Source: Flavobacterium lipolyticum
GTDB taxonomy: Bacteria > Bacteroidota > Bacteroidia > Flavobacteriales > Flavobacteriaceae
DNA length: 64,000 bases
Direction: 5' to 3'
Assembly: GCF_020905335.1 (NCBI RefSeq)
Contig: NZ_JAJJMN010000003.1
Coordinates: 124,001-188,000 of the forward strand
The stretch's first letter is position 1; the number at the start of each line of letters is the position of its first letter. Below the pieces are notes generated by a model. That model worked only from the letters and a program-made list of their open reading frames with translations, made no database searches and was not told the DNA's origin. Both the position numbers and the translations under genes were made by a program. Below are positions 1 through 64,000 of the stretch, in pieces.

Positions 1-2315
1 ACGGAGACAAACGTTTGAAAGTACTTTGTGGAGGAGATTTATTAAGTGAAGCATTGGCCGAAAAGTTAATCAGTCATAGTTTAGAAGTCTGGAACATGTA
101 CGGTCCGACGGAAACCACCATTTGGTCGAGTTTGAAAAAACTGGAACATGCGAAAGAGGCATCAAATATTGGAAAACCAATACACAACACACAAATTTAC
201 CTACTGGATTCGTTTTTGAGTCCAAAACCAATTGGAACTCCCGGAGCAATTTATATAGCCGGGGATGGACTGGCAAAAGGATATTATAAAAATACCACAT
301 TGACTCAGGAAAAATTTATAAAAAATCCGTTTCAGACGAATGGTTTATTATACGAAACCGGAGATGTGGGCCGATGGAATGACAAAGGAGAAATCGAATT
401 TTTAGGGCGAAATGATAATCAGGTTAAAATTAGAGGATATCGAATTGAACTGGGAGACATCGAATCGCATTTGAATAAGATTTCCGGAATAAAAGAATCG
501 GTTGTAATTGCAAAAAAAGGGAACCAGCAGGAAGCTTTTTTAGTAGCTTATGTGGTAAAAACGGAAGAAATAACAGATACAAGAGAAATTGTTGCGACAT
601 TAAAAAGGAACCTTCCATACTATATGATTCCAAGTACAATTGTTCTTTTAGAGGAGTTTCCGCTAACACCAAATCAAAAAATTGACCGTAAGAACTTAGC
701 GCAAAGGGCCATTGAACATCATACAGCAAACGATGATTTTAAAGCACCAGATTCTGAGGTAGAGAAAAAATTGGCAACCTATTGGAAAGAAATTTTAAAC
801 AGTAAAAAAGAAATCAGTACCAATGACAATTTCTTTGCACTTGGCGGACATTCTCTAAACGCAGTTAAACTTGCGGGATCAATAGCAAAAAATCTTTGGT
901 ACGACGTTAGTCTTAAAACGGTTTTCGATTATCCCACGATCAGATTAATGGCTGATTATTTAGTGACTTTAAAACCCAATGACAAACAGGGTATACCATT
1001 TACAACTCTAAAAACTGATTTTGCAATAACACCTTCACAGCAAGAATTATGGGTAGCATGTCAGGATCGGCAAAAATCGATTGCTTATAATATGGTAGCC
1101 GTTTTTGAAATTAATGGGACCGTATTTCCGGATAAAATCAACAATGCGATGTCTCAGTTAATTTTTGAAAATGAAATTCTCCGTACCAATTTTGTGGAAA
1201 GCAAAGGCGCTGTTTTTCAAAAAATTGGGAAACAAGAGGATATCGATTTTAAGATCACTCAGCTGCAGATTGATAACGAACAAAAAGAGGAGACTATTCA
1301 GCGATACATAGAAACACCGTTTGATTTAGAACATGATGTATTGGTAAGAATGCTGCTCGTACAAACGGGCGAGACAACATCATCATTGGTTTTTTGCACC
1401 CATCATATTATTATGGATGGAGTTTCATTAGAGTTTTTTACCCAAGAATTTATTCAAAAATACAATCATGCTGATTCCTTAATTAAAAACTCAGGTATTC
1501 AGTTTAAAGACTATACAGCATGGTTAGCTTCTGAAAATGACGACAAAACCACTTTCGATTTTTGGCAAAGATATTTGGAGGGGTACATTATCAAAGAAAC
1601 GATCCATAGAGATTTTAATCAAAACGGGCCATTGCAAAATGGAGCGTATTATGATGATGAGTTTACCATTGAGGATACTAAAGCATTAAAAAAGTTCGCT
1701 CAGGAACAAAAAAGTACACTTTATAATACGATTATTTCGCTTTTAAATGTGCTCATTCATAAAATTAACGACCACAATGACATTGTAATTGGAACCGTTA
1801 ATGCGGGAAGAAATAATGCTGATATTGCGACAATGATAGGAATGTTTGTAAAAACGCTGCCGCTTCGTGTTCGGTTAAATGAAGACATCGTTTTTTTAGA
1901 CCTCTTAAAACAAGTTCAGGAAGACGTTCTCTTACTAAATACGCATCAGGATTTTCCATCACAACTTAAAAAAGAAACGCTGTTTGATGTTTTAGTAAGC
2001 TATCAGAATCCCGATTTTTCTTTTCAGGAAACGATTAAAATGGATCATGCCGAATTAAAATATGTGACTTCTGATACCAATTACAGCAGATTTCCTTTAT
2101 TGTTTAATTTTTTTGAAAGCGCCAATACTCTAAAAGTCTCCGTTGCATACGATAAGAATAAATATGAAGAAATCAGCATACAATTTCTTTTGGCCACTTT
2201 TAAAAATTTGTGGTCTCAAATAATAGAAAACCCTTCAGTTAAAGTAGCAGAAATTGAGTATCCTTTAGTGAATACAGCGAAACTTCAGGAAACCAATTTT
2301 GACTTTAATTTTTAA
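1..2315 (+). CDS. Nonribosomal peptide synthetase, 3' part (A-PCP-C)
   Basis: The reading frame is open at the window edge, so only the C-terminal part of the protein is seen. It starts inside an adenylation domain: core motifs NMYGPTETT, GLAKGYYKN, YETGDVGRW, GRNDNQVKIRGYRIELGDIE and NQKIDRKNL lie within the first 235 visible residues. A peptidyl carrier domain follows, with the phosphopantetheine serine in FFALGGHSL (about residue 280). Then comes a condensation domain (about 335-760) with an intact HHIIMDG active site. The protein stops directly after this C domain; no thioesterase or reductase domain is present. It therefore either releases product through a terminal C domain or passes it to another protein. 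A PPTase gene lies 30 bp downstream and would activate the carrier domain. The substrate cannot be read because the A domain is cut. The family assignment is very secure; the product is unknown. Confidence 0.95.
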   Translation, partial: GDKRLKVLCGGDLLSEALAEKLISHSLEVWNMYGPTETTIWSSLKKLEHAKEASNIGKPIHNTQIYLLDSFLSPKPIGTPGAIYIAGDGLAKGYYKNTTLTQEKFIKNPFQTNGLLYETGDVGRWNDKGEIEFLGRNDNQVKIRGYRIELGDIESHLNKISGIKESVVIAKKGNQQEAFLVAYVVKTEEITDTREIVATLKRNLPYYMIPSTIVLLEEFPLTPNQKIDRKNLAQRAIEHHTANDDFKAPDSEVEKKLATYWKEILNSKKEISTNDNFFALGGHSLNAVKLAGSIAKNLWYDVSLKTVFDYPTIRLMADYLVTLKPNDKQGIPFTTLKTDFAITPSQQELWVACQDRQKSIAYNMVAVFEINGTVFPDKINNAMSQLIFENEILRTNFVESKGAVFQKIGKQEDIDFKITQLQIDNEQKEETIQRYIETPFDLEHDVLVRMLLVQTGETTSSLVFCTHHIIMDGVSLEFFTQEFIQKYNHADSLIKNSGIQFKDYTAWLASENDDKTTFDFWQRYLEGYIIKETIHRDFNQNGPLQNGAYYDDEFTIEDTKALKKFAQEQKSTLYNTIISLLNVLIHKINDHNDIVIGTVNAGRNNADIATMIGMFVKTLPLRVRLNEDIVFLDLLKQVQEDVLLLNTHQDFPSQLKKETLFDVLVSYQNPDFSFQETIKMDHAELKYVTSDTNYSRFPLLFNFFESANTLKVSVAYDKNKYEEISIQFLLATFKNLWSQIIENPSVKVAEIEYPLVNTAKLQETNFDFNF

Positions 2316-2345
2316 GCGTTTTTAACGATTAAAAACCAAATACTT

Positions 2346-2984
2346 TTGATACATATTTATTACTCCTATCTGTCTGAAGAAAAACATCAGAGTTTGCTGC
2401 AGAATGATTTACCGAAATTTCCGGCCGATTATCAGGATAAAATTAAGCGTTATCGAAGATGGCAAGATGCACAATTATCACTTTTAGGACGGATACTCTT
2501 GTTTAAAGGAATCGAGGAAACTTATAAGCAAAAGCCTGATGCGAAAGAGATCATGCAAACTCTTTATAACAAGCCCTATTTTGAAGATAATCTGGTTCTT
2601 TTTAATATTTCACATTCGGGAGATATTGTAGTTTGCGCCTTAAGCGATCAGCATGAAGTTGGTATCGATGTGGAGATCATGACCGATATTGAAACAGCTG
2701 ATTTTAAATCGCAAATGACAGAAATAGAATGGAGCAAGATCGTCCTGTCTCACAATAAAAAAGAGGCTTTTTTTGAGTATTGGACACAGAAAGAAGCTGT
2801 TCTAAAAGCTCAGGGACATGGTCTGATCGTTCCATTGAAATCATTTGAAGTCTTAGATAATAGAACCGAAATCAACGGAGAAAAATATTACTTAAGCGAA
2901 GTAAAAATAGATAAAAACTACAAATGCCACATCTCTTTAAAAACAGATGCCACAAAAATTTACCTGAAAAGAATCATATTATAA
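2346..2984 (+). CDS. Sfp-type 4'-phosphopantetheinyl transferase
   Basis: A 212-residue protein that transfers phosphopantetheine from CoA to the serine of carrier proteins. The two signature motifs of the Sfp/Gsp group are present: GIDVEI (about residue 106, Mg-binding Asp/Glu) and WTQKEAVLKAQGHGL (about residue 142). FNISHSGD just upstream is the conserved SHS region. The length fits the Sfp group. The frame begins with TTG; no ATG is nearby, so the start is less certain. It follows the NRPS by 30 bp on the same strand and is probably in the same operon, which suggests it primes that synthetase. Confidence 0.93.
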   Translation: MIHIYYSYLSEEKHQSLLQNDLPKFPADYQDKIKRYRRWQDAQLSLLGRILLFKGIEETYKQKPDAKEIMQTLYNKPYFEDNLVLFNISHSGDIVVCALSDQHEVGIDVEIMTDIETADFKSQMTEIEWSKIVLSHNKKEAFFEYWTQKEAVLKAQGHGLIVPLKSFEVLDNRTEINGEKYYLSEVKIDKNYKCHISLKTDATKIYLKRIIL

Positions 2985-3008
2985 ACCTAACAATTTAATT
3001 CAACCAAA

Positions 3009-4946
3009 ATGAAAAAAATAATAAGTCTGTTTTTGTTACTATTGATTGTACCAAACCTTGTATTTGCTCAAACAAAAGCTTTTACGTTAGAGAAAGTAAA
3101 GACCTTTTTTCCCGAAGATCAAAATCTCTCCAAAGAAAATATAGAATGGGCATTTTTAACGGTTCCTGAAAACTGGGATAAACCAACAGGAAAAACAGTA
3201 AAAATTGCTGTGGCTGTCTTAAAAAGCATCTCAAAAAGTAAAGACGCAAACCCGGTCGTATACATCGATGGAGGACCAGGATCAGGTGGTATTGAAGGAA
3301 TATGGGCTTGGTTAGACCATCCGTTAAGGAAAAACAGCGACATTGTCTTGTTTGATGTGAGAGGAACTGGACGCTCCCTGCCAAAATTCTGTCCGGACCT
3401 GGGGAAAAAATTCTTAGAAATATTAGCAAAAAATCAAAACAGTACACAGGACGAACAGCAAAAAACGATTGCATCATTAGAATGTAAACAAGATTTACTC
3501 AACAGAAATATCGATATAAGCGCTTATAACAGCAGCTCTATCGTAAAAGATTTAAAGGTCTTAAAGAACGCTCTGAAATATGATAAATGGAATGTTTACG
3601 GGGTTTCGTACGGTACTTATACTGCACAAGTTTATGCAAATGATTTCCCTGAAGACATTAAAACATTAACACTGGATTCTTCCATTTCAGATATTTCTCA
3701 ATATTACAATCGCAATACAGAGAATTATATGAGCAGTCTTAAAAAGGTTTTTAGTGCCTGTGAGGAAGACCCAAATTGTAATCAGCAATATCCTAATCTT
3801 CAGGCTGCTTACTATGAAACCATCAAAAAACTGGAAAAAAAACCTATCACCGTTAACGTCGATCAAAGAATAATTTCGAGTGGGAAGTTTACTTATAATG
3901 CAGAAGATTTTAAAATTGCAATTCAACAGTCACTTTATCAAAAAAGACTCATAGAAGTACTTCCATTATTAATTACCGAATTTAATAAAGGAAACAAAAG
4001 TACTTTAAGCTCATTAGTAGCAGCTTTTTCAGGAGCTTTAGGCTTAGATTATGGGCAATATTATTGTGTGAGCTGTAATGAAGCTGTGCCAAACAATTCG
4101 ATTTCAGAATTTAATAAAAATGCACGTAATTATAAAGAATTAAAAGGAGGACTTTCCTTTTACAAATCAGATTTCGTAGTATGTGATAAATGGAATTTAG
4201 GAGTAAATAAACAGCCTGCCTTGGTTAATTTATCCAATCTGTCCAAATTAACCATCCCCGTATTAGTATTTGCCGGAGCATTTGATCCGATAACACCTGC
4301 CTTAAATGGTAAAATTACAGTTGACAGGTTTAAAAAAGCATTTTTGGTAAACGCTCCAATTTCAGGTCATACACCAGGGTTCTCATTAGTAGGAGTTCAA
4401 ATCGCCGAAGAATTTATAAAAAATCCGTTTCAAAGACCTAATACCAGGGAATTTGATACCGATAATAAAGTTCATTTTGTGACCAATATAAAAATCAGTG
4501 GAGGAATTTCGAATTTTGCCAATAGTCTAAACGAGTTTAATTGGCTCTTTTTTGCGCCTTTTTTCACCGCTTTGATTATAGCCTTACTTTCCATTTTTAT
4601 TTTTGGTTATGTACTAATTAGAAAAAGAGAAGAGAAAACGGCCGATAAAATTTTGAAATCCCTTATTATAATCACCTCTATATTAGGTTTGTTTACTATC
4701 ATTGGATTTGTTTTAGCGATAAACCACACAGCCGAAAATAATTTCTATATACTTGCGTTCGGAATACCAAATCAGTTTAATTACCTATTTATAATACAAT
4801 GGATCTTTCTTGTATTTACCCTGATTTCGATACTTTATTTTATTCTTAAACTTAAGTTTATTTCGAATACAGAAGTTATGGCGACAATTTTATTCTCGTT
4901 GCTACTAGTAGGTATCTACTTCCAGTATTGGGGATTTCTATTTTAA
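3009..4946 (+). CDS. Secreted alpha/beta hydrolase (TAP/prolyl aminopeptidase-like) with C-terminal membrane helices
   Basis: A 645-residue protein starting with a signal peptide (cleavage probably after VFA, about residue 20). The alpha/beta-hydrolase core shows the oxyanion strand YIDGGPGSGG (about residue 88), the nucleophile elbow GVSYGT (about residue 200), an acid in FAGAFDPITP and a histidine in ISGHTPGF. This order and spacing match tripeptidyl aminopeptidases and proline iminopeptidases. Cysteine pairs in the cap region suggest an exported domain. Beyond about residue 510 are four or five hydrophobic helices, unusual for the family, which would anchor the enzyme in the inner membrane. 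It lies 24 bp after the PPTase and may belong to the NRPS operon, for example to trim or release the product; that role is inference. Confidence 0.85.
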   Translation: MKKIISLFLLLLIVPNLVFAQTKAFTLEKVKTFFPEDQNLSKENIEWAFLTVPENWDKPTGKTVKIAVAVLKSISKSKDANPVVYIDGGPGSGGIEGIWAWLDHPLRKNSDIVLFDVRGTGRSLPKFCPDLGKKFLEILAKNQNSTQDEQQKTIASLECKQDLLNRNIDISAYNSSSIVKDLKVLKNALKYDKWNVYGVSYGTYTAQVYANDFPEDIKTLTLDSSISDISQYYNRNTENYMSSLKKVFSACEEDPNCNQQYPNLQAAYYETIKKLEKKPITVNVDQRIISSGKFTYNAEDFKIAIQQSLYQKRLIEVLPLLITEFNKGNKSTLSSLVAAFSGALGLDYGQYYCVSCNEAVPNNSISEFNKNARNYKELKGGLSFYKSDFVVCDKWNLGVNKQPALVNLSNLSKLTIPVLVFAGAFDPITPALNGKITVDRFKKAFLVNAPISGHTPGFSLVGVQIAEEFIKNPFQRPNTREFDTDNKVHFVTNIKISGGISNFANSLNEFNWLFFAPFFTALIIALLSIFIFGYVLIRKREEKTADKILKSLIIITSILGLFTIIGFVLAINHTAENNFYILAFGIPNQFNYLFIIQWIFLVFTLISILYFILKLKFISNTEVMATILFSLLLVGIYFQYWGFLF

Positions 4947-4961
4947 TAAAAGAGCCTAAAG

Positions 4962-5036
4962 TTTCCCTCAGATTTTGCAGATTCGGCAGTTTTTTTCCGC
5001 TCTATTATCTGCTGAATCTGCAAAATCTGAGGGAAA
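4962..5036. terminator. Long inverted repeat after the hydrolase gene
   Basis: Two arms of about 28 bases (4962-4989 and 5009-5036) are almost perfect reverse complements around a 19-base loop. It sits just past the hydrolase stop and just before a classical terminator, so it probably adds to transcript ending or stability. Confidence 0.6.
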
Positions 5037-5041
5037 GTAAA

Positions 5042-5082
5042 AGAGAGGCTGTCAAATTTTATTTGACAGCCTCTCTTTTTTT
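5042..5082. terminator. Rho-independent terminator between convergent genes
   Basis: A 15-bp stem (AGAGAGGCTGTCAAA and its complement) with a short loop is followed by a run of T. It separates the hydrolase gene (plus) from the convergent LysR gene (minus). Confidence 0.85.
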
Positions 5083-5150
5083 AGATTATACACTCAAAGT
5101 AATTTTTTAGTAGAATAACGATACTTAGTCTGTAGTACTTCAGTTCCTGT

Positions 5151-6074
5151 TTACGACTCTTCGTACCAGCCAAATTTATCTTTCACAATAGTATCTTTTT
5201 CCTGTTTCATGTATTCCAGAAGCGAAGCAGAAACAGGAGAATGTCTTTTTCCTTTCAACCATATTAAGCTCCATGTTGTTTTAATAGGCAGTCCTTTAAA
5301 CGGAATAATCTGCAGTTCCTGATTATGCAATTCATTTTTGATTCCAATTAAAGGCATAATCGAACAGCCCAAGCCCGCAATTACGGCCTGCTTAACCGCT
5401 TCATTAGAGGTGAGCTCCATTTTCTTCTCCACAACAATAGCATTTCGGTCAATAAAACGCTCCATCGTTTGACGCGTACCTGATCCTTTTTCCCTAAAAA
5501 TAAGAGGCATGTTTTTGAATACTTCCTGCGAGTTTTTACTGCTTTTGAACTTCATTTTAGTATTACTCACCAAATACAGCTTGTTTTGCAGCAAATCTAA
5601 TTTTTCGATATTTAAGTTTGAAGGAAGGATAGACACCAAAGCAAAATCCACTTCGTTTTTTTCTAAACTGCTAATCACTTTACTTTTATTTGTCACATCC
5701 ATCTGCAATTCAATTCCTGGATGTTCCTTAATGAAATCCGCTAAAAAATAAGGCATTACATATTTACCCGTTGACACAACAGAAATTTTTAACTTTCCCG
5801 TCAACTGTCCTTTGTAAGCCATCGTTTTGAAGTTGATAGCCTCTACCTGACTTACTATTTTCTCCGCAATTTCTGCAATCTCCCTTCCAAAATCGGTAAT
5901 ACACAATCTTCGGCTCACCACCTCTGTCAAAGGAATATCAAACTGATCCTGAAGATTTTTGAGCTGAATAGAAACTGCAGGCTGTGTCAAATGAAGTTCT
6001 TCTGCCGCTTTGGTGACACTTTGTGTCTGCACCACTTTTAGAAAAATCTGAAGCTGATGTAAAGTATAGTTCAT
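5151..6074 (-). CDS. LysR-family transcriptional regulator (CbbR/CysB-like)
   Basis: A 307-residue protein with the LysR layout. The N-terminal winged helix-turn-helix (residues 1-60) contains TKAAEELHLTQPAVSIQLKNLQ, and a periplasmic-binding-protein-like effector domain spans about 90-295. The length is typical. Bacteroidota genomes often carry this LysR type beside SbtA-like bicarbonate permeases, and one lies about 1.8 kb away on the other strand (7830). Control of that permease is a reasonable guess. The effector molecule cannot be read from the sequence. Confidence 0.92.
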   Translation of the reverse strand: MNYTLHQLQIFLKVVQTQSVTKAAEELHLTQPAVSIQLKNLQDQFDIPLTEVVSRRLCITDFGREIAEIAEKIVSQVEAINFKTMAYKGQLTGKLKISVVSTGKYVMPYFLADFIKEHPGIELQMDVTNKSKVISSLEKNEVDFALVSILPSNLNIEKLDLLQNKLYLVSNTKMKFKSSKNSQEVFKNMPLIFREKGSGTRQTMERFIDRNAIVVEKKMELTSNEAVKQAVIAGLGCSIMPLIGIKNELHNQELQIIPFKGLPIKTTWSLIWLKGKRHSPVSASLLEYMKQEKDTIVKDKFGWYEES

Positions 6075-6248
6075 AAAAATATTTAATGTAAACCATTACA
6101 AATATAAATAAAAATTTATAAGTATAAATAATCAACTTTGCCAGCGTTTAAGAACCCGGGTTTTTATGAATGAAAGAGAAGCATCGAGAATGGTATAACA
6201 TTAAAAAAGTCTAAAAAAGAAAAGAGTAACATTAACTAATATAGAAAA

Positions 6249-6467
6249 ATGAAGAAAAAATTAGCTGTTTTTAAGATCCTGTTTTGTTCAGTCAGTCTCA
6301 TTGCTGCAATTATGGGAGCTGTACTTTTTGAAAATCTACTATTAAGAAGGCTTTCAGATGCCATAATCATTGTAACATTATTAAATCTTATTCGATTATT
6401 AACCAGTAACAACATTATAAATTTAATCCTTACCCATGAAAAACACACAAAAAATTCAATTAATTAA
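6249..6467 (+). CDS. Small predicted membrane protein
   Basis: A 72-residue ORF with two hydrophobic stretches (residues 7-30 and 38-60), preceded by an A-rich region. It overlaps the next ORF by 32 bp in another frame. It is not recognised as a family. The hydrophobic layout and position make a real small membrane protein possible, but there is no motif support. Confidence 0.45.
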   Translation: MKKKLAVFKILFCSVSLIAAIMGAVLFENLLLRRLSDAIIIVTLLNLIRLLTSNNIINLILTHEKHTKNSIN

Positions 6468-6735
6468 AGGAGACTTCACAAACGACGAAGCCAAAGAAAT
6501 TTTACTCAACCTGATCAATGCTAAAATTAACTTTCACAACCTTAAAAACTTTAGTGATGATGAACGTTCCGGAAAACAAGACGAAATTAGTTTAAAGAGA
6601 ATAACCGAACTTACAGAAAGTCAAGAGGTAATTTCCCAAATAATAAATCACGCAACAAAGGAGAATCTAAAAATAAAAATAGAAAGCGACATCTTTTTAA
6701 CGGTTGAAGTTCCGTACACGATAACTGAAAATTAA
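6436..6735 (+). CDS. Small conserved-looking hypothetical protein
   Basis: A 99-residue acidic, mostly helical protein with no signal peptide and no membrane segment. It begins MKNTQKIQLIKGDFTNDEAK and ends 30 bp before the Sua5 gene. Similar small proteins of about 95-100 residues are common in flavobacteria and have no assigned function; that is from general knowledge and was not checked. Codon use fits the neighbours. Confidence 0.7.
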   Translation: MKNTQKIQLIKGDFTNDEAKEILLNLINAKINFHNLKNFSDDERSGKQDEISLKRITELTESQEVISQIINHATKENLKIKIESDIFLTVEVPYTITEN

Positions 6736-6765
6736 GCACAACAACCGGAAGAGAACAGAAAAAAT

Positions 6766-7719
6766 ATGATAAGCAACGATATTGAACTCGCAGCCGAAAT
6801 AGTAAAAAATGAAGGTATAATTGGTTTTCCAACCGAAACCGTTTATGGTTTAGCCGGAAACATTTACAGTACGAAGGCAATTAACAAAATATATCATATC
6901 AAACAGAGACCATTGCACAATCCGCTAATTGTACATATCAAAGCCATCGGAGATTTAGATCGGATCGCCATTGAAATTCCGGCGATTGCGAAGATTCTGG
7001 CACAGAAATTCTGGCCTGGACCCCTTACACTATTGTTAAAAAAGCATCCCAATGTTTCAGAACTCATCACAGCGGGGCATCAGACAGTTGCTGTTAGAAT
7101 TCCGAATCATCCTGTAGCATTAGCGTTGCTGCAACAATTAGATTTTCCCTTAGCTGCTCCCAGTGCTAATCCATTTGGGGCCATTAGTCCAACTACGCCC
7201 GGGCATGTTGAGGCTTACTTTAAGGAAAAACTTCCAATGGTATTAGATGGAGAGGCCTGTAAAGCCGGAATAGAATCAACTATTGTTGGATTTAAAGGAG
7301 AAAGCGTAGTGATCTATCGTCTAGGAGCACTTTCCAAAGAAGAAATAGAGAAAGTTACAGGACCGGCAATCCTGTTTAATAAAGAAGAGAATGCTCCTGA
7401 AGCTCCTGGTATGCTGTCAAAACATTATGCTCCTCAGTCCACTTTATATGTAACCGATAATCTTTCGGAGTGTATTGGAAGATTTTCAGATAAAAAAATA
7501 GGATTGTTAAGGTTCATGCAGCACAGGGAAGAGCAGAACATTAAACATCAGGTCGTTCTTTCTCCTAGTGGTAATCTGAAAGAAGCAGCTTCAAAGCTGT
7601 ATGCCGCACTTCATGAATTAGATGCTATGACAGTAGATATTATAATTGCAGAGCGTTTTCCGGATCATGATCTCGGACGAACGATTAACGATCGTCTTGA
7701 AAGAGCCTCAAAACAATAA
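6766..7719 (+). CDS. L-threonylcarbamoyladenylate synthase (Sua5/YciO/YrdC)
   Basis: A 317-residue enzyme that makes threonylcarbamoyl-AMP from threonine, bicarbonate and ATP for the t6A37 modification of ANN-decoding tRNAs. The YrdC domain (about 1-190) carries GFPTETVYGLAGN and KQRPLHNPLIVHI near the N-terminus, then RIPNHP and PSANPFGAISPT. A linker with the usual APGMLSKHYAP motif leads into the C-terminal Sua5 domain, so this is the long Sua5 form and not the short YrdC form. Bicarbonate is one of its substrates, and the next gene is a bicarbonate permease. This adjacency may be chance. Confidence 0.95.
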   Translation: MISNDIELAAEIVKNEGIIGFPTETVYGLAGNIYSTKAINKIYHIKQRPLHNPLIVHIKAIGDLDRIAIEIPAIAKILAQKFWPGPLTLLLKKHPNVSELITAGHQTVAVRIPNHPVALALLQQLDFPLAAPSANPFGAISPTTPGHVEAYFKEKLPMVLDGEACKAGIESTIVGFKGESVVIYRLGALSKEEIEKVTGPAILFNKEENAPEAPGMLSKHYAPQSTLYVTDNLSECIGRFSDKKIGLLRFMQHREEQNIKHQVVLSPSGNLKEAASKLYAALHELDAMTVDIIIAERFPDHDLGRTINDRLERASKQ

Positions 7720-7829
7720 ATAAAACAATTTTTAATGAAAGATACCTCTTGCAGGTAACTCAGATAACAGTACCGCTTTTTCTGTGAGAGAGGGAGTAAT
7801 TACAGTAAAAAATATAAAAGTCCAAACAT

Positions 7830-8792
7830 ATGAATCTTAATTTATTGCTTGAAAATTTAACCAATCCTGCATTGCTTTTTTTTGTCTTAGGGATTATAGC
7901 GGTCTATTTAAAGAGTGATCTCGAAATTCCTAAAAACTCTTCGAAGTTTATTTCGCTTTATTTATTATTTGCTATTGGTTTTAAAGGAGGGCAAGAGCTG
8001 TCCCATGAAGCTTTTACAAGTGAGATTGTCTGGTCAATGTTATTCGGAATTTTGATCTCGGGAATAATTCCGGTTTATACCTTTTTCATCCTCAAGAGAA
8101 AATTAAAGGTTCATGATGCGGGTGCAATCGCTGCGGCTTACGGTTCAGTCAGTGCTGTTACTTTTGTTACGGCCGTTTCGTTTCTGGAAAGTCAACAATT
8201 GGCATTGCACGGACACATGGTTGCTATTATGGCTTTAATGGAATCTCCGGCGATTATAGTAGGATTGGTTTTGATCTCCTTCTTCAATAAAGACAAAACA
8301 AGCCCTATTCAAAAACGTTCCGCACTAAAACATTCTTTAACCAATGGGAGTGTACTTCTTATTTTGGGAAGTTTAGTTATAGGTTATCTCGCAAGTGAAA
8401 AACAGGCGCAGGGAATAGAGCCCTTTACAAATGATTTATTTAAAGGATTCTTATCCATATTTTTACTGGATATGGGAATAACAAGTGGGCAAAAAATGAA
8501 ATCCTTCTTCTCTTTTGGATGGTTTCCTTTCCTTTTCGCAATTTTCATTCCTTTGCTAAACGGATGTGTTTTTGCAGTATTAAGTTCGTTTGTAACGACA
8601 GATATAACCAATCGTTTCATCTTTGCGATACTGGCGGCAAGTGCTTCTTATATTGCAGTTCCGGCAGCAATGAAGATTACAGTTCCTCAGGCAAACCCGG
8701 GACTGTTTCTGCCAATGGCTCTGGCAGTTACTTTCCCGATAAATATCACCATTGGATTGCCTCTTTATTTTCTTATTGTGCAAAATTTTTAA
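7830..8792 (+). CDS. SbtA-like sodium-dependent bicarbonate permease
   Basis: A 320-residue, very hydrophobic protein with about ten membrane helices in two repeats. It contains the family features NPALLFFVLGIIAVYLKSDLEIP (helix 1), FAIGFKGGQEL and AAAYGSVSAVTFVTA, with the mirrored ASASYIAVPAAMKI in the second half. These match the SbtA/DUF897 family known from cyanobacteria as Na+/bicarbonate symporters. In a heterotroph the likely role is bicarbonate supply for carboxylations. The LysR gene at 5151-6074 is a candidate regulator. The start is ATG at 7830. The true substrate is by homology only. Confidence 0.9.
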   Translation: MNLNLLLENLTNPALLFFVLGIIAVYLKSDLEIPKNSSKFISLYLLFAIGFKGGQELSHEAFTSEIVWSMLFGILISGIIPVYTFFILKRKLKVHDAGAIAAAYGSVSAVTFVTAVSFLESQQLALHGHMVAIMALMESPAIIVGLVLISFFNKDKTSPIQKRSALKHSLTNGSVLLILGSLVIGYLASEKQAQGIEPFTNDLFKGFLSIFLLDMGITSGQKMKSFFSFGWFPFLFAIFIPLLNGCVFAVLSSFVTTDITNRFIFAILAASASYIAVPAAMKITVPQANPGLFLPMALAVTFPINITIGLPLYFLIVQNF

Positions 8793-9016
8793 AAGTGTTT
8801 CCTATTTAGTTTGATAGGAATTAAAGGGAGAAAGAGTCAGCCAGGTTTAAATAAGTAATTTTACTTGTAAACGGTGCGCATTGTGTCTATAAGTAAGGAT
8901 TATCATTAGAGGTACTCCTCCCTTTAGTTTCCTGTTAATTTATGTAGTTGGGTTGTTTTGTTATTTTAAAAGTAAAATAAAAAAGAGAGGATTAAGTTTG
9001 ATATAGATTGATTTCT

Positions 9017-9024
9017 TAGATTTG
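9017..9024 (+). promoter_or_regulatory. Possible Bacteroidota -7 box before the YheT-like gene
   Basis: TAGATTTG matches the consensus TAnnTTTG, with TTTG 16 bp upstream (8997-9000). It lies 25 bp before the ATG at 9050. The spacing is slightly short, so the call is moderate. Confidence 0.45.
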
Positions 9025-9049
9025 TATAGCACCATAAAACTATTTAATC

Positions 9050-10018
9050 ATGCCATTAATTGAACAATCAGAATATAATCTGCCTTCTATTATGCATCGC
9101 AACAGGCATATTTCTACCATTTATGCTGCTTTGTTTAAAAAGTATGAAGTTCCCGAATATACAAGAAAAAAGCATGAATTAAGCGACGGAGATTTTATAA
9201 ACATCGATTTTATTATAAACGACTCTAAAAAAGCAGTCATTTTATGTCATGGTTTAGAAGGTGATTCGCGCAGAACCTATAATAATAGTTGTGCTGCTTA
9301 TTTTCGAGAGAAAGGCTTTTCCGTTTTTGCATGGAACAATCGCACCTGCGGAGGCGAGATGAATCGTCTTCCACGACTTTATCATCATGGTGCCGTAGAT
9401 GATCTTGACGAAGTAGTCCGGTTTGTTTTTCAAAAAGAATTCGAAGATGTCTATTTGATTGGATATTCAATGGGAGGAGTGCAGCTTCTGAATTATTTAG
9501 GCTGGACTAAAATTGATGAACGCATAAAAGCAGCAGTTACAATTTCGGTACCTACACATATTGCTACAAGTGCCGCTGTACTCAAACAAGGTTTTAACAG
9601 GGTTTATTTAAAGAACTTTACAATTGATATCAAAAGAAAGCTGAAATACAAGGCAGCACAGTTTCCCGATTTTATAAACCGGGATCAGATAGATAAAATT
9701 TCGTCGTTTGATGAAGTCGATCAGTACTTCACAGCACCGCTGCATGGCTTTGCAAGTCGTGATGATTATTATCAGCGTGTTTCTCCTGAATTCTCCCTTC
9801 AAAACATTACCACCCCCGTTTTAATTATTAACTCATTAGACGATCCTTTTCTGGGAGAAAGATGTTATCCCAGAGCTATAGCACAGGACAGCGCCTACGT
9901 GTATCTGGAAACACCAAGATATGGCGGGCACTGTGCTTTTCCATTGCGTGACTCAGAGTATTCCTACGCCGAGAAAAGAGCTTACGAGTTTTTTGAGTCG
10001 TGCAGAGCGCTTACATAG
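9050..10018 (+). CDS. YheT/ABHD1-3-like alpha/beta hydrolase
   Basis: A 322-residue cytosolic hydrolase. The N-terminal NRHISTIYAALFKK resembles the YheT family start. The oxyanion region is ILCHGLEGDS (about residue 64), the nucleophile elbow is GYSMGG (about residue 139), the acid is in INSLDDPFLG and the histidine in YGGHCAFP. YheT-like enzymes are poorly characterised; eukaryotic relatives act on lipid esters. The gene stands alone with its own promoter-like box and a strong terminator downstream. Confidence 0.88.
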   Translation: MPLIEQSEYNLPSIMHRNRHISTIYAALFKKYEVPEYTRKKHELSDGDFINIDFIINDSKKAVILCHGLEGDSRRTYNNSCAAYFREKGFSVFAWNNRTCGGEMNRLPRLYHHGAVDDLDEVVRFVFQKEFEDVYLIGYSMGGVQLLNYLGWTKIDERIKAAVTISVPTHIATSAAVLKQGFNRVYLKNFTIDIKRKLKYKAAQFPDFINRDQIDKISSFDEVDQYFTAPLHGFASRDDYYQRVSPEFSLQNITTPVLIINSLDDPFLGERCYPRAIAQDSAYVYLETPRYGGHCAFPLRDSEYSYAEKRAYEFFESCRALT

Positions 10019-10122
10019 TATTTATATAAATCTTAATTGAATTTCGATAGCTCATTTAGTGTATCACTTAAGAAAGATCAAGTATATAGTAGTAGATTTG
10101 TTTATTGTACTTATATAGTATA

Positions 10123-10161
10123 CAACCCGACAGGTTTTTAAAACCTGTCGGGTTTGTTTTT
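10123..10161 (+). terminator. Rho-independent terminator after the YheT-like gene
   Basis: A perfect 14-bp stem (AACCCGACAGGTTT and its complement) with a very short loop is followed by a T-rich run. Confidence 0.88.
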
Positions 10162-10179
10162 TTACTACCTATATATAAG

Positions 10180-10510
10180 GAGTGATTTTGCCTAGCTGAA
10201 TATAAGAGTGGTTTTTGTCCAGCTGAGCGAAGTCGAAGCTTGGTGTTTGGAATTCTATACTATAATATAAGGAGTGATTTTGTCCAGCTGAGCGAAGTCG
10301 AAGCTTGGTATTCGAGATTCTATACTATATATAAAGAGTGATTCTGTCCAGCTGAGCGAAAATGCAAGAAAAGTAGTTTCTGTCCGGCTGAGCGAAGTCG
10401 AAGCTTGGTATTCGAGATTCTATACTATATATAAAGAGTGATTCTGTCCAGCTGAGCGAAAATGCAAGAAAAGTAGTTTCTGTCCGGCTGAGCGAAGTCG
10501 AAGCCTTTAT
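10180..10510. repeat. Short repeats, with two exact 100-bp tandem units
   Basis: The phrase GTCCAGCTGAGCGAAGTCGA and variants recur five or more times. The units 10301-10400 and 10401-10500 are near-identical 100-bp tandem copies. No ORF is present. Phrases of this kind resemble dispersed intergenic repeats in flavobacteria. Confidence 0.8.
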
Positions 10511-10755
10511 CCGCTACTATCGGGGCTAGGGCATGGGTTTTCAAAGGAAAGACCGGTCATAAAACAAAAACTTCGCGCCTTTGCGTCATTGCGAGATTAG
10601 TAAAAACCCAGTAAAAATGGGGCTTTGTATCTAAGAGTTTCATTTGAAGGAAGAAAAATCTTTCAAACCTGAAAATAGTTTAATTTGTAAAAGAGGTGTT
10701 ATCAGACTGTTAAGAGAAAGTTTTGAAAAAGATTAAAAATAAGTTTAGAAAAAGC

Positions 10756-10785
10756 TTGTGAAAGCGGATAAAGTGACTACTTTTG
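10756..10785 (+). promoter_or_regulatory. rRNA promoter P1
   Basis: TTG at 10756-10758, a 19-bp spacer, and TACTTTTG at 10778-10785, an exact match to the Bacteroidota -33/-7 consensus (TTG...TAnnTTTG). It is followed by GCACCCGC, a phrase shared with P2 and P3. Confidence 0.8.
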
Positions 10786-10875
10786 CACCCGCAACAGCGA
10801 TAAACGTTCACCGAAATACTGACAAGCAAACGAATTAAGACGAGAAGAAATTTTCAAAAAAAGATTCCGAAAAGC

Positions 10876-10906
10876 TTGCGAGATTCGAAAACGGGTATTA
10901 CATTTG
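10876..10906 (+). promoter_or_regulatory. rRNA promoter P2
   Basis: TTG at 10876-10878, a 20-bp spacer, and TACATTTG at 10899-10906, again followed by GCACCCCGC. It is the second of three tandem promoters before the 16S gene. Confidence 0.8.
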
Positions 10907-11000
10907 CACCCCGCAAAACATGGGAAGTTCATTGAAAGATTGGTTAGGAGGGAAGTTAAAAACGAAAAGAGATTTTCTAAAAAAAAACTTCAAAAAACTC

Positions 11001-11031
11001 TTGCCGATTAGAAATAAGTTTTCTACTTTTG
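11001..11031 (+). promoter_or_regulatory. rRNA promoter P3
   Basis: TTG at 11001-11003, a 20-bp spacer, and TACTTTTG at 11024-11031, followed by GCACCCGC. It is the closest of the three promoters, about 165 bp before the 16S 5' end. Confidence 0.8.
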
Positions 11032-11195
11032 CACCCGCTTTGAGAAACAAGCGAAACAATAAAAAGAACACGTTCGTAGACATATTGAATTGACAGCCGT
11101 TTCGATGAAAATCGGAACAAAAGAATAAGAGTAATAGAATCGTAAGATTCGAAAAGAACCGATAGATATTCATCGCAATATAATATAAAAATATA

Positions 11196-12710
<1,515 letters not shown>

Positions 12711-12834
12711 AGAGCCTTAATGTTAGCCTAGTGCACGTTAAGGAAAAAAGATGATTATTTATGGGTCTCTGAATTGGAGATTGTATTACTCTTGCTGTTA
12801 ATTTAAAAAAATGAAAAGAATTAAGTAAAAACAG

Positions 12835-12908
12835 AGTCTCGTAGCTCAGCTGGTTAGAGTACTACACTGATAATGTAGGGGTCGGCAGTTCGAGTCTGCC
12901 CGGGACTA
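12835..12908 (+). tRNA. tRNA-Ile (GAT)
   Basis: The cloverleaf is read by hand: acceptor AGTCTCG pairs with CGGGACT, the D arm is GCTCAGCTGGTTAGAG, the anticodon loop is CTGATAA (GAT), and the T arm carries GTTCGAGTC. CCA is not encoded. It lies in the 16S-23S spacer, the usual place. Confidence 0.96.
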
Positions 12909-13055
12909 CTTTTTAAAACAATTGACAATTGATAATTAACAATTGATAATTAATAACTAAAAAGACTGTAAGTTTAATTTAAAAGGAAATTTTAGAGGTT
13001 GAGTGACCGTTTTAAGTACTGTTAACTGAGAACTGTTAACTGACAACTAAAAAAT

Positions 13056-13129
13056 GGGGGATTAGCTCAGCTGGCTAGAGCGCCTGCCTTGCACGCAGGA
13101 GGTCAACGGTTCGACTCCGTTATTCTCCA
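13056..13129 (+). tRNA. tRNA-Ala (TGC)
   Basis: Acceptor GGGGGAT pairs with ATTCTCC (two G-T pairs), the D arm is GCTCAGCTGGCTAGAG, the anticodon loop is CTTGCAC (TGC), and the T arm carries GGTTCGACTCC. It is the second spacer tRNA of the rRNA operon. Confidence 0.96.
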
Positions 13130-13319
13130 CTAAGGGCTATAAGCTATAAGCTGTAGGCCGTAAGCTAAAAAGCTTAAAGCGTATTGCTTAAAGCCTAAAG
13201 CGAAACAAAGTTCATTGACATATTGAGATAAGAAAATAATAAGAAAGTAGAAAGCGTTTTTTGTTATTCGTAACAAAAGACAAAGAAAAACGGTCTTGTT
13301 TTATAGCAAGATTGGTACA

Positions 13320-16200
<2,881 letters not shown>

Positions 16201-16377
16201 CCTTTTCCCTCCGAGCAATCGGAGGGAGGAAACTTTCTTAACAAAAAAACTTATTTGTTTCTTTATCTCAGTATGTTAAAATATTGTCCGCACGCGGAAA
16301 GTGACTAGTGAAGAGTGAGTAGTAAAGAGTCTAAGGACTAATTACTAAGGGCTAACAACTAATTACTAATAACCTTA

Positions 16378-16489
16378 AGGTGGTTATTGCGGCGGGGCTC
16401 ACCTCTTCCCATCCCGAACAGAGAAGTTAAGCCCGCCTGCGCAGATGGTACTGCAGTTATGTGGGAGAGTATGTCGTCGCCTTTCTTTT
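16378..16489 (+). rRNA. rrf: 5S ribosomal RNA
   Basis: About 110 bp with the conserved block CATCCCGAACAGAGAAGTTAAG and pairing ends (GGTGGTTATTGCGGCG with GTCGTCGCC). It lies 180 bp after the 23S and is followed at once by a terminator. Confidence 0.94.
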
Positions 16490-16524
16490 AAGAACCCTAT
16501 CCAAATCGGATAGGGTTTTTTGTT
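16490..16524 (+). terminator. rRNA operon terminator
   Basis: An AACCCTATCC / GGATAGGGTT stem is followed by six or more T, directly after the 5S gene. Confidence 0.88.
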
Positions 16525-16529
16525 TTATA

Positions 16530-18400
16530 ACGTTTTTTAAATCTTTGCGTGCTTTGCGTAAATCGTCGCGCTCTTTGTGGTTAAAAAAAATTTTACACGG
16601 ATGATACAGATTCGCCAGGCGAAAACGCGGATTGGAACGGATTTTTTTTTGATTTGTAGAGATGGAAATTGCTTTTGCCCTTTCAAGGCGAAAATGACAT
16701 TATTTTTATTTATTTCATAGTGCTTTGCACCATGCTCTTTGCTTTTCGGGCCTTCAGCCCTTTTTTCTTTGCGTAAACCTTCGCGCTGTTTGCGGTTAAA
16801 AAAAATAACACACGGATGATACGGATTCGCCAGGTGAAAACGCGGATCAAAACGGATTTTTTTTGATTTGTAGAGATGGAAATTGCTTTTGCCCTTTCAA
16901 GGCGATAGTTGCTGTTCATTTTGGTTCAGATATAGTGCCTCGCATCATGCTCTTTGCTTTTGGAGTTTTTAGTCCTTTTTCCTTGCGTGCTTTGCGTAAA
17001 CCTTCGCGCTCTTTGCGGTTAAAAAAATAGTATGCGAACGATACGGATTGGCCAGGCGAAAACGCGGATCAGAACGGATTTTTTATGTATTAATTGTTAA
17101 GGGCCAGGTTGTTCCTTTTGAGATTAGGCTTTTGCTCTTTTAGAGCAATATTTGGCATAATACTTTTAAAGATTAATAAGGGCTGAAAGCCCGAAAAGCA
17201 GAGAGCATGGTGCAAAGCGCCATGAAATAAATAGAAATAACATCATTTTCGCCCTGAAAGGGCAGAAGCCTCGACATAAAGAGAGGAATTTCTATGATTT
17301 TGAACAGCATTTTCTGGAAAAGATCGATTTTTCGGTATTAAAAACTAGTAAGAATTGGTTTTCTTTTGCCCTTTCAGGGCGATATTTGCTGTTCATTTTG
17401 GTTTGTACATAGTGCCTCGCACCATGCTCTCTGCTTTTCGGGCTTTCAGTCCTTTTTCCTTGCGTGCTTTGCGTAAACCTTTGCGCTATTTGCGGTTAAA
17501 AAAAATAACACACGGATGATACAGCGGATTTTTATGTAGTAGTTGTTAAGGGCTAGGTTGTTCCTTTTGAGATTAGGCTTTTGCTCTTTTAGAGCAATAT
17601 TTGGCATAATACTTTTAAAGATTAATAAGGGCTGAAAGCCCGAAAAGCAGAGAGCATGGTGCGAAGCGCTATGAAATAAATATAAATAATATTATTTTCG
17701 CCCTGAAAGGGCAGAAGCCTTGGCATAAAGAGAGGAATTTCTATGATTTTGAACATCATTTTCTGGAAAAGATTGATTTTTCTGTATTAAAAACTAGTAA
17801 GAATTGGTTTTCTTTTGCCCTGTCAGGGCGATAGTTGAGGCTCATTTTGGTTCATACGTGGTGCCTCGCGCCATGCTCTGTGCTTTTCGGGCTTTCAGTC
17901 CTTTTTCCTTGCGTGCTTTGCGTAAACCTTCGCGTTCTTTGCGGTTAAAAAATAGCACATAGATGATACAACGGATTTTTATGTAGTAGTTGTTAAGGGG
18001 CAGGTTGTTCGTTTGAGGTTAGGCTTTTGCTTTTTTTAGAGTAAATACTCTTAAATATTAGTAAGGGCTGAAAGCCCGAAAAGCAGAGAGCATGGTGCAT
18101 AGCGCTATGAAATAAATAGAAATAATTTCATTTTCGCCCTGAAAGGGCAGAAGCCTCGACATAAAGAGAGGAATTTCTATGATTTTGAACATCATTTTCT
18201 GGAAAAGATCGATTTTTCGGTATTAAAAACTAGTAAGAATTGGTTTTCTTTTGCCCTTTCAGGGCGATAGTTGAGGCTCATTTTGGTTCATACGTAGTGC
18301 CTCGCATCATGCTCTTTGCTTTTCGGGTTTTCAGTCCTTTTTCCTTGCGTGCTTTGCGTAAACCTTTGCGCTATTTGCGGTTAGAAATTAGCTCATAGAT
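16530..18400. repeat. Non-coding repeat array, period about 450 bp
   Basis: No believable gene lies in this stretch. Three long units begin near 17108, 17557 and 18004 (the phrase GTTGTTCCTTTTGAGATTAGG and its variants), giving periods of about 449 and 447 bp. Each unit holds the phrase AGGGCTGAAAGCCCGAAAAG in one orientation and its near-complement (CTTTTCGGGCTTTCAGTCCT) further on, plus the palindrome-like pair TTCGCCCTGAAAGGGCAGAA and TTGCCCTTTCAGGGCGA. The phrase GCGTGCTTTGCGTAAACCTT with GCGGTTAAAAAA also recurs at about 16550, 16770, 16985, 17460, 17910 and 18345. Repeats of this style occur between genes in flavobacteria. Confidence 0.9.
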
Positions 18401-18593
18401 GATTTATGGTTTAAATATTCTTTTTATCGTTGACTGCGTTAGGGATGGGAGTGATATCCTTTTGCGCTTACTGTACATAAAAAAAACTGAAACTTCTATC
18501 GCAAAAGATTTAGCGGACAGCCCGACCCGTAGGGGAACGCCATAAAAATTGTTGTCTTTAATAGATTGATGTTTAAATGAGATATTAGTATGA

Positions 18594-19367
18594 TTAAATG
18601 CTGTTTCCTTTTACAATTCCGCGGGATGAATTTTTTATAAAATCTAATATTTTATCACGCTCATAAGTTTGCTTCATGTGTTTTTCGATAAAGTCTAATG
18701 CAAGAGAGGTATTTCTTTTTTGCTGAAAGATAATACGATATATTTCTTGTAGTTCTTGCATTTTTTCAATCTTAAAACCTCTTCTTCGTAAACCAATGGT
18801 ATTTAATCCTGCAAAACTTAAAGGTTCACGTGCAACGAGTATGTATGGTGGTACATCTTTGACAATACGACTCATGCCGCTAATCATAGTATGTTCCCCA
18901 ATAATCGAAAATTGATGAATTGCTGTTAATCCGCTGATATTTGCGTAATCGCCCACCATTACTTCTCCTGCCATTCCCACATTAAAACCTATAATGCAGT
19001 TATTACCAATGAAACAATCATGTCCGATATGAGTGTTGGACATGATTAAATTATGATTCCCAATTACTGTTTTTTGTTTTGATTGAGTTCCTTTGTTTAT
19101 AGTAACAAATTCTCTGATAATATTGTTGTCTCCAATTTCCAGAGTGCTATATTCGTTTTTGTATTTTAAATCTTGTGGGGTTCCTGATAATACTGCATTG
19201 GGATGTATTTGGCAATTCCGGCCAATTCTAGCACCGTCAAGTAGGTTTACATTATTGCCAATCCAAGTGTTATCACCAATAATTACATTATTTTCAATAG
19301 TTGTGTAATTACCAATATGAACGTTTGTTCCAATAATTGCATTTTTGCCTATAGTTATATTTTTCAA
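18594..19367 (-). CDS. lpxA: LpxA-like acyl-[ACP]-UDP-GlcNAc O-acyltransferase
   Basis: A 257-residue left-handed beta-helix enzyme, the first step of lipid A synthesis. Hexapeptide repeats fill residues 1-170 (for example IGKNAIIGTNVHIGNY). LpxA-specific marks are TPQDLKY, IREFVTINKGT, the catalytic histidine in THIGHDCFIGN, LTAIHQFSIIG, and the helical tail with LRRRGF and SSRGIV. The length matches LpxA. The frame starts with TTG; no ATG is close upstream. Flavobacteria usually already carry lpxA in a main lipid A cluster, so this isolated copy, next to a Crp-type regulator, may be a paralogue with another acyl-chain preference (inference). Confidence 0.9.
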   Translation of the reverse strand: MKNITIGKNAIIGTNVHIGNYTTIENNVIIGDNTWIGNNVNLLDGARIGRNCQIHPNAVLSGTPQDLKYKNEYSTLEIGDNNIIREFVTINKGTQSKQKTVIGNHNLIMSNTHIGHDCFIGNNCIIGFNVGMAGEVMVGDYANISGLTAIHQFSIIGEHTMISGMSRIVKDVPPYILVAREPLSFAGLNTIGLRRRGFKIEKMQELQEIYRIIFQQKRNTSLALDFIEKHMKQTYERDKILDFIKNSSRGIVKGNSI

Positions 19368-19431
19368 TTTGATTGTCTTTATATGAAAAGCAAATGTTGG
19401 AAAAATATAATGATTTTTTCTTGATGTAAAA

Positions 19432-19995
19432 TCAATTAATTGAAGATCTTATTCTGCTCAATGTTTCCTGACTTACACCGATAAGCGAGGCAATATGTTT
19501 TAGTTTTGATTTTGCAATAATAGGAGGAAATGAAGTTAATAAGTAGAAGTATTTATCCTGAGCATTCATGGATTTATAAAAATGATGAAATTCGTTCAAT
19601 TTTGACAGATAAATTCTAAGCAGCTTAATATAGAATTTAGAAAATAAAGGATATTCTAATAGAATTTGCTCATCTGTGTACGATAATGAATAAAGTATGG
19701 TGTCCTCACATGCCTGAAAAAGCTCAAATGAGGGTTTCTGTTCAAAGAAACTACTCAATGAAGTGATGAATTGATGATCGGTATAAATCCATTTAGTTAC
19801 CTCTTCTCCGTCATTATAAAAAAATCTTCGTACTGAACCGGATTTTATAAAGTAAATTTTGGGGCAAATTTGCCCTTCATTTATAATAATTTTATTTTTC
19901 TTGTAGGATTCTTCTTTGAAGTGGTTTTTTATTGCCTTTTCGGTCTCTTGATCCAGTGCCTGAAAATTGTTTATAAATGCAAGAAGCTCTTCCAT
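19432..19995 (-). CDS. Crp/Fnr-family transcriptional regulator
   Basis: A 187-residue protein with an N-terminal cyclic-nucleotide-binding-like beta barrel (about 20-115) and a C-terminal helix-turn-helix (KLKHIASLIGVSQETLSRIRSSIN). It has no Cys cluster of the FNR kind. This short form is very common in Bacteroidota. It lies 64 bp upstream of the lpxA-like gene on the same strand and may be co-transcribed with it or control it. Confidence 0.9.
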   Translation of the reverse strand: MEELLAFINNFQALDQETEKAIKNHFKEESYKKNKIIINEGQICPKIYFIKSGSVRRFFYNDGEEVTKWIYTDHQFITSLSSFFEQKPSFELFQACEDTILYSLSYTDEQILLEYPLFSKFYIKLLRIYLSKLNEFHHFYKSMNAQDKYFYLLTSFPPIIAKSKLKHIASLIGVSQETLSRIRSSIN

Positions 19996-20156
19996 TGCCC
20001 TTATTTAGTTGGTTTATTTATTGAAAATTAGACCAAATTTAGGTTTAATTAATAACGAATATAGTCTATTTCTTAGAAGAACTATCATTATAAACATTGC
20101 TGAGTGTATTATGCGAATTCTGTTTTGTTTAGATGCATTGTTTATTTGGATGACCA

Positions 20157-20196
20157 GTAAAAAAAAGAACCCCAAAAGAGTATTTTTTGGGGTAGA
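20157..20196 (-). terminator. Terminator of tssB-tssC
   Basis: On the minus strand an ACCCCAAAAAATAC / TTTTGGGGT hairpin is followed by a T-rich tract, 20 bp past the tssC stop. Confidence 0.75.
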
Positions 20197-20214
20197 TTTT
20201 AGGGTAGAAATGAA

Positions 20215-21579
20215 TTAAACCTGTTTGTAATCACTATGCCAAACAGCTTCTTCAGGACCATCTCCTTTGTGTCCGTCTAACTGAATTACGAAACTTTTAG
20301 CCGGGAAGTATGGTGTGATGTGGATATCTAGTAAGATTCTGTCTTTTTGAGTTTTATCCTGCTCAATTTTCATTACGGTAAACTTCTCAATAAGATTAGT
20401 AGGTCCTTTAATTCCGTCAAGGAACTTAATGATTTGGCTTCTTAAATCAGCTTCAGTTCTGGTAGTCCAGTTCTCGAAAGCTCTTCTGTTTAAGAAATCG
20501 AAAAGTACTTTGGTAATATGGTCGAATACACGTACTACAGAGTAGGTTTGTAAACCTAAGTTGTCTCCGTTGAACAATGTTTTAGCAGAGAAAGCCATAA
20601 TTTTGCTGTACTCATTAACCATTGGTACCAATCCCATTTTTTCAATTTCTGAGATTTCACTTTTCTTCAGGTCAAAACGAACGCTTTCTACCTCGTTTAA
20701 GCCTCCGAATTTTTTACCGGCAACTACCTGAGACATCAATGTTTTGTATATTTTACCTGCTAAAGAAGTCGATGGTGGTACATAAAGATTGTCTTCTTCT
20801 CCAACTTCGTTATTTTTACTTCTTCCTAACAAATAGTTACAAGTCATAATAGTGTTTGATTTGTACACATCACCACCAGTATGATTGGCATTGAAGAAGA
20901 TATCGATAACATCATCCGGAGTTTCAAGATCCTGGAAGTCAGTTAGTAATACTGTTTTATTCTCGTGAGCTATTTTGGACCATTTTTCTAAAACAGCGTT
21001 AGAACCTAAATATCCTGGAACTGAAAGTATAGAGTAGTTTTTTCTCAAATCAAGACGGTCAAAATTTTGCTTTAATTCATTCGAAACATAATCAATAAAC
21101 AAAGTATTGTCTAAATCTTTTAATTGCGTTATATCGGCGTTTACGATCGTTACGTTCTTGATTTTATCGCTTTCAGCATTTTTGTAGAACAAAGCGACAC
21201 TACGATAAGAAGTTTCTAGTTCTCTTGTAGTGTTTAAGGCGTATTTCAGGTTTTTATTTAATGTTGCATCTGCTGATGTTGCTTTTGCATTGGCCACTTC
21301 GATCATGGATTCAACAGAATTATTTCCTTTTAGTAAATCCAGCCACAAATCAAGTCTGTTATTAAGAGTAGTTCTCTCGCTTTCCCATTGAGCATCGTTA
21401 AGAAAGATATTTTTTCTAGCTTTTCTGGTCGGGTTTAAGTTTGATAATCCGTCGATTACGTTTTCTAAGAAAGCAAAACCTCCATATTCGTTTAACAGGT
21501 TTATTTTGCTTGGGGATTCTTGTACTAATTGTTCGCTTGAAGAACCTTGAACTTTTTGTTCTTTAGTTTGAGTTGCCAT
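20215..21579 (-). CDS. tssC: T6SS contractile sheath large subunit TssC
   Basis: 454 residues. With TssB it forms the contractile sheath around the Hcp tube in the cytoplasm. The middle shows the family segment with a PGYLGSNAVLEKWSKIA region and LLGRSKNNEVGEEDNLYVPPSTSLAGKIYKTLMSQ. The C-terminal part carries SVVRVFDHITKVLFDFLNRRAFENWT and PAKSFVIQLDGH. The length and order fit the Bacteroidota TssC branch. It follows tssB by 2 bp on the minus strand. The rest of the cluster is divergent from it, so sheath genes have a separate promoter. Confidence 0.93.
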   Translation of the reverse strand: MATQTKEQKVQGSSSEQLVQESPSKINLLNEYGGFAFLENVIDGLSNLNPTRKARKNIFLNDAQWESERTTLNNRLDLWLDLLKGNNSVESMIEVANAKATSADATLNKNLKYALNTTRELETSYRSVALFYKNAESDKIKNVTIVNADITQLKDLDNTLFIDYVSNELKQNFDRLDLRKNYSILSVPGYLGSNAVLEKWSKIAHENKTVLLTDFQDLETPDDVIDIFFNANHTGGDVYKSNTIMTCNYLLGRSKNNEVGEEDNLYVPPSTSLAGKIYKTLMSQVVAGKKFGGLNEVESVRFDLKKSEISEIEKMGLVPMVNEYSKIMAFSAKTLFNGDNLGLQTYSVVRVFDHITKVLFDFLNRRAFENWTTRTEADLRSQIIKFLDGIKGPTNLIEKFTVMKIEQDKTQKDRILLDIHITPYFPAKSFVIQLDGHKGDGPEEAVWHSDYKQV

Positions 21580-21581
21580 AT

Positions 21582-22037
21582 TTACTGTTTGTTGTTGTTA
21601 ATTTCGTTCTTAGCGTTTTGAAGTAATTCGATTACCGCTTCTTTAACAGCCGGGTCCTGGATTGCTTTTATTAAAGCTCTGTTGCTCGAAAGCTGGCGAA
21701 CAATTTTGTACGCTTGTTCCTTTTCAGTGTTTAATTTATTAAGAAAAGGACTGTTTTCTTTTATAGATTTTGCTCCAAAATCTCCTAAGTTTTGGAAGAC
21801 CATCGATTCGTTTAAATCGGAACCTTGTTCCGTTGTAAATTCAAAGTCTACGCTAGGTTTGTACTTCTCAAAAACCGCTTCTACAGTCTGCAAATCATAG
21901 ACAGCTTCGGGGCCAACCGGCTGCTCATTTGTAAGTTTTTGAATTAGTAATGTTCTGTTCGAAGGAATTTCCAAAATTGATTCACTGGCGTCAACTTTTA
22001 CTTCATTGCCACCAATACCATAATTGAACATGCTCAT
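21582..22037 (-). CDS. tssB: T6SS contractile sheath small subunit TssB
   Basis: 151 residues and acidic. It partners TssC in the sheath and is the anchor for ClpV recycling in other systems. Typical TssB features are SILEIPSNRTLLIQKLTNEQP near the N-terminus, VDFEFT in the middle, and a helical C-terminus. It is the first gene of the minus-strand pair. The 158-bp gap to tssE (22038-22195) must hold two divergent promoters; it is AT-rich and I could not place a perfect -7 box in it. Confidence 0.9.
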   Translation of the reverse strand: MSMFNYGIGGNEVKVDASESILEIPSNRTLLIQKLTNEQPVGPEAVYDLQTVEAVFEKYKPSVDFEFTTEQGSDLNESMVFQNLGDFGAKSIKENSPFLNKLNTEKEQAYKIVRQLSSNRALIKAIQDPAVKEAVIELLQNAKNEINNNKQ

Positions 22038-22195
22038 AATTTTATAAGATTTTTAGTTGATTTTGTAAAACTAGTAAAAAAATACTTTAAAATAATATTG
22101 ATTTGTAAGTATTTTATTTGGAGTTTTGTAGCAATGTGTTAAAATTAAAATTTGAACCTTTAGTTTTATAAAAAACAACTAAATTTCGACAAAAG

Positions 22196-22615
22196 ATGAA
22201 ATACCTGAAATACCCTGTTAATTTTAAATCTTTGGTGAGAGGTTCACAGGATAATTTTTGTAAGATAGAAGAATCGATTGCTTATAACATCATGATGATT
22301 ATTACCACTTCATTTGGAGAGATTCCCGAGATCCCAAATTACGGATCTGTCATCTGGGACCTGGAGTTTAATCAACATATAAAGAAAAGAGATTGGGAGG
22401 ATTTGGTTAGAAAATCCCTGTTAAAGTCGATTACTGAATTTGAGAGGAGATTAACCTTAAGTGAAGTCACTATTTCGTTAGATGAAATTGATAATACGGA
22501 GCTGGGATCAAGCATAAGAAGAAAAGCAAACATAGTCGTAAAAGGAGACATTATCGAAAGTCTGATGCCATTTAGCTTTCACACAAAATTGAATATAAGC
22601 CCAATTTCTCAATAG
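22196..22615 (+). CDS. tssE: T6SS baseplate wedge protein TssE (gp25-like)
   Basis: 139 residues with the gp25/TssE pattern: CKIEESIAYNIMMIITTSFGEIPEIPNYGSVIWDLEF. It belongs to the baseplate wedge with TssF and TssG and starts sheath assembly. It is the first gene of the long plus-strand operon, 8 bp before tssF. Confidence 0.92.
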   Translation: MKYLKYPVNFKSLVRGSQDNFCKIEESIAYNIMMIITTSFGEIPEIPNYGSVIWDLEFNQHIKKRDWEDLVRKSLLKSITEFERRLTLSEVTISLDEIDNTELGSSIRRKANIVVKGDIIESLMPFSFHTKLNISPISQ

Positions 22616-22623
22616 TACAAAAT

Positions 22624-24381
22624 ATGAAAGACGTTAAGTTTATTGAAATAAAAAATAGAATACAAAAGAAGTGTTTAGAGATCTGGGGAATTGAAAATAT
22701 TAACATGGCCGACCCCTTGGTCATGATGTTATTAGACGTTTTTGTTCATGAACTTTATTATTTGTATCACGAAGGAATCGAATCTGATAATAAAATTATT
22801 GAACGCATTGCTCAGGAAATTGTGCCAAGTCAATGGAATTTGCCTATGCCGGCTCACGCTTTAGCAAGTACAGCTGCAACAAATGGTATTGTGGTACTCA
22901 ACAGTGATGCTGAATTTATTATAAAATCGACTTTTGCAACCAATGTTGATTATGATATTCATTTTACTCCTTTTACCAACGAAAGCATTATAGAGGGTGA
23001 GGTTGGTTTTCAGCTCTATGATTCCTTATTGATCGATTCTTTTAAAAATGTCAATCGCTTGCCGGTGCATTGTAAAATTTCGGATCACAGGATGTGGATC
23101 GGACTGGATGTTTCCAAAGAAAATCTGGAGAAGTTAAAATCTTTGAAATTTACATTTGTTACAGATAATTCTTCGTTAGATGCTTTCTTACAGTTTGTTA
23201 CGGTGAGAGATACTCACGGAAATGCTATTGATTTTGAAAATGAAAGTTTTGCGGAAGTTCAGGACAACAAGCATTACGTTGAAGCGATAAAATCCTACTA
23301 TAAAAATTTTATTTACAAGTTAAAACTGAATCCGGAGAAGTTGGTTTACGAGTCTTTACTAGACAAATTCAACATTGAAAAAGAAGCATTAAAATCTGCT
23401 AAAAAGAATACAGAACTTATTTGGTTAGAGTTTGTATTTCCTGAAATCTTTACCAAACAGGAGCTTGATAAAATTCAGATAAAGATCAACACATTCCCGA
23501 TCGTCAACCGAAAACTGAACAACAGAGTTCATAATGCTCAGGTGGAAGGACGTCTGTTTCCAATGAAGGCAGAGAGAAACACGCACTTTTTGGATGTGAT
23601 GAAAGTTTTTAACGAAAAAAACATCGAATTCATCAATGGAATCAAGCAGCCTAATGCTATCACTTCAAATACCTATACCGTTTTTTATGGCGGATTAGAG
23701 AATTACGATTCCAGAACGGCAAAGTTTTTCCTTAAAAAATTAGCCAGAGCTTTACGTGAAGACATCAGTTCTTTTTCGAATATCAATGCCGATTATATTG
23801 ATGCGACAATGACTAAAATCAATGAAGAAATTAATTCAATTGAAACTAAGATTACCAGCAGTTACAGTCAGGTCAATGAAGAGGAAGTTTATGCTCTGAT
23901 TCATGAAACCGATAAATCTAAAATTTTGTACTGTTCGTATTGGACTTCAAACGGTCAGGTGGCTAATAATTTAAAAAAAGGTACCGTTTTAAAACAAACG
24001 GTCTTATCAGAATTAGTTCAGGATTCTACCGTTTTTGAGACGACTTCGCTTGGCGGAATTTACAGAAATAACAAAGTCGAGAAATTAATCAATCTTCGAT
24101 ATGGCTTTTTATCCAAAGAGCGACTGGTAACAAAACAAGACATAAAATCTGCGGTTCATTATCATTTAAGAAACATTACAAAAGAGGTATTGATTACCGA
24201 TGGGGTTGGCATTAGCAATGAAAGAAAAAAAGGAGTATTCAGAACCATTGATGTAAAAGTTATTTTGCAGGATAAGTATGCTTTACAGATAGAAAACAAG
24301 CAAAAAATAGGATTGTTTTTGAAGGAAACCTTAGAGAAACAATCCGTGATGAACATCCCATTTCAAATTACCATAAACTAA
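22624..24381 (+). CDS. tssF: T6SS baseplate protein TssF
   Basis: 585 residues, the usual TssF length. The N-terminal region with DPLVMMLLDVFVHELYYLYHEGIES followed by VPSQWNLPMPAHALASTAA matches the Bacteroidota TssF branch, which resembles phage gp6. It has no signal peptide and no membrane segment. It is tightly packed between tssE and clpV, as expected for a baseplate wedge subunit. Confidence 0.9.
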   Translation: MKDVKFIEIKNRIQKKCLEIWGIENINMADPLVMMLLDVFVHELYYLYHEGIESDNKIIERIAQEIVPSQWNLPMPAHALASTAATNGIVVLNSDAEFIIKSTFATNVDYDIHFTPFTNESIIEGEVGFQLYDSLLIDSFKNVNRLPVHCKISDHRMWIGLDVSKENLEKLKSLKFTFVTDNSSLDAFLQFVTVRDTHGNAIDFENESFAEVQDNKHYVEAIKSYYKNFIYKLKLNPEKLVYESLLDKFNIEKEALKSAKKNTELIWLEFVFPEIFTKQELDKIQIKINTFPIVNRKLNNRVHNAQVEGRLFPMKAERNTHFLDVMKVFNEKNIEFINGIKQPNAITSNTYTVFYGGLENYDSRTAKFFLKKLARALREDISSFSNINADYIDATMTKINEEINSIETKITSSYSQVNEEEVYALIHETDKSKILYCSYWTSNGQVANNLKKGTVLKQTVLSELVQDSTVFETTSLGGIYRNNKVEKLINLRYGFLSKERLVTKQDIKSAVHYHLRNITKEVLITDGVGISNERKKGVFRTIDVKVILQDKYALQIENKQKIGLFLKETLEKQSVMNIPFQITIN

Positions 24382-24385
24382 AGTT

Positions 24386-26818
24386 ATGAATGAATTAGAT
24401 TACAGCCCCAGCTTACTATCTGCCATTAAATCTGCTAAATCGTTGGCTATTCAGGATGGACACAGCACTTACGGTGTTCCGCATTTAGCCTATGCACTGT
24501 TATATGAGCCAACAGGATTGACAGAGGTTTTAAAAACGTTATCAAAAGACATAGATTATATAAGAGAGTGGTTTGATGTAAGAAAGGAAGTGTATACATC
24601 CTCTCAGAGCAATGATAACATTATTATTGCCGATGCAGAGATCGAAAATGTTTTTACCGAATCAAATTTCAATAAAATCAGATTGGGAGCAGATTCTATT
24701 GATGCTTTTTGTGTTTTTATTGCCATTATTAAACCCGGATTAATATACAGTGATAAACAGATCGACGGTTTAAATTTAAGCGATAAAGAACTTTTAAAAC
24801 ATTTTGGGCTTCGCAATACTCAAAAAAGTTTTAATCTGGTAGATAATGACGATAAAGAAGAAACTGTTGATATTAATTATTGTGATACACTCTACAGAAA
24901 AAATATAATCGAAGAAGGTAGTGCTATTATTGGCCGAAATAAGGAGGTAAGACTGATACTTGAAAACATTGAACGATACGAAAATCACGGAATTTTGTTG
25001 ATTGGAGAATCGGGTATTGGAAAAACAAGTATCATAAAAAATCTGATTTACAGTTTACACGAAACAGATTCTAATTTTTTTGAAGAAACACTGGTACTTT
25101 CTTTAAACGTGTCTAAACTTGTTGCCAATTGCAGCGGTGAAAATGAGATTTCGAAGAAATTGATTGAAATTTTCGAAAAATTATCCAAGAACGGAAAGAG
25201 CATACTTTTTATTGATGACATACAGGTGTTGTTAAATTCATCAAGCTCAAAATCAAATGCGGTAATCAATATCATCAATACACAGTTAACTCAGGGAACG
25301 ATTAACATTATTGCTTCTATTGATTCAGATTCGTATCGAAAATCGATCGAAGGAACGACTATTGACGGAAAGTTTGAAAACATTTTTATCGAAGAACTCG
25401 ATCATGCTTTATTACTGGAATGTCTGGGGATTTATAAAAATAAATTAGAAAAGCATTATAAGATAGGGATTGACGATGAAGTTATAGAAGAAGCCATTCA
25501 TTTGTCTAAAAGATTTTATAAAGAAAAGAAACTGCCTTACGGAGCCATTGATTTATTAGACCGGACAGCTTCCTCGGTAATTGTTTCGAATGCCAATTCC
25601 TTAGTTGAAATTGTAAAAATAAAAGAACAGATAAAAGAAGCTGACCCTGCCGACGAATCAAGGATGAGTTTGCTGAAAAAAGAAATATTCAACAGAATTA
25701 GCTGTGTGGTAACCAGTAAAATTAGTGCTGCCGAAAATTCAAAAAAACAAAAAGACGAAGTAATCACTTTTGATGCCATCGAAAAATTATCAGCTGATAT
25801 CGAAGCGATAGCAAAGGAGAAAATCACTGTGGTTAAAAAGTCTGAGATTTTGGCAGTCGTTTCCAATGCAACCGGAATTCCATTAGGAAAGATAAGTGCA
25901 GGAGAAAAGGAAAAACTTCTCACGATTGAAGACAAATTACAAGAGAGAGTAAAAGGGCAGGCACATGCTATTAAAACACTTTCAGAAGCCATAATCGAAT
26001 CCCGAAGTGGTTTGAGCAATCCGAAACAGCCTATTGGTTCGTTCTTCTTTTTGGGACCAACCGGTACAGGAAAGACAGAATTAACGAAAACACTTGCAGA
26101 ACTGCTGTTTGATGACGAAAATGCGATGATTCGTTTTGACATGTCCGAGTTTAAGGAAGAACATTCGGCGGCGTTATTGTATGGTGCGCCTCCAGGTTAT
26201 GTGGGGTATGAAGAAGGAGGGATGCTGGTGAATAAAATCAGACAGAAACCTTATTCGGTGGTACTTTTTGATGAGATCGAAAAAGCGCACAGTTCGGTTT
26301 ACGACGTGTTTTTACAGATTATGGACGAAGGAAAAGTGCATGATAAATTGGGTCGTGAAGGTGATTTTTCGAATGCAATTATCATTTTTACCTCAAATAT
26401 TGGAAGCCAATGGATTCAGGAGCAGATAGAAAGCGGTCATTTACCCACTTCTAATCAGTTGATTGATATTATGAGTCAGCATTTCAGACCTGAGTTTTTA
26501 GGACGTTTGACTGAAGTAGTTCCATTTGCTCCGATCAATATAGAAATCGCCAAAGCTATTTTTAAACTGCATCTTAGCCGTCTGCAGGAACAGTTAAGAA
26601 CGATCAAAAATATTTCTTTTGATTTATCTGATTCGGCTTTAGAGTATCTGACCAATAAAGGATTTTCTAAAAAATATGGTGCCAGACCTATTGCGGGAAC
26701 CGTACGAACTTATCTAAAGAAAACCATTTCAAAACTAATTATATCCGAAGCTATTTTGGAGAACGAAAGTATTGTTCTGGATATAAAAGGGGATGAATTT
26801 ATCTGGGAAAAGAAATAA
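24386..26818 (+). CDS. tssH: T6SS ATPase TssH/ClpV
   Basis: 810 residues, the Clp/Hsp100 ATPase that takes apart the contracted sheath. An N-terminal Clp repeat domain (about 1-140) is followed by AAA domain 1 with Walker A GESGIGKT (about residue 208) and Walker B ILFIDDIQ. AAA domain 2 has GPTGTGKT (about residue 557), VVLFDEIEKAH, and a D2-small domain with RPIAGTVRTYLKK. The usual long coiled middle domain is short here. It lies 4 bp after tssF and 3 bp before tssG. Confidence 0.95.
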   Translation: MNELDYSPSLLSAIKSAKSLAIQDGHSTYGVPHLAYALLYEPTGLTEVLKTLSKDIDYIREWFDVRKEVYTSSQSNDNIIIADAEIENVFTESNFNKIRLGADSIDAFCVFIAIIKPGLIYSDKQIDGLNLSDKELLKHFGLRNTQKSFNLVDNDDKEETVDINYCDTLYRKNIIEEGSAIIGRNKEVRLILENIERYENHGILLIGESGIGKTSIIKNLIYSLHETDSNFFEETLVLSLNVSKLVANCSGENEISKKLIEIFEKLSKNGKSILFIDDIQVLLNSSSSKSNAVINIINTQLTQGTINIIASIDSDSYRKSIEGTTIDGKFENIFIEELDHALLLECLGIYKNKLEKHYKIGIDDEVIEEAIHLSKRFYKEKKLPYGAIDLLDRTASSVIVSNANSLVEIVKIKEQIKEADPADESRMSLLKKEIFNRISCVVTSKISAAENSKKQKDEVITFDAIEKLSADIEAIAKEKITVVKKSEILAVVSNATGIPLGKISAGEKEKLLTIEDKLQERVKGQAHAIKTLSEAIIESRSGLSNPKQPIGSFFFLGPTGTGKTELTKTLAELLFDDENAMIRFDMSEFKEEHSAALLYGAPPGYVGYEEGGMLVNKIRQKPYSVVLFDEIEKAHSSVYDVFLQIMDEGKVHDKLGREGDFSNAIIIFTSNIGSQWIQEQIESGHLPTSNQLIDIMSQHFRPEFLGRLTEVVPFAPINIEIAKAIFKLHLSRLQEQLRTIKNISFDLSDSALEYLTNKGFSKKYGARPIAGTVRTYLKKTISKLIISEAILENESIVLDIKGDEFIWEKK

Positions 26819-26821
26819 GAT

Positions 26822-27727
26822 ATGGAACAGGATATCGCAGTTTTAAAACAACAGCTTAATTTTAATTTGAGAGGAGAAATTCTTTTTTATGAATTGCAAA
26901 ATATTCTTAAAAAGGAAACTGAAGTCTTTGTCAGACATAAAGGCCTTTCCAAAAGACACAATTCAAGAGACGCTATAGATCTCTCGTCGATGCTGTATCA
27001 GGAAGATTCGAGATTTACCAAAGAAGCGCTGGTCCTGCATTTGGCCAAAAACAGCATCTACCATAATTTGCCCGAATTACTTTTTCATCCCTTATCGGTT
27101 AGTAATTCTACGATGTCGAATAAAGAAATTGTAGAAGCAGTAAGAGAAAACAAAAAAGCAGAAAATAATGCTTTAGACTTTTTTATGCCTTTTGACAATG
27201 AGCTTTTTGCAGCAAATTCAAATTATGCCATCAGAAGTCTTCACTTGTTTAATGATAAGATTGATTTGTTTCTGAAAATAGTAGATGAATTAGTCTCCAT
27301 TGATTTTGACTTGTCTAATACACAAAAAAAGAATCTCTTTATTTATCTGTGTGAAGCCGATAAACTCAAAGAGAACCTTCCGGAACTGGAGAAAGTACTG
27401 GAAACTTTATTGGGTAATGTAGTCAAATTAAAATACAAGAAACATGTTTTCACCGATTCTCCCTTTTTGGAATTAAGTGAAGGAACATTAGGATTCAATC
27501 TGGGACTTTGCGGAGCGGTAGAAAGCGAGATAGACGATGTAGAGGTAGCGCTATATTTTGAAGGAAATATAGATTATAAGATATTGGAACGTAAGATGAA
27601 CCTAACGCGTAAAGTATTAGAGTATTTTATCATTAGTAACAGAAAAATTGATATCGTCTTTTTTAATAATTATCAGTTAGGCATCAAACTAAACGAGAAC
27701 TATTTGGGCATAAATACCATTTTATAA
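26822..27727 (+). CDS. tssG: T6SS baseplate protein TssG
   Basis: 301 residues. Position after tssF/clpV and the TssG-like features (an N-terminal RHKGLSKRHNSRDAIDLSS segment, ELLFHPLSVSN, and the late SPFLELSEGTLGFNLGLCG segment) support TssG of the Bacteroidota type. No membrane segment is present. Sequence similarity between TssG branches is low, so position carries part of the weight. Confidence 0.82.
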   Translation: MEQDIAVLKQQLNFNLRGEILFYELQNILKKETEVFVRHKGLSKRHNSRDAIDLSSMLYQEDSRFTKEALVLHLAKNSIYHNLPELLFHPLSVSNSTMSNKEIVEAVRENKKAENNALDFFMPFDNELFAANSNYAIRSLHLFNDKIDLFLKIVDELVSIDFDLSNTQKKNLFIYLCEADKLKENLPELEKVLETLLGNVVKLKYKKHVFTDSPFLELSEGTLGFNLGLCGAVESEIDDVEVALYFEGNIDYKILERKMNLTRKVLEYFIISNRKIDIVFFNNYQLGIKLNENYLGINTIL

Positions 27728-27761
27728 TTTTTAAACCATAATAATGAGATAACATTCAGAT

Positions 27762-28646
27762 ATGAATACAATACTACCCTTTTTCTTAAAATACCTATTA
27801 GCTCCGTTTTTGATTTTGATCATAACGCTGATTATGAGCCAGTTTTCGAATGTGAAAATCAAAACAAAAGCGGCCATAATATTTACTTTATGTTTTTCGA
27901 TTATAGCAGCTTTACCCTGTTTGTTTGCTTTCTTTAACAATGAATTTATCTGGTTTGGCTTATTATTTTCGGTGATCTACTACATCATACTTGGAATCGC
28001 ATTGGTGTATTTCATGAATACAGCTTTATTTCAAAAAGTAGGGATACAGAATAATGTTCTGGCAAAAGTGTTTCTGTTTTTAATAATAGCAATTCTCTCT
28101 TCCTGGATTTATTATCTCGTTTTCAATTATATTGCCATATCGAGTTACGCTCACATCAGTATGCTTAATATTTTATGGCTGTTTGTACCTATCTTTTTTC
28201 AGGAATCAAAGAACAAATACTTGCAAATTCCTGAGCCTTTCTACGAATACTGGAGAGTGGGTAAAGAGCGCAAAGATTTCGAATATTGGGATAATATCGA
28301 TAAGTTCCGCCTCATGCAGGTGTCCATACACATCAGAAAAAAAGCCAATTCTGAATTCTTTTCCAAATTTGATGTAAAAATTGCTCAGGACGTCAATCTG
28401 GGGAGCTGGTTTGATAAGTTTATAGAAGACCAGAATTACAGATTCCCTAATGATGCTATCGAATCCAGTGCGGAAAATGAAGATACGGGCTGGACTTTTT
28501 ATACGGCAAAATACTTCAGTTTTCCTTTGTTTATAAAGAACTTGAGTCCTTACAGAACCATTTCTGAAAGTAAATTGAAAAACAAACAGACCATTTTTGC
28601 TAAAAGAGTTGCTTTAAACAGGCATGAAAACGGTCTGGAAGAATAA
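27762..28646 (+). CDS. tssN: T6SS-iii inner-membrane protein TssN
   Basis: 294 residues. The first half holds about five hydrophobic helices (residues 7-25, 35-52, 60-80, 97-117, 123-140), and the second half is a soluble cytoplasmic domain. TssN of Bacteroidota T6SS-iii has this layout and sits in the cluster; it is thought to be part of the envelope complex that replaces TssL/TssM. No TssJ, TssL or TssM homologue is visible in the window. Confidence 0.85.
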   Translation: MNTILPFFLKYLLAPFLILIITLIMSQFSNVKIKTKAAIIFTLCFSIIAALPCLFAFFNNEFIWFGLLFSVIYYIILGIALVYFMNTALFQKVGIQNNVLAKVFLFLIIAILSSWIYYLVFNYIAISSYAHISMLNILWLFVPIFFQESKNKYLQIPEPFYEYWRVGKERKDFEYWDNIDKFRLMQVSIHIRKKANSEFFSKFDVKIAQDVNLGSWFDKFIEDQNYRFPNDAIESSAENEDTGWTFYTAKYFSFPLFIKNLSPYRTISESKLKNKQTIFAKRVALNRHENGLEE

Positions 28647-28731
28647 TTACATACCATATCTTTTTCTTTAAAACCATTTGGAGTAAAAAGGAAAAGAGAT
28701 TAACAAATACCATAAAACAAAATTCAGGATT

Positions 28732-29868
28732 ATGAAATCAAACATTCATTTACCAATCAACTGGACAGACGGTGTAAAACTTACGAAAGACCATTTTATC
28801 AATAATTATTTCAATTACGTAACAATTGTCAGCGATTATAATAAAGTTCAGCTAAACAATTTTAATTATGGCTGTATCCAGCCGGCGGGAAACAAATCGA
28901 TAGACATTGAGATAAAAATTGAGGGAGGACAGCTGGTTGCCTACCTGAAAAAATGCGAAGTAATTGCTAAAAACGGTCACATAATTTCTTTTAATCAGGA
29001 TATTTATGGCACCAAACTTCCGGAAGTAAGTATTAATGCAAACGACTTAGACCGAAATTCTTTTGAGCATTATTATGTTATTGTTTCCGTTAATCCTTAT
29101 GATTTAATTCCTGTAGGTATTCCTGATCCCGAAATCATTCCATTGCATCATCCGCATGCCCTTCCGGAGATCAAGTTGCACATCATCAATAAAAAAGAGG
29201 TAAATGATAATTTTTTATCGGGTTATTTTTTAATTGTCAAAAAAATAATATTCCAAAACGGAACTTTTATCGAAGACAACAAGTACATCGCTCCTGTTGT
29301 TAAGACTAAAAATAATGAAATACTGAATCAGTTTATAGCAAAAGTAAACACGGAATTGTATCAGTTGAATGATTTCTCGATTAAAATTCATAAAAAAAAT
29401 GTGCAAAACTCTTCTAATAACAGACTGGTGTCGAACACCTTTAGTTTATGCACCAAAATAATCGGGTATTATTCAGAAAACTGTTTTTATCTTAAAAATG
29501 TCGCTCCGGAGGAATCTCCGGTTTATATGTTTGACCGAATAATTGTTTTAGCGAATCATCTTATTTCGACATTGACTTTAATGGATGACAAAGAAAAAGA
29601 GGTGCTGCTGCAATACTATTATGAATGGATTGATGTAAAACCTTCAGAGTTATTGAGCGTATTGTTTGAAGCAAAAAGTGCCGTATACGACCACAACGAT
29701 ATTGCACAAACGCTTGAAAAACTGAATCAGTTTTTAGGAATTTTGAAGCGCTTATGGCAAAAATTAAGTGAATTGGAGTATATCGGAATCAGAAAAGAGA
29801 ACATTGTAATTAGTGAGGAAACGAAAGTGGCAGCACCGAAAAGCAATACATGGTCAATATTAGATTAA
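28732..29868 (+). CDS. tssK: T6SS baseplate protein TssK
   Basis: 378 residues. The N-terminus (HLPINWTDGVKLTKDHFIN) is the Bacteroidota version of the TssK start, where P.W.eG..L...HF is conserved. TssK links the baseplate to the membrane complex. The protein is soluble and has no signal peptide. It is shorter than the 440-residue proteobacterial form. Confidence 0.88.
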   Translation: MKSNIHLPINWTDGVKLTKDHFINNYFNYVTIVSDYNKVQLNNFNYGCIQPAGNKSIDIEIKIEGGQLVAYLKKCEVIAKNGHIISFNQDIYGTKLPEVSINANDLDRNSFEHYYVIVSVNPYDLIPVGIPDPEIIPLHHPHALPEIKLHIINKKEVNDNFLSGYFLIVKKIIFQNGTFIEDNKYIAPVVKTKNNEILNQFIAKVNTELYQLNDFSIKIHKKNVQNSSNNRLVSNTFSLCTKIIGYYSENCFYLKNVAPEESPVYMFDRIIVLANHLISTLTLMDDKEKEVLLQYYYEWIDVKPSELLSVLFEAKSAVYDHNDIAQTLEKLNQFLGILKRLWQKLSELEYIGIRKENIVISEETKVAAPKSNTWSILD

Positions 29869-29878
29869 ACATAGCGCT

Positions 29879-30382
29879 ATGAAACCACTTAATTCTCCTA
29901 AAATAGCGACTCAAAAACGCAGGTTTTTAATCCTTTTTTTTACAACGTCTGCTTTTATTTTCGGCTGTCTTTTTATTACGCTGATAACGGCAAATAAAGG
30001 CGCTGCCGAGTTAGAGCAAAAACACAAATACTACAATGATATTGCAGTAAAACAGGGCGAAATGAACTTGCTTCTGGGTGAAATCCTGATCGAAATCAAT
30101 GACTTAAGATTTAAGGACCGAACTTTAAATGAACGTAAAAATCTTCAGTCCCTGATCAACGAAAAAAGATTTGCAATCAATAACGAGATTCAAAAATCAA
30201 AAACAAATTTGACGAATTCTTTTGGTTTGTATGAGGAACTTTTGGTTGAATTACAGCGCATACAAACTAAAATTGATGTCTTAAAAGAAGCAGCAACAAG
30301 CTACGAAATCAAAAGTAATCAGCTTAAAAATTGTATTGAAAAACATAAACTGGAAAATAAAAAAAATAGTACCAAATCATGA
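29879..30382 (+). CDS. tssO: T6SS-iii membrane-anchored coiled-coil protein TssO
   Basis: 167 residues: a short cytoplasmic start, one membrane helix (about 18-38), then a long charged coiled coil in the periplasm. Size, topology and position match TssO of the Bacteroidota system. The stop overlaps the start of the next gene (ATGA), indicating translational coupling. Confidence 0.82.
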   Translation: MKPLNSPKIATQKRRFLILFFTTSAFIFGCLFITLITANKGAAELEQKHKYYNDIAVKQGEMNLLLGEILIEINDLRFKDRTLNERKNLQSLINEKRFAINNEIQKSKTNLTNSFGLYEELLVELQRIQTKIDVLKEAATSYEIKSNQLKNCIEKHKLENKKNSTKS

Positions 30383-30849
30383 AGAAGGCAATAATTTTTG
30401 ACGAAACCTATTGGAAGAAAGCAAAGTTCAATTTATTATTTATCATTAGCGCCTGTGTCATATTTATTGGTCTTACCAAGTTTTTGCTGAAGACACCGGA
30501 TTTTAATAATACGGATATGCTGAACAGAATTAATGATTATGAAAAAATGCAGAAGATTAAGGTGGACTATGCCAATAAATCGAAGCTAATTTTCAAAACC
30601 ATTGATACGATAAAATATGACATCAATCAAGTACAGCGTATCGATGAAGTAAAAAGAAACATTTCAGAGTACAAACAGCTTTATAAAGACAACGAATTTC
30701 ATTCGTCCTATAATTTTTGCTTGATCGGCGGAAACTTGTTAAATGTTTTTTTAGAGATAAACCTGGAAGAAAGTACGGTGAAAAAGAACGATACCCTTGT
30801 ACAGACAAGTCTTAACGAATGTAAAGCAGATTTTAAAAATGAACATTAA
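30379..30849 (+). CDS. T6SS-iii single-pass membrane protein (TssP- or TssQ-position)
   Basis: 156 residues with one hydrophobic helix at 17-37 and a helical periplasmic part. TssQ of related systems is described as a lipoprotein; here ISAC at residues 23-26 resembles a weak lipobox, but hydrophobicity continues past the cysteine, which suits a membrane anchor better. It overlaps tssO by 4 bp and the next gene by 11 bp. I cannot decide between TssP and TssQ from sequence alone. Its place in the operon makes an envelope-complex role very likely. Confidence 0.75.
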   Translation: MKKAIIFDETYWKKAKFNLLFIISACVIFIGLTKFLLKTPDFNNTDMLNRINDYEKMQKIKVDYANKSKLIFKTIDTIKYDINQVQRIDEVKRNISEYKQLYKDNEFHSSYNFCLIGGNLLNVFLEINLEESTVKKNDTLVQTSLNECKADFKNEH

Positions 30850-31777
30850 AAACAGAACAGTAGTTATCCTTTTGTCTTGCATTGCGGTAATTTTAGTGAT
30901 AGTAGCACTGCTATTCCCTTATAATAAACGATTAAGTAATCTAGATTTTTCGATTGTTGATGACAATAGTAATCACCAGTATGAATTAAACGAGGAATTA
31001 TCTTTTAAAATAAATGACAGTACTCTAATATCAGATAAAAAAGCCGTTTGGTATTTTGGAAACGGTGATTCGATTGTTAGTAAAGGAAGTGTAAACTACA
31101 CTTATGATAAAGCCGGGAAGTATTTAGTGACCTTAAAAATTGACGACAAGTTCGATTTTTCAAAGCAAATTAATATCGTAAACGGCAGAAGATTGACGGC
31201 AAGAGATTCTATCACCAAGATATTTTGTCCGGAGTTTGGTTATGTAGGTGAGGAAATTGTGTTTACCGGATATTCTCCGAGTTCTAATAATTGGTATTGG
31301 GAATTTGGCGAAACGGGAACCATAGATTCTTATGAAAAACAAGCCATTTATATTTTTACTCAGCCGGGAATTTATACGGTAAAGCTCGAAACAGATAAAA
31401 CGAAGTATCCGATAACAAAAGTAATTGAAGTGTTACAATTGTACGAACCTTTCAAAGAACCGGAGGCTGTAGATTCGTCGGGTATTGTATTGAACGATAT
31501 TAAAAAAAGACTGCAGACCATTGCTAATTTGGGAGCAAGAGATACCAAAACGTACAGAGAGCAGGTTAATTATCTGAAAAATAAATACATCTGCAATGAT
31601 TTGTCTGATGTCGTGGTAGTAGTCAACGAAGAAAAATACAACGATTTTTTAAGTTACTGTCAGGGACTTCATTATCTGGAAGGAAATGAAACTATAATTG
31701 AGGACGTGAAATTAGATAATATTAAGTGCTTTAAGCAGATCAATATTACCCAAAAAACTAAAAATAAAACAAAGTAA
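30839..31777 (+). CDS. T6SS-iii PKD-domain membrane protein (TssP candidate)
   Basis: The start is set at ATG 30839 (MNIKNRTVV...), because an earlier in-frame ATG at 30797 would add 14 residues overlapping the previous gene. The protein has 312 residues: a membrane helix (about 7-27), then two PKD-like beta domains with the marks AVWYFGNGDSIVSKG...YTYDKAGKYLVTLKI and NWYWEFGETG...YIFTQPGIYTVKLET, then a helical C-terminal domain. It probably spans the periplasm between TssN/TssO and TssR. The order O-(this pair)-R suggests it is TssP, but this is inference. Confidence 0.8.
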   Translation: MNIKNRTVVILLSCIAVILVIVALLFPYNKRLSNLDFSIVDDNSNHQYELNEELSFKINDSTLISDKKAVWYFGNGDSIVSKGSVNYTYDKAGKYLVTLKIDDKFDFSKQINIVNGRRLTARDSITKIFCPEFGYVGEEIVFTGYSPSSNNWYWEFGETGTIDSYEKQAIYIFTQPGIYTVKLETDKTKYPITKVIEVLQLYEPFKEPEAVDSSGIVLNDIKKRLQTIANLGARDTKTYREQVNYLKNKYICNDLSDVVVVVNEEKYNDFLSYCQGLHYLEGNETIIEDVKLDNIKCFKQINITQKTKNKTK

Positions 31778-31780
31778 TAG

Positions 31781-34105
31781 ATGAAAAGCAGCATTTTACT
31801 TCGATATACGTCTTTAATTTGTTTATTGATCACCAGTACCCTTTTTTCACAGGTTAAGAACAGTACAAACGTTCTTAAAAAAACAGGAGAAACAGTTAAT
31901 ACTTACGATAACCAGGAGCAAAAAGAAAATAAAAAACCAGAACTAAAAATGGTTTTTTCAGATCGAAATGAGAATAAAATTTACGAAGAACCTTATAGCG
32001 CCAAAGTAAAAAATAAGGCCGCTATTTTGACCCCCATGTATGTTATTGATGAAGATAAGAATTATTACGAAGTTGTCGTTGCTGATAAGAAACTGATTGG
32101 GAAACCCAAAGGAACATTCTCTGCTTTAAGAAGTAAAGACAACCATTTTTCTAAAGCTAAAGAAGTACAGTATCTGGGATGGATTAAAAAAGACAATGTA
32201 TTGGAATATGGCAGAGCCATCCAAAATCAGGTTAACTTAAAATATGTAAAGTATTTTGTGGCTTGTAATACGTTGGATAATTTAGTGAACAGTAACAATA
32301 ACGTCAAAAAAAGTACTCTTTTGTTAAAGGGAGATCCTAACTTAGAAACCGCAACAAAAAAAGGGATTAAACTAAATGACTTCGTCTACGTCTACAACAT
32401 AAACAAAACGGCAAATTCAGCCTTTGTGTCCAATTCTGATGATTTGATGCCAAAAGACACCGCTAATTTTAAATATGGCTGGGTTCCTTTGCAATATCTG
32501 AATCCTATAACAGACAATGTGGTAGTGAAACTGAATCCTGCTGATACGTTGAAGTTTTCGTCGGGTAAAATCAACTTTCATGCAAATGAATTGTACAGGA
32601 ATACCTTTTTCGTAAATGAAAATCAATCCAGTATTGCTGCCAGATTCGATAATACCACTAAAATTTTATTGCCTGTAAATGTATGGAACCACGACAAAAA
32701 TAAAATCACAAATTTAAAGGGGGATGATATTACCATAAAGACAATCGAACAGATTGATCTGCAAAGTAAGACCATTAACTTTTTTTACGTTTTTGAGAAC
32801 AACGGCAGTACCAAACAATACCTAAAAAAAACACTTTCGGCATTACAAAATCTAAAATTAACAACGAGCAGTGATTTGTATGCCAATTATAATTTTACGT
32901 ATTCGTTTATTGCAAAAGGGAAGTCCAAAAGTTATTTTTTGCTCAGAACATCTTCTTTTTCGAAGTGGTTTGATTTAATTGAAAAAAGTATCAAAACACC
33001 GGAAGAAATTACAAATGAAAATATTTTACCCAATAACAACATAAATATTACGCAGTTCCTGAGTGCGGGACCCAACTACGAAAATAATTTTTTTATACTG
33101 GCAGGATTAGACGGATCAATAAATACCGTTTTACAGGATAATATGAGCACATTGGCTAAGAATAATGCCAAGTTATTGTACATCCTTTTTAGAAATGAAA
33201 ACAGCTCTGATAATCAGGATTTTATTTCGCAAAGTAAGGCGTATTTAAGTGATGCCAGTAATGCCAATAAAAAATACATTCAGAACTATTATGTAGATCC
33301 AAAACTGGTTCCTAAAAATGATGAATTTGTTTACAATGGCGAAACCGATAATGAGTACATCTACAACGCTCCTTTAAAAAGTAACTTTAATGGTGGAATT
33401 GTATTTCCTAAGTTAAACGGGGAGTTAACTCCTGAAACAATAAACAAAGCCATTGATACCGTTATCAGTAAAACGATCAAGACGAACAATGCATTGCTAA
33501 AATCACTGACTCAGTATAAAAATGAATTTAGTTTTTTAAGAAGTCAGCCGAGTGTAACCGTAAAAAATATTATCGAAAATTCTCCTTTAAAAGACAGTGT
33601 AAGTACTGATGTACCTAAAAAATATAAAAACGAAACCTTTGCGATAAATGCAAAAGATTCGTTGGATAATGATTTAGAAAGTAAAGTACACATTTTACTG
33701 ACCGAAAACGAAATTAAACAGCTTATTGAAAATTATCGGGAGTTAGTAAGCAAAGAATACACTAATGAAAATATTGATAAGGTAGAGATTCTGAATTTTA
33801 AGGACAGGTGCTATACATTTGCCTCAATTATCAGAAGGACCGAACCATTAAGAAATAGAAATTCTTTAGCAGATCTGTTTTATTTTAAAACAAGAGTATT
33901 TGTAAACAGTTCTGATCTGCATACTATAAGAATTAAAGATATCAGAAAGTTTAAGAGAAAACCGGCCGAATTCAGGGCGCTGTTTATAGGCTTAAATGCT
34001 AAAGTTGAAGCCTTAGAGAAAATGGTTAGAAATAGTGCTTTTGAGGTTTTTGATGAGGAGTCTCAGCTCAAACACTATTATATATCGAAAAATATGCTAC
34101 TATAA
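31781..34105 (+). CDS. tssR: T6SS-iii outer envelope protein TssR
   Basis: 774 residues with an N-terminal signal peptide (cleavage about residue 24 after LFSQ). It has an SH3-like N-terminal part (repeated beta segments with YLGWIKKDNVLEYGRA and GWVPLQYLNP) and a von Willebrand-like or sugar-binding-like central region that I cannot name with confidence. Length, signal and position right after the PKD protein match TssR, the large periplasmic/outer-membrane part of T6SS-iii. It begins 3 bp after the previous stop. Confidence 0.85.
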   Translation: MKSSILLRYTSLICLLITSTLFSQVKNSTNVLKKTGETVNTYDNQEQKENKKPELKMVFSDRNENKIYEEPYSAKVKNKAAILTPMYVIDEDKNYYEVVVADKKLIGKPKGTFSALRSKDNHFSKAKEVQYLGWIKKDNVLEYGRAIQNQVNLKYVKYFVACNTLDNLVNSNNNVKKSTLLLKGDPNLETATKKGIKLNDFVYVYNINKTANSAFVSNSDDLMPKDTANFKYGWVPLQYLNPITDNVVVKLNPADTLKFSSGKINFHANELYRNTFFVNENQSSIAARFDNTTKILLPVNVWNHDKNKITNLKGDDITIKTIEQIDLQSKTINFFYVFENNGSTKQYLKKTLSALQNLKLTTSSDLYANYNFTYSFIAKGKSKSYFLLRTSSFSKWFDLIEKSIKTPEEITNENILPNNNINITQFLSAGPNYENNFFILAGLDGSINTVLQDNMSTLAKNNAKLLYILFRNENSSDNQDFISQSKAYLSDASNANKKYIQNYYVDPKLVPKNDEFVYNGETDNEYIYNAPLKSNFNGGIVFPKLNGELTPETINKAIDTVISKTIKTNNALLKSLTQYKNEFSFLRSQPSVTVKNIIENSPLKDSVSTDVPKKYKNETFAINAKDSLDNDLESKVHILLTENEIKQLIENYRELVSKEYTNENIDKVEILNFKDRCYTFASIIRRTEPLRNRNSLADLFYFKTRVFVNSSDLHTIRIKDIRKFKRKPAEFRALFIGLNAKVEALEKMVRNSAFEVFDEESQLKHYYISKNMLL

Positions 34106-34115
34106 AATAACGATT

Positions 34116-34892
34116 ATGGAACTTATCAATACAATAGAAATGACGAAACCTTTGCATGAAATAATTTTAGAGTTATTTTATTTTGAAAGCAAAGGGAAAC
34201 CGTGTGAGTTTACAAAAAAAGAAATTTTGTGGAGGCTTAAAAATCCCAGTATTACAGAATATCAGATAGAAGAAGTACTCAATTGGATGGTGCATCATAA
34301 AAAACTAAACGAGAATTTAGGTTTGTACAGCCTCGATCGTTTTGAACTAATTGATTTAGAAGAAAAATTTAAAACCGAAAGATTGCACAAAGAAAAAAAA
34401 CAAGAGCCTATTTTTTTTACGAATTACAGTACAATAAACAATATACACAATGCCGCAAAACCTAAAGCGCTTGAAATATTTATTCAGTACATACTGCCTA
34501 CGTTTTTGCTTTCTTATATTGTGTTTATTTTTTTCTTAGTAAACAAGTTAAATGACAGTTTTGCCGTAAACAATAATAAAATTGAAGACGTTAGCGAGCT
34601 GACACTAAAAGAACCTAAAACGGGAGTGATTAGAAAAAAAAGAGCACTGTCTGACAAAGAAGTAAAAAGACTGTTTTCTAATCAGCATCAGAATATTTTG
34701 TATTTGAACAAGACTATAGATTCATTACAAAAACAGGTGAACAAAATTAATGAAATTCATACCACAGCAACTTTAGACTTAAAAAACCAGGTCAATTCTT
34801 TACAACCACAAGTCAATTCAATAGTCCTGCACATAACCGTTGTGCTGCTGGGATTTATTCTGTTGTTTTTCATGAAAAATGTTACGGATTAA
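34116..34892 (+). CDS. T6SS-associated winged-helix and membrane protein
   Basis: The start is set at ATG 34116; the frame extends upstream to 34035 inside tssR, but that extension is not protein-like. The protein has 258 residues. Residues 1-80 look like a winged helix (EILWRLKNPSITEYQIEEVLNWMVHHKKL), followed by a basic linker, a membrane helix (about 120-145), a charged coiled-coil stretch and a second membrane helix at the very C-terminus. Both ends of the middle part would be held in the membrane. It is the last gene of the structural operon. I do not know its function; a DNA- or protein-binding membrane adaptor is possible. Confidence 0.75.
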   Translation: MELINTIEMTKPLHEIILELFYFESKGKPCEFTKKEILWRLKNPSITEYQIEEVLNWMVHHKKLNENLGLYSLDRFELIDLEEKFKTERLHKEKKQEPIFFTNYSTINNIHNAAKPKALEIFIQYILPTFLLSYIVFIFFLVNKLNDSFAVNNNKIEDVSELTLKEPKTGVIRKKRALSDKEVKRLFSNQHQNILYLNKTIDSLQKQVNKINEIHTTATLDLKNQVNSLQPQVNSIVLHITVVLLGFILLFFMKNVTD

Positions 34893-34914
34893 AGGAAATT
34901 AGTAAAAAACAGAT

Positions 34915-34955
34915 AAAAGAGGTATTCTAAAATTATGCGGAATATCTCTTTTTGT
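34915..34955 (+). terminator. Terminator of the T6SS structural operon
   Basis: An AAGAGGTATTC / GAATATCTCTT hairpin followed by T5, 20 bp past the last stop. It is a diverged copy of the hairpins in front of both hcp genes. Confidence 0.75.
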
Positions 34956-35136
34956 GTTTACGGGAGTTAGATGAAGAAGTAAAATAAATGTTGAAAAAAT
35001 ATTTTTTGACTAGTAGACTGTTTTTTCAAAACGGATGAATTTTCTGTCAGCCCTTATGAATGCTGGATTCTTACATTTGAGAATTAAAAACATCTCTTTT
35101 TTTTCTTAATTCTTCTGAAAAAGATTACGAATTGAC

Positions 35137-35166
35137 TTGTTTTTTTAAAATGTATTTGTATATTCG
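35137..35166 (+). promoter_or_regulatory. Conserved promoter before hcp-1
   Basis: TTG at 35137-35139, a 19-bp spacer, and TATATTCG at 35159-35166 (one mismatch to TAnnTTTG). The same boxes with the same spacing lie before hcp-2. Confidence 0.65.
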
Positions 35167-35171
35167 TACAA

Positions 35172-35276
35172 ATATTGATTGCGAATCACCCTCATCTTCC
35201 TACAAGAAGCAATTAAAAAAAGTACGTTAGTACAAAAAGAGGTATTCTAAAATCATGTAGAATACCTCTTTTTTTT
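35172..35276 (+). ncRNA. Structured leader or small RNA before hcp-1
   Basis: The stretch from the promoter to a terminator-like hairpin (stem AGAGGTATTCTA / TAGAATACCTCT then T9, 35238-35274) contains the possible stems ATTCG/CGAAT and GTAC/GTAC. It is almost identical to 46645-46750 before hcp-2, while the sequence further upstream differs. It is either a small RNA of about 100 nt or an attenuator of hcp. The hcp ATG is 70 bp past the hairpin. Confidence 0.5.
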
Positions 35277-35346
35277 TGTTCATACTAGTCACACAAAAAG
35301 AAAGAGGATTCTGAAAAACTTTATTTAACAACTTAAATTTTTTATT

Positions 35347-35742
35347 ATGGCATTTAAATCAATTTTAGAATTCGAAGGAAACGAGTACCAAGTATTATTT
35401 TCAAAAGTTGATATGTTGAGACATACTGACGGTAAAGGAGCTGTTTCTTCTGAAATTAAAGGAGGAAGATTAAACTTGAGAGTAAAATCTACAGACAACA
35501 CTACAGTTATCGAACAAGCGGTAAACAGCCAGCACAAACCGGTAAGCGGAAAAGTAAAATTTTTCAAAGCTGACTCTGAGCAGGTAATGAAAGAACTTAC
35601 TTTTGAAAACGCTTTTATTGTGTTCTTTAGTGAGCAGTTAGACGCTTTGGCTGAAACTCCAATGACTACTGAGATTACATTCTCTGCAGAGAGAATTACT
35701 TTAGGTAATGCTACACTAGATAACAACTGGGCTAAAATTTAA
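35347..35742 (+). CDS. tssD: T6SS tube protein Hcp/TssD, copy 1
   Basis: 131 residues, the Bacteroidota TssD type (begins MAFKSILEFEGNEYQVL). Hexameric rings stack to form the inner tube and can carry effectors. It differs from copy 2 (46821) at only four positions (residues 5, 6, one Thr/Ser and one Arg/Lys). Strong codon bias suggests high expression. It is followed by its own terminator and heads effector module 1. Confidence 0.96.
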   Translation: MAFKSILEFEGNEYQVLFSKVDMLRHTDGKGAVSSEIKGGRLNLRVKSTDNTTVIEQAVNSQHKPVSGKVKFFKADSEQVMKELTFENAFIVFFSEQLDALAETPMTTEITFSAERITLGNATLDNNWAKI

Positions 35743-35755
35743 TTTTTCTCATAAA

Positions 35756-35792
35756 ACAAGAAGCAGTTGCGTACTGCTTCTTGTTTTTTTAT
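35756..35792 (+). terminator. Terminator after hcp-1
   Basis: A perfect ACAAGAAGCAGT / ACTGCTTCTTGT stem is followed by T7. hcp-1 is therefore probably transcribed alone at a high level. Confidence 0.88.
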
Positions 35793-35919
35793 TTTCAGAA
35801 TATGACATCTTTTAGCTTAAAATTGAATTCGGCACGAAGAACTTTAAAGTAAAGGGCTTTGACTATCCTCTGTTTAAGTTAAAAATTTTAAAGAATTAAA
35901 CTTAAAACTAGACAGATTT

Positions 35920-37797
35920 ATGGTCATTCCTAAAATAATCTTTGGTATAGACGGCAAAGAAATTTCTCATTTTACTAAAATCGATTTAAAGCAAACCATT
36001 AATACTCACCATGAGTTTTCAATAAGTATTCCACATTCTGTTATAGAACGACCTAGGGCCTATACGATGGAAAGCGCCCAGGAATGTCTTGGAAAAGTGC
36101 TGCACATCAGGCTAAGCGGTAATAATAATTTTCTGGGAATTATAACAAATGTTCGCTATCAACAAGAATTGGGACATGTAGGCAGTCAAATCGTTATTTC
36201 AGGATATTCTAAAACTATTTTGTTAGACTACGGTCAAAAGTTGCATTCCTGGGAAAATCTCAATTTGAAAGATATGGTGCACGATCTCATACAAACTGCT
36301 GCAGGAGAACAACTGCAATATGAAATCGAGCCCGAATTTACTTCTAAAATAGAATATCAAACGCAATATCTGGAATCGGATTTTAAGTATATCCAGAGAT
36401 TGGCGAAACAATATAACGAATGGTTATTTTATGACGGAGAAAAACTTTTTTTTGGAAAACCACAACAAGAAAGCTCTCCTATAAAATTAATCTACAACAA
36501 AGACCTGTTTAATTTAAGCATATCGGTAGAAGCAAAACCCCATCAGTACAGCGGTTATACTTATAATGAAAATATCGATCAGCTTTATCAGGCACAAACA
36601 GATGACAGCATCGTAGAGGGATTACCGAAATTAGGAAAAGACGCCTTCGAAGCTTCCAAAAAGTTATACAGTACAGCTTCTTACGAGTTCGGACAATTTA
36701 GTACCGGAGATGATGTATATTTTGAGAGTATCCTGAAAAAAAAACAGGAAAGTATAGCTGCAGAAGGAAACTACATTTCGGCAACAAGCTCAAATCCAAA
36801 ACTAAGAATAGGCTCTATTATTAATATCGAATCTCAGCAAATATTAGATAAATCAGAGGTTCTTCAAAAAGGATTGAATACAAATAAGACACAATTTGAA
36901 TCGAATGAAATTGGTACTTATATTATTACCGAAATTACTCACAAAGCTACTGAAATAGGAGAGTACGAAAATAGTTTCAGAGCACTTCCGGCTAAAATAA
37001 AAAAACTTCCCGAGCCTCAGGTAGGCATGCCAATAGCGCAGGAACAGAGAGCTGTGGTAGTAGCCAATGATGATCCTAGTGGTAATGGAAGAGTTCGCGT
37101 AGAATTATTATGGCAAAAGAAACAGCAGTCCCGTACGCCCTGGTTGTATGTATTAACTCCTAATGCCGGAACCAGCGATGTTGTAAATAAAAATCGCGGA
37201 TGGGTTACGATACCGGAGGTAGGTGATCATGTAATGGTTAGTTTTCGATACAATGATCCTAACAGACCGTATGTAATCGGCAGTATTTTTAACGGAAAAA
37301 CAGGCGAAGGCGGTAAGCTGGACAATCATATTAAAAGTTTTTTTACCCGCTGCGGAAGTACCATCACTTTTGATGATAAACAGAAAAGTATTCTCATAAA
37401 AGACCCGTCAGACAACAGTGTTTATTTGGATGGGGAAGGTAATATTACTGTAAATGCACCTAAAAATATGACCATCAATGTTGGTGATAATCTGGATATT
37501 ACCGTTGGTAAAAATATGACTGTAGGGGTAGGCGGTAACAAGAAAACCACCATCGACGGCAACAACAGCTTAAAAGTTGGAAAAAGCAGTACAGTCGATA
37601 TTACAGAACTCTACAAACTTATTACAAACATGTACGAGCAAAAAGTATCAGGTGATAAAACCGTGAAAATCAATGGTAATTTAAATAAAACCACAGCGAC
37701 AACAACTCACAAAGCCATAGGAGGAGATATTTTGATAAAAAGCTCGGGAATCTCAAAAGTACTGGGTGCCATTGATGCCAAAGTAAATAAAGGATAA
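35920..37797 (+). CDS. tssI: T6SS spike protein VgrG/TssI, copy 1
   Basis: 625 residues. The N-terminal gp27-like domain (about 1-340) begins IIFGIDGKEISHFTKIDL. The OB-fold/gp5 part has PQVGMPIAQEQRAVVVANDDPSGNGRVRVELLW and VTIPEVGDHVMVSFRYNDPNRPYVIGSIFNG. The C-terminal beta-prism repeats (GDNLDITVGKNMTVGVGGN) form the spike. No extra effector domain is fused at the C-terminus. It heads the cargo genes of module 1 and should carry the DUF4280 tip and Tle/Tae4 cargo. Confidence 0.95.
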   Translation: MVIPKIIFGIDGKEISHFTKIDLKQTINTHHEFSISIPHSVIERPRAYTMESAQECLGKVLHIRLSGNNNFLGIITNVRYQQELGHVGSQIVISGYSKTILLDYGQKLHSWENLNLKDMVHDLIQTAAGEQLQYEIEPEFTSKIEYQTQYLESDFKYIQRLAKQYNEWLFYDGEKLFFGKPQQESSPIKLIYNKDLFNLSISVEAKPHQYSGYTYNENIDQLYQAQTDDSIVEGLPKLGKDAFEASKKLYSTASYEFGQFSTGDDVYFESILKKKQESIAAEGNYISATSSNPKLRIGSIINIESQQILDKSEVLQKGLNTNKTQFESNEIGTYIITEITHKATEIGEYENSFRALPAKIKKLPEPQVGMPIAQEQRAVVVANDDPSGNGRVRVELLWQKKQQSRTPWLYVLTPNAGTSDVVNKNRGWVTIPEVGDHVMVSFRYNDPNRPYVIGSIFNGKTGEGGKLDNHIKSFFTRCGSTITFDDKQKSILIKDPSDNSVYLDGEGNITVNAPKNMTINVGDNLDITVGKNMTVGVGGNKKTTIDGNNSLKVGKSSTVDITELYKLITNMYEQKVSGDKTVKINGNLNKTTATTTHKAIGGDILIKSSGISKVLGAIDAKVNKG

Positions 37798-37881
37798 CTT
37801 AGATAAGCTATTTTAAAGATCTATCCCAATTGAAACAAACCGGCACAGGCAAAGAAAACGTAATCGTAATATCAAATCAGA

Positions 37882-38658
37882 ATGAAGCAGCTATTATTTT
37901 TTATTTTTCTATTGGCAGGTGTATCCTCTTTTGGACAAGCAGAAGAGGTACAAAAAGCAGAAATAGAAGGCGGTACATTATCAAAAAAGTATATTGACGG
38001 AAAACTGGAAAGTTTTATTGTAGAAATGTACGCGGTCAATTATGGGAACATCTTCAGTTTTAATAAAGACAAAGATACTATTACCGTTAGTGAAGGAGAA
38101 AAATCAGCTGCTGTTATTAAGATATATTTTAAAGATCAAATGCAAATAAGTGAACTATTTTATAAGAAGAAAATAGTAGCCTATTTTGAAGCTATAAATT
38201 TGAATAGAGATCAGTTACCCAAAAGCAAAAGCGTCTATAGTTTTCTTGTAAATAATAAAATAAAGAGTTCAATAAGCAGCTTTGATCTCAACGATCTTGA
38301 TGAAGATTTTGACCAGAATCTTTTAAAACTTTTTAATGGTTTAAATCATGTTGCAAATACTGCAAATTTAGATTCCGCTTTTAATTCAATAGCCCATTTT
38401 TTTTCCAAAGAAGATGCTCTTTATAGAATCTATTTAGCAAGCTATGCTGAAAAATTTGCCCCTCCAATAATTACCTATTTAAAAACCAATGAATCCGGAA
38501 AGATTGAATCCGGAATTGTCTGGACAGGGAAAGAGACCGGAAATGGGAAGTATGAAATTTATAGTAAGGAGAAAATAATACAATCAGGAATTCAAAACCT
38601 ATCCAATTTTAAAAAAACTTTTAGGGAATATTTTTCTAAAATTGAAAATTTAGATTAA
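37882..38658 (+). CDS. Secreted protein of unknown function
   Basis: 258 residues with a clear signal peptide (cleavage about residue 19, SSFGQA). No family is recognised. It contains KKYIDGKLESFIVEMY early and a helical C-terminal half. It sits between vgrG-1 and the DUF2931 lipoprotein, where immunity genes are common, so a periplasmic immunity role is one option. There is no direct evidence. Confidence 0.75.
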   Translation: MKQLLFFIFLLAGVSSFGQAEEVQKAEIEGGTLSKKYIDGKLESFIVEMYAVNYGNIFSFNKDKDTITVSEGEKSAAVIKIYFKDQMQISELFYKKKIVAYFEAINLNRDQLPKSKSVYSFLVNNKIKSSISSFDLNDLDEDFDQNLLKLFNGLNHVANTANLDSAFNSIAHFFSKEDALYRIYLASYAEKFAPPIITYLKTNESGKIESGIVWTGKETGNGKYEIYSKEKIIQSGIQNLSNFKKTFREYFSKIENLD

Positions 38659-38673
38659 AAAATAACAAGCATA

Positions 38674-38871
38674 ATGAACAAGAATAATAGTATTATTATA
38701 AAATCACTACTAATTGCTTTAATTATTTCCCTGATTATTACAAGTTCCATTTTTTCAAAAGGCTTTATAAGTTTTGGAGCAGCGGTTCTGGCAGGAATTA
38801 TTTTTAGTGTGTGTTTTATCGTGTTTTTTGTAATCGTGAGACTTATTTTGAGGGCTGTTAAAAAGGATTAA
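38674..38871 (+). CDS. Small membrane protein
   Basis: 65 residues with two hydrophobic helices (about 8-30 and 33-60) and a basic end. It begins 15 bp after the previous stop and is probably co-transcribed with it. It is unknown; it could be a membrane partner of the secreted protein before it. Confidence 0.6.
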   Translation: MNKNNSIIIKSLLIALIISLIITSSIFSKGFISFGAAVLAGIIFSVCFIVFFVIVRLILRAVKKD

Positions 38872-39088
38872 TAGAAAAGGTTAAAGAATAGTGAGATGGG
38901 TATGTATAAATAATAGATTTTATGAAAAAAGCTTCCATATTACTAAAGTTATAAAATAAAAAAGGTAAAAAATATAGTGTACAGAAACAAGTCAGGATAA
39001 AGAAAAAATATGGGATGTATCTTACTTTTGATATATTTACAAGTAGTTCATTAAGACATTATAAGTATGCCTAAAACCTAAAAAAAGC

Positions 39089-40615
39089 ATGAAGAAAATA
39101 GCCCTTTATTTACTATTATTTCTTATAACAAATACGTTAACAATTTCTTGCCAGGAGAAAAAGCAAACCAATAAAAAAGTTAATAGCTCCGCAATAAAAG
39201 CCCCCCTTAGTAATATGGAAACAAATTTTAAATGGCAGGAAGGTTTAAGCTGTCCTTCAGGATACCCAATACAAGTATATAGAGGCTGGCTTGAAGGCCC
39301 GTTAGTGTCAAATGGTGTAAACGAAGTGCCTAACAGTACAACGGGTATATACGGTTTTGGTACAACCACAGGTATAGGAGACTGGGGAGAAAATTCCTCG
39401 GGGATGAGTCAGGGTGAAAAACCAATTCCACAAAGACTTAACTGTACCTGGTACTCTTATGTTGAAGATGTGATGTATCATATCGATACAGAGTTGGACT
39501 ATCCCAAAATGGTAAAACTATTCAACGAAGGCTTTCAGAGCAGCGTTCAAAAAGAAGGAAAAGTAATGACGACTTATAAGCACATTACAGTGGGTTTTGC
39601 TCCGGGAGGTGTAGTAGTAGTGTGGCTGAAAGGCGGACAGAAAGATGTAGAAATAGGGCGTTATCAAGGGAAAAAAACAGAGATAAGCGCTAAGGAAATT
39701 GCCTCTTTGGACAGTCATGAACGACTTTTGTTTGATCCTGCTGACCGAGCGCGAACTTTAAAAAATCCAAAAATTATAGCTCCGGAAGATCAGGAAGCAC
39801 ATAAAAACAAACCTATCCCTTACGGACTTTGGGACAGCTACCGCATAAAATACAATTGGCGCCCTACTGCCGTATTCGTGAGAGAGGGAAAAGTGCAGGA
39901 TGAATTGTCATTTAGCCTGTTTAATGGAGAACGAGAAACATTGTTAGAAGAAGAATTTGTAAAAAATGAGTATCACGAAAGAGCAATTCCGCGAAATTTA
40001 GGGATTCGTTGGTGGGATAAGAACGGACAGGGGTATAGTGGTTCCTTTATTTTTAACGAGAAAGAAATTTTTGATGCCTTCAAAGAGTTGCGTAAAAAGA
40101 ATCCTGAGGCAAATATTGATTTAGAAGTTAAAATAAACCCGGGTAGTGATTATTTGGGAGCCACACTAAAAAACGGTACAGATGTAATACCACTGAAGAA
40201 AAGTAAAACAAACGTTTTTGAGTCAAGCATTGTGACAAGAGAATACAAATACAATTGGCATCCTGTTTTTTTGTTTCCTGAAGGAGAAAAGATGCCGGAT
40301 GAAATTTATTTTTTGAGTCACACTTTGGGACAGTCTCTTGTTGAAAAAAAAGAAATGAATCTACCTCTTCAGGAAAATGCCGCACCTTTCAAAATAAGCT
40401 TTGATTATGGCAAAGAGAATGGAGAAACAGGATATTTAGAGTTAATATTTAAAGACGATGAAGTTCGCGAAACGTTTAGAGATATTGAAAAACTAAAGCC
40501 GGGAGCTCCCATAGAAATGCAAGTGAAAATAGGTAAATCCTATAGTTCCTGTACTATTACACTTAAAGGTAATGGAAAAGAATTACCAGTGAAATTCACT
40601 ACTTATCAGAATTAG
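39089..40615 (+). CDS. DUF2931-like lipoprotein, candidate Tle immunity protein
   Basis: 508 residues with a lipoprotein signal (NTLTISC, Cys about residue 21), so it is lipid-anchored in the envelope. The first half has the DUF2931 pattern (FKWQEGLSCPSGYPIQVYRGWLEG ... TWYSYVEDVMYHID). The second half has two repeated beta domains, each with YNWRPTAVFVREGK or YNWHPVFLFPEGEK. It lies 70 bp before a Tle1-like phospholipase. Known Tle immunity proteins are periplasmic lipoproteins, so an immunity role fits. The fusion of DUF2931 with the two extra repeats is unusual in length. Confidence 0.8.
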   Translation: MKKIALYLLLFLITNTLTISCQEKKQTNKKVNSSAIKAPLSNMETNFKWQEGLSCPSGYPIQVYRGWLEGPLVSNGVNEVPNSTTGIYGFGTTTGIGDWGENSSGMSQGEKPIPQRLNCTWYSYVEDVMYHIDTELDYPKMVKLFNEGFQSSVQKEGKVMTTYKHITVGFAPGGVVVVWLKGGQKDVEIGRYQGKKTEISAKEIASLDSHERLLFDPADRARTLKNPKIIAPEDQEAHKNKPIPYGLWDSYRIKYNWRPTAVFVREGKVQDELSFSLFNGERETLLEEEFVKNEYHERAIPRNLGIRWWDKNGQGYSGSFIFNEKEIFDAFKELRKKNPEANIDLEVKINPGSDYLGATLKNGTDVIPLKKSKTNVFESSIVTREYKYNWHPVFLFPEGEKMPDEIYFLSHTLGQSLVEKKEMNLPLQENAAPFKISFDYGKENGETGYLELIFKDDEVRETFRDIEKLKPGAPIEMQVKIGKSYSSCTITLKGNGKELPVKFTTYQN

Positions 40616-40685
40616 TTTTGTACAAAAAAAGATTAGTTTTCGAATCGTATTTACTAAAAGAATATACAAAAACAGAATCATTGTT

Positions 40686-42737
40686 ATGGGAAAAACATTT
40701 GTATACAATACAGGAGCAGCGGCCGATGATATAAAAAAAGAAGAACTACGCCTGACTTTTGGGATTTTTATAGACGGCACACTCAATAATAAAACGAATA
40801 CCGATATGCGTAACAAACATAGTCGGGGTAAGGATGCAGACGGAAATATTGATTATTCAAAAGACAATGCTACGCTGGAAAGTGAAGACGAAAAAAAATA
40901 TAAAAAAATAAAGAATAAAGGACGCATAGAAGAACTTCTCTCCAAGAAAAATAAAACTCCTGCTGAGGAAGCGGAGTTTAAAGCTATTGATGAAAGAGAC
41001 AAATATCTCGTTGCCTCCTATAGAGTTCCTTTAAACGAGTTTGGTCTGGATCGTATGGGAACAGATAACAGTTATAGTAACGATTACACCAATGTGGCAC
41101 GCATGTGGCAATGCTGTGAACAAAAAAAATACGCCATTTATGTACCCGGTATGGGAACGGATCACCTAATGCGCGACAGCACAGACGGTTTTGCTTTTGG
41201 TTCAGGACAAACGGGTATACGGGCAAGAGTGCGTAACGCTTGTGAGCAAATTGCAGATAAAGTAGCACAGAAGTTGGACGGAAGTTCCGAAGAAACTAAA
41301 CTTGCCCAAATCACACTCGATGTATTTGGATTCAGCCGAGGTGCTGCTACGGCAAGAAATCTGGTTTACGAGGTAAACCATGATAGCGGTTACGCAAATG
41401 CAGTAAAAAAACAAATCCCTTGTGGAGTAGAATATATTGAAAGGCCCTATTCGGAATCCGGTAGTGTACGTATACAAAAAATGCGAACAGCCTTTGTTGA
41501 TGTTGATAATTATGAGATAAACAATAAGTATTTAGTAGGAGATCAGCTGCCTAAGATGGGGCATTTAGGATACAGTTTACTAAAAAAAACCGGCCTTGAT
41601 TTTCATGATTTAAAAAATGTAGAGATCATCGTCCGTTTCGTAGGGATTTATGATACTGTTTCCTCTTATTTTGAGGAGAATGGTGTTCGGGATCATTACG
41701 ACGATTATGGAAATGTGAAAGACGAAGGAGGCAAGCTCCTGAAAGAAGCCTGGTCAACACATTTTAATGATGATATTGCCGAGCTGCACCTGAATAATTT
41801 ATACTGCCAAAAAGTAGTACACTTTACAGCAAAAGACGAACATCGTCAAAATTTTGCCCTTACCCGAATCAATCAAATTCCTGGCAGATACATCGAAAAG
41901 AATTTTCCGGGAGTACATTGCGATATAGGTGGAGCTTACATGACCGAGAAAGAAGTTGTTGATGAAATCGGAACTCAAATGAAAGACAGACATTATGTTT
42001 CTGTTTTTCCAAATGGTTTTTTTGATGATAAAATGGGGTTAGAGGCACTAAGAAGAGACCTGATCAGACAGTATTGGTATAAAGAAGATCAAATCGAAAA
42101 AAAAATTCAATGGAGTTTTCCACCTTATCATAAACTTACAGGAACCCGTGGAAAAAAAATAGAAGGCACCGAAGATCAGTATGAAGGCGTTAAAAAAGAG
42201 TACAGTTATATTCCGCTGCACTTTATGGAAACGTATGCCAAAAGTACTGAAATGAAGCAGTATTTTGTAGAAGAAACAACTGTGAAATTTCCATTAGATG
42301 ATTTTCTAACAGGTGTAGAAAGCTATTTAACACCTTATGCACTGGATGAAACCAACGAGGTGAAAGAATGGGATTTCATCAGTGACGAAGTAATCGAACA
42401 AAGAAGACTGGAAAGGATAGAAAAGCAGAGATGCGAAGCGGAAATACAAAGTATAGAGCAAAAACTCAAAAATCATACTTATGAATACGAAGAGCTTAAA
42501 ATACCAATCGACAATTTACGGGTAGAACAATATAAACCTAAATTAGACTTTGAGACGCTTAAAATACCACAAAAAGAGCCTGAAATGAAAACATATACTA
42601 TAGAGGGAGTTACTGTTGTTGGTTACAGCTCACAAACCATGTTGAGAAAGTTAAGGAATGAATACCTGCATTGGTCCTCAACAAGAGATTGGTTCGGGAT
42701 GCAGCCCAATGAAGGCAGAAAAAGAAAAATACATTAA
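40686..42737 (+). CDS. Tle1-like T6SS phospholipase effector (DUF2235)
   Basis: 683 residues. The N-terminal alpha/beta-hydrolase domain (DUF2235) shows FGIFIDGTLNNKTNTDMRN at the start and the nucleophile elbow FGFSRGAATARN (serine about residue 217). Later acidic and histidine residues (VGIYDTVSSYF, PGVHCDIGGAY) complete the catalytic set seen in Tle1 phospholipases. The C-terminal 200 residues are helical and charged and could bind VgrG or an adaptor. It has no signal peptide, as expected for a T6SS-delivered toxin. The upstream lipoprotein is its likely immunity partner. Confidence 0.9.
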   Translation: MGKTFVYNTGAAADDIKKEELRLTFGIFIDGTLNNKTNTDMRNKHSRGKDADGNIDYSKDNATLESEDEKKYKKIKNKGRIEELLSKKNKTPAEEAEFKAIDERDKYLVASYRVPLNEFGLDRMGTDNSYSNDYTNVARMWQCCEQKKYAIYVPGMGTDHLMRDSTDGFAFGSGQTGIRARVRNACEQIADKVAQKLDGSSEETKLAQITLDVFGFSRGAATARNLVYEVNHDSGYANAVKKQIPCGVEYIERPYSESGSVRIQKMRTAFVDVDNYEINNKYLVGDQLPKMGHLGYSLLKKTGLDFHDLKNVEIIVRFVGIYDTVSSYFEENGVRDHYDDYGNVKDEGGKLLKEAWSTHFNDDIAELHLNNLYCQKVVHFTAKDEHRQNFALTRINQIPGRYIEKNFPGVHCDIGGAYMTEKEVVDEIGTQMKDRHYVSVFPNGFFDDKMGLEALRRDLIRQYWYKEDQIEKKIQWSFPPYHKLTGTRGKKIEGTEDQYEGVKKEYSYIPLHFMETYAKSTEMKQYFVEETTVKFPLDDFLTGVESYLTPYALDETNEVKEWDFISDEVIEQRRLERIEKQRCEAEIQSIEQKLKNHTYEYEELKIPIDNLRVEQYKPKLDFETLKIPQKEPEMKTYTIEGVTVVGYSSQTMLRKLRNEYLHWSSTRDWFGMQPNEGRKRKIH

Positions 42738-42740
42738 AGT

Positions 42741-43487
42741 ATGACCTATTTAGATTACGATGTTGTATTTCCTGAGCTTGATAAAATAAATGAGTTTGTA
42801 TTTGAAACGGTAACAACAGATTTCTCGAATCCAAAAAAGATAAAAAAAATAAATTACACCCGAAAGATTGCTATCACGAGGTACAAAGACAACGGAAATG
42901 ATAAGTTGTTTCAGTTGTTTCTTTCCGAGATCGAAATCACAAGTAATTTATCTACAGAGAATATGATTTTTCTTAAAAGAATAGGAGCTGCTTTTGACGA
43001 AGTTGAAGTAGAAGTAAATAACTATGGTAAAATAATCAAAATAGTAAACTTTGGGGAACTGGGAAAACGATGGGAAATTGTTCGTGCCAAATTGGCTATA
43101 GATAATGTTGGTTTTGTTACAGAATCATACCTGCAGGATATTAGCAGTTCGGTAGAAGACGAGCAAAAAATGATAACCTTCTTCTCCGATTATAAAATGT
43201 TTGGTTTGTATTTTTTTAGTTTATATAGAAACCCGTCTCCTATTGAGCGGCAAAAAAAAATAATAGATTGTGGGAGCACTGTAATGTTGGAACGCATTTA
43301 TCCAAAAGATGAAAAATTGGACACCTACTTCATATCAGGAAAACCTTTTGGAGAGAATGCAGAGACAGATAGCATAAAATATGATGGTACTGTAGAGTAC
43401 AGAGAACATCAGATAGAATTGGCAACATTAGAAATAGAAAAAGAAAGATTGAGCATTTTGTATAACATTAATAAAACATCACTTTAA
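42741..43487 (+). CDS. Unknown protein between Tle1 and PAAR-like genes; adaptor candidate
   Basis: 248 residues, soluble, no signal peptide and no recognised domain. It begins 3 bp after the tle gene and its stop overlaps the next start by one base (TAATG), so it is made together with the effector and the tip protein. Effector-to-spike adaptors (such as DUF4123 or DUF2169 proteins) occupy this position in other systems, but this sequence resembles neither. It may be a new adaptor type. Confidence 0.75.
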   Translation: MTYLDYDVVFPELDKINEFVFETVTTDFSNPKKIKKINYTRKIAITRYKDNGNDKLFQLFLSEIEITSNLSTENMIFLKRIGAAFDEVEVEVNNYGKIIKIVNFGELGKRWEIVRAKLAIDNVGFVTESYLQDISSSVEDEQKMITFFSDYKMFGLYFFSLYRNPSPIERQKKIIDCGSTVMLERIYPKDEKLDTYFISGKPFGENAETDSIKYDGTVEYREHQIELATLEIEKERLSILYNINKTSL

Positions 43488-44200
43488 TGGCAAAACCAGA
43501 TAATACTCAAAAACGAAAAGAACGCGAGGAAAAAGAGGAAGCCGAGGATGGCTTAAAATTTGTTATCGACAGAGCCAAACTAAAATGTGACTTATGTACC
43601 GTTCCGGAAGGCGATTTAAAAGTAAATTTTGACACTCCAACCATACAAGACAAAAAAGTAGCAACGATCGTCGAGAAAGACAAAAAGAGTGTAATCTTTA
43701 AAGGCAACTGCAAAAAAAGCCCTCAGAGTTCAAGTCCATGCGCTTCAGTAATGCAGCTTGCCGACTGGAAAGATGTGGGAACAGTGTATTTTCAGGAAAA
43801 ATTTCCATTACTTCTTAAAAGTACGATTAAATGCAATTATGGAGGAGTAGATATTAAAATCACAGACTCTGCGCAACGCAATGCACCAGAAAAGATTGAT
43901 ACTACAGCTGCGCCTGTGCCAGATTTAGAAAAAAGAATTGTAGAACTTTACTGGACGTATAATGACACCAAATTAGCTAAAAAGTCGAGATTTTATGTAG
44001 ACATGAATTTGGTTGTAAAGACCTTGAATTATAAAGAAGGGGAGAGTGTCACAGTATCTATAAAAAGTGAAGATGGGAAACCGTTGACGGATAATTTAAC
44101 TGAATTAAATCTTACAGGAACTGTTGGTAAAAGTGATACTGTAATTTTTGAAAAGGTCCTAAAAGACTACACTCTAAATTTATTAGAAACAGATAATTAA
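43487..44200 (+). CDS. PAAR-like spike-tip protein (DUF4280)
   Basis: 237 residues. After a charged start, residues about 25-130 match the DUF4280 PAAR-like fold: AKLKCDLCTVPEGDLKVNFDTPTIQDK, then FKGNCKKSPQSSSPCASVMQL, then KSTIKCNYGGVDIKI. Paired cysteines would hold a metal at the tip. A beta-sandwich-like C-terminal domain (about 145-237) follows. This would cap VgrG-1 and connect the cargo. Confidence 0.85.
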   Translation: MAKPDNTQKRKEREEKEEAEDGLKFVIDRAKLKCDLCTVPEGDLKVNFDTPTIQDKKVATIVEKDKKSVIFKGNCKKSPQSSSPCASVMQLADWKDVGTVYFQEKFPLLLKSTIKCNYGGVDIKITDSAQRNAPEKIDTTAAPVPDLEKRIVELYWTYNDTKLAKKSRFYVDMNLVVKTLNYKEGESVTVSIKSEDGKPLTDNLTELNLTGTVGKSDTVIFEKVLKDYTLNLLETDN

Positions 44201-44239
44201 GGAGGAAAAAAAACGAAAATAAAGCAAGTAAGAAAAATT

Positions 44240-44956
44240 ATGGATTTTGAAAAGATAATTCCAATAGAATTAATGCAACGTAATATTGTAGCTAGTGTTG
44301 GGGGTGTTCAGGCAAGGGTAGTAGCAGCCACAAGACCAAAATGGGATGATATGATAAAGAATTATCCAAACACATCGGTAGATACAGTTAAACTTTATAA
44401 TGATATAGGTAATGGTTTAATAGATTTATACAAAAAAGCACCCGAAGATTGGGAAAACACTTGTTCTTTTAGGATGAGTAGAGGGTTAAATTTAAGTGGT
44501 TTCAAACTTCCAAAAGATAATTCAAAATATAGAGAAAAAGGTTCTAGCGGTGGGGTACATGTAGGAACAAGTACGGGAGTGACAAAAAACTATTATTGGT
44601 ATAGAGTAAAAGAATTGGGAAAATATTTAGAAGACCATTTAGGGGCTCCTGAGTTTGATGTAACACTTAAGAGAGCTAATTTAGGCGAAATAAAAGTTGG
44701 TTTGTCAACAACAGATTGGAGTAAGCTCAGTAAACTGAAAGGAATTGTTATGTTTAAAGTTTCAGGATGGGGAAATGCTTCAGGGCATTTTACTTTGTGG
44801 GATGGTAAAAACTTAATATATCCCGGAGATCCACGTCATGATGATCCTTCTAGTGAGCTTTATTATTTTAATATGAAATATGAAGCCTATCATCCTATCA
44901 AGAAGAAAAATATTGTTATACAAACAGATGAAATAAAGTTATGGGAATTAAAATAA
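44240..44956 (+). CDS. tae4: T6SS amidase effector Tae4
   Basis: 238 residues. Tae4 enzymes are NlpC/P60-type amidases that cut the peptide stem of peptidoglycan. The catalytic cysteine is in ENTCSFRMSRGLN (residue 75), and the histidine in NASGHFTLWDG (residue 183) is followed by an Asp. The family pattern YYWYRVKELGKYL in between is also present. It has no signal peptide. An RBS-like GGAGG lies after the previous stop. Three Tai4-like immunity genes follow, the first overlapping this gene by 16 bp. Confidence 0.93.
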   Translation: MDFEKIIPIELMQRNIVASVGGVQARVVAATRPKWDDMIKNYPNTSVDTVKLYNDIGNGLIDLYKKAPEDWENTCSFRMSRGLNLSGFKLPKDNSKYREKGSSGGVHVGTSTGVTKNYYWYRVKELGKYLEDHLGAPEFDVTLKRANLGEIKVGLSTTDWSKLSKLKGIVMFKVSGWGNASGHFTLWDGKNLIYPGDPRHDDPSSELYYFNMKYEAYHPIKKKNIVIQTDEIKLWELK

Positions 44957-45354
44957 AAAAGAATAACTATTTATTGTTATTTGTGCTTTTAATTTTTACA
45001 AAAGCAATAGGGCAGAATAAAGTAGCAGAAATAAAAAAATATGCTTTTAATAAATGTTTAAGCTACAATTATCAAAAAATTGATTCAACCTTTTATAACA
45101 CTTATAAAGATGCTTCGGGAGTTCAAATTTCAATAAACGGTAATTTTTTAGAAGATGATGAGCTTAAAAATAAAGTAATAGATTATGCTATTGCAATAAC
45201 TGGTTTGTATTATTCTCAGAAAAATAATTTGCACTTTGAGACAGGAGACAGAAATATTGTTCTTTGTAATTGTTTTGCTTTTTATGAATCCAAAGGTTTG
45301 GATTTATTTGTGAAGAAAATAGTTAATGTTAAAGATAAAATTCGAAAAAAGTAA
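44941..45354 (+). CDS. Tai4-like immunity protein, copy 1
   Basis: 137 residues with a signal peptide (cleavage about residue 24, AIGQ). A periplasmic helical protein with paired cysteines: KKYAFNKCLSYNY near the start and VLCNCFAFYESKGLDLFVKK near the end, matching the Tai4 pattern. It overlaps the end of tae4 in another frame, indicating coupled expression. It is expected to block Tae4 in the periplasm. Confidence 0.85.
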   Translation: MGIKIKKNNYLLLFVLLIFTKAIGQNKVAEIKKYAFNKCLSYNYQKIDSTFYNTYKDASGVQISINGNFLEDDELKNKVIDYAIAITGLYYSQKNNLHFETGDRNIVLCNCFAFYESKGLDLFVKKIVNVKDKIRKK

Positions 45355-45536
45355 AATTGCAATATTAATAAGTTATCATTCTGCCACTGTTTATCAGTTC
45401 AGTTTAGTCTAAATATAAAAATGATAAAAATTTTCTTGAAAAATAATAAATAGAGAGGATTCGTTTGTATAATATTTTTTTATTACCTGAAGTAGAAAAT
45501 TCAATAGGATTTAGTACAAACAAATAGATTAAGAGT

Positions 45537-45938
45537 ATGGTAATTAAAATAATAAAGCTATTTTCTTTTGTGAGCATCTTTTTATGCACTATCATTAGCT
45601 CTGCTCAAACCGTTGATATAAAACTAAAATTCGCGAAGAAGTATGCTTATTGTAATTGTATTTACACTAATAATGTCAAATTAGATGAAAAATACTTAAG
45701 TAATAAGTTCCAAATAAGTGATAAATCGAGTAAAGAGTTCATCGAATTGGGAAAAATTAAAGAGCGTGACAGTGAGAAAATTAGAAGCTTCACAGAAAAA
45801 ATAACGGGCGGTTTTTATTTGATTGAAAGTCCGTACTATTCTGAAAGCGGCGATAGTAATACAATTACAAGTACGTGTTTGGAATTTTATGAATCTAAAG
45901 AACTGGATAAATTTATAAAGAAATTGTACAAGAAATAA
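45537..45938 (+). CDS. Tai4-like immunity protein, copy 2
   Basis: 133 residues with a signal peptide (cleavage about residue 23, ISSAQ). It shares the layout of its neighbours (KKYAYCNCIYTN early, STCLEFYESKELDKFIKK at the end) but the middle has diverged. It lies 182 bp after copy 1. It may protect against another Tae4 variant. Confidence 0.8.
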   Translation: MVIKIIKLFSFVSIFLCTIISSAQTVDIKLKFAKKYAYCNCIYTNNVKLDEKYLSNKFQISDKSSKEFIELGKIKERDSEKIRSFTEKITGGFYLIESPYYSESGDSNTITSTCLEFYESKELDKFIKKLYKK

Positions 45939-46084
45939 GAAAGTGGTACTTTTTTGGCAACTATTTTAGTCCTAGAAAAAACGGATATATTAAGCTTAGT
46001 ATGTCTAACTAAACTTGAAATATTTTTTTATTCTTATGAAAAGAATTTTCAATTAGAGTTAGTGTAAGCAAACAGGTTAAAAAT

Positions 46085-46453
46085 ATGGGAACTAAAATAA
46101 TTTTAAGTTTTTTATTGATTGGAAGCATTGCCTATACTCAATCAAAAGATGAAGTACATTTGCTTAAGCAGTATTCATTGCAAAAATGTTTAAAAATCAA
46201 CTATCATTCGGTTGACTCAACATTTATTAGCCACGACTATTCCGCGTCATATATGCTTCAAGTAAAAAATGCAGATTATAATATGTTAAATAAACTGGAT
46301 GACTTTACTGCAAAAAATACCTCACAGTTTTATGAGATGGGAGTATCTGAAAATCTTGAAGATAGTAAAGCAAACTATATTTTCTGTCATTGTATGGATT
46401 TTTACGAATCGAAAGAATTGGATAAATTCATAAAAAAAGTATTGAAAAAATAA
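46085..46453 (+). CDS. Tai4-like immunity protein, copy 3
   Basis: 122 residues with a signal peptide (cleavage about residue 17, AYTQ). It contains LKQYSLQKCLKINYHSVDSTF early and FCHCMDFYESKELDKFIKK at the end. It is closer to copy 1 in the N-terminal half and to copy 2 at the C-terminus. It lies 146 bp after copy 2, the last gene of module 1. Confidence 0.82.
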   Translation: MGTKIILSFLLIGSIAYTQSKDEVHLLKQYSLQKCLKINYHSVDSTFISHDYSASYMLQVKNADYNMLNKLDDFTAKNTSQFYEMGVSENLEDSKANYIFCHCMDFYESKELDKFIKKVLKK

Positions 46454-46610
46454 GAAAGAGAGAGGTAGGATTTTTTTTATACGACTATTTTGGTTGTAAA
46501 AGAAAAAGATGAATTTTCTGTCAGCCCCCGTAAATGCTGGATTCTTACATTTTGGATTAGCTTAAAGCAATATTTTTTCTTTATTTCTATGAAAAAGATT
46601 ACGAATCAAC

Positions 46611-46640
46611 TTGTTTTTCAAAATTGTATTTGTATATTCG
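46611..46640 (+). promoter_or_regulatory. Conserved promoter before hcp-2
   Basis: TTG at 46611-46613, a 19-bp spacer, and TATATTCG at 46633-46640, the same boxes as before hcp-1. Confidence 0.65.
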
Positions 46641-46644
46641 TACA

Positions 46645-46750
46645 AATATTGATTGCGAATCACCCTCATCTTCCTACAAGAAGCAATTATAAAAAGTACG
46701 TTAGTACAAAAAGAGGTATTCTAAAATCATGTAGAATACCTCTTTTTTTT
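46645..46750 (+). ncRNA. Structured leader or small RNA before hcp-2
   Basis: Almost identical to the leader of hcp-1, including the AGAGGTATTCTA / TAGAATACCTCT hairpin and T tract (about 46713-46748). The hcp-2 ATG is about 70 bp further on. Confidence 0.5.
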
Positions 46751-46820
46751 GTTCATACTAGTCATACAAAAGGAAAGAGGATTCTAAAAAAACAATTTTT
46801 AACAACTTAAATTTTTTATT

Positions 46821-47216
46821 ATGGCATTTAAAGCAGTTTTAGAATTCGAAGGAAACGAGTACCAAGTATTATTCTCAAAAGTTGATATGTTAAGACATAC
46901 TGACGGTAAAGGAGCTGTTTCTTCTGAAATTAAAGGAGGAAGATTAAACTTAAGAGTAAAATCTACAGACAACACTACAGTTATCGAACAAGCGGTAAAC
47001 AGTCAACACAAACCAGTAAGCGGAAAAGTAAAATTTTTCAAAGCTGACTCTGAGCAAGTAATGAAAGAACTTTCTTTTGAAAATGCTTTTATTGTATTCT
47101 TTAGCGAGCAGTTAGACGCTTTGGCCGAAACTCCAATGACTACTGAGATTACATTCTCTGCAGAGAAAATTACATTAGGTAATGCTACATTAGATAACAA
47201 CTGGGCTAAAATCTAA
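46821..47216 (+). CDS. tssD: T6SS tube protein Hcp/TssD, copy 2
   Basis: 131 residues, 127 of them identical to copy 1. The duplicated block reaches about 320 bp upstream to cover promoter and leader, so the whole expression unit was copied. It heads effector module 2 and has its own terminator. Confidence 0.96.
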   Translation: MAFKAVLEFEGNEYQVLFSKVDMLRHTDGKGAVSSEIKGGRLNLRVKSTDNTTVIEQAVNSQHKPVSGKVKFFKADSEQVMKELSFENAFIVFFSEQLDALAETPMTTEITFSAEKITLGNATLDNNWAKI

Positions 47217-47231
47217 TTTTAGCTGGTTGTG

Positions 47232-47268
47232 AAAACAAGAAGCGATACCATATCGCTTCTTGTTTTCT
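47232..47268 (+). terminator. Terminator after hcp-2
   Basis: An ACAAGAAGCGATA / TATCGCTTCTTGT stem followed by TTTTCTT. It has the same outer stem as the hcp-1 terminator but a different loop side. From here to 47593 no gene is seen. Confidence 0.85.
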
Positions 47269-47593
47269 TAAAAATAAAAAGATCCGAATTTTAGGCCTTA
47301 GTTTTAGCGGTTCAGTTGAAGGAAAATCTTAGTAAAAGATTTTTGTTCGGCCTGTTTTTAGTTCCGTTATCAGAAAGTTGAAATAATTTTTTCTTTTTAG
47401 GCAGTAGATAAGTGTATTTCTAAAATTTACTTTTCTATGGGATTTTATAGTAAAGCAATTTTAATAGGGCAGTCTTCTTAATAAAATAACCCCCAAACCC
47501 CAATGATACCAAAAAAAAATACCTACGAAATAAATCCCCAAAAGAGATATTGTTTTATGACTATTGAGGTATCTCAATCTAATAAATAATCTC

Positions 47594-48457
47594 ATGGCTA
47601 AAACTTCATCTTCAGGAAAACATAAGAACGCCAGTTCATTAGGAGTCAAAGGACCTCAGTATAATAGACAAACAGGTCAATGGGAAAATACGGATAAAGT
47701 GGGCGCAATGATGCAAAGAAGAAGCCCGCAAGGTAATCGTGTAGCCGAAGATGTTAAAGCTAAAGCTATAAGCTCACCACCTAAAAAAGAAAAACCTGTA
47801 CATCATCAGTTTTTGACCACAATTGCAGTCGAAATATACGATTTTGCAAAAGCAAAAGGAGCATCGTCCCAAGGTGCATTATTAGTATTGGCACAGGCAA
47901 GTTTAGAAAGTGGATATGGAGCATCCGCAATAAAACATGGGGACTATAACCTATTTGGAGTTATGGGAAAACCCTTCAAAAGAAGTACCAGTCATGGTAC
48001 AGTTAAAGATTACTCCAATTTGGGTGGTTATCAAGCCGCTTTGACGGATTATTTTAACAAAATAGATAAAAACTGGAGTCATTTTTCCAGTATAATAAAA
48101 AATGACACCATAACTGCAGATGATATTGATAAGGCTTTTAATACCGGAACATATTATCCTACAGCTAAAGAAAGACATGGAGGAAAGTACGCCTATAATG
48201 CTGATATGGACAGCAGTGGTGCCAATCATTATGGTGAACATCTGCTCAAACAAATCGGTGGAGTAAAGAAGCGTTTCAAAAATAGTTTAGAGTTTCAGAT
48301 AGAAGCTAATAAAGAAAGGTTAAAGGAAATAAATACAATCCTGACAGGCAATTCACTTTTATTTACTGATCCCGTAAAAAGCACACTGGAAGAAGAAAAG
48401 AGGCAGTTGGTGATTCAGAACGAAAAATTTAACACCATTTCAAATGAAATTAACTAG
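47594..48457 (+). CDS. Glucosaminidase-domain T6SS effector
   Basis: The start is set at ATG 47594 (MAKTSSSGKHKN); the frame is open ten codons further upstream. The protein has 287 residues. The N-terminal 75 residues are basic and disordered. Residues about 80-230 form a glucosaminidase/LytG-type domain with the catalytic glutamate in LAQASLESGYGASA, then DYNLFGVMGK and the YPTAKERHGGKYA region. A charged helical tail follows. There is no signal peptide although the substrate is cell wall, which points to T6SS delivery. A lipoprotein gene overlaps its end by 14 bp. Confidence 0.85.
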   Translation: MAKTSSSGKHKNASSLGVKGPQYNRQTGQWENTDKVGAMMQRRSPQGNRVAEDVKAKAISSPPKKEKPVHHQFLTTIAVEIYDFAKAKGASSQGALLVLAQASLESGYGASAIKHGDYNLFGVMGKPFKRSTSHGTVKDYSNLGGYQAALTDYFNKIDKNWSHFSSIIKNDTITADDIDKAFNTGTYYPTAKERHGGKYAYNADMDSSGANHYGEHLLKQIGGVKKRFKNSLEFQIEANKERLKEINTILTGNSLLFTDPVKSTLEEEKRQLVIQNEKFNTISNEIN

Positions 48458-49100
48458 TGAACTTAAGTTACTTATAATCTTAACTTTTTTTGTTTTTCTT
48501 GGATGTAATTCGAAGAATAAAGAAAATGTTATTTCGATAAATGAAGTTAAAAAGGAACAGGTAAAATTTGAAATTGACAGCTTAGAAGTTAAAGACCGAA
48601 AAGGACTTTTATATACCATTAAATATTATAAAGATAGTATTTATGTGAACCAGGGCAGAAATAACATTATTAGAATAGCATATCCAAATCGATTCGATAA
48701 TGTATTTCCCATAAATGGTCTTATTGCCAATGATAAATCGACAAACGTTTACATCACAAATAATCATATTCTATTATTGCCCCTGAGTGAAGTAAATAAT
48801 AGAATAAATCTGATTGCAATTGATTTAATTAATAAAAAAGAAATTAATTATCAGTTCAAACAAAGATCTGATATCATTACAACCGGGATTAATTCTTTTT
48901 ATTTTAATGAAAAAAACAACATAATTATAAGTGCAAACAGCTTAAATTATGAAGGAAAAACAACCATTCATTATTACAAAATTGGTAAAAATTTAATTAC
49001 GCATCAAGGTACTAAAGAGTTGAATTTAACCCCCGAAATGTTAGAGAACAACGAGGCATTGTTGAGGTTTTTAAATACAGATAATAATAACATTCCTTAA
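48444..49100 (+). CDS. Lipoprotein, candidate immunity to the glucosaminidase
   Basis: 218 residues with a lipoprotein signal (FVFLGC, Cys about residue 21). No recognised domain; beta-rich with many charged residues. Overlap with the effector gene (14 bp, other frame) means coupled translation, typical of effector-immunity pairs. Envelope localisation fits protection against a cell-wall enzyme. Confidence 0.78.
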   Translation: MKLTSELKLLIILTFFVFLGCNSKNKENVISINEVKKEQVKFEIDSLEVKDRKGLLYTIKYYKDSIYVNQGRNNIIRIAYPNRFDNVFPINGLIANDKSTNVYITNNHILLLPLSEVNNRINLIAIDLINKKEINYQFKQRSDIITTGINSFYFNEKNNIIISANSLNYEGKTTIHYYKIGKNLITHQGTKELNLTPEMLENNEALLRFLNTDNNNIP

Positions 49101-49194
49101 ATACATTAATCGATACGAGATTTATAAAAATTAATTAACACCACACTGATCCGATAGATATAAATAGTTAGTACTAACTAAAAAGATTAAAATA

Positions 49195-50964
49195 ATGATA
49201 CTACAAACCATAATTTTTGGAATAGATTCCAAGAGAATAAGTCATTTTACCAGTATAGAATTGGTACAGGTGATAAACGATCATCATCGATTCGAAATTC
49301 GTGTTCCCCATGCCGTTGTCGAAAGTCCTTTGGCCTATACTCTTGAAAATGCTCAGGCCTGGTTAGGTAAAGTGGTACACATCATCCTTGAAGACAAAAA
49401 CAACTTTTTAGGAGTAGTGACCAATATCGATTTTGATCAGGAAATGGGGCATTCAGGCAACCATATTGTAGTATCAGGTTATTCAAAGACCATCTTGTTG
49501 GAGTCCGGTGAAAAGCTGCATTCCTGGGAAGAAATGAATTTAAAAGATATCGTCAAAGAAGCCATAAAAAATGGAGCAGGAGAGCAGCTGCAAAACGAGG
49601 TAAACCCTGAATATGCCAGTAAAATGGACTATCAGAATCAATACCTTGAAACCGATTTTCAGTTCATTCAGCGATTGGCAAAACAGTACAACGAATGGTT
49701 GTATTATGATGGAGAGAAGTTAATCTTCGGTAAACCTAAAAGTTTTGACAAGCCGATCTCTCTGACCTACAATAGTGATATCTCAAAACTAAAAATATCC
49801 GTACAGGCGGTACCAAATAAATTTAGTGCTTTTACTTATAACGAAAGCGCTGACAAACGCTATAGCGCAAAATCAAAAGACACGGTAGGCGGTTTGCCAA
49901 AATTAGGCAATGAAGCTTTTGCTGCTTCAAAAGAGGTATTTGCAACACCGGCATTTACACACGGAATAGTGAGTACAGGCGACGATTTGGTTTTAGAATC
50001 TTTCTTAAAAAAGAAACAGGAAAGTGCCGCTGCCGATACCAATTATGTTTCGGCAACTACTAAAAATACCAAATTAAAAATTGGAAGTATAGTCAACATA
50101 AAATCTAGTGTTTTAGAAAACGAAAGTATGATAACACAAGAAGTAGGCTCTTATATTATTACCGAAATTAGCCACTATGCGACCCATTTGGGAGAATACG
50201 AAAATAACTTCAGAGCGATACCTTCAAAAGTATTGAGTCTTCCGGAACCCGATGTCGCTTATCCAATAGCACAAACACAGCAAGCTCTGGTAGAAAGTAA
50301 TACGGATCCTAAAAATAAAGGAAGAATTAGAGTGCAAATGCTTTGGCAGCAAGGTACTTCTATGAAAACAGCCTGGCTTCGTGTTCTAACTCCGGATGCA
50401 GGAAGCAGCGGAAAAGTAGCAAGTAACAGAGGAATGGTATTTATACCCGATGTAGGGGATCATGTTATGGTTCATTTCCGTTATGGAGATCCAAACAGAC
50501 CTTTCATTTTGGGAAGCGTATTTCATGGAAAAAGTGGCGGAGGCGGTGGTCAGGATAACAACAAAAGAAGCTTTGCAACCAGAGGAGGCACTTCTTTAGT
50601 TTTAGATGAAGGAGATAATAGTTTTACCGCAACAGATCCAAGTGGTAATATGATAAAACTTAATGGTGACGGGACCATGACCATTTATGCACCAAACAAA
50701 ATTGACGTTTTGTCGAAAGAAATTAACATTCTTGCTGATGAAAAGGTAAATATAAATGGTATAAATGAGGTCAATGTCGACAGTAAAAAAATAGTAGCTG
50801 TTGGTACGGATGAGGTGAGTGTGAAAAGTGACACTCAAATCGGTAATGAAGCGCCAAGTATCAATATAAAAGGAAAAAATACCATTTTGGCAGAAGGAAA
50901 GGTTGTTGACATAGACGGTAAAACAATGACCAATGTTAAAGGTGGAGTGGTGAACTTAAATTAG
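49195..50964 (+). CDS. tssI: T6SS spike protein VgrG/TssI, copy 2
   Basis: 589 residues. It aligns with VgrG-1 along the gp27-like and OB-fold parts (IIFGIDSKRISHFTSIELVQ; PDVAYPIAQTQQALVESNTDPKNKGRIRVQMLW; IPDVGDHVMVHFRYGDPNRPFILGSVFHG), then has a shorter and different C-terminal spike. The difference at the C-terminus suggests it takes a different tip protein, here the PAAR-like start of the Rhs protein downstream. Confidence 0.95.
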   Translation: MILQTIIFGIDSKRISHFTSIELVQVINDHHRFEIRVPHAVVESPLAYTLENAQAWLGKVVHIILEDKNNFLGVVTNIDFDQEMGHSGNHIVVSGYSKTILLESGEKLHSWEEMNLKDIVKEAIKNGAGEQLQNEVNPEYASKMDYQNQYLETDFQFIQRLAKQYNEWLYYDGEKLIFGKPKSFDKPISLTYNSDISKLKISVQAVPNKFSAFTYNESADKRYSAKSKDTVGGLPKLGNEAFAASKEVFATPAFTHGIVSTGDDLVLESFLKKKQESAAADTNYVSATTKNTKLKIGSIVNIKSSVLENESMITQEVGSYIITEISHYATHLGEYENNFRAIPSKVLSLPEPDVAYPIAQTQQALVESNTDPKNKGRIRVQMLWQQGTSMKTAWLRVLTPDAGSSGKVASNRGMVFIPDVGDHVMVHFRYGDPNRPFILGSVFHGKSGGGGGQDNNKRSFATRGGTSLVLDEGDNSFTATDPSGNMIKLNGDGTMTIYAPNKIDVLSKEINILADEKVNINGINEVNVDSKKIVAVGTDEVSVKSDTQIGNEAPSINIKGKNTILAEGKVVDIDGKTMTNVKGGVVNLN

Positions 50965-50973
50965 AATTTAAAA

Positions 50974-52323
50974 ATGCATAATACGCACAATCCTATCGCT
51001 GTAAGAGTCGAGAACATTCAGAAAATCTGGAACAAAACCCGAAAAGAAAAGCCAAAAGCTAAAGTATTCAGTATGGTTTGTTTTAAGGATGATTTTCCTT
51101 TATTGGATGCTTTCATTCACTTAGAATCTTCTGCCTATGGTAAATCTGAAGATTCGTTTGTTGCTTTTGTTGTTGATTTTGATGATAAAAAAGATTTTTA
51201 CAGCACGATCATAGAGCAATGGATTGTAACTTTTGAAGAAGACCTGAAAAAAAATCCCAATTGGAATTGGAAAGACTTTGCCACTTTTAAAGAAATACTT
51301 CCCGAAATTAATCAGCTTAGTATTGAAAGTCTGAAGGAATTCTACATCAAAATGCTCATTAGTTTTAAAGAATTTGAAGCAAAAACAGGAAATCTTTTGA
51401 TCGTAAGTTTATTAGTAAAAAAAGTAAGCAATGCCGATTTGTTGACCGAAAGTCTGAATGAACTGGCCGTTTTATTGCCGGAAAATATAGGTTTTCTGTT
51501 TTTGGATTATCAGGAAAGACAGCAGTATCGCGATGTAGTTTTTGCAGCAAAGGAAAACGGAACCATTATAGAAATTCCAAATCAGGAAATAAACAAAGCT
51601 TACAAAGAAATAGCTGCACAAGGAAATCCAAATGATCCACAGGTGCGATACCGAAAATGTTTGTTTGAAATTGGTGAGGCAGCAAAAAATAAAAAACAGG
51701 AGAAAGTAAAAAAACTGGGTAATGAGCTTATCGACATTAGTAAGAGTACCGGAGAAACCAGTTTTTGGGCTTCGTCTTATTTAATTTATGCCAGTTTTTT
51801 ATTTCAATTTAAAGACGAGAAGGAGCTTATTCATCAACTATTGGATAAGGGAATTAAAATAACAACTCCGTTTTATAAAGAGAAAGAAGATGTTGCTGGA
51901 ATTTTAATGCAGCTATTAGTTTACAAAGGTTCACATCACAGCATTATCGGAAATACAGATACGGCGATTGATTATTTTTTAAAACAAGTGGCAATTGCTA
52001 AGGAAATAAATCAGGAAATGCAGGTGATCAACGGGTACAATTATGCATTGCTGCTGGCTGCCAAGAAAAAAGGAAGTAGATATACCGAAATTTTAAATGA
52101 TGCTTTTGAGTACGGATACGCACTAACCGACGAAACCCTTAAAATCGTCAACTTTACTTTTATTGCTGACAGTTATTTAGAGAGTGACCCTAAAATTGGG
52201 TATTCAGAAAAAGAAGCTGTTTTTAAACGAATGGTACTCATTTTTGGAGAAAACTGGAACGACAATCCAAAACAAATAGCCAAACAGATACAAGAGGAAT
52301 ATCAATTAAGCAACACCTATTAA
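50974..52323 (+). CDS. Helical-repeat protein between VgrG-2 and Rhs; Rhs adaptor candidate
   Basis: 449 residues, no signal peptide. The N-terminal half looks like an alpha/beta domain; the second half is made of TPR-like helix pairs (for example YRKCLFEIGEAAKNKKQEKVKKLGNELIDISKS and GNTDTAIDYFLKQVAIAKEINQEMQVINGYNYALLLAA). It starts 9 bp after vgrG-2 and ends 2 bp before rhs. Proteobacterial Rhs effectors need Eag (DUF1795) chaperones; no such gene is present here and this protein sits in that place. Function is inference. Confidence 0.8.
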   Translation: MHNTHNPIAVRVENIQKIWNKTRKEKPKAKVFSMVCFKDDFPLLDAFIHLESSAYGKSEDSFVAFVVDFDDKKDFYSTIIEQWIVTFEEDLKKNPNWNWKDFATFKEILPEINQLSIESLKEFYIKMLISFKEFEAKTGNLLIVSLLVKKVSNADLLTESLNELAVLLPENIGFLFLDYQERQQYRDVVFAAKENGTIIEIPNQEINKAYKEIAAQGNPNDPQVRYRKCLFEIGEAAKNKKQEKVKKLGNELIDISKSTGETSFWASSYLIYASFLFQFKDEKELIHQLLDKGIKITTPFYKEKEDVAGILMQLLVYKGSHHSIIGNTDTAIDYFLKQVAIAKEINQEMQVINGYNYALLLAAKKKGSRYTEILNDAFEYGYALTDETLKIVNFTFIADSYLESDPKIGYSEKEAVFKRMVLIFGENWNDNPKQIAKQIQEEYQLSNTY

Positions 52324-52325
52324 TT

Positions 52326-55300
52326 ATGTTATTAACCGATAATCATTTGACCATTGTGGTGGGTATAGACATTCATTTTACTACCCTGCCTCCATTTAAC
52401 CCGTTTCATCCTTATATAGGTATAGTGATGGACCCTTTTGATTACGTTCCGTTTTTAGGTGCCACTGTGCATGTAAATGGTTTTAAAAGAGGTAATTCCG
52501 ATACTAGCGGAATCATAATTCCATTACAACATATCCCTCTTTTTACGCCACCTTGGCTAATGATGCCCATTATCGGGCATGAAAGTATGAATTTTTTCGC
52601 CTCACAAACCGTTTTTTCAGACGGTACGAGGATGAGTCCCAAAGGACATATGCTAATGACCTGTAATGATATCGGCATCCCCCTATCGATGTCTTTAGGG
52701 AAAACCAAAATAGGCAAGAAAATGCTACCGTTTGCCCCAACCCTTTTTGCCCCAACCTCATTTTCATTGCCTATCCCAACGGGGAAACCCGTAATGGTTG
52801 GTGGACCCTATCCTCCCGATTGGGGAGGAGTCCTTACAGGATTATTAGCTAGTATTGGTTTTAGTACCTTGATGAAAAAAGCCAGAGGACTTATTAAAAA
52901 ATTTAATACGAGTGGAAAAAGTCCAAAAGGGCTTAAAAGAATCTTGTGTAGATTTGGTTTTGAGCCTATTAATCTTATAAATGGTGCCGTAATTTATGAA
53001 GGCAGTGATTTCAGTATTACCAGTCCGATTCCTTTAAACTGGGAGCGCAGTTGGTATTCAGACTCCCCATATGTGGGATGGCTGGGTCATGGTGTGCATA
53101 GTGTCTACGATCGGGCGGTAGAATTGTATCCTGAAGACGATGCTCTTGGACTTCGTATGGATGACGGGCGACTTGTAGCTTTTCCAACACTGCTGCCCGA
53201 AGAAGAATTTTATTTACGTGAAGAAAAAACTACTATTAAAAGAACGCAGGAAGGGTATAGCGCCTACGAACATAGTAGTAAACTCTTGTATGAGTTTACT
53301 CTTTTTAATGGAAAAAAATACCAACTTACCAAAATTAGCAACCCCGACGGACTTTGTATTGTTTTTGAATTTACAGCAAACCGTTTAAATAAAATTATCG
53401 ATGCTGCCGGCAGAGCCATCAAAGTAAGTACGAAAGACGGTTTTATTCAAAAAATGGAACTTGTTGGACCGGAGCAGGATGAGCTATTGGTAGCTTACGA
53501 GTACGATGAGGACGGTAACATAAATGCGATTATCGACGCGCTTCAAAAACCAACTACCATTGAATATGAAAACCATTTGATGGTCAAAAAAACCGATCGT
53601 AACGGACAAACATTTTATTGGGAATACGATAATGAAAACCGTTGTACACACACCTGGGGTGACGGAGGCTGGCAGGAAGGCTGGATGGAATATCATCCGG
53701 AAGAAGGATACAATTTAGTAACAGACGCCAATAGGGCCGTAACTACTTATTATTACGAGCCTAGTCAATTGGTCACACAGGTAAAAGATCCAATGGGCAA
53801 CAGTACCTTTTACGACTATACCGAGTTTATGGAACTCTATCGTGAGATTGATCCCGAAGGACGTATACTAGGCTTTAACTACGATGACAGAGGAAACAAA
53901 ACCGGTACCGTTTACCCGGATGGCACCGAAGAAATCATGATTTACGATGAGGAAAATCGCCCGTCTATTGCTATAGATCCCGAAGGGAACAAAACGGTTT
54001 ATCTGTACAAAGAAGACAGAGAGGATCAGCTCAAAACGATTATTGCTCCCGATAAAAGTACTAGTCATTTCACTTATAACGATAACGGACTACTGGCCAG
54101 CGTTGCCAAAAACAACAATAAACTCGAACTGATTTATGATGATCAATTCAATCTTATAGAGTGGCGTGAGAATAGCGAAAAGTTAAAATCATGGGAGTAC
54201 GATCATCGCGGACGCGTACAAGCGATCTACACCCCGATGCAGATGGCCGATTATTTTAGTTACGACGCGTTGGACAGGGTAAGACAAATTGTAGAAAAAG
54301 ACAGTAATGTCATACAGTTTACCTACAATAATTATGATGAAGTCATAGCGCTAAAAGACAATAAAAACAGTATTAAGTTTAGTTATACCCCAATGGGAAG
54401 TCTCGCTACGCGTGAACAAAATGGCGTGAAAGTGCGTTTTGATTACGACAAGATGGAGCAATTGCAAGGCATCAAAAACGAAGACAACGAAGTATATTAT
54501 TTCGCCCGAAATAAAGCCGGACAAATTGTAAAAGAAACCGCTTTTGATGGTATGGTGAAAAAGTACCAGCGGAATCTTGCAGGTGAAGTCACCCGAATCG
54601 ATCATGGCAACGGAAAATTTACCGAATACGAACAAGATGCACTAGGACGCATCACCAGAGCCGATTATCACGACGGCACCTGGGAAACGTATAGTTACAA
54701 CAAAAACGGACTTTTAACAGAGGCCGTAAATCAAAATTTAAGCATCCTTCTGGAGCGTGATGAAATGGGGCGTGTCGTAAAAGAAACTCAACAACAACAG
54801 CTCGACAAAGATGATAATGCTATTACCATTACTTCCACTTACAACAAACTGGGACAGCGTATTGGTATAAATAGTTCATTGGGAGCAGAGATTAGCACCC
54901 ATTACGACTCAAAAGGACAGTTGGAACGCATCGAAGCACAAAGCAACGAACTCAAAGAACAGCACCAGAAGTGGGAAACTACCCTGAAACGCGACGAATT
55001 GGGAAGAGAAATAGAACGCTTCACTACTGGAGGACTCCATATTAAAACCAGTTACAACAACAACGGAAAACAAAAGGAACAGGAAGTATTTGCCAATGGC
55101 AAACGCACGGGATCACGCTTTTACAACTGGGATACCAACCAGCAATTGCGCAGTGCCGTAAACCAAATGACCTCAAGTATCACCTATTTTGATTACGATG
55201 ATTTTGGTAATCTTGCCAAGGCTGATTACGATGGAAAAGGACAGCTTTACAAAACCCCGGATGCGGTAGGGAATCTTTACAAAACTCCCGATCGCAGCGA

Positions 55301-56546
55301 TCGTAAGTATGGTAAAGGTGGTAAACTGTTACAGGATGAAAAGTACCATTACAAATACGATGAACTGGGCAACCTGATACATAAAAGTTCCAGAAACATC
55401 AACGAAGAACTAAAATTCGAAGAACCCACCAACTGGATCGACAAACTGGCGGGAAACAAAACCGAAGAAACCAGATTACAGCAAGAACATGAGCAGTGGC
55501 AGGACGGCGACACCACCTACAGCTGGCTGGCGAATGGTATGCTCGAGAGCATTACCAACCCTGATGGGAAGAAAGTACATTTTGAGTACGATGCCCTGGG
55601 TCGACGCACCGCAAAAATTGCAAACCAAAAAATAAATCGCTATGTTTGGGATGGAAATGTTCTTATTCACGAATGGAAATACGATTTAAAAGATCGGCCT
55701 AAATTAATCGCCACTGAGGATGACTTAGTCTATGATAAACTCGAGCCTGTTGAAAACCTTATAACTTGGATATATCAAGAAGGAAGTTTTGTGCCAAGTG
55801 CCAAAATAATTGGAGAAGAAAAGTTCTCTATCATCAACGATTATATTGGTAGACCTGTACAAGCTTATAATAAAACTGGAAGTCTTGTTTGGGAAACCGA
55901 TTATGATATTTATGGAGATTTACGTAATCTGGAAGGTGATCGAAGTTTTATTCCGTTTAGGCAACTAGGACAGTATGAGGATGTTGAAACGGGTTTTTAT
56001 TATAATCGTTTCAGATATTATGATCCTAATATGGGGGTTTACATTTCAAAAGATCCCGTAGGGTTGAATAGTAGAGAATATAATTTCTATCGACATGTAA
56101 ATGATAGTAATAGTATTGTAGATATTTTTGGATTAGATTGGAATTATTTTTTAACGGATTCTAGTGGGAATACTTATTATCATGGTAGAGCAAACGATAA
56201 TGCTACTATGGAAGATGTTGCAAAAAGACATGCAAAAACAGATGGTACGGATGGAGTGAGATTTGGTGAAGGTGATAAAATGACTCGTGTTACTAGAGTA
56301 GGCTCAGAAAAAGATTTAGTTCGAGGTATTGAACAAAGAGGTGTTGAAGAAAATGATCTGTTAGGTTATAATAGTGATAAAGCAAGAGGAAATAAAATAA
56401 ATGGTATTTCTGAAGCCAAACAAGCTAAACCTAAAGGGATCGAAAGACTAAGTCTTGCTGATGATTTACTGGATGGTAGAAAAGTAAGTGAATTACCATC
56501 GCTTCAAGAATTAGAGTTTGACAAAAAATTTAAAGGTTGTAAATAA
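52326..56546 (+). CDS. Rhs polymorphic toxin, full length, with N-terminal PAAR-like region
   Basis: 1406 residues. Residues 1-200 form a PAAR-like tip region (ATVHVNGFKRGNSD, GHESMNFFASQTVFSDGTRMSPKGHM, PTGKPVMVGGPYPPDWGG). About 210-330 is DUF6531-like (NLINGAVIYEGSDFSITSPIPLNWERSWYSD). RHS/YD repeats fill about 390-1190. The RHS core motif IPFRQLGQYEDVETGFYYNRFRYYDP and YISKDPVGL (about 1243) mark the cleavage region. The last 135 residues are the toxin: YYHGRANDNATMEDVAKRHAK, RGIEQRG and RGNKINGISEA resemble a GIY-YIG/URI-type nuclease, a tentative call. The rhs shell would encapsulate the toxin until delivery by VgrG-2. The next gene is the likely immunity gene. Confidence 0.93.
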   Translation: MLLTDNHLTIVVGIDIHFTTLPPFNPFHPYIGIVMDPFDYVPFLGATVHVNGFKRGNSDTSGIIIPLQHIPLFTPPWLMMPIIGHESMNFFASQTVFSDGTRMSPKGHMLMTCNDIGIPLSMSLGKTKIGKKMLPFAPTLFAPTSFSLPIPTGKPVMVGGPYPPDWGGVLTGLLASIGFSTLMKKARGLIKKFNTSGKSPKGLKRILCRFGFEPINLINGAVIYEGSDFSITSPIPLNWERSWYSDSPYVGWLGHGVHSVYDRAVELYPEDDALGLRMDDGRLVAFPTLLPEEEFYLREEKTTIKRTQEGYSAYEHSSKLLYEFTLFNGKKYQLTKISNPDGLCIVFEFTANRLNKIIDAAGRAIKVSTKDGFIQKMELVGPEQDELLVAYEYDEDGNINAIIDALQKPTTIEYENHLMVKKTDRNGQTFYWEYDNENRCTHTWGDGGWQEGWMEYHPEEGYNLVTDANRAVTTYYYEPSQLVTQVKDPMGNSTFYDYTEFMELYREIDPEGRILGFNYDDRGNKTGTVYPDGTEEIMIYDEENRPSIAIDPEGNKTVYLYKEDREDQLKTIIAPDKSTSHFTYNDNGLLASVAKNNNKLELIYDDQFNLIEWRENSEKLKSWEYDHRGRVQAIYTPMQMADYFSYDALDRVRQIVEKDSNVIQFTYNNYDEVIALKDNKNSIKFSYTPMGSLATREQNGVKVRFDYDKMEQLQGIKNEDNEVYYFARNKAGQIVKETAFDGMVKKYQRNLAGEVTRIDHGNGKFTEYEQDALGRITRADYHDGTWETYSYNKNGLLTEAVNQNLSILLERDEMGRVVKETQQQQLDKDDNAITITSTYNKLGQRIGINSSLGAEISTHYDSKGQLERIEAQSNELKEQHQKWETTLKRDELGREIERFTTGGLHIKTSYNNNGKQKEQEVFANGKRTGSRFYNWDTNQQLRSAVNQMTSSITYFDYDDFGNLAKADYDGKGQLYKTPDAVGNLYKTPDRSDRKYGKGGKLLQDEKYHYKYDELGNLIHKSSRNINEELKFEEPTNWIDKLAGNKTEETRLQQEHEQWQDGDTTYSWLANGMLESITNPDGKKVHFEYDALGRRTAKIANQKINRYVWDGNVLIHEWKYDLKDRPKLIATEDDLVYDKLEPVENLITWIYQEGSFVPSAKIIGEEKFSIINDYIGRPVQAYNKTGSLVWETDYDIYGDLRNLEGDRSFIPFRQLGQYEDVETGFYYNRFRYYDPNMGVYISKDPVGLNSREYNFYRHVNDSNSIVDIFGLDWNYFLTDSSGNTYYHGRANDNATMEDVAKRHAKTDGTDGVRFGEGDKMTRVTRVGSEKDLVRGIEQRGVEENDLLGYNSDKARGNKINGISEAKQAKPKGIERLSLADDLLDGRKVSELPSLQELEFDKKFKGCK

Positions 56547-56551
56547 ATATT

Positions 56552-57301
56552 ATGCAAGAAGAACTAAAAAATGTCCACGATATGTGGAATTTTAAATTAT
56601 TTGAAGAATATAAAAAATGCAATAAAGAAATTATTATTGCTTCTTTCTTAGCAAGTTTTAGTTCAAATAAAAGAGAACTACGTTCTGGACTACCTGTTTT
56701 TGCTATTATGCAGACATTTCCTAATCATGAATTTGTTTTAAGAGAAAATGAGGATTTGTCCCGGGAATCTCCTTGTGAAATATGTTCTACAGCTTACGGT
56801 TATCCAAAGGAGTTAAGTGAGAAAAATTTACAAATATTGCATATGTGCATAAGTGAAGGAGGATTATTAGGTCATAGATTATCAAATTACTACAATTATT
56901 TGCTTGTTTTTAATAATAATGCAGATGTAAAAAATGCAAAAGTTAATGAGGAAGATCTTCGCATTTTTTCTGAAATACTTGATATTCTTTTAAATATTGA
57001 AGAGGATGCTACTTTAAAAAAAGAAGTAATTAAAAGTATTGGAAAAATTAAAGGATTCAAAACAAAGCCCGAACAAAGACAAGTTTTGTTGGAAACTTTA
57101 GGGTATTGCAGTATTTTGGAGACTGAAAAATACAAAGGCTTATTAAAAGAATATACCAACTTAGCTGTTGCCCCAAGAAAAACACATAGCTCAGACTGGA
57201 ATTATCCAGTAGATTTTTGGGTTGGCAAAGATGGAATCAATAAAGAAGCTTTTAAATTTTGGTTTGGGGATTATAAACAATTGGAAAAATACTGGAAATA
57301 A
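56552..57301 (+). CDS. Candidate immunity protein for the full-length Rhs toxin
   Basis: 249 residues, cytosolic, no known family recognised. It starts 5 bp after rhs. A CEICSTAYGYPKE segment around residue 75 is the only striking motif, and the rest is helical and acidic. A cytosolic immunity protein fits a nuclease toxin. A terminator lies 120 bp downstream. Confidence 0.8.
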   Translation: MQEELKNVHDMWNFKLFEEYKKCNKEIIIASFLASFSSNKRELRSGLPVFAIMQTFPNHEFVLRENEDLSRESPCEICSTAYGYPKELSEKNLQILHMCISEGGLLGHRLSNYYNYLLVFNNNADVKNAKVNEEDLRIFSEILDILLNIEEDATLKKEVIKSIGKIKGFKTKPEQRQVLLETLGYCSILETEKYKGLLKEYTNLAVAPRKTHSSDWNYPVDFWVGKDGINKEAFKFWFGDYKQLEKYWK

Positions 57302-57421
57302 AAAGTTTAATTAGGTAAATGTAGTAGATTGTCTATTTAAAATAATTGGAATTTCCGAAATTCACGCGATTGAGAGCATCTTACTCATTAAGTAAAAGAG
57401 CATGTAAAACATAAGAAAAGA

Positions 57422-57449
57422 GAACCTCGCTTCATAGCGAGTTTTTTTA
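57422..57449 (+). terminator. Terminator between the rhs operon and the first displaced tip
   Basis: A CTCGCT-TCAT-AGCGAG hairpin followed by T7. It would stop transcription before the rhs tip that starts about 15 bp later. Confidence 0.7.
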
Positions 57450-57461
57450 TATAGAAGAAAA

Positions 57462-58322
57462 AATGTTCTCACACACGAATGGAAATACGATTTAAAAGAT
57501 CGTCCAAAATTAATTGCCACTGAGGATGACTTAGTCTATGATAAACCGGAACCGATTGAGAATTTAATCACTTGGGTTTATGAAGGAGGTTCTTTTGTAC
57601 CAAGTGCTAAGATTGTTGGAGAGGAAAAGTTCTCTATCATCAATGATTATATAGGTCGTCCTGTACAGGTATATAACGAAAAAGGTGATGTAGTTTGGGA
57701 GACTGATTACGATATTTACGGGAATTTGCGGAACCTAAGAGGAGATCGAGGTTTTATTCCTTTCAGACAGTTAGGACAGTATGAGGATATAGAGATTGGA
57801 CTTTACTATAACAGGTATCGTTATTATTCTTTTGACACTGGAGTGTATATTAGTCAGGATCCAATTGGGCTAGATGGTGGAGATGCGTTTTATTCATATG
57901 TCTATGATAGTAATAGTTGGGTTGACCCTTTTGGTTTAGTAAAAGCACCAAGTACTGTTCCAACTTCTTCAGGAGTTTACACTTTGACAAATTCTACAAC
58001 AGGGGAGGCATATGTTGGTTCTGGTTTAAATGCTAATAGTAGGATGTCAGATACTAGTCATACAAAAGCGCAATCAATGTTATCTCATCCAGATACAAAA
58101 GTTGCTTTTACTCCTGTAGATTTGGGAGATGCAGATGATTGGAGATCTCAAAACAGAATTTTAAGACATTTTGAACAACAAGAGTATGAAAGTGTCAAAA
58201 ACACTGGGCAGTATGAAATGTTAAATTCAAATAATCCGGAAGCATCAAGTAAAAAAACCAGAAATGCAGGTATTGTAAAAGATAAAAAAGCTTCAAAAAA
58301 AGTAAAAATAAGTTGTAATTAA
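57462..58322 (+). CDS. Displaced rhs 3' tip 1 with GIY-YIG nuclease toxin
   Basis: The frame is open from 57438 but has no ATG; homology to the full rhs begins at about 57462 (matching 55657). An ORF caller would place the start at a TTG (57726). The first 160 codons copy the RHS core (IPFRQLGQYEDIEIGLYYNRYRYY, YISQDPIGL, WVDPFGL). The rest is a new toxin with SGVYTLTNSTTGEAYVGSGLNANSRMSDTSH, a GIY-YIG nuclease start (Tyr, Tyr, Arg), and the conserved Glu in LRHFEQQEYE. It cannot make a full Rhs protein alone; it probably serves as a replacement tip through recombination. An LRR-like gene follows. Confidence 0.82.
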   Translation, partial: NVLTHEWKYDLKDRPKLIATEDDLVYDKPEPIENLITWVYEGGSFVPSAKIVGEEKFSIINDYIGRPVQVYNEKGDVVWETDYDIYGNLRNLRGDRGFIPFRQLGQYEDIEIGLYYNRYRYYSFDTGVYISQDPIGLDGGDAFYSYVYDSNSWVDPFGLVKAPSTVPTSSGVYTLTNSTTGEAYVGSGLNANSRMSDTSHTKAQSMLSHPDTKVAFTPVDLGDADDWRSQNRILRHFEQQEYESVKNTGQYEMLNSNNPEASSKKTRNAGIVKDKKASKKVKISCN

Positions 58323-58327
58323 TTATT

Positions 58328-59209
58328 ATGTATACAGAAGTTAAAAAAGCTATTATAAATTCAAATAGTAAAAATTGGTATTTTTCAATTGAAAAACAAG
58401 ATTTTGGAGGGAATGTTGAATATAGACAATATTTGGATTTTCCAAATGAAGATGAGTACTTAGATATCAAATCAATTACATTTTCAATTACTTCTAATGA
58501 TGAAGAAAGAATAACAAAGTATCCTGAATTTATTGGGAAACTATTAAATTTAAAATCATTAATTATTCCGATAGATTGGCTAGATAAAATAGAGATACCG
58601 GCAAATATTGAAGTTTTAAAGTTAAATTCTCCAGTATCTAATTTTGATAGCCAACATGAATTACCAAATAATTTAATTTTGAATAATTTAAAATATTTAT
58701 CAATTTCTGAACTTGCAAAACCATGTTTATTCAATGTTGTAAGTTTTCCAAATATAGAATGGATAGATTATGATTTAGCACCAGAGAAAAATACTAATAG
58801 AATATTTGAATTATCAAAACTAAGTAATCTAAGACATCTGATATTCGGACATGCAAAAAATTTGGATGTTTTTCCTTACTTTATTAATCACAAAATTGAG
58901 ACTTTGGAATTATTTGCTTGTATCGGCAAGAATTTTCCAATTGAAAAGATAGTTCATTTTAAAACTTTAAAAAGTTTGTATATTAATAATATTTCGGTTG
59001 TTTTTGATTGTAATATCTTACTGGAGTTGGAAGAACTGGAAGAGTTATATTTGTTAAATATCAAAAATGTTATCAATGTTGAAAAAATATTGGAACATAA
59101 TAAAATAAATAGAATATCAATAAAAGCATGTGGTAATCCATTTAAAAAAATAGGGAAGAATAGTTTTTTTGAGAAAGGATATAGCTCTTTAGCTATTGAT
59201 TATGCTTAA
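58328..59209 (+). CDS. Leucine-rich-repeat-like protein, candidate immunity to the GIY-YIG tip
   Basis: 293 residues, cytosolic. Irregular leucine-rich repeats are visible: LLNLKSLIIPIDWLDKIEIP, LNNLKYLSISEL, LSNLRHLIFGHAKNLDVFP, FKTLKSLYINNIS, LEELEELYLLNIKN. It starts 5 bp after the toxin tip. Immunity role is inferred from position. Confidence 0.8.
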   Translation: MYTEVKKAIINSNSKNWYFSIEKQDFGGNVEYRQYLDFPNEDEYLDIKSITFSITSNDEERITKYPEFIGKLLNLKSLIIPIDWLDKIEIPANIEVLKLNSPVSNFDSQHELPNNLILNNLKYLSISELAKPCLFNVVSFPNIEWIDYDLAPEKNTNRIFELSKLSNLRHLIFGHAKNLDVFPYFINHKIETLELFACIGKNFPIEKIVHFKTLKSLYINNISVVFDCNILLELEELEELYLLNIKNVINVEKILEHNKINRISIKACGNPFKKIGKNSFFEKGYSSLAIDYA

Positions 59210-59392
59210 TGAGACGGAGTGAGGAATTATTTTCTAGCTAAGATTATAAAGGACTAAGGTTGCTTTTTTTAGTAGATAATGATATGAATTTTTAATACAA
59301 TTAACATGGATAAAAGGATAAATCTAAAAATAATAATAGATCGTTAATACATAAGAAAGAATTAAAAAACTACATGAAACATTTTGTTATAA

Positions 59393-59590
59393 GAAAGTCT
59401 TTTGATCTCTAACGATAAGGTTATAAAAAAACTAAACCCCGCTCATCTCAGCGGGGTTTGTTGTGAATATTGGAATCAATTTTCGATTTCTTTCGCGGGT
59501 CTGATAATCAGCATGTTTTTCATTACGGTAATGGTCAAATTTCTGTCGATAGTGAATACCTCCGTTAGCGTGAGCGTCACGTTTATGAAC
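59393..59590. repeat. Cassette-boundary repeat A
   Basis: Begins with a TCTTTTGATCTCTAACGATAA-like phrase, then an AAACCCCGCTCATCTCAGCGGGGTTT terminator hairpin (about 59436-59461) and about 130 bp ending near GAGCGTCACGTTTATGAAC. The same unit recurs as copy B (62065-62262) and as a cut copy C (63471-63518), each time after an immunity gene. A minus-strand ORF in copy A is broken in copy B, so I do not call a gene. Confidence 0.8.
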
Positions 59591-59665
59591 GCAAAGTTGT
59601 CTTGTTCTGAAAAAAGTTTGCATATTTATACTTAATCCTAAAATAGATTTACATTCCTATTTTAG

Positions 59666-59808
59666 TACTACTATTTGTTTACAATAATTACCCCTGATAA
59701 TCTTGCAAGTGGACGAACATACTATACATCAGCGGAGATTGAGGCTAAAATGATAAATGCTAAAACAGGTGATATAAAAGATGGTAAAGTGAATATTCAT
59801 TGTCATTA
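59666..59808 (+). pseudogene. C-terminal remnant of a lost Rhs toxin
   Basis: An open stretch of 47 codons without a proper start. The readable end is ITPDNLASGRTYYTSAEIEAK, then MINAKTGDIKDGKVNIHCH and a stop. It looks like the last part of a polymorphic toxin. The next ATG (59818), ten bases after this stop, begins a likely immunity gene. The RHS core before it has been deleted. Confidence 0.55.
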
Positions 59809-59817
59809 AAACTAAAA

Positions 59818-60423
59818 ATGGAAAATAAATATCAAGAAAAAGTAGATAAGGAAATTAATGAGGTAGTTAACCCTATCCGTAATAATTGGGATCAATTTAC
59901 TGAAAAAGAATTGGAAATTCTCTTAAAAAAACTTGGAAGCATATGTAGAGATGAAACTTCATTGCTAAGGAAAAATATCCTTTCAGATATTACGCTTGTT
60001 AAAGCTTTGGTAGAAATTGGAGAAAGGTATAGTAATAACTCTAAAATATTAATTGAAATAGTATCTTCTATAAATAATATGAATAAAAGATACGATTTAG
60101 AGATTACAGATGAAACTTTTCACTTTCTTATTGATAAAACAAAAAATAAGAAAGTAAACTTTTATATTTCAATTTTTATAGCAGAATTATCTCAATTTAC
60201 AAAGTATGGTAGTAAATGGGAGTATATTATGTCTATTCCTAATATTGCACCTAAGGAAAAATCAATAAATACGTTTTATCGAATAATTAGTAATAATATA
60301 GACGAGATACCTGCCAACTATAAATCGGATGTTGTAAAAATATTCGAAAAAACTTTAAATAGTTCTAATTTACACGAAGTGACGATCAATAAATATTTAA
60401 AGATTATATCAGATTTGAGATAA
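59818..60423 (+). CDS. Orphan immunity-like helical protein
   Basis: The start is set at ATG 59818 (MENKYQEKVDKE), since the frame's earlier start overlaps the toxin remnant. The protein has 201 residues, all helical (HEAT-like character), with no signal peptide. It follows a toxin remnant, so it may be a kept immunity gene whose toxin was lost. Family not recognised. Confidence 0.75.
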   Translation: MENKYQEKVDKEINEVVNPIRNNWDQFTEKELEILLKKLGSICRDETSLLRKNILSDITLVKALVEIGERYSNNSKILIEIVSSINNMNKRYDLEITDETFHFLIDKTKNKKVNFYISIFIAELSQFTKYGSKWEYIMSIPNIAPKEKSINTFYRIISNNIDEIPANYKSDVVKIFEKTLNSSNLHEVTINKYLKIISDLR

Positions 60424-60472
60424 TATTATCGGTTCGAAGTAAAATTTGACGTAAAATAGAAAAAAAAAGAAA

Positions 60473-60500
60473 AACTGCTTCAATATGGAGGCAGTTTCCA
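60473..60500 (+). terminator. Hairpin before displaced tip 2
   Basis: AACTGCTTC / GAGGCAGTT stem with a 6-base loop. A very similar hairpin lies at 62675-62700, before the next module. Confidence 0.55.
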
Positions 60501-60576
60501 TTTATTATATTTATTCTATCAACAAAGTATTTGGTAATGTAATATTTAATGGCTTATAGTTTATATTACGAGTGAA

Positions 60577-61499
60577 GAATAAATCGTTATGTTTGGGATG
60601 GAAATGTTCTTATTCACGAATGGAAATACGATTTAAAAGATCGGCCTAAATTAATCGCTACTGAGGATGATTTAGTCTATGATAAACCGGAACCGATTGA
60701 GAATTTAATTACCTGGGTTTATGAAGAGGATTCTTTTGTTCCATGTGTTAAGATTGTTGGAGAGGAAAAATTTTCGATCATCAATGATTATATTGGTAGG
60801 CCTGTACAAGCTTATAATGAGAAAGGTGATGTAGTTTGGGAAACGGATTATCACATTTATGGAGATCTCCGTAATCTAAAAGGAGATAGAAGTTTTATTC
60901 CTTTTAGACAGTTAGGGCAGTACGAGGATATAGAAACAGGCCTTTATTATAATAGGTTTAGGTATTATAATCCTGACAGTGGACTGTACTTATCACAAGA
61001 CCCAATAGGGCTTCTGGGGAGTAATCCTACTTTGTATGCCTATGTTCATGATTGTAATAGCTGGGTAGATGTATTTGGATTGGCCAATGAATTCGCTATC
61101 GGAAGTTACGGTAGTTTGACAGGCCCGGCACACGTAGGAGATAATCTGACTGGGCATGAATTACTTCAAAGTGCATGGTTAAGACAAAATCATAATATAA
61201 CTAGGAGTAGTGCAATTGGTCAGTTAAATCCCTCTATTGCATTAACTGAACCTAATATGCATAAGAACATTACCGCGTTACAGAATAAGTACAAAATGGG
61301 AGGAACTAAGTTAAAAGGACAATCAGCTTTGCAAAATATAAATAGAAATGCTGCATTGACAAGACGTGGTATATATGAGGGGTTACTTACTAGAGGTTGG
61401 GAGTCTTCAAATGCAAAAAGATATGCTACGGAATTAACAAATAAACTTAGAGATGATGCAATTGATTTTGCAAAGAAACAAGGTTATATATGTCACTAA
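60577..61499 (+). CDS. Displaced rhs 3' tip 2 with a GHE-motif toxin
   Basis: Homology to the full rhs begins at about 60577 (INRYVWDGNVLIHEW, matching 55630), right after an in-frame TGA (60573). No ATG start exists; an ORF caller begins at a TTG (61032). The RHS core is intact (IPFRQLGQYEDIETGLYYNRFRYY, YLSQDPIGL). The toxin (about 140 residues) has GDNLTGHELLQSAWLRQNHN, NPSIALTEPNMHKNITALQ and a helical end. Spaced histidines suggest a metal-dependent nuclease or RNase, but this is not certain. Confidence 0.82.
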
Positions 61500-61511
61500 A
61501 AATAAAAAAGA

Positions 61512-62054
61512 ATGAATGAATTGTATGCTACTTGTTTGATATATGACAAGACTTTAGACGCCAGAATAGGGGGTAATCCTCCTAAAGTTATTGAAAATGA
61601 TATTCCGGAAGATTATAATTTTTATGCAGTTATTAACCATCCAGAGAAGCAAGATAAAATGCTCTCAATAATAATACATAATAATTTTGATGTCCTTTTA
61701 GAGAATAATATTTATCCTGACATATCTGTAAAAGTGATAGAACATGAATATTCTGAAATCGGAGATAGGAAAGATAAGGTGATTGAAGACCTTGGAATTT
61801 GTTCTATAAGTAATTATTCGACAGAGAATTTAAGTGAATTTTTATTTATAAAAGTTGGAGGAGAGCCACGTTTGATTCAACCTAAAAGTTACTTTTATGA
61901 AAAATTAGAGAAAGATGGTTATTCATTTTTTTTACAAATAGAAGAAGAAGGATACTATGATGGTATGGATTATGTATTTATGTATGGAGCATTATATTTG
62001 TATAAACACAATATAACAGGCGAAATAATAGCAGGTTTTTGGCAATATTCTTAG
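61512..62054 (+). CDS. Candidate immunity protein for tip 2 (DUF1963/YwqG-like)
   Basis: 180 residues, cytosolic and acidic. The C-terminal part FIKVGGEPRLIQPKSYFYEKL, FLQIEEEGY and YGALYLYKHN resembles the DUF1963/YwqG pattern (GG.P..IQ...LLQI). It starts 12 bp after the toxin stop. Immunity role from position. Confidence 0.78.
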   Translation: MNELYATCLIYDKTLDARIGGNPPKVIENDIPEDYNFYAVINHPEKQDKMLSIIIHNNFDVLLENNIYPDISVKVIEHEYSEIGDRKDKVIEDLGICSISNYSTENLSEFLFIKVGGEPRLIQPKSYFYEKLEKDGYSFFLQIEEEGYYDGMDYVFMYGALYLYKHNITGEIIAGFWQYS

Positions 62055-62064
62055 CTAAATGTTA

Positions 62065-62262
62065 CGCGAAGTCTTTCAACATGTAACTACAAGATTATCT
62101 AAAACTAAACCCCGCTCATTTTAGCGGGGTTTGTTGTGAATATTAGAATCAATTTTTAATTTCTTTTGCTGGCCTGATAATCAGCATGTTTTTCATTACG
62201 GTAATGGTCAAATTTTTGTCGGTAGTTAATCCCCACTGGCGCGAGCGTCTCGCTTGTGAACA
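62065..62262. repeat. Cassette-boundary repeat B
   Basis: Second copy of repeat A, including the AAACCCCGCTCATTTTAGCGGGGTTT hairpin (about 62109-62134). It follows the immunity gene of tip 2. Confidence 0.8.
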
Positions 62263-62324
62263 TCATTAACAAAAATTGATTTAACAGATAGCCCGCTCCG
62301 CAAAGTATACCTCACAAGCGCTGC

Positions 62325-62539
62325 GCAAACGTCTCTGACTTTGCGCCAACTTGCAAACGTCTAGTTTAAAACATATAAACCGTGAAGTCTAAGGCTTTAA
62401 AAATAAATTTATTAGATACAATTTCTGAAAAAGAAAGAATCAAAATAATATTAAGAAATAATATAAAAAGTCGGGAGACTTTTACGAACTTTAATAATTC
62501 AATGAGCGAAAAAAAAAGCGCAAAGTCAGAGACATTTGC
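62325..62539. mobile_element. 215-bp element with 22-bp inverted repeats (MITE-like)
   Basis: The left end (62325-62346) and right end (62518-62539) are reverse complements with one mismatch: GCGCAAAGTCAGAGACATTTGC on the right, the same with G for A in the complement of the left. The inside has a GTG-started frame (62382-62555, 57 codons, KALKINLLDTISEKERIKI) running over the right end. I saw no target-site duplication by eye. Confidence 0.55.
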
Positions 62540-62674
62540 ACAGCTTTTCAGTTGAACACTTCGGAAAGCTGCGTAATTAATTTTGACTGTTAACCTGTAA
62601 TATTTAAGATTCACCAGCTAGCAGATATCTTTCTTTAGCATAGTGGAAACTTAACAAAGTAGAGAAAAAAACAA

Positions 62675-62703
62675 AAGCTGCCTCAATACAGAGGCAGTTT
62701 CTT
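62675..62703 (+). terminator. Hairpin before the last module
   Basis: GCTGCCTC / GAGGCAGT stem, a variant of the hairpin at 60473. Confidence 0.55.
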
Positions 62704-62724
62704 ATTTGTAATAGTATAGAATAA

Positions 62725-63066
62725 ATGAAAGTTTACAGTGCAGCACCGGAAGGAAATCAAATGGCTGATTTAGAGCCGGCTCGTTATTTTAATTTGGCAA
62801 TAAAACAAAACTTAGAGGTAGAAGAATGGTTAAGAACAGCTGACGAGGCTAGCCAAGCTCTATTGGTTCATATTGATGTTTTTGTATATTTGAGTAAGAA
62901 ATATCCTGAAATGGCGAATAGAAGGGTAGCAAAACTAAACAGAAATCAAATTAAAGAAACTTTTTATGCCTGGTTCGAAAGATGTGGAAAAAAAATACCC
63001 GCTAGTTTTAGGGATGGTGTTAAAGAATCAGCTGATTTATTATTTTCTGAACTAGATAAAATTTAA
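62725..63066 (+). CDS. Small protein upstream of Imm51, toxin remnant or immunity-like
   Basis: 113 residues, helical and soluble, with no known domain. It starts about 25 bp after a hairpin that in the previous module precedes an rhs tip, but carries no RHS core. It may be a leftover of a toxin gene or another immunity gene. The next ORF starts 7 bp later. Confidence 0.65.
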   Translation: MKVYSAAPEGNQMADLEPARYFNLAIKQNLEVEEWLRTADEASQALLVHIDVFVYLSKKYPEMANRRVAKLNRNQIKETFYAWFERCGKKIPASFRDGVKESADLLFSELDKI

Positions 63067-63073
63067 ATATTAT

Positions 63074-63424
63074 ATGAATTTGGATGATTTTATGGAGTCA
63101 ATAGATCCTTTTTTTTGGGTTGAACATGAAAATAGTGTTTCGGTATGTCTTAATGTTGGGGAGTATAAAACCGAAATTTTTGAAACCAGAGAAGAAGAAG
63201 GTTTTGAAGGGAATGGATATGATTGGGCTTCTTTAGCGCAGGTGTTTTTGCAAGAACAAAAATCTGAGCTTGTTGATGTCGTAAAGTTTGATCCTGAAGG
63301 AAGTATGTTTTGTGCTTATTCTTCAGATTCCGAAGCATTAAAATCTTTTATTATTTCATTTAAAGAAGCTTGTGAAAATAAAGAGTTAATTCTTGATTTG
63401 TTTTCAAGAGCAGAATTAGATTAG
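63074..63424 (+). CDS. Imm51-family immunity protein
   Basis: 116 residues. The pattern SVSVCLNVGEYKTEIFETREEEGFEGNGYDWASLAQVFL followed by FDPEGSMFCAYSSDSEALKSFIISFKEAC matches the Imm51 immunity family as I remember it. It has no signal peptide, so it protects against a cytosolic toxin. No intact toxin gene is next to it. Confidence 0.8.
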   Translation: MNLDDFMESIDPFFWVEHENSVSVCLNVGEYKTEIFETREEEGFEGNGYDWASLAQVFLQEQKSELVDVVKFDPEGSMFCAYSSDSEALKSFIISFKEACENKELILDLFSRAELD

Positions 63425-63470
63425 TGCTTTAGGGAATTAAATAAATAAAATGAAACTTTCAATTTGTTAT

Positions 63471-63518
63471 TCTTTCGATCTGTAACAACAAGATTATAAA
63501 AACTAAACCCCGCTCATT
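63471..63518. repeat. Cassette-boundary repeat C, cut by an IS end
   Basis: The first 48 bp of the boundary repeat, up to the loop of the AAACCCCGCTCATTT hairpin, where the IS end begins. Confidence 0.75.
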
Positions 63519-63845
63519 TTGAACTGCCTCCAAAAAGTTAGACACTATTTGGGGGCATTTTTTATGAATAAAAAAAGAAATTTTACAGCAGAATTTAAAC
63601 TTGAACAAGTTTTAAAGTATCTTGAGAATCACCTATCCTATACTGCTATTTCAAATGAAGCTGGTATTGATCATTCTGTATTACGAAGATGGGTTAGTTT
63701 GTATCAATCCAAAGGGATTTTAGGATTAGAAATTAACAAAACCAAAACTACTTTTAGTTTAGATTTTAAACATAAAGTAGTCAAAGGTATGATAGCAAAT
63801 AACTTATCGTATTTTGATACCAGTATAAAATTTGGCATTTGGTAA
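63519..63845 (+). mobile_element. IS3-type insertion sequence remnant
   Basis: The left end TGAACTGCCTCCAAAAAGTT begins inside boundary repeat C and is typical for IS3-family ends (TGxACTGxxxCCxxxAAG). Only the start of orfA is left. No orfB and no right end are seen before 64000. Confidence 0.75.
63564..63845 (+). pseudogene. IS3-family transposase OrfA, truncated
   Basis: 93 codons from ATG 63564. The first helix-turn-helix is complete (FKLEQVLKYLENHLSYTAISNEAGIDHSVLRRWVSLYQ). The second begins (HKVVKGMIANNLSYFDTSIKFGIW) and is cut by a stop, where OrfA proteins go on. The rest of the element is missing. Confidence 0.8.
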
Positions 63846-63882
63846 GAACGTTTGCTTATAGATTTCAATCGAAATTCACAAA

Positions 63883-64000
63883 ATGCGTAAAACTACTCAA
63901 GTATTATTTGTTTTTATTTTCTTACATTTAGAACTAAAAAAAACGGAAAAAATGGAAAATCAGAATCAATTTGACGGGTTAGGAACTTTTGAGCATATCG
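63883..64000 (+). CDS. Start of an ORF cut by the window end
   Basis: The frame is open to the end of the window. It starts at ATG 63883 or, more likely, at in-frame ATG 63952 (MENQNQFDGLGTFEHI), which has an A-rich region before it. Too short to identify. Confidence 0.35.
   Translation, partial: MRKTTQVLFVFIFLHLELKKTEKMENQNQFDGLGTFEHI

Follow-up and report, generated by a model that had tools for sequence, protein, structure and literature searches.

Layout of the two hcp loci

The window, which is the whole 64,000-nt stretch of Flavobacterium lipolyticum DNA analysed here, belongs to a host genome of 5.77 Mb and carries a Bacteroidota T6SS with TssN, TssO, TssR, TssC, a ClpV-like ATPase and two TssD/Hcp genes. 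The closest Hcp relatives (99%) are those of Flavobacterium sp. UGB4466 and F. tructae. Each firing of the T6SS uses up Hcp, its tube subunit, which makes Hcp supply a natural point of control. Upstream of both hcp-1 and hcp-2 the same order is found: TTG-N19-TATATTCG, a leader of about 105 nt, a 16-bp terminator-like hairpin with a T-tract, about 70 nt, and the ATG. The features are as follows.

35137..35166, + strand: hcp-1 leader promoter (TTG at 35137-35139, 19-nt spacer, TATATTCG at 35159-35166)
35171..35277, + strand: hcp-1 leader RNA, about 105 nt, from the predicted start to the end of the T-tract
35175..35216, + strand: P1 stem, UUGAUUGC (35175-35182) with GCAAUUAA (35209-35216); two of five scored pairs changed on both sides
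35183..35193, + strand: Y1, pyrimidine-rich segment between P1 and P2, GAAUCACCCUC; predicted to pair with R1 (putative antiterminator) or R2
35196..35209, + strand: P2 hairpin, CUUC-CUACAA-GAAG; two of four pairs changed on both sides
35222..35233, + strand: P3 hairpin, GUAC-GUUA-GUAC; two of four pairs changed on both sides
35234..35249, + strand: R1, 5' arm of the terminator hairpin P4; three of 11 scored P4 pairs changed on both sides
35258..35277, + strand: Y2, 3' arm of P4 (35258-35273) running into the T-tract (35269-35277), from the terminator scan and the covariation count
35284..35289, + strand: ACTAGT element 3' of the terminator, conserved also where the hairpin is weakened and absent from copy G052c
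35301..35312, + strand: R2, a near-repeat of R1, AAAGAGGAUUCU, 35-46 nt upstream of the ATG; predicted to pair with Y2 or Y1
35347..35742, + strand: hcp-1 (TssD; PF17642, 127.2 bits)
46611..46640, + strand: hcp-2 leader promoter, the same set as before hcp-1
46645..46750, + strand: hcp-2 leader RNA, by match to the hcp-1 leader
46774..46785, + strand: R2 of hcp-2, by match to R2 of hcp-1
46821..47216, + strand: hcp-2 (TssD; PF17642, 129.3 bits)

The promoter boxes, the hairpin (35234-35273), the T-tract and the roughly 70 nt to the ATG at 35347 had been described in a first-pass annotation and were all recovered, with the same set at 46611-46820 before hcp-2. The accessible text of a study on flavobacterial transcription places the promoter box TAnnTTTG at -12 to -5 (PMC9723704), so transcription of hcp-1 is predicted to start near 35171. 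A promoter pattern of this kind (TTG-N17-22-TAnnTTTG-like, at least five of six box letters) was present at the leader in 24 of 33 copies collected from the genus; in G301 the box at the same place is TAAATTTG or TATATTTG. Between the T-tract and the ATG the same pattern, which a weaker promoter would escape, was found in 0 of 33 copies. A start between the hairpin and hcp, which the first-pass annotation had named as the finding that would speak against its reading, is thus without sequence support. A promoter before the terminator with none between terminator and gene, as judged by this pattern, is the arrangement of an attenuator.

No short upstream ORF starting with ATG is conserved among 32 leaders, and TTG frames vary in length and are often broken. 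A leader-peptide attenuator was rejected for want of a conserved ORF before the terminator. The leader had no Rfam match at gathering score, the best weak match being RefA9 (25.3 versus 49 bits).

Distribution of the leader and association with one hcp clade

BLASTN of the leader against 299 congeneric genomes detected near-full leaders in 10 of them, comprising 17 full copies and one partial copy (G052b), and short matches only in seven further genomes. A covariance model built from these 18 copies was run on 398 congeneric genomes and gave, among the matches listed, 29 matches above 58 bits in 15 genomes. All 29 directly precede an hcp gene of the clade MAFK[AS]-LEFEGNEYQVL. The comparative covariance test suggested by the first-pass annotation was thus positive: 15 of the 398 genomes carry an RNA that shows compensatory changes, and every strong match lies directly before hcp. 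One of the 29 matches (L028) is a well-kept leader before the frameshifted hcp copy G284b.

Some model match at E ≤ 0.1 was obtained in 153 of the 398 genomes; we read these weak matches as mostly ordinary A/U-rich terminators. The next-best match (51.5 bits, in G267), the sole one between 50 and 58 bits, was considered as a standalone leader and proved to be an ordinary terminator at a gene end. Among the matches listed for the 398 genomes, no leader locus stood apart from hcp. Because searches with the model on sets larger than 40 genomes applied stricter filters and scored about ten candidates per genome, weak leaders may have escaped detection. In 299 family genomes, the best match beyond the own genome reached 44.0 bits, which is noise level, no leader was found in plasmids, and the exact core pattern was not found in viral contigs. 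As far as these searches reach, the leader appears to be restricted to Flavobacterium.

TssD genes are present in at least 57 of the 299 genus genomes, and the search with hcp-1 gave matches in at least 56. Hcp copies of at least 89% identity occur in 10 genomes, exactly the 10 that hold near-full leaders; one G052 copy has 71% identity and the rest at most 40% among the matches listed, the second, stop-ridden fragment of the broken G284b copy being left aside in these classes. In those 10 genomes, 23 of the 26 clade hcp copies have a leader match above 41 bits (the frameshifted one counted), the exceptions being G075d, G245d (28 bits) and G052c, in which no leader was seen. Thirty loci of other TssD subfamilies were inspected by eye. 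One TssD match in genome G175 scores 128.6 bits, like the clade, and has an internal stop; the hcp-1 search gave nothing above 37% identity there among the matches listed.

Duplication of the leader-hcp unit and a probable older relic

The stretch 35137-35346 and its hcp-2 counterpart are 94% identical over 210 nt. From the -7 box to the T-tract (about 120 bp) they differ by one substitution and one T, in agreement with the near-identity first reported for the two leaders. With 91% identity at fourfold sites, hcp-1 and hcp-2 are recent copies, so the near-identity of two leaders is weak evidence by itself. It is the cross-species comparison, and not the identity of the two copies, that carries weight for a presumed conservation of the leader.

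The sequence upstream of the promoter had been called diverged; it is in fact partly kept (74% over 140 nt), because the 3' end of the DUF5457 gene, the last gene of the structural operon in the window, is present here as a decayed copy. The local alignment score of 35029-35136 with the DUF5457 3' end of the window was reached by 3 of 500 shuffles, and that with its G157 counterpart by 0 of 500; for the stretch upstream of hcp-2, 0 of 500 shuffles reached the score with either 3' end. In six of the 30 copies examined (G075b, G245b, G114b, G157, G052a and G373), an ORF with the DUF5457 C-terminus stops 16-23 nt short of the -7 box; in the own genome a decayed stub takes this place upstream of each hcp gene. 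The corresponding features are given below.

34915..34953, + strand: probable relic of an older hcp leader with the hairpin kept, just past the DUF5457 stop; hairpin 90% identical
35035..35130, + strand: decayed DUF5457 3' end carried with the leader-hcp unit, from local alignment against shuffles

The diverged hairpin copy previously noted at the end of the structural operon was found again at 34915-34953. Against the whole-leader model it scores only 31.1 bits (E 0.014). At the same place, a related metagenome-assembled genome (nzgw149, L162:986-1082) has a match of 56.5 bits, an intermediate form in which part of P1 is kept, as seen by eye, and which lies about 240 nt upstream of a whole leader and its hcp. 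The hairpin at 34915-34953 is probably a relic of an older hcp leader. The promoter-leader-hcp unit duplicates as a module, here together with the DUF5457 stub.

Structure and conservation of the leader RNA

The fold of 35165-35280 is more stable than that of shuffled sequences (z = -6.2; 0 of 200 shuffles as stable), largely because of the P4 hairpin. A terminator scan calls P4, with two sites in 34800-35900 versus 0.6 expected, and the sequence has the form of an intrinsic terminator, with 16 pairs directly followed by nine T. A run of 6-9 T follows the hairpin in 18 of 18 copies of the first set.

The alignment comprised 32 leaders from the 33 collected, G052c being omitted as it has no leader. 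On these, 94.9% of the cells of P1-P4 are paired, and changes on both sides were found in 9 of 24 pairs versus 2.5 in shuffles, with 0 of 500 shuffles reaching this count and slid structures giving at most four; identical rows were taken once here and in the comparison of Y1:R2 energies across copies below. RNAalifold on the first 18 copies gave no double changes, and the covariation stems mainly from the more distant copies. P3 variants identified by eye include GCAC/GUGC in G299b, GUAU/AUAC in G301 and AUACU/AGUAU in G284c.

Leader identity was 0.895 compared with 0.751 at hcp fourfold sites (25 copies, 300 pairs; leader higher in 276 of 300), with six copies of diverged hairpins set aside and G284b omitted for its broken hcp. 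Between those six and the rest, leader identity was 0.719, no higher than the fourfold value of 0.725. One of the six, G299c, had been set aside as weak in the terminator and does fold one (13 pairs). The ACTAGT at 35284-35289 is among the best-conserved letters of the untranslated region, copies with weakened hairpins included.

Four alike segments and their predicted competing pairings

Y1 (GAAUCnCCUC) resembles Y2, and R1 resembles R2 (AAAGAGGAUUCU), so that the leader holds four alike segments in the order Y1-R1-Y2-R2, which is a new observation of this work. The energy of each pairing within its own copy was compared with that of permuted copies, a permutation in which shared ancestry remains. 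For 21 representatives, the p values were 0.0002 for P1, 0.0005 for R1:Y2, 0.002 for Y2:R2, 0.02 for Y1:R1 and 0.20 for Y1:R2, with 0.20 and 0.42 for two control pairings; for 13 representatives, they were 0.0005, 0.004, 0.008, 0.04 and 0.26, with controls of 0.37 and 0.36.

In the predicted nascent fold, which ends before Y2, at least six Y1:R1 pairs form in 29 of 32 copies (not in G052b, G075c or G245c). Among the copies found later (F. branchiicola, F. chilense and nzgw149) Y1:R1 is present in five of six predicted nascent folds, and one of them has GGGU instead of GAAU in Y1 and still pairs through G-U. Y1:R1 amounts to only about -8 kcal/mol in the own genome, and no more than 11 of 21 representatives have a Y1 that outperforms shuffled versions of itself at p < 0.05; Y1:R1 is the weakest link of the attenuator reading. 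Of 32 leaders cut at the T-tract, 28 fold R1:Y2 with at least 11 pairs, and 26 retain it in the optimum of the full-length RNA. With Y2 available, the terminator is thus predicted to dominate.

Two folds are predicted to compete in the read-through RNA: R1:Y2, frequently accompanied by Y1:R2, and Y1:R1 with Y2:R2. The predicted optimum is the latter for hcp-1 and the R1:Y2 fold for hcp-2 and most copies. The Y2:R2 complementarity appears copy-specific, which fits a cis element, although part of this signal may merely mirror the terminator, as R2 resembles R1. Being transcribed only after the T-tract, R2 comes too late to affect termination there, and may stabilise the ON fold. Y1:R2 is about equal across copies (own -9.88, permuted -9.89 kcal/mol). 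We also considered R1/R2 as a genome-wide protein site and rejected it, the exact 17-mer occurring at three places only, all at the T6SS cluster; with up to two mismatches there were 39 matches versus 27 for a reversed control pattern, which we read as near background.

A proposed attenuator of Hcp supply and its alternatives

We propose, with about even confidence, that the leader is a cis-acting transcription attenuator of Hcp supply, a reading that would explain its constant position upstream of hcp, its terminator, the competition between pairings and the copy-specific complementarity of Y2 and R2. Transcription would start near 35171, and the RNA would form P1, P2, P3 and then the R1-Y2 intrinsic terminator, a structure that the comparison of copies supports. 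Before Y2 is made, Y1 may pair with R1 in an antiterminator that has P2 and P3 inside it and is incompatible with P1. As long as this pairing persists, the polymerase would continue into hcp, and Y2, left free, would pair with R2 and so fix the read-through mRNA in its ON fold. Formation of P1, which would compete with Y1:R1 as an anti-antiterminator, would instead lead to R1:Y2 and to a stop of transcription after about 105 nt. The balance would be tipped by some trigger, such as a protein, a ligand or another RNA, at P1, P2 or P3. R1:Y2 is weakened before intact hcp genes in G075c, G114c, G245c and G075d (-3.8 to -4.7 kcal/mol), and these copies together with the leaderless G052c indicate that the switch is dispensable there.

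The first-pass annotation had suggested either a small RNA or an attenuator that controls tube production. The structured, conserved leader is borne out, and of the two readings the attenuator is favoured on present sequence evidence, because no leader was found alone and Y2 has copy-specific complementarity to R2 beyond the terminator. The main rival is a trans-acting small RNA, in which the terminated leader is the product, hcp is expressed by read-through and Y1 pairs with R2-like sites to balance the hcp copies. Judged by sequence, the leader comes with a promoter and a terminator of its own, more than one leader copy is present in several genomes, and the complementarity of Y1 to R2, seen in most copies, is about as good between copies as within them, as action in trans would need. 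However, a leader apart from hcp was not found in the genomes searched, the copy-specific Y2:R2 fits a cis element, and the exact R1 17-mer is confined to three places at the T6SS cluster. The own genome also gave no match to Hfq (PF17209; the control search was positive in 5 of 14 genomes), although Hfq-free small RNAs are possible. We consider this rival rather unlikely.

Slightly less likely again is that the hairpins form a 5' untranslated region protecting or tuning the hcp mRNA, with most polymerases passing what only looks like a terminator. Hcp is presumably needed in bulk, and three of the copies with a weak terminator (G075c, G114c and G245c) keep Y2:R2 at -10.3 to -11.5 kcal/mol, while G075d (-4.4 kcal/mol) does not. 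Nevertheless, the T run behind every hairpin of the first set is what an intrinsic terminator needs, and Y1 and P1 would be superfluous for a protective stem. The leader might also be a dual RNA, a cis switch for its own hcp whose terminated form pairs through Y1 with R2 of other hcp mRNAs. We hold this combination to be doubtful; if true, the several hcp copies of one genome would share one control of T6SS-tube supply.

It is improbable that the hairpin merely ends the structural operon while hcp has its own promoter further down: where a DUF5457-like ORF stops shortly before the -7 box (the 6 of 30 copies above) the hairpin would stop operon transcripts too, but none of 33 copies shows a promoter match downstream of the hairpin, hcp copies lacking an adjoining DUF5457-like ORF retain the leader, and P1-P3 covary. 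A DNA operator for a regulator, suggested by the near-perfect 16-bp inverted repeat and its little variation in the first 18 copies, is highly improbable given the varying spacer length (a two-base deletion in G245b and G114b), the T-tract on one side only and the RNA covariation of P1-P3. If the attenuator reading is true, the leader would be a compact switch with defined segments and would help to find out what Flavobacterium senses ahead of T6SS-tube production.

Comparison with known systems

Attenuators of the trp and pyr type have a promoter, alternative successive pairings and an intrinsic terminator before the first gene, as is predicted for the hcp leader. The hcp leader differs from them in having no conserved leader peptide, known ligand or known RNA-binding protein, in preceding a secretion tube gene and in its fourth segment beyond the terminator. 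The 5' regions described for Flavobacterium psychrophilum in the accessible text of PMC9723704 share the genus, the sigma-A promoter type, structure and a presumed cis function; the attenuators suggested there involve leader peptides before amino-acid operons, unlike the hcp leader, and the term "type VI" is absent from its main text. GibS and other intergenic small RNAs of Bacteroides thetaiotaomicron, as presented in the accessible part of PMC7366714, are also Bacteroidota RNAs with a promoter and an intrinsic terminator, whereas the genomes searched yielded no hcp leader separate from hcp. In the accessible portions of the open-access literature, including PMC7535981, PMC9993120, PMC11109978, PMC9723704 and PMC7366714, we found no report of hcp transcription attenuation or of an hcp leader RNA.

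Flavo-1 RNA (RF01705) is another structured flavobacterial RNA with a copy in the window; it lies at 18424-18531, between the rRNA operon and tssB/tssC (42.4 bits versus a gathering score of 42), and has no match to the hcp leader. The rRNA operon is complete (11195-16485; 16S, two tRNAs, 23S and 5S) and is located upstream of the T6SS cluster.

Other features of the window

In most of the 18 copies, the terminators 3' of the hcp genes (35753-35787 and 47232-47266 in the window) share an outer stem resembling CAAGAAGC/GCUUCUUG, and the inner stem varies. The leader motif ACAAGAAGC resembles the 5' arm of this terminator in most of the first 18 copies. In G052b, the motif and the 3' terminator changed roughly in step, which favours a pairing between the two; G284c and G301a do not match, and we regard the pairing as unsupported.

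Between a Tle1-like effector gene (40686-42737) and hcp-2 lie three tandem small-protein paralogues (44941-46453) with a start that resembles a signal peptide by eye. The one compared with Pfam has no match, and the three are possibly immunity genes. The region 55628-63511 contains three related blocks of about 300 bp (at 55628, 57434 and 60575) and further repeats at 59428/62101; as a guess, these are perhaps displaced Rhs-type 3' ends.
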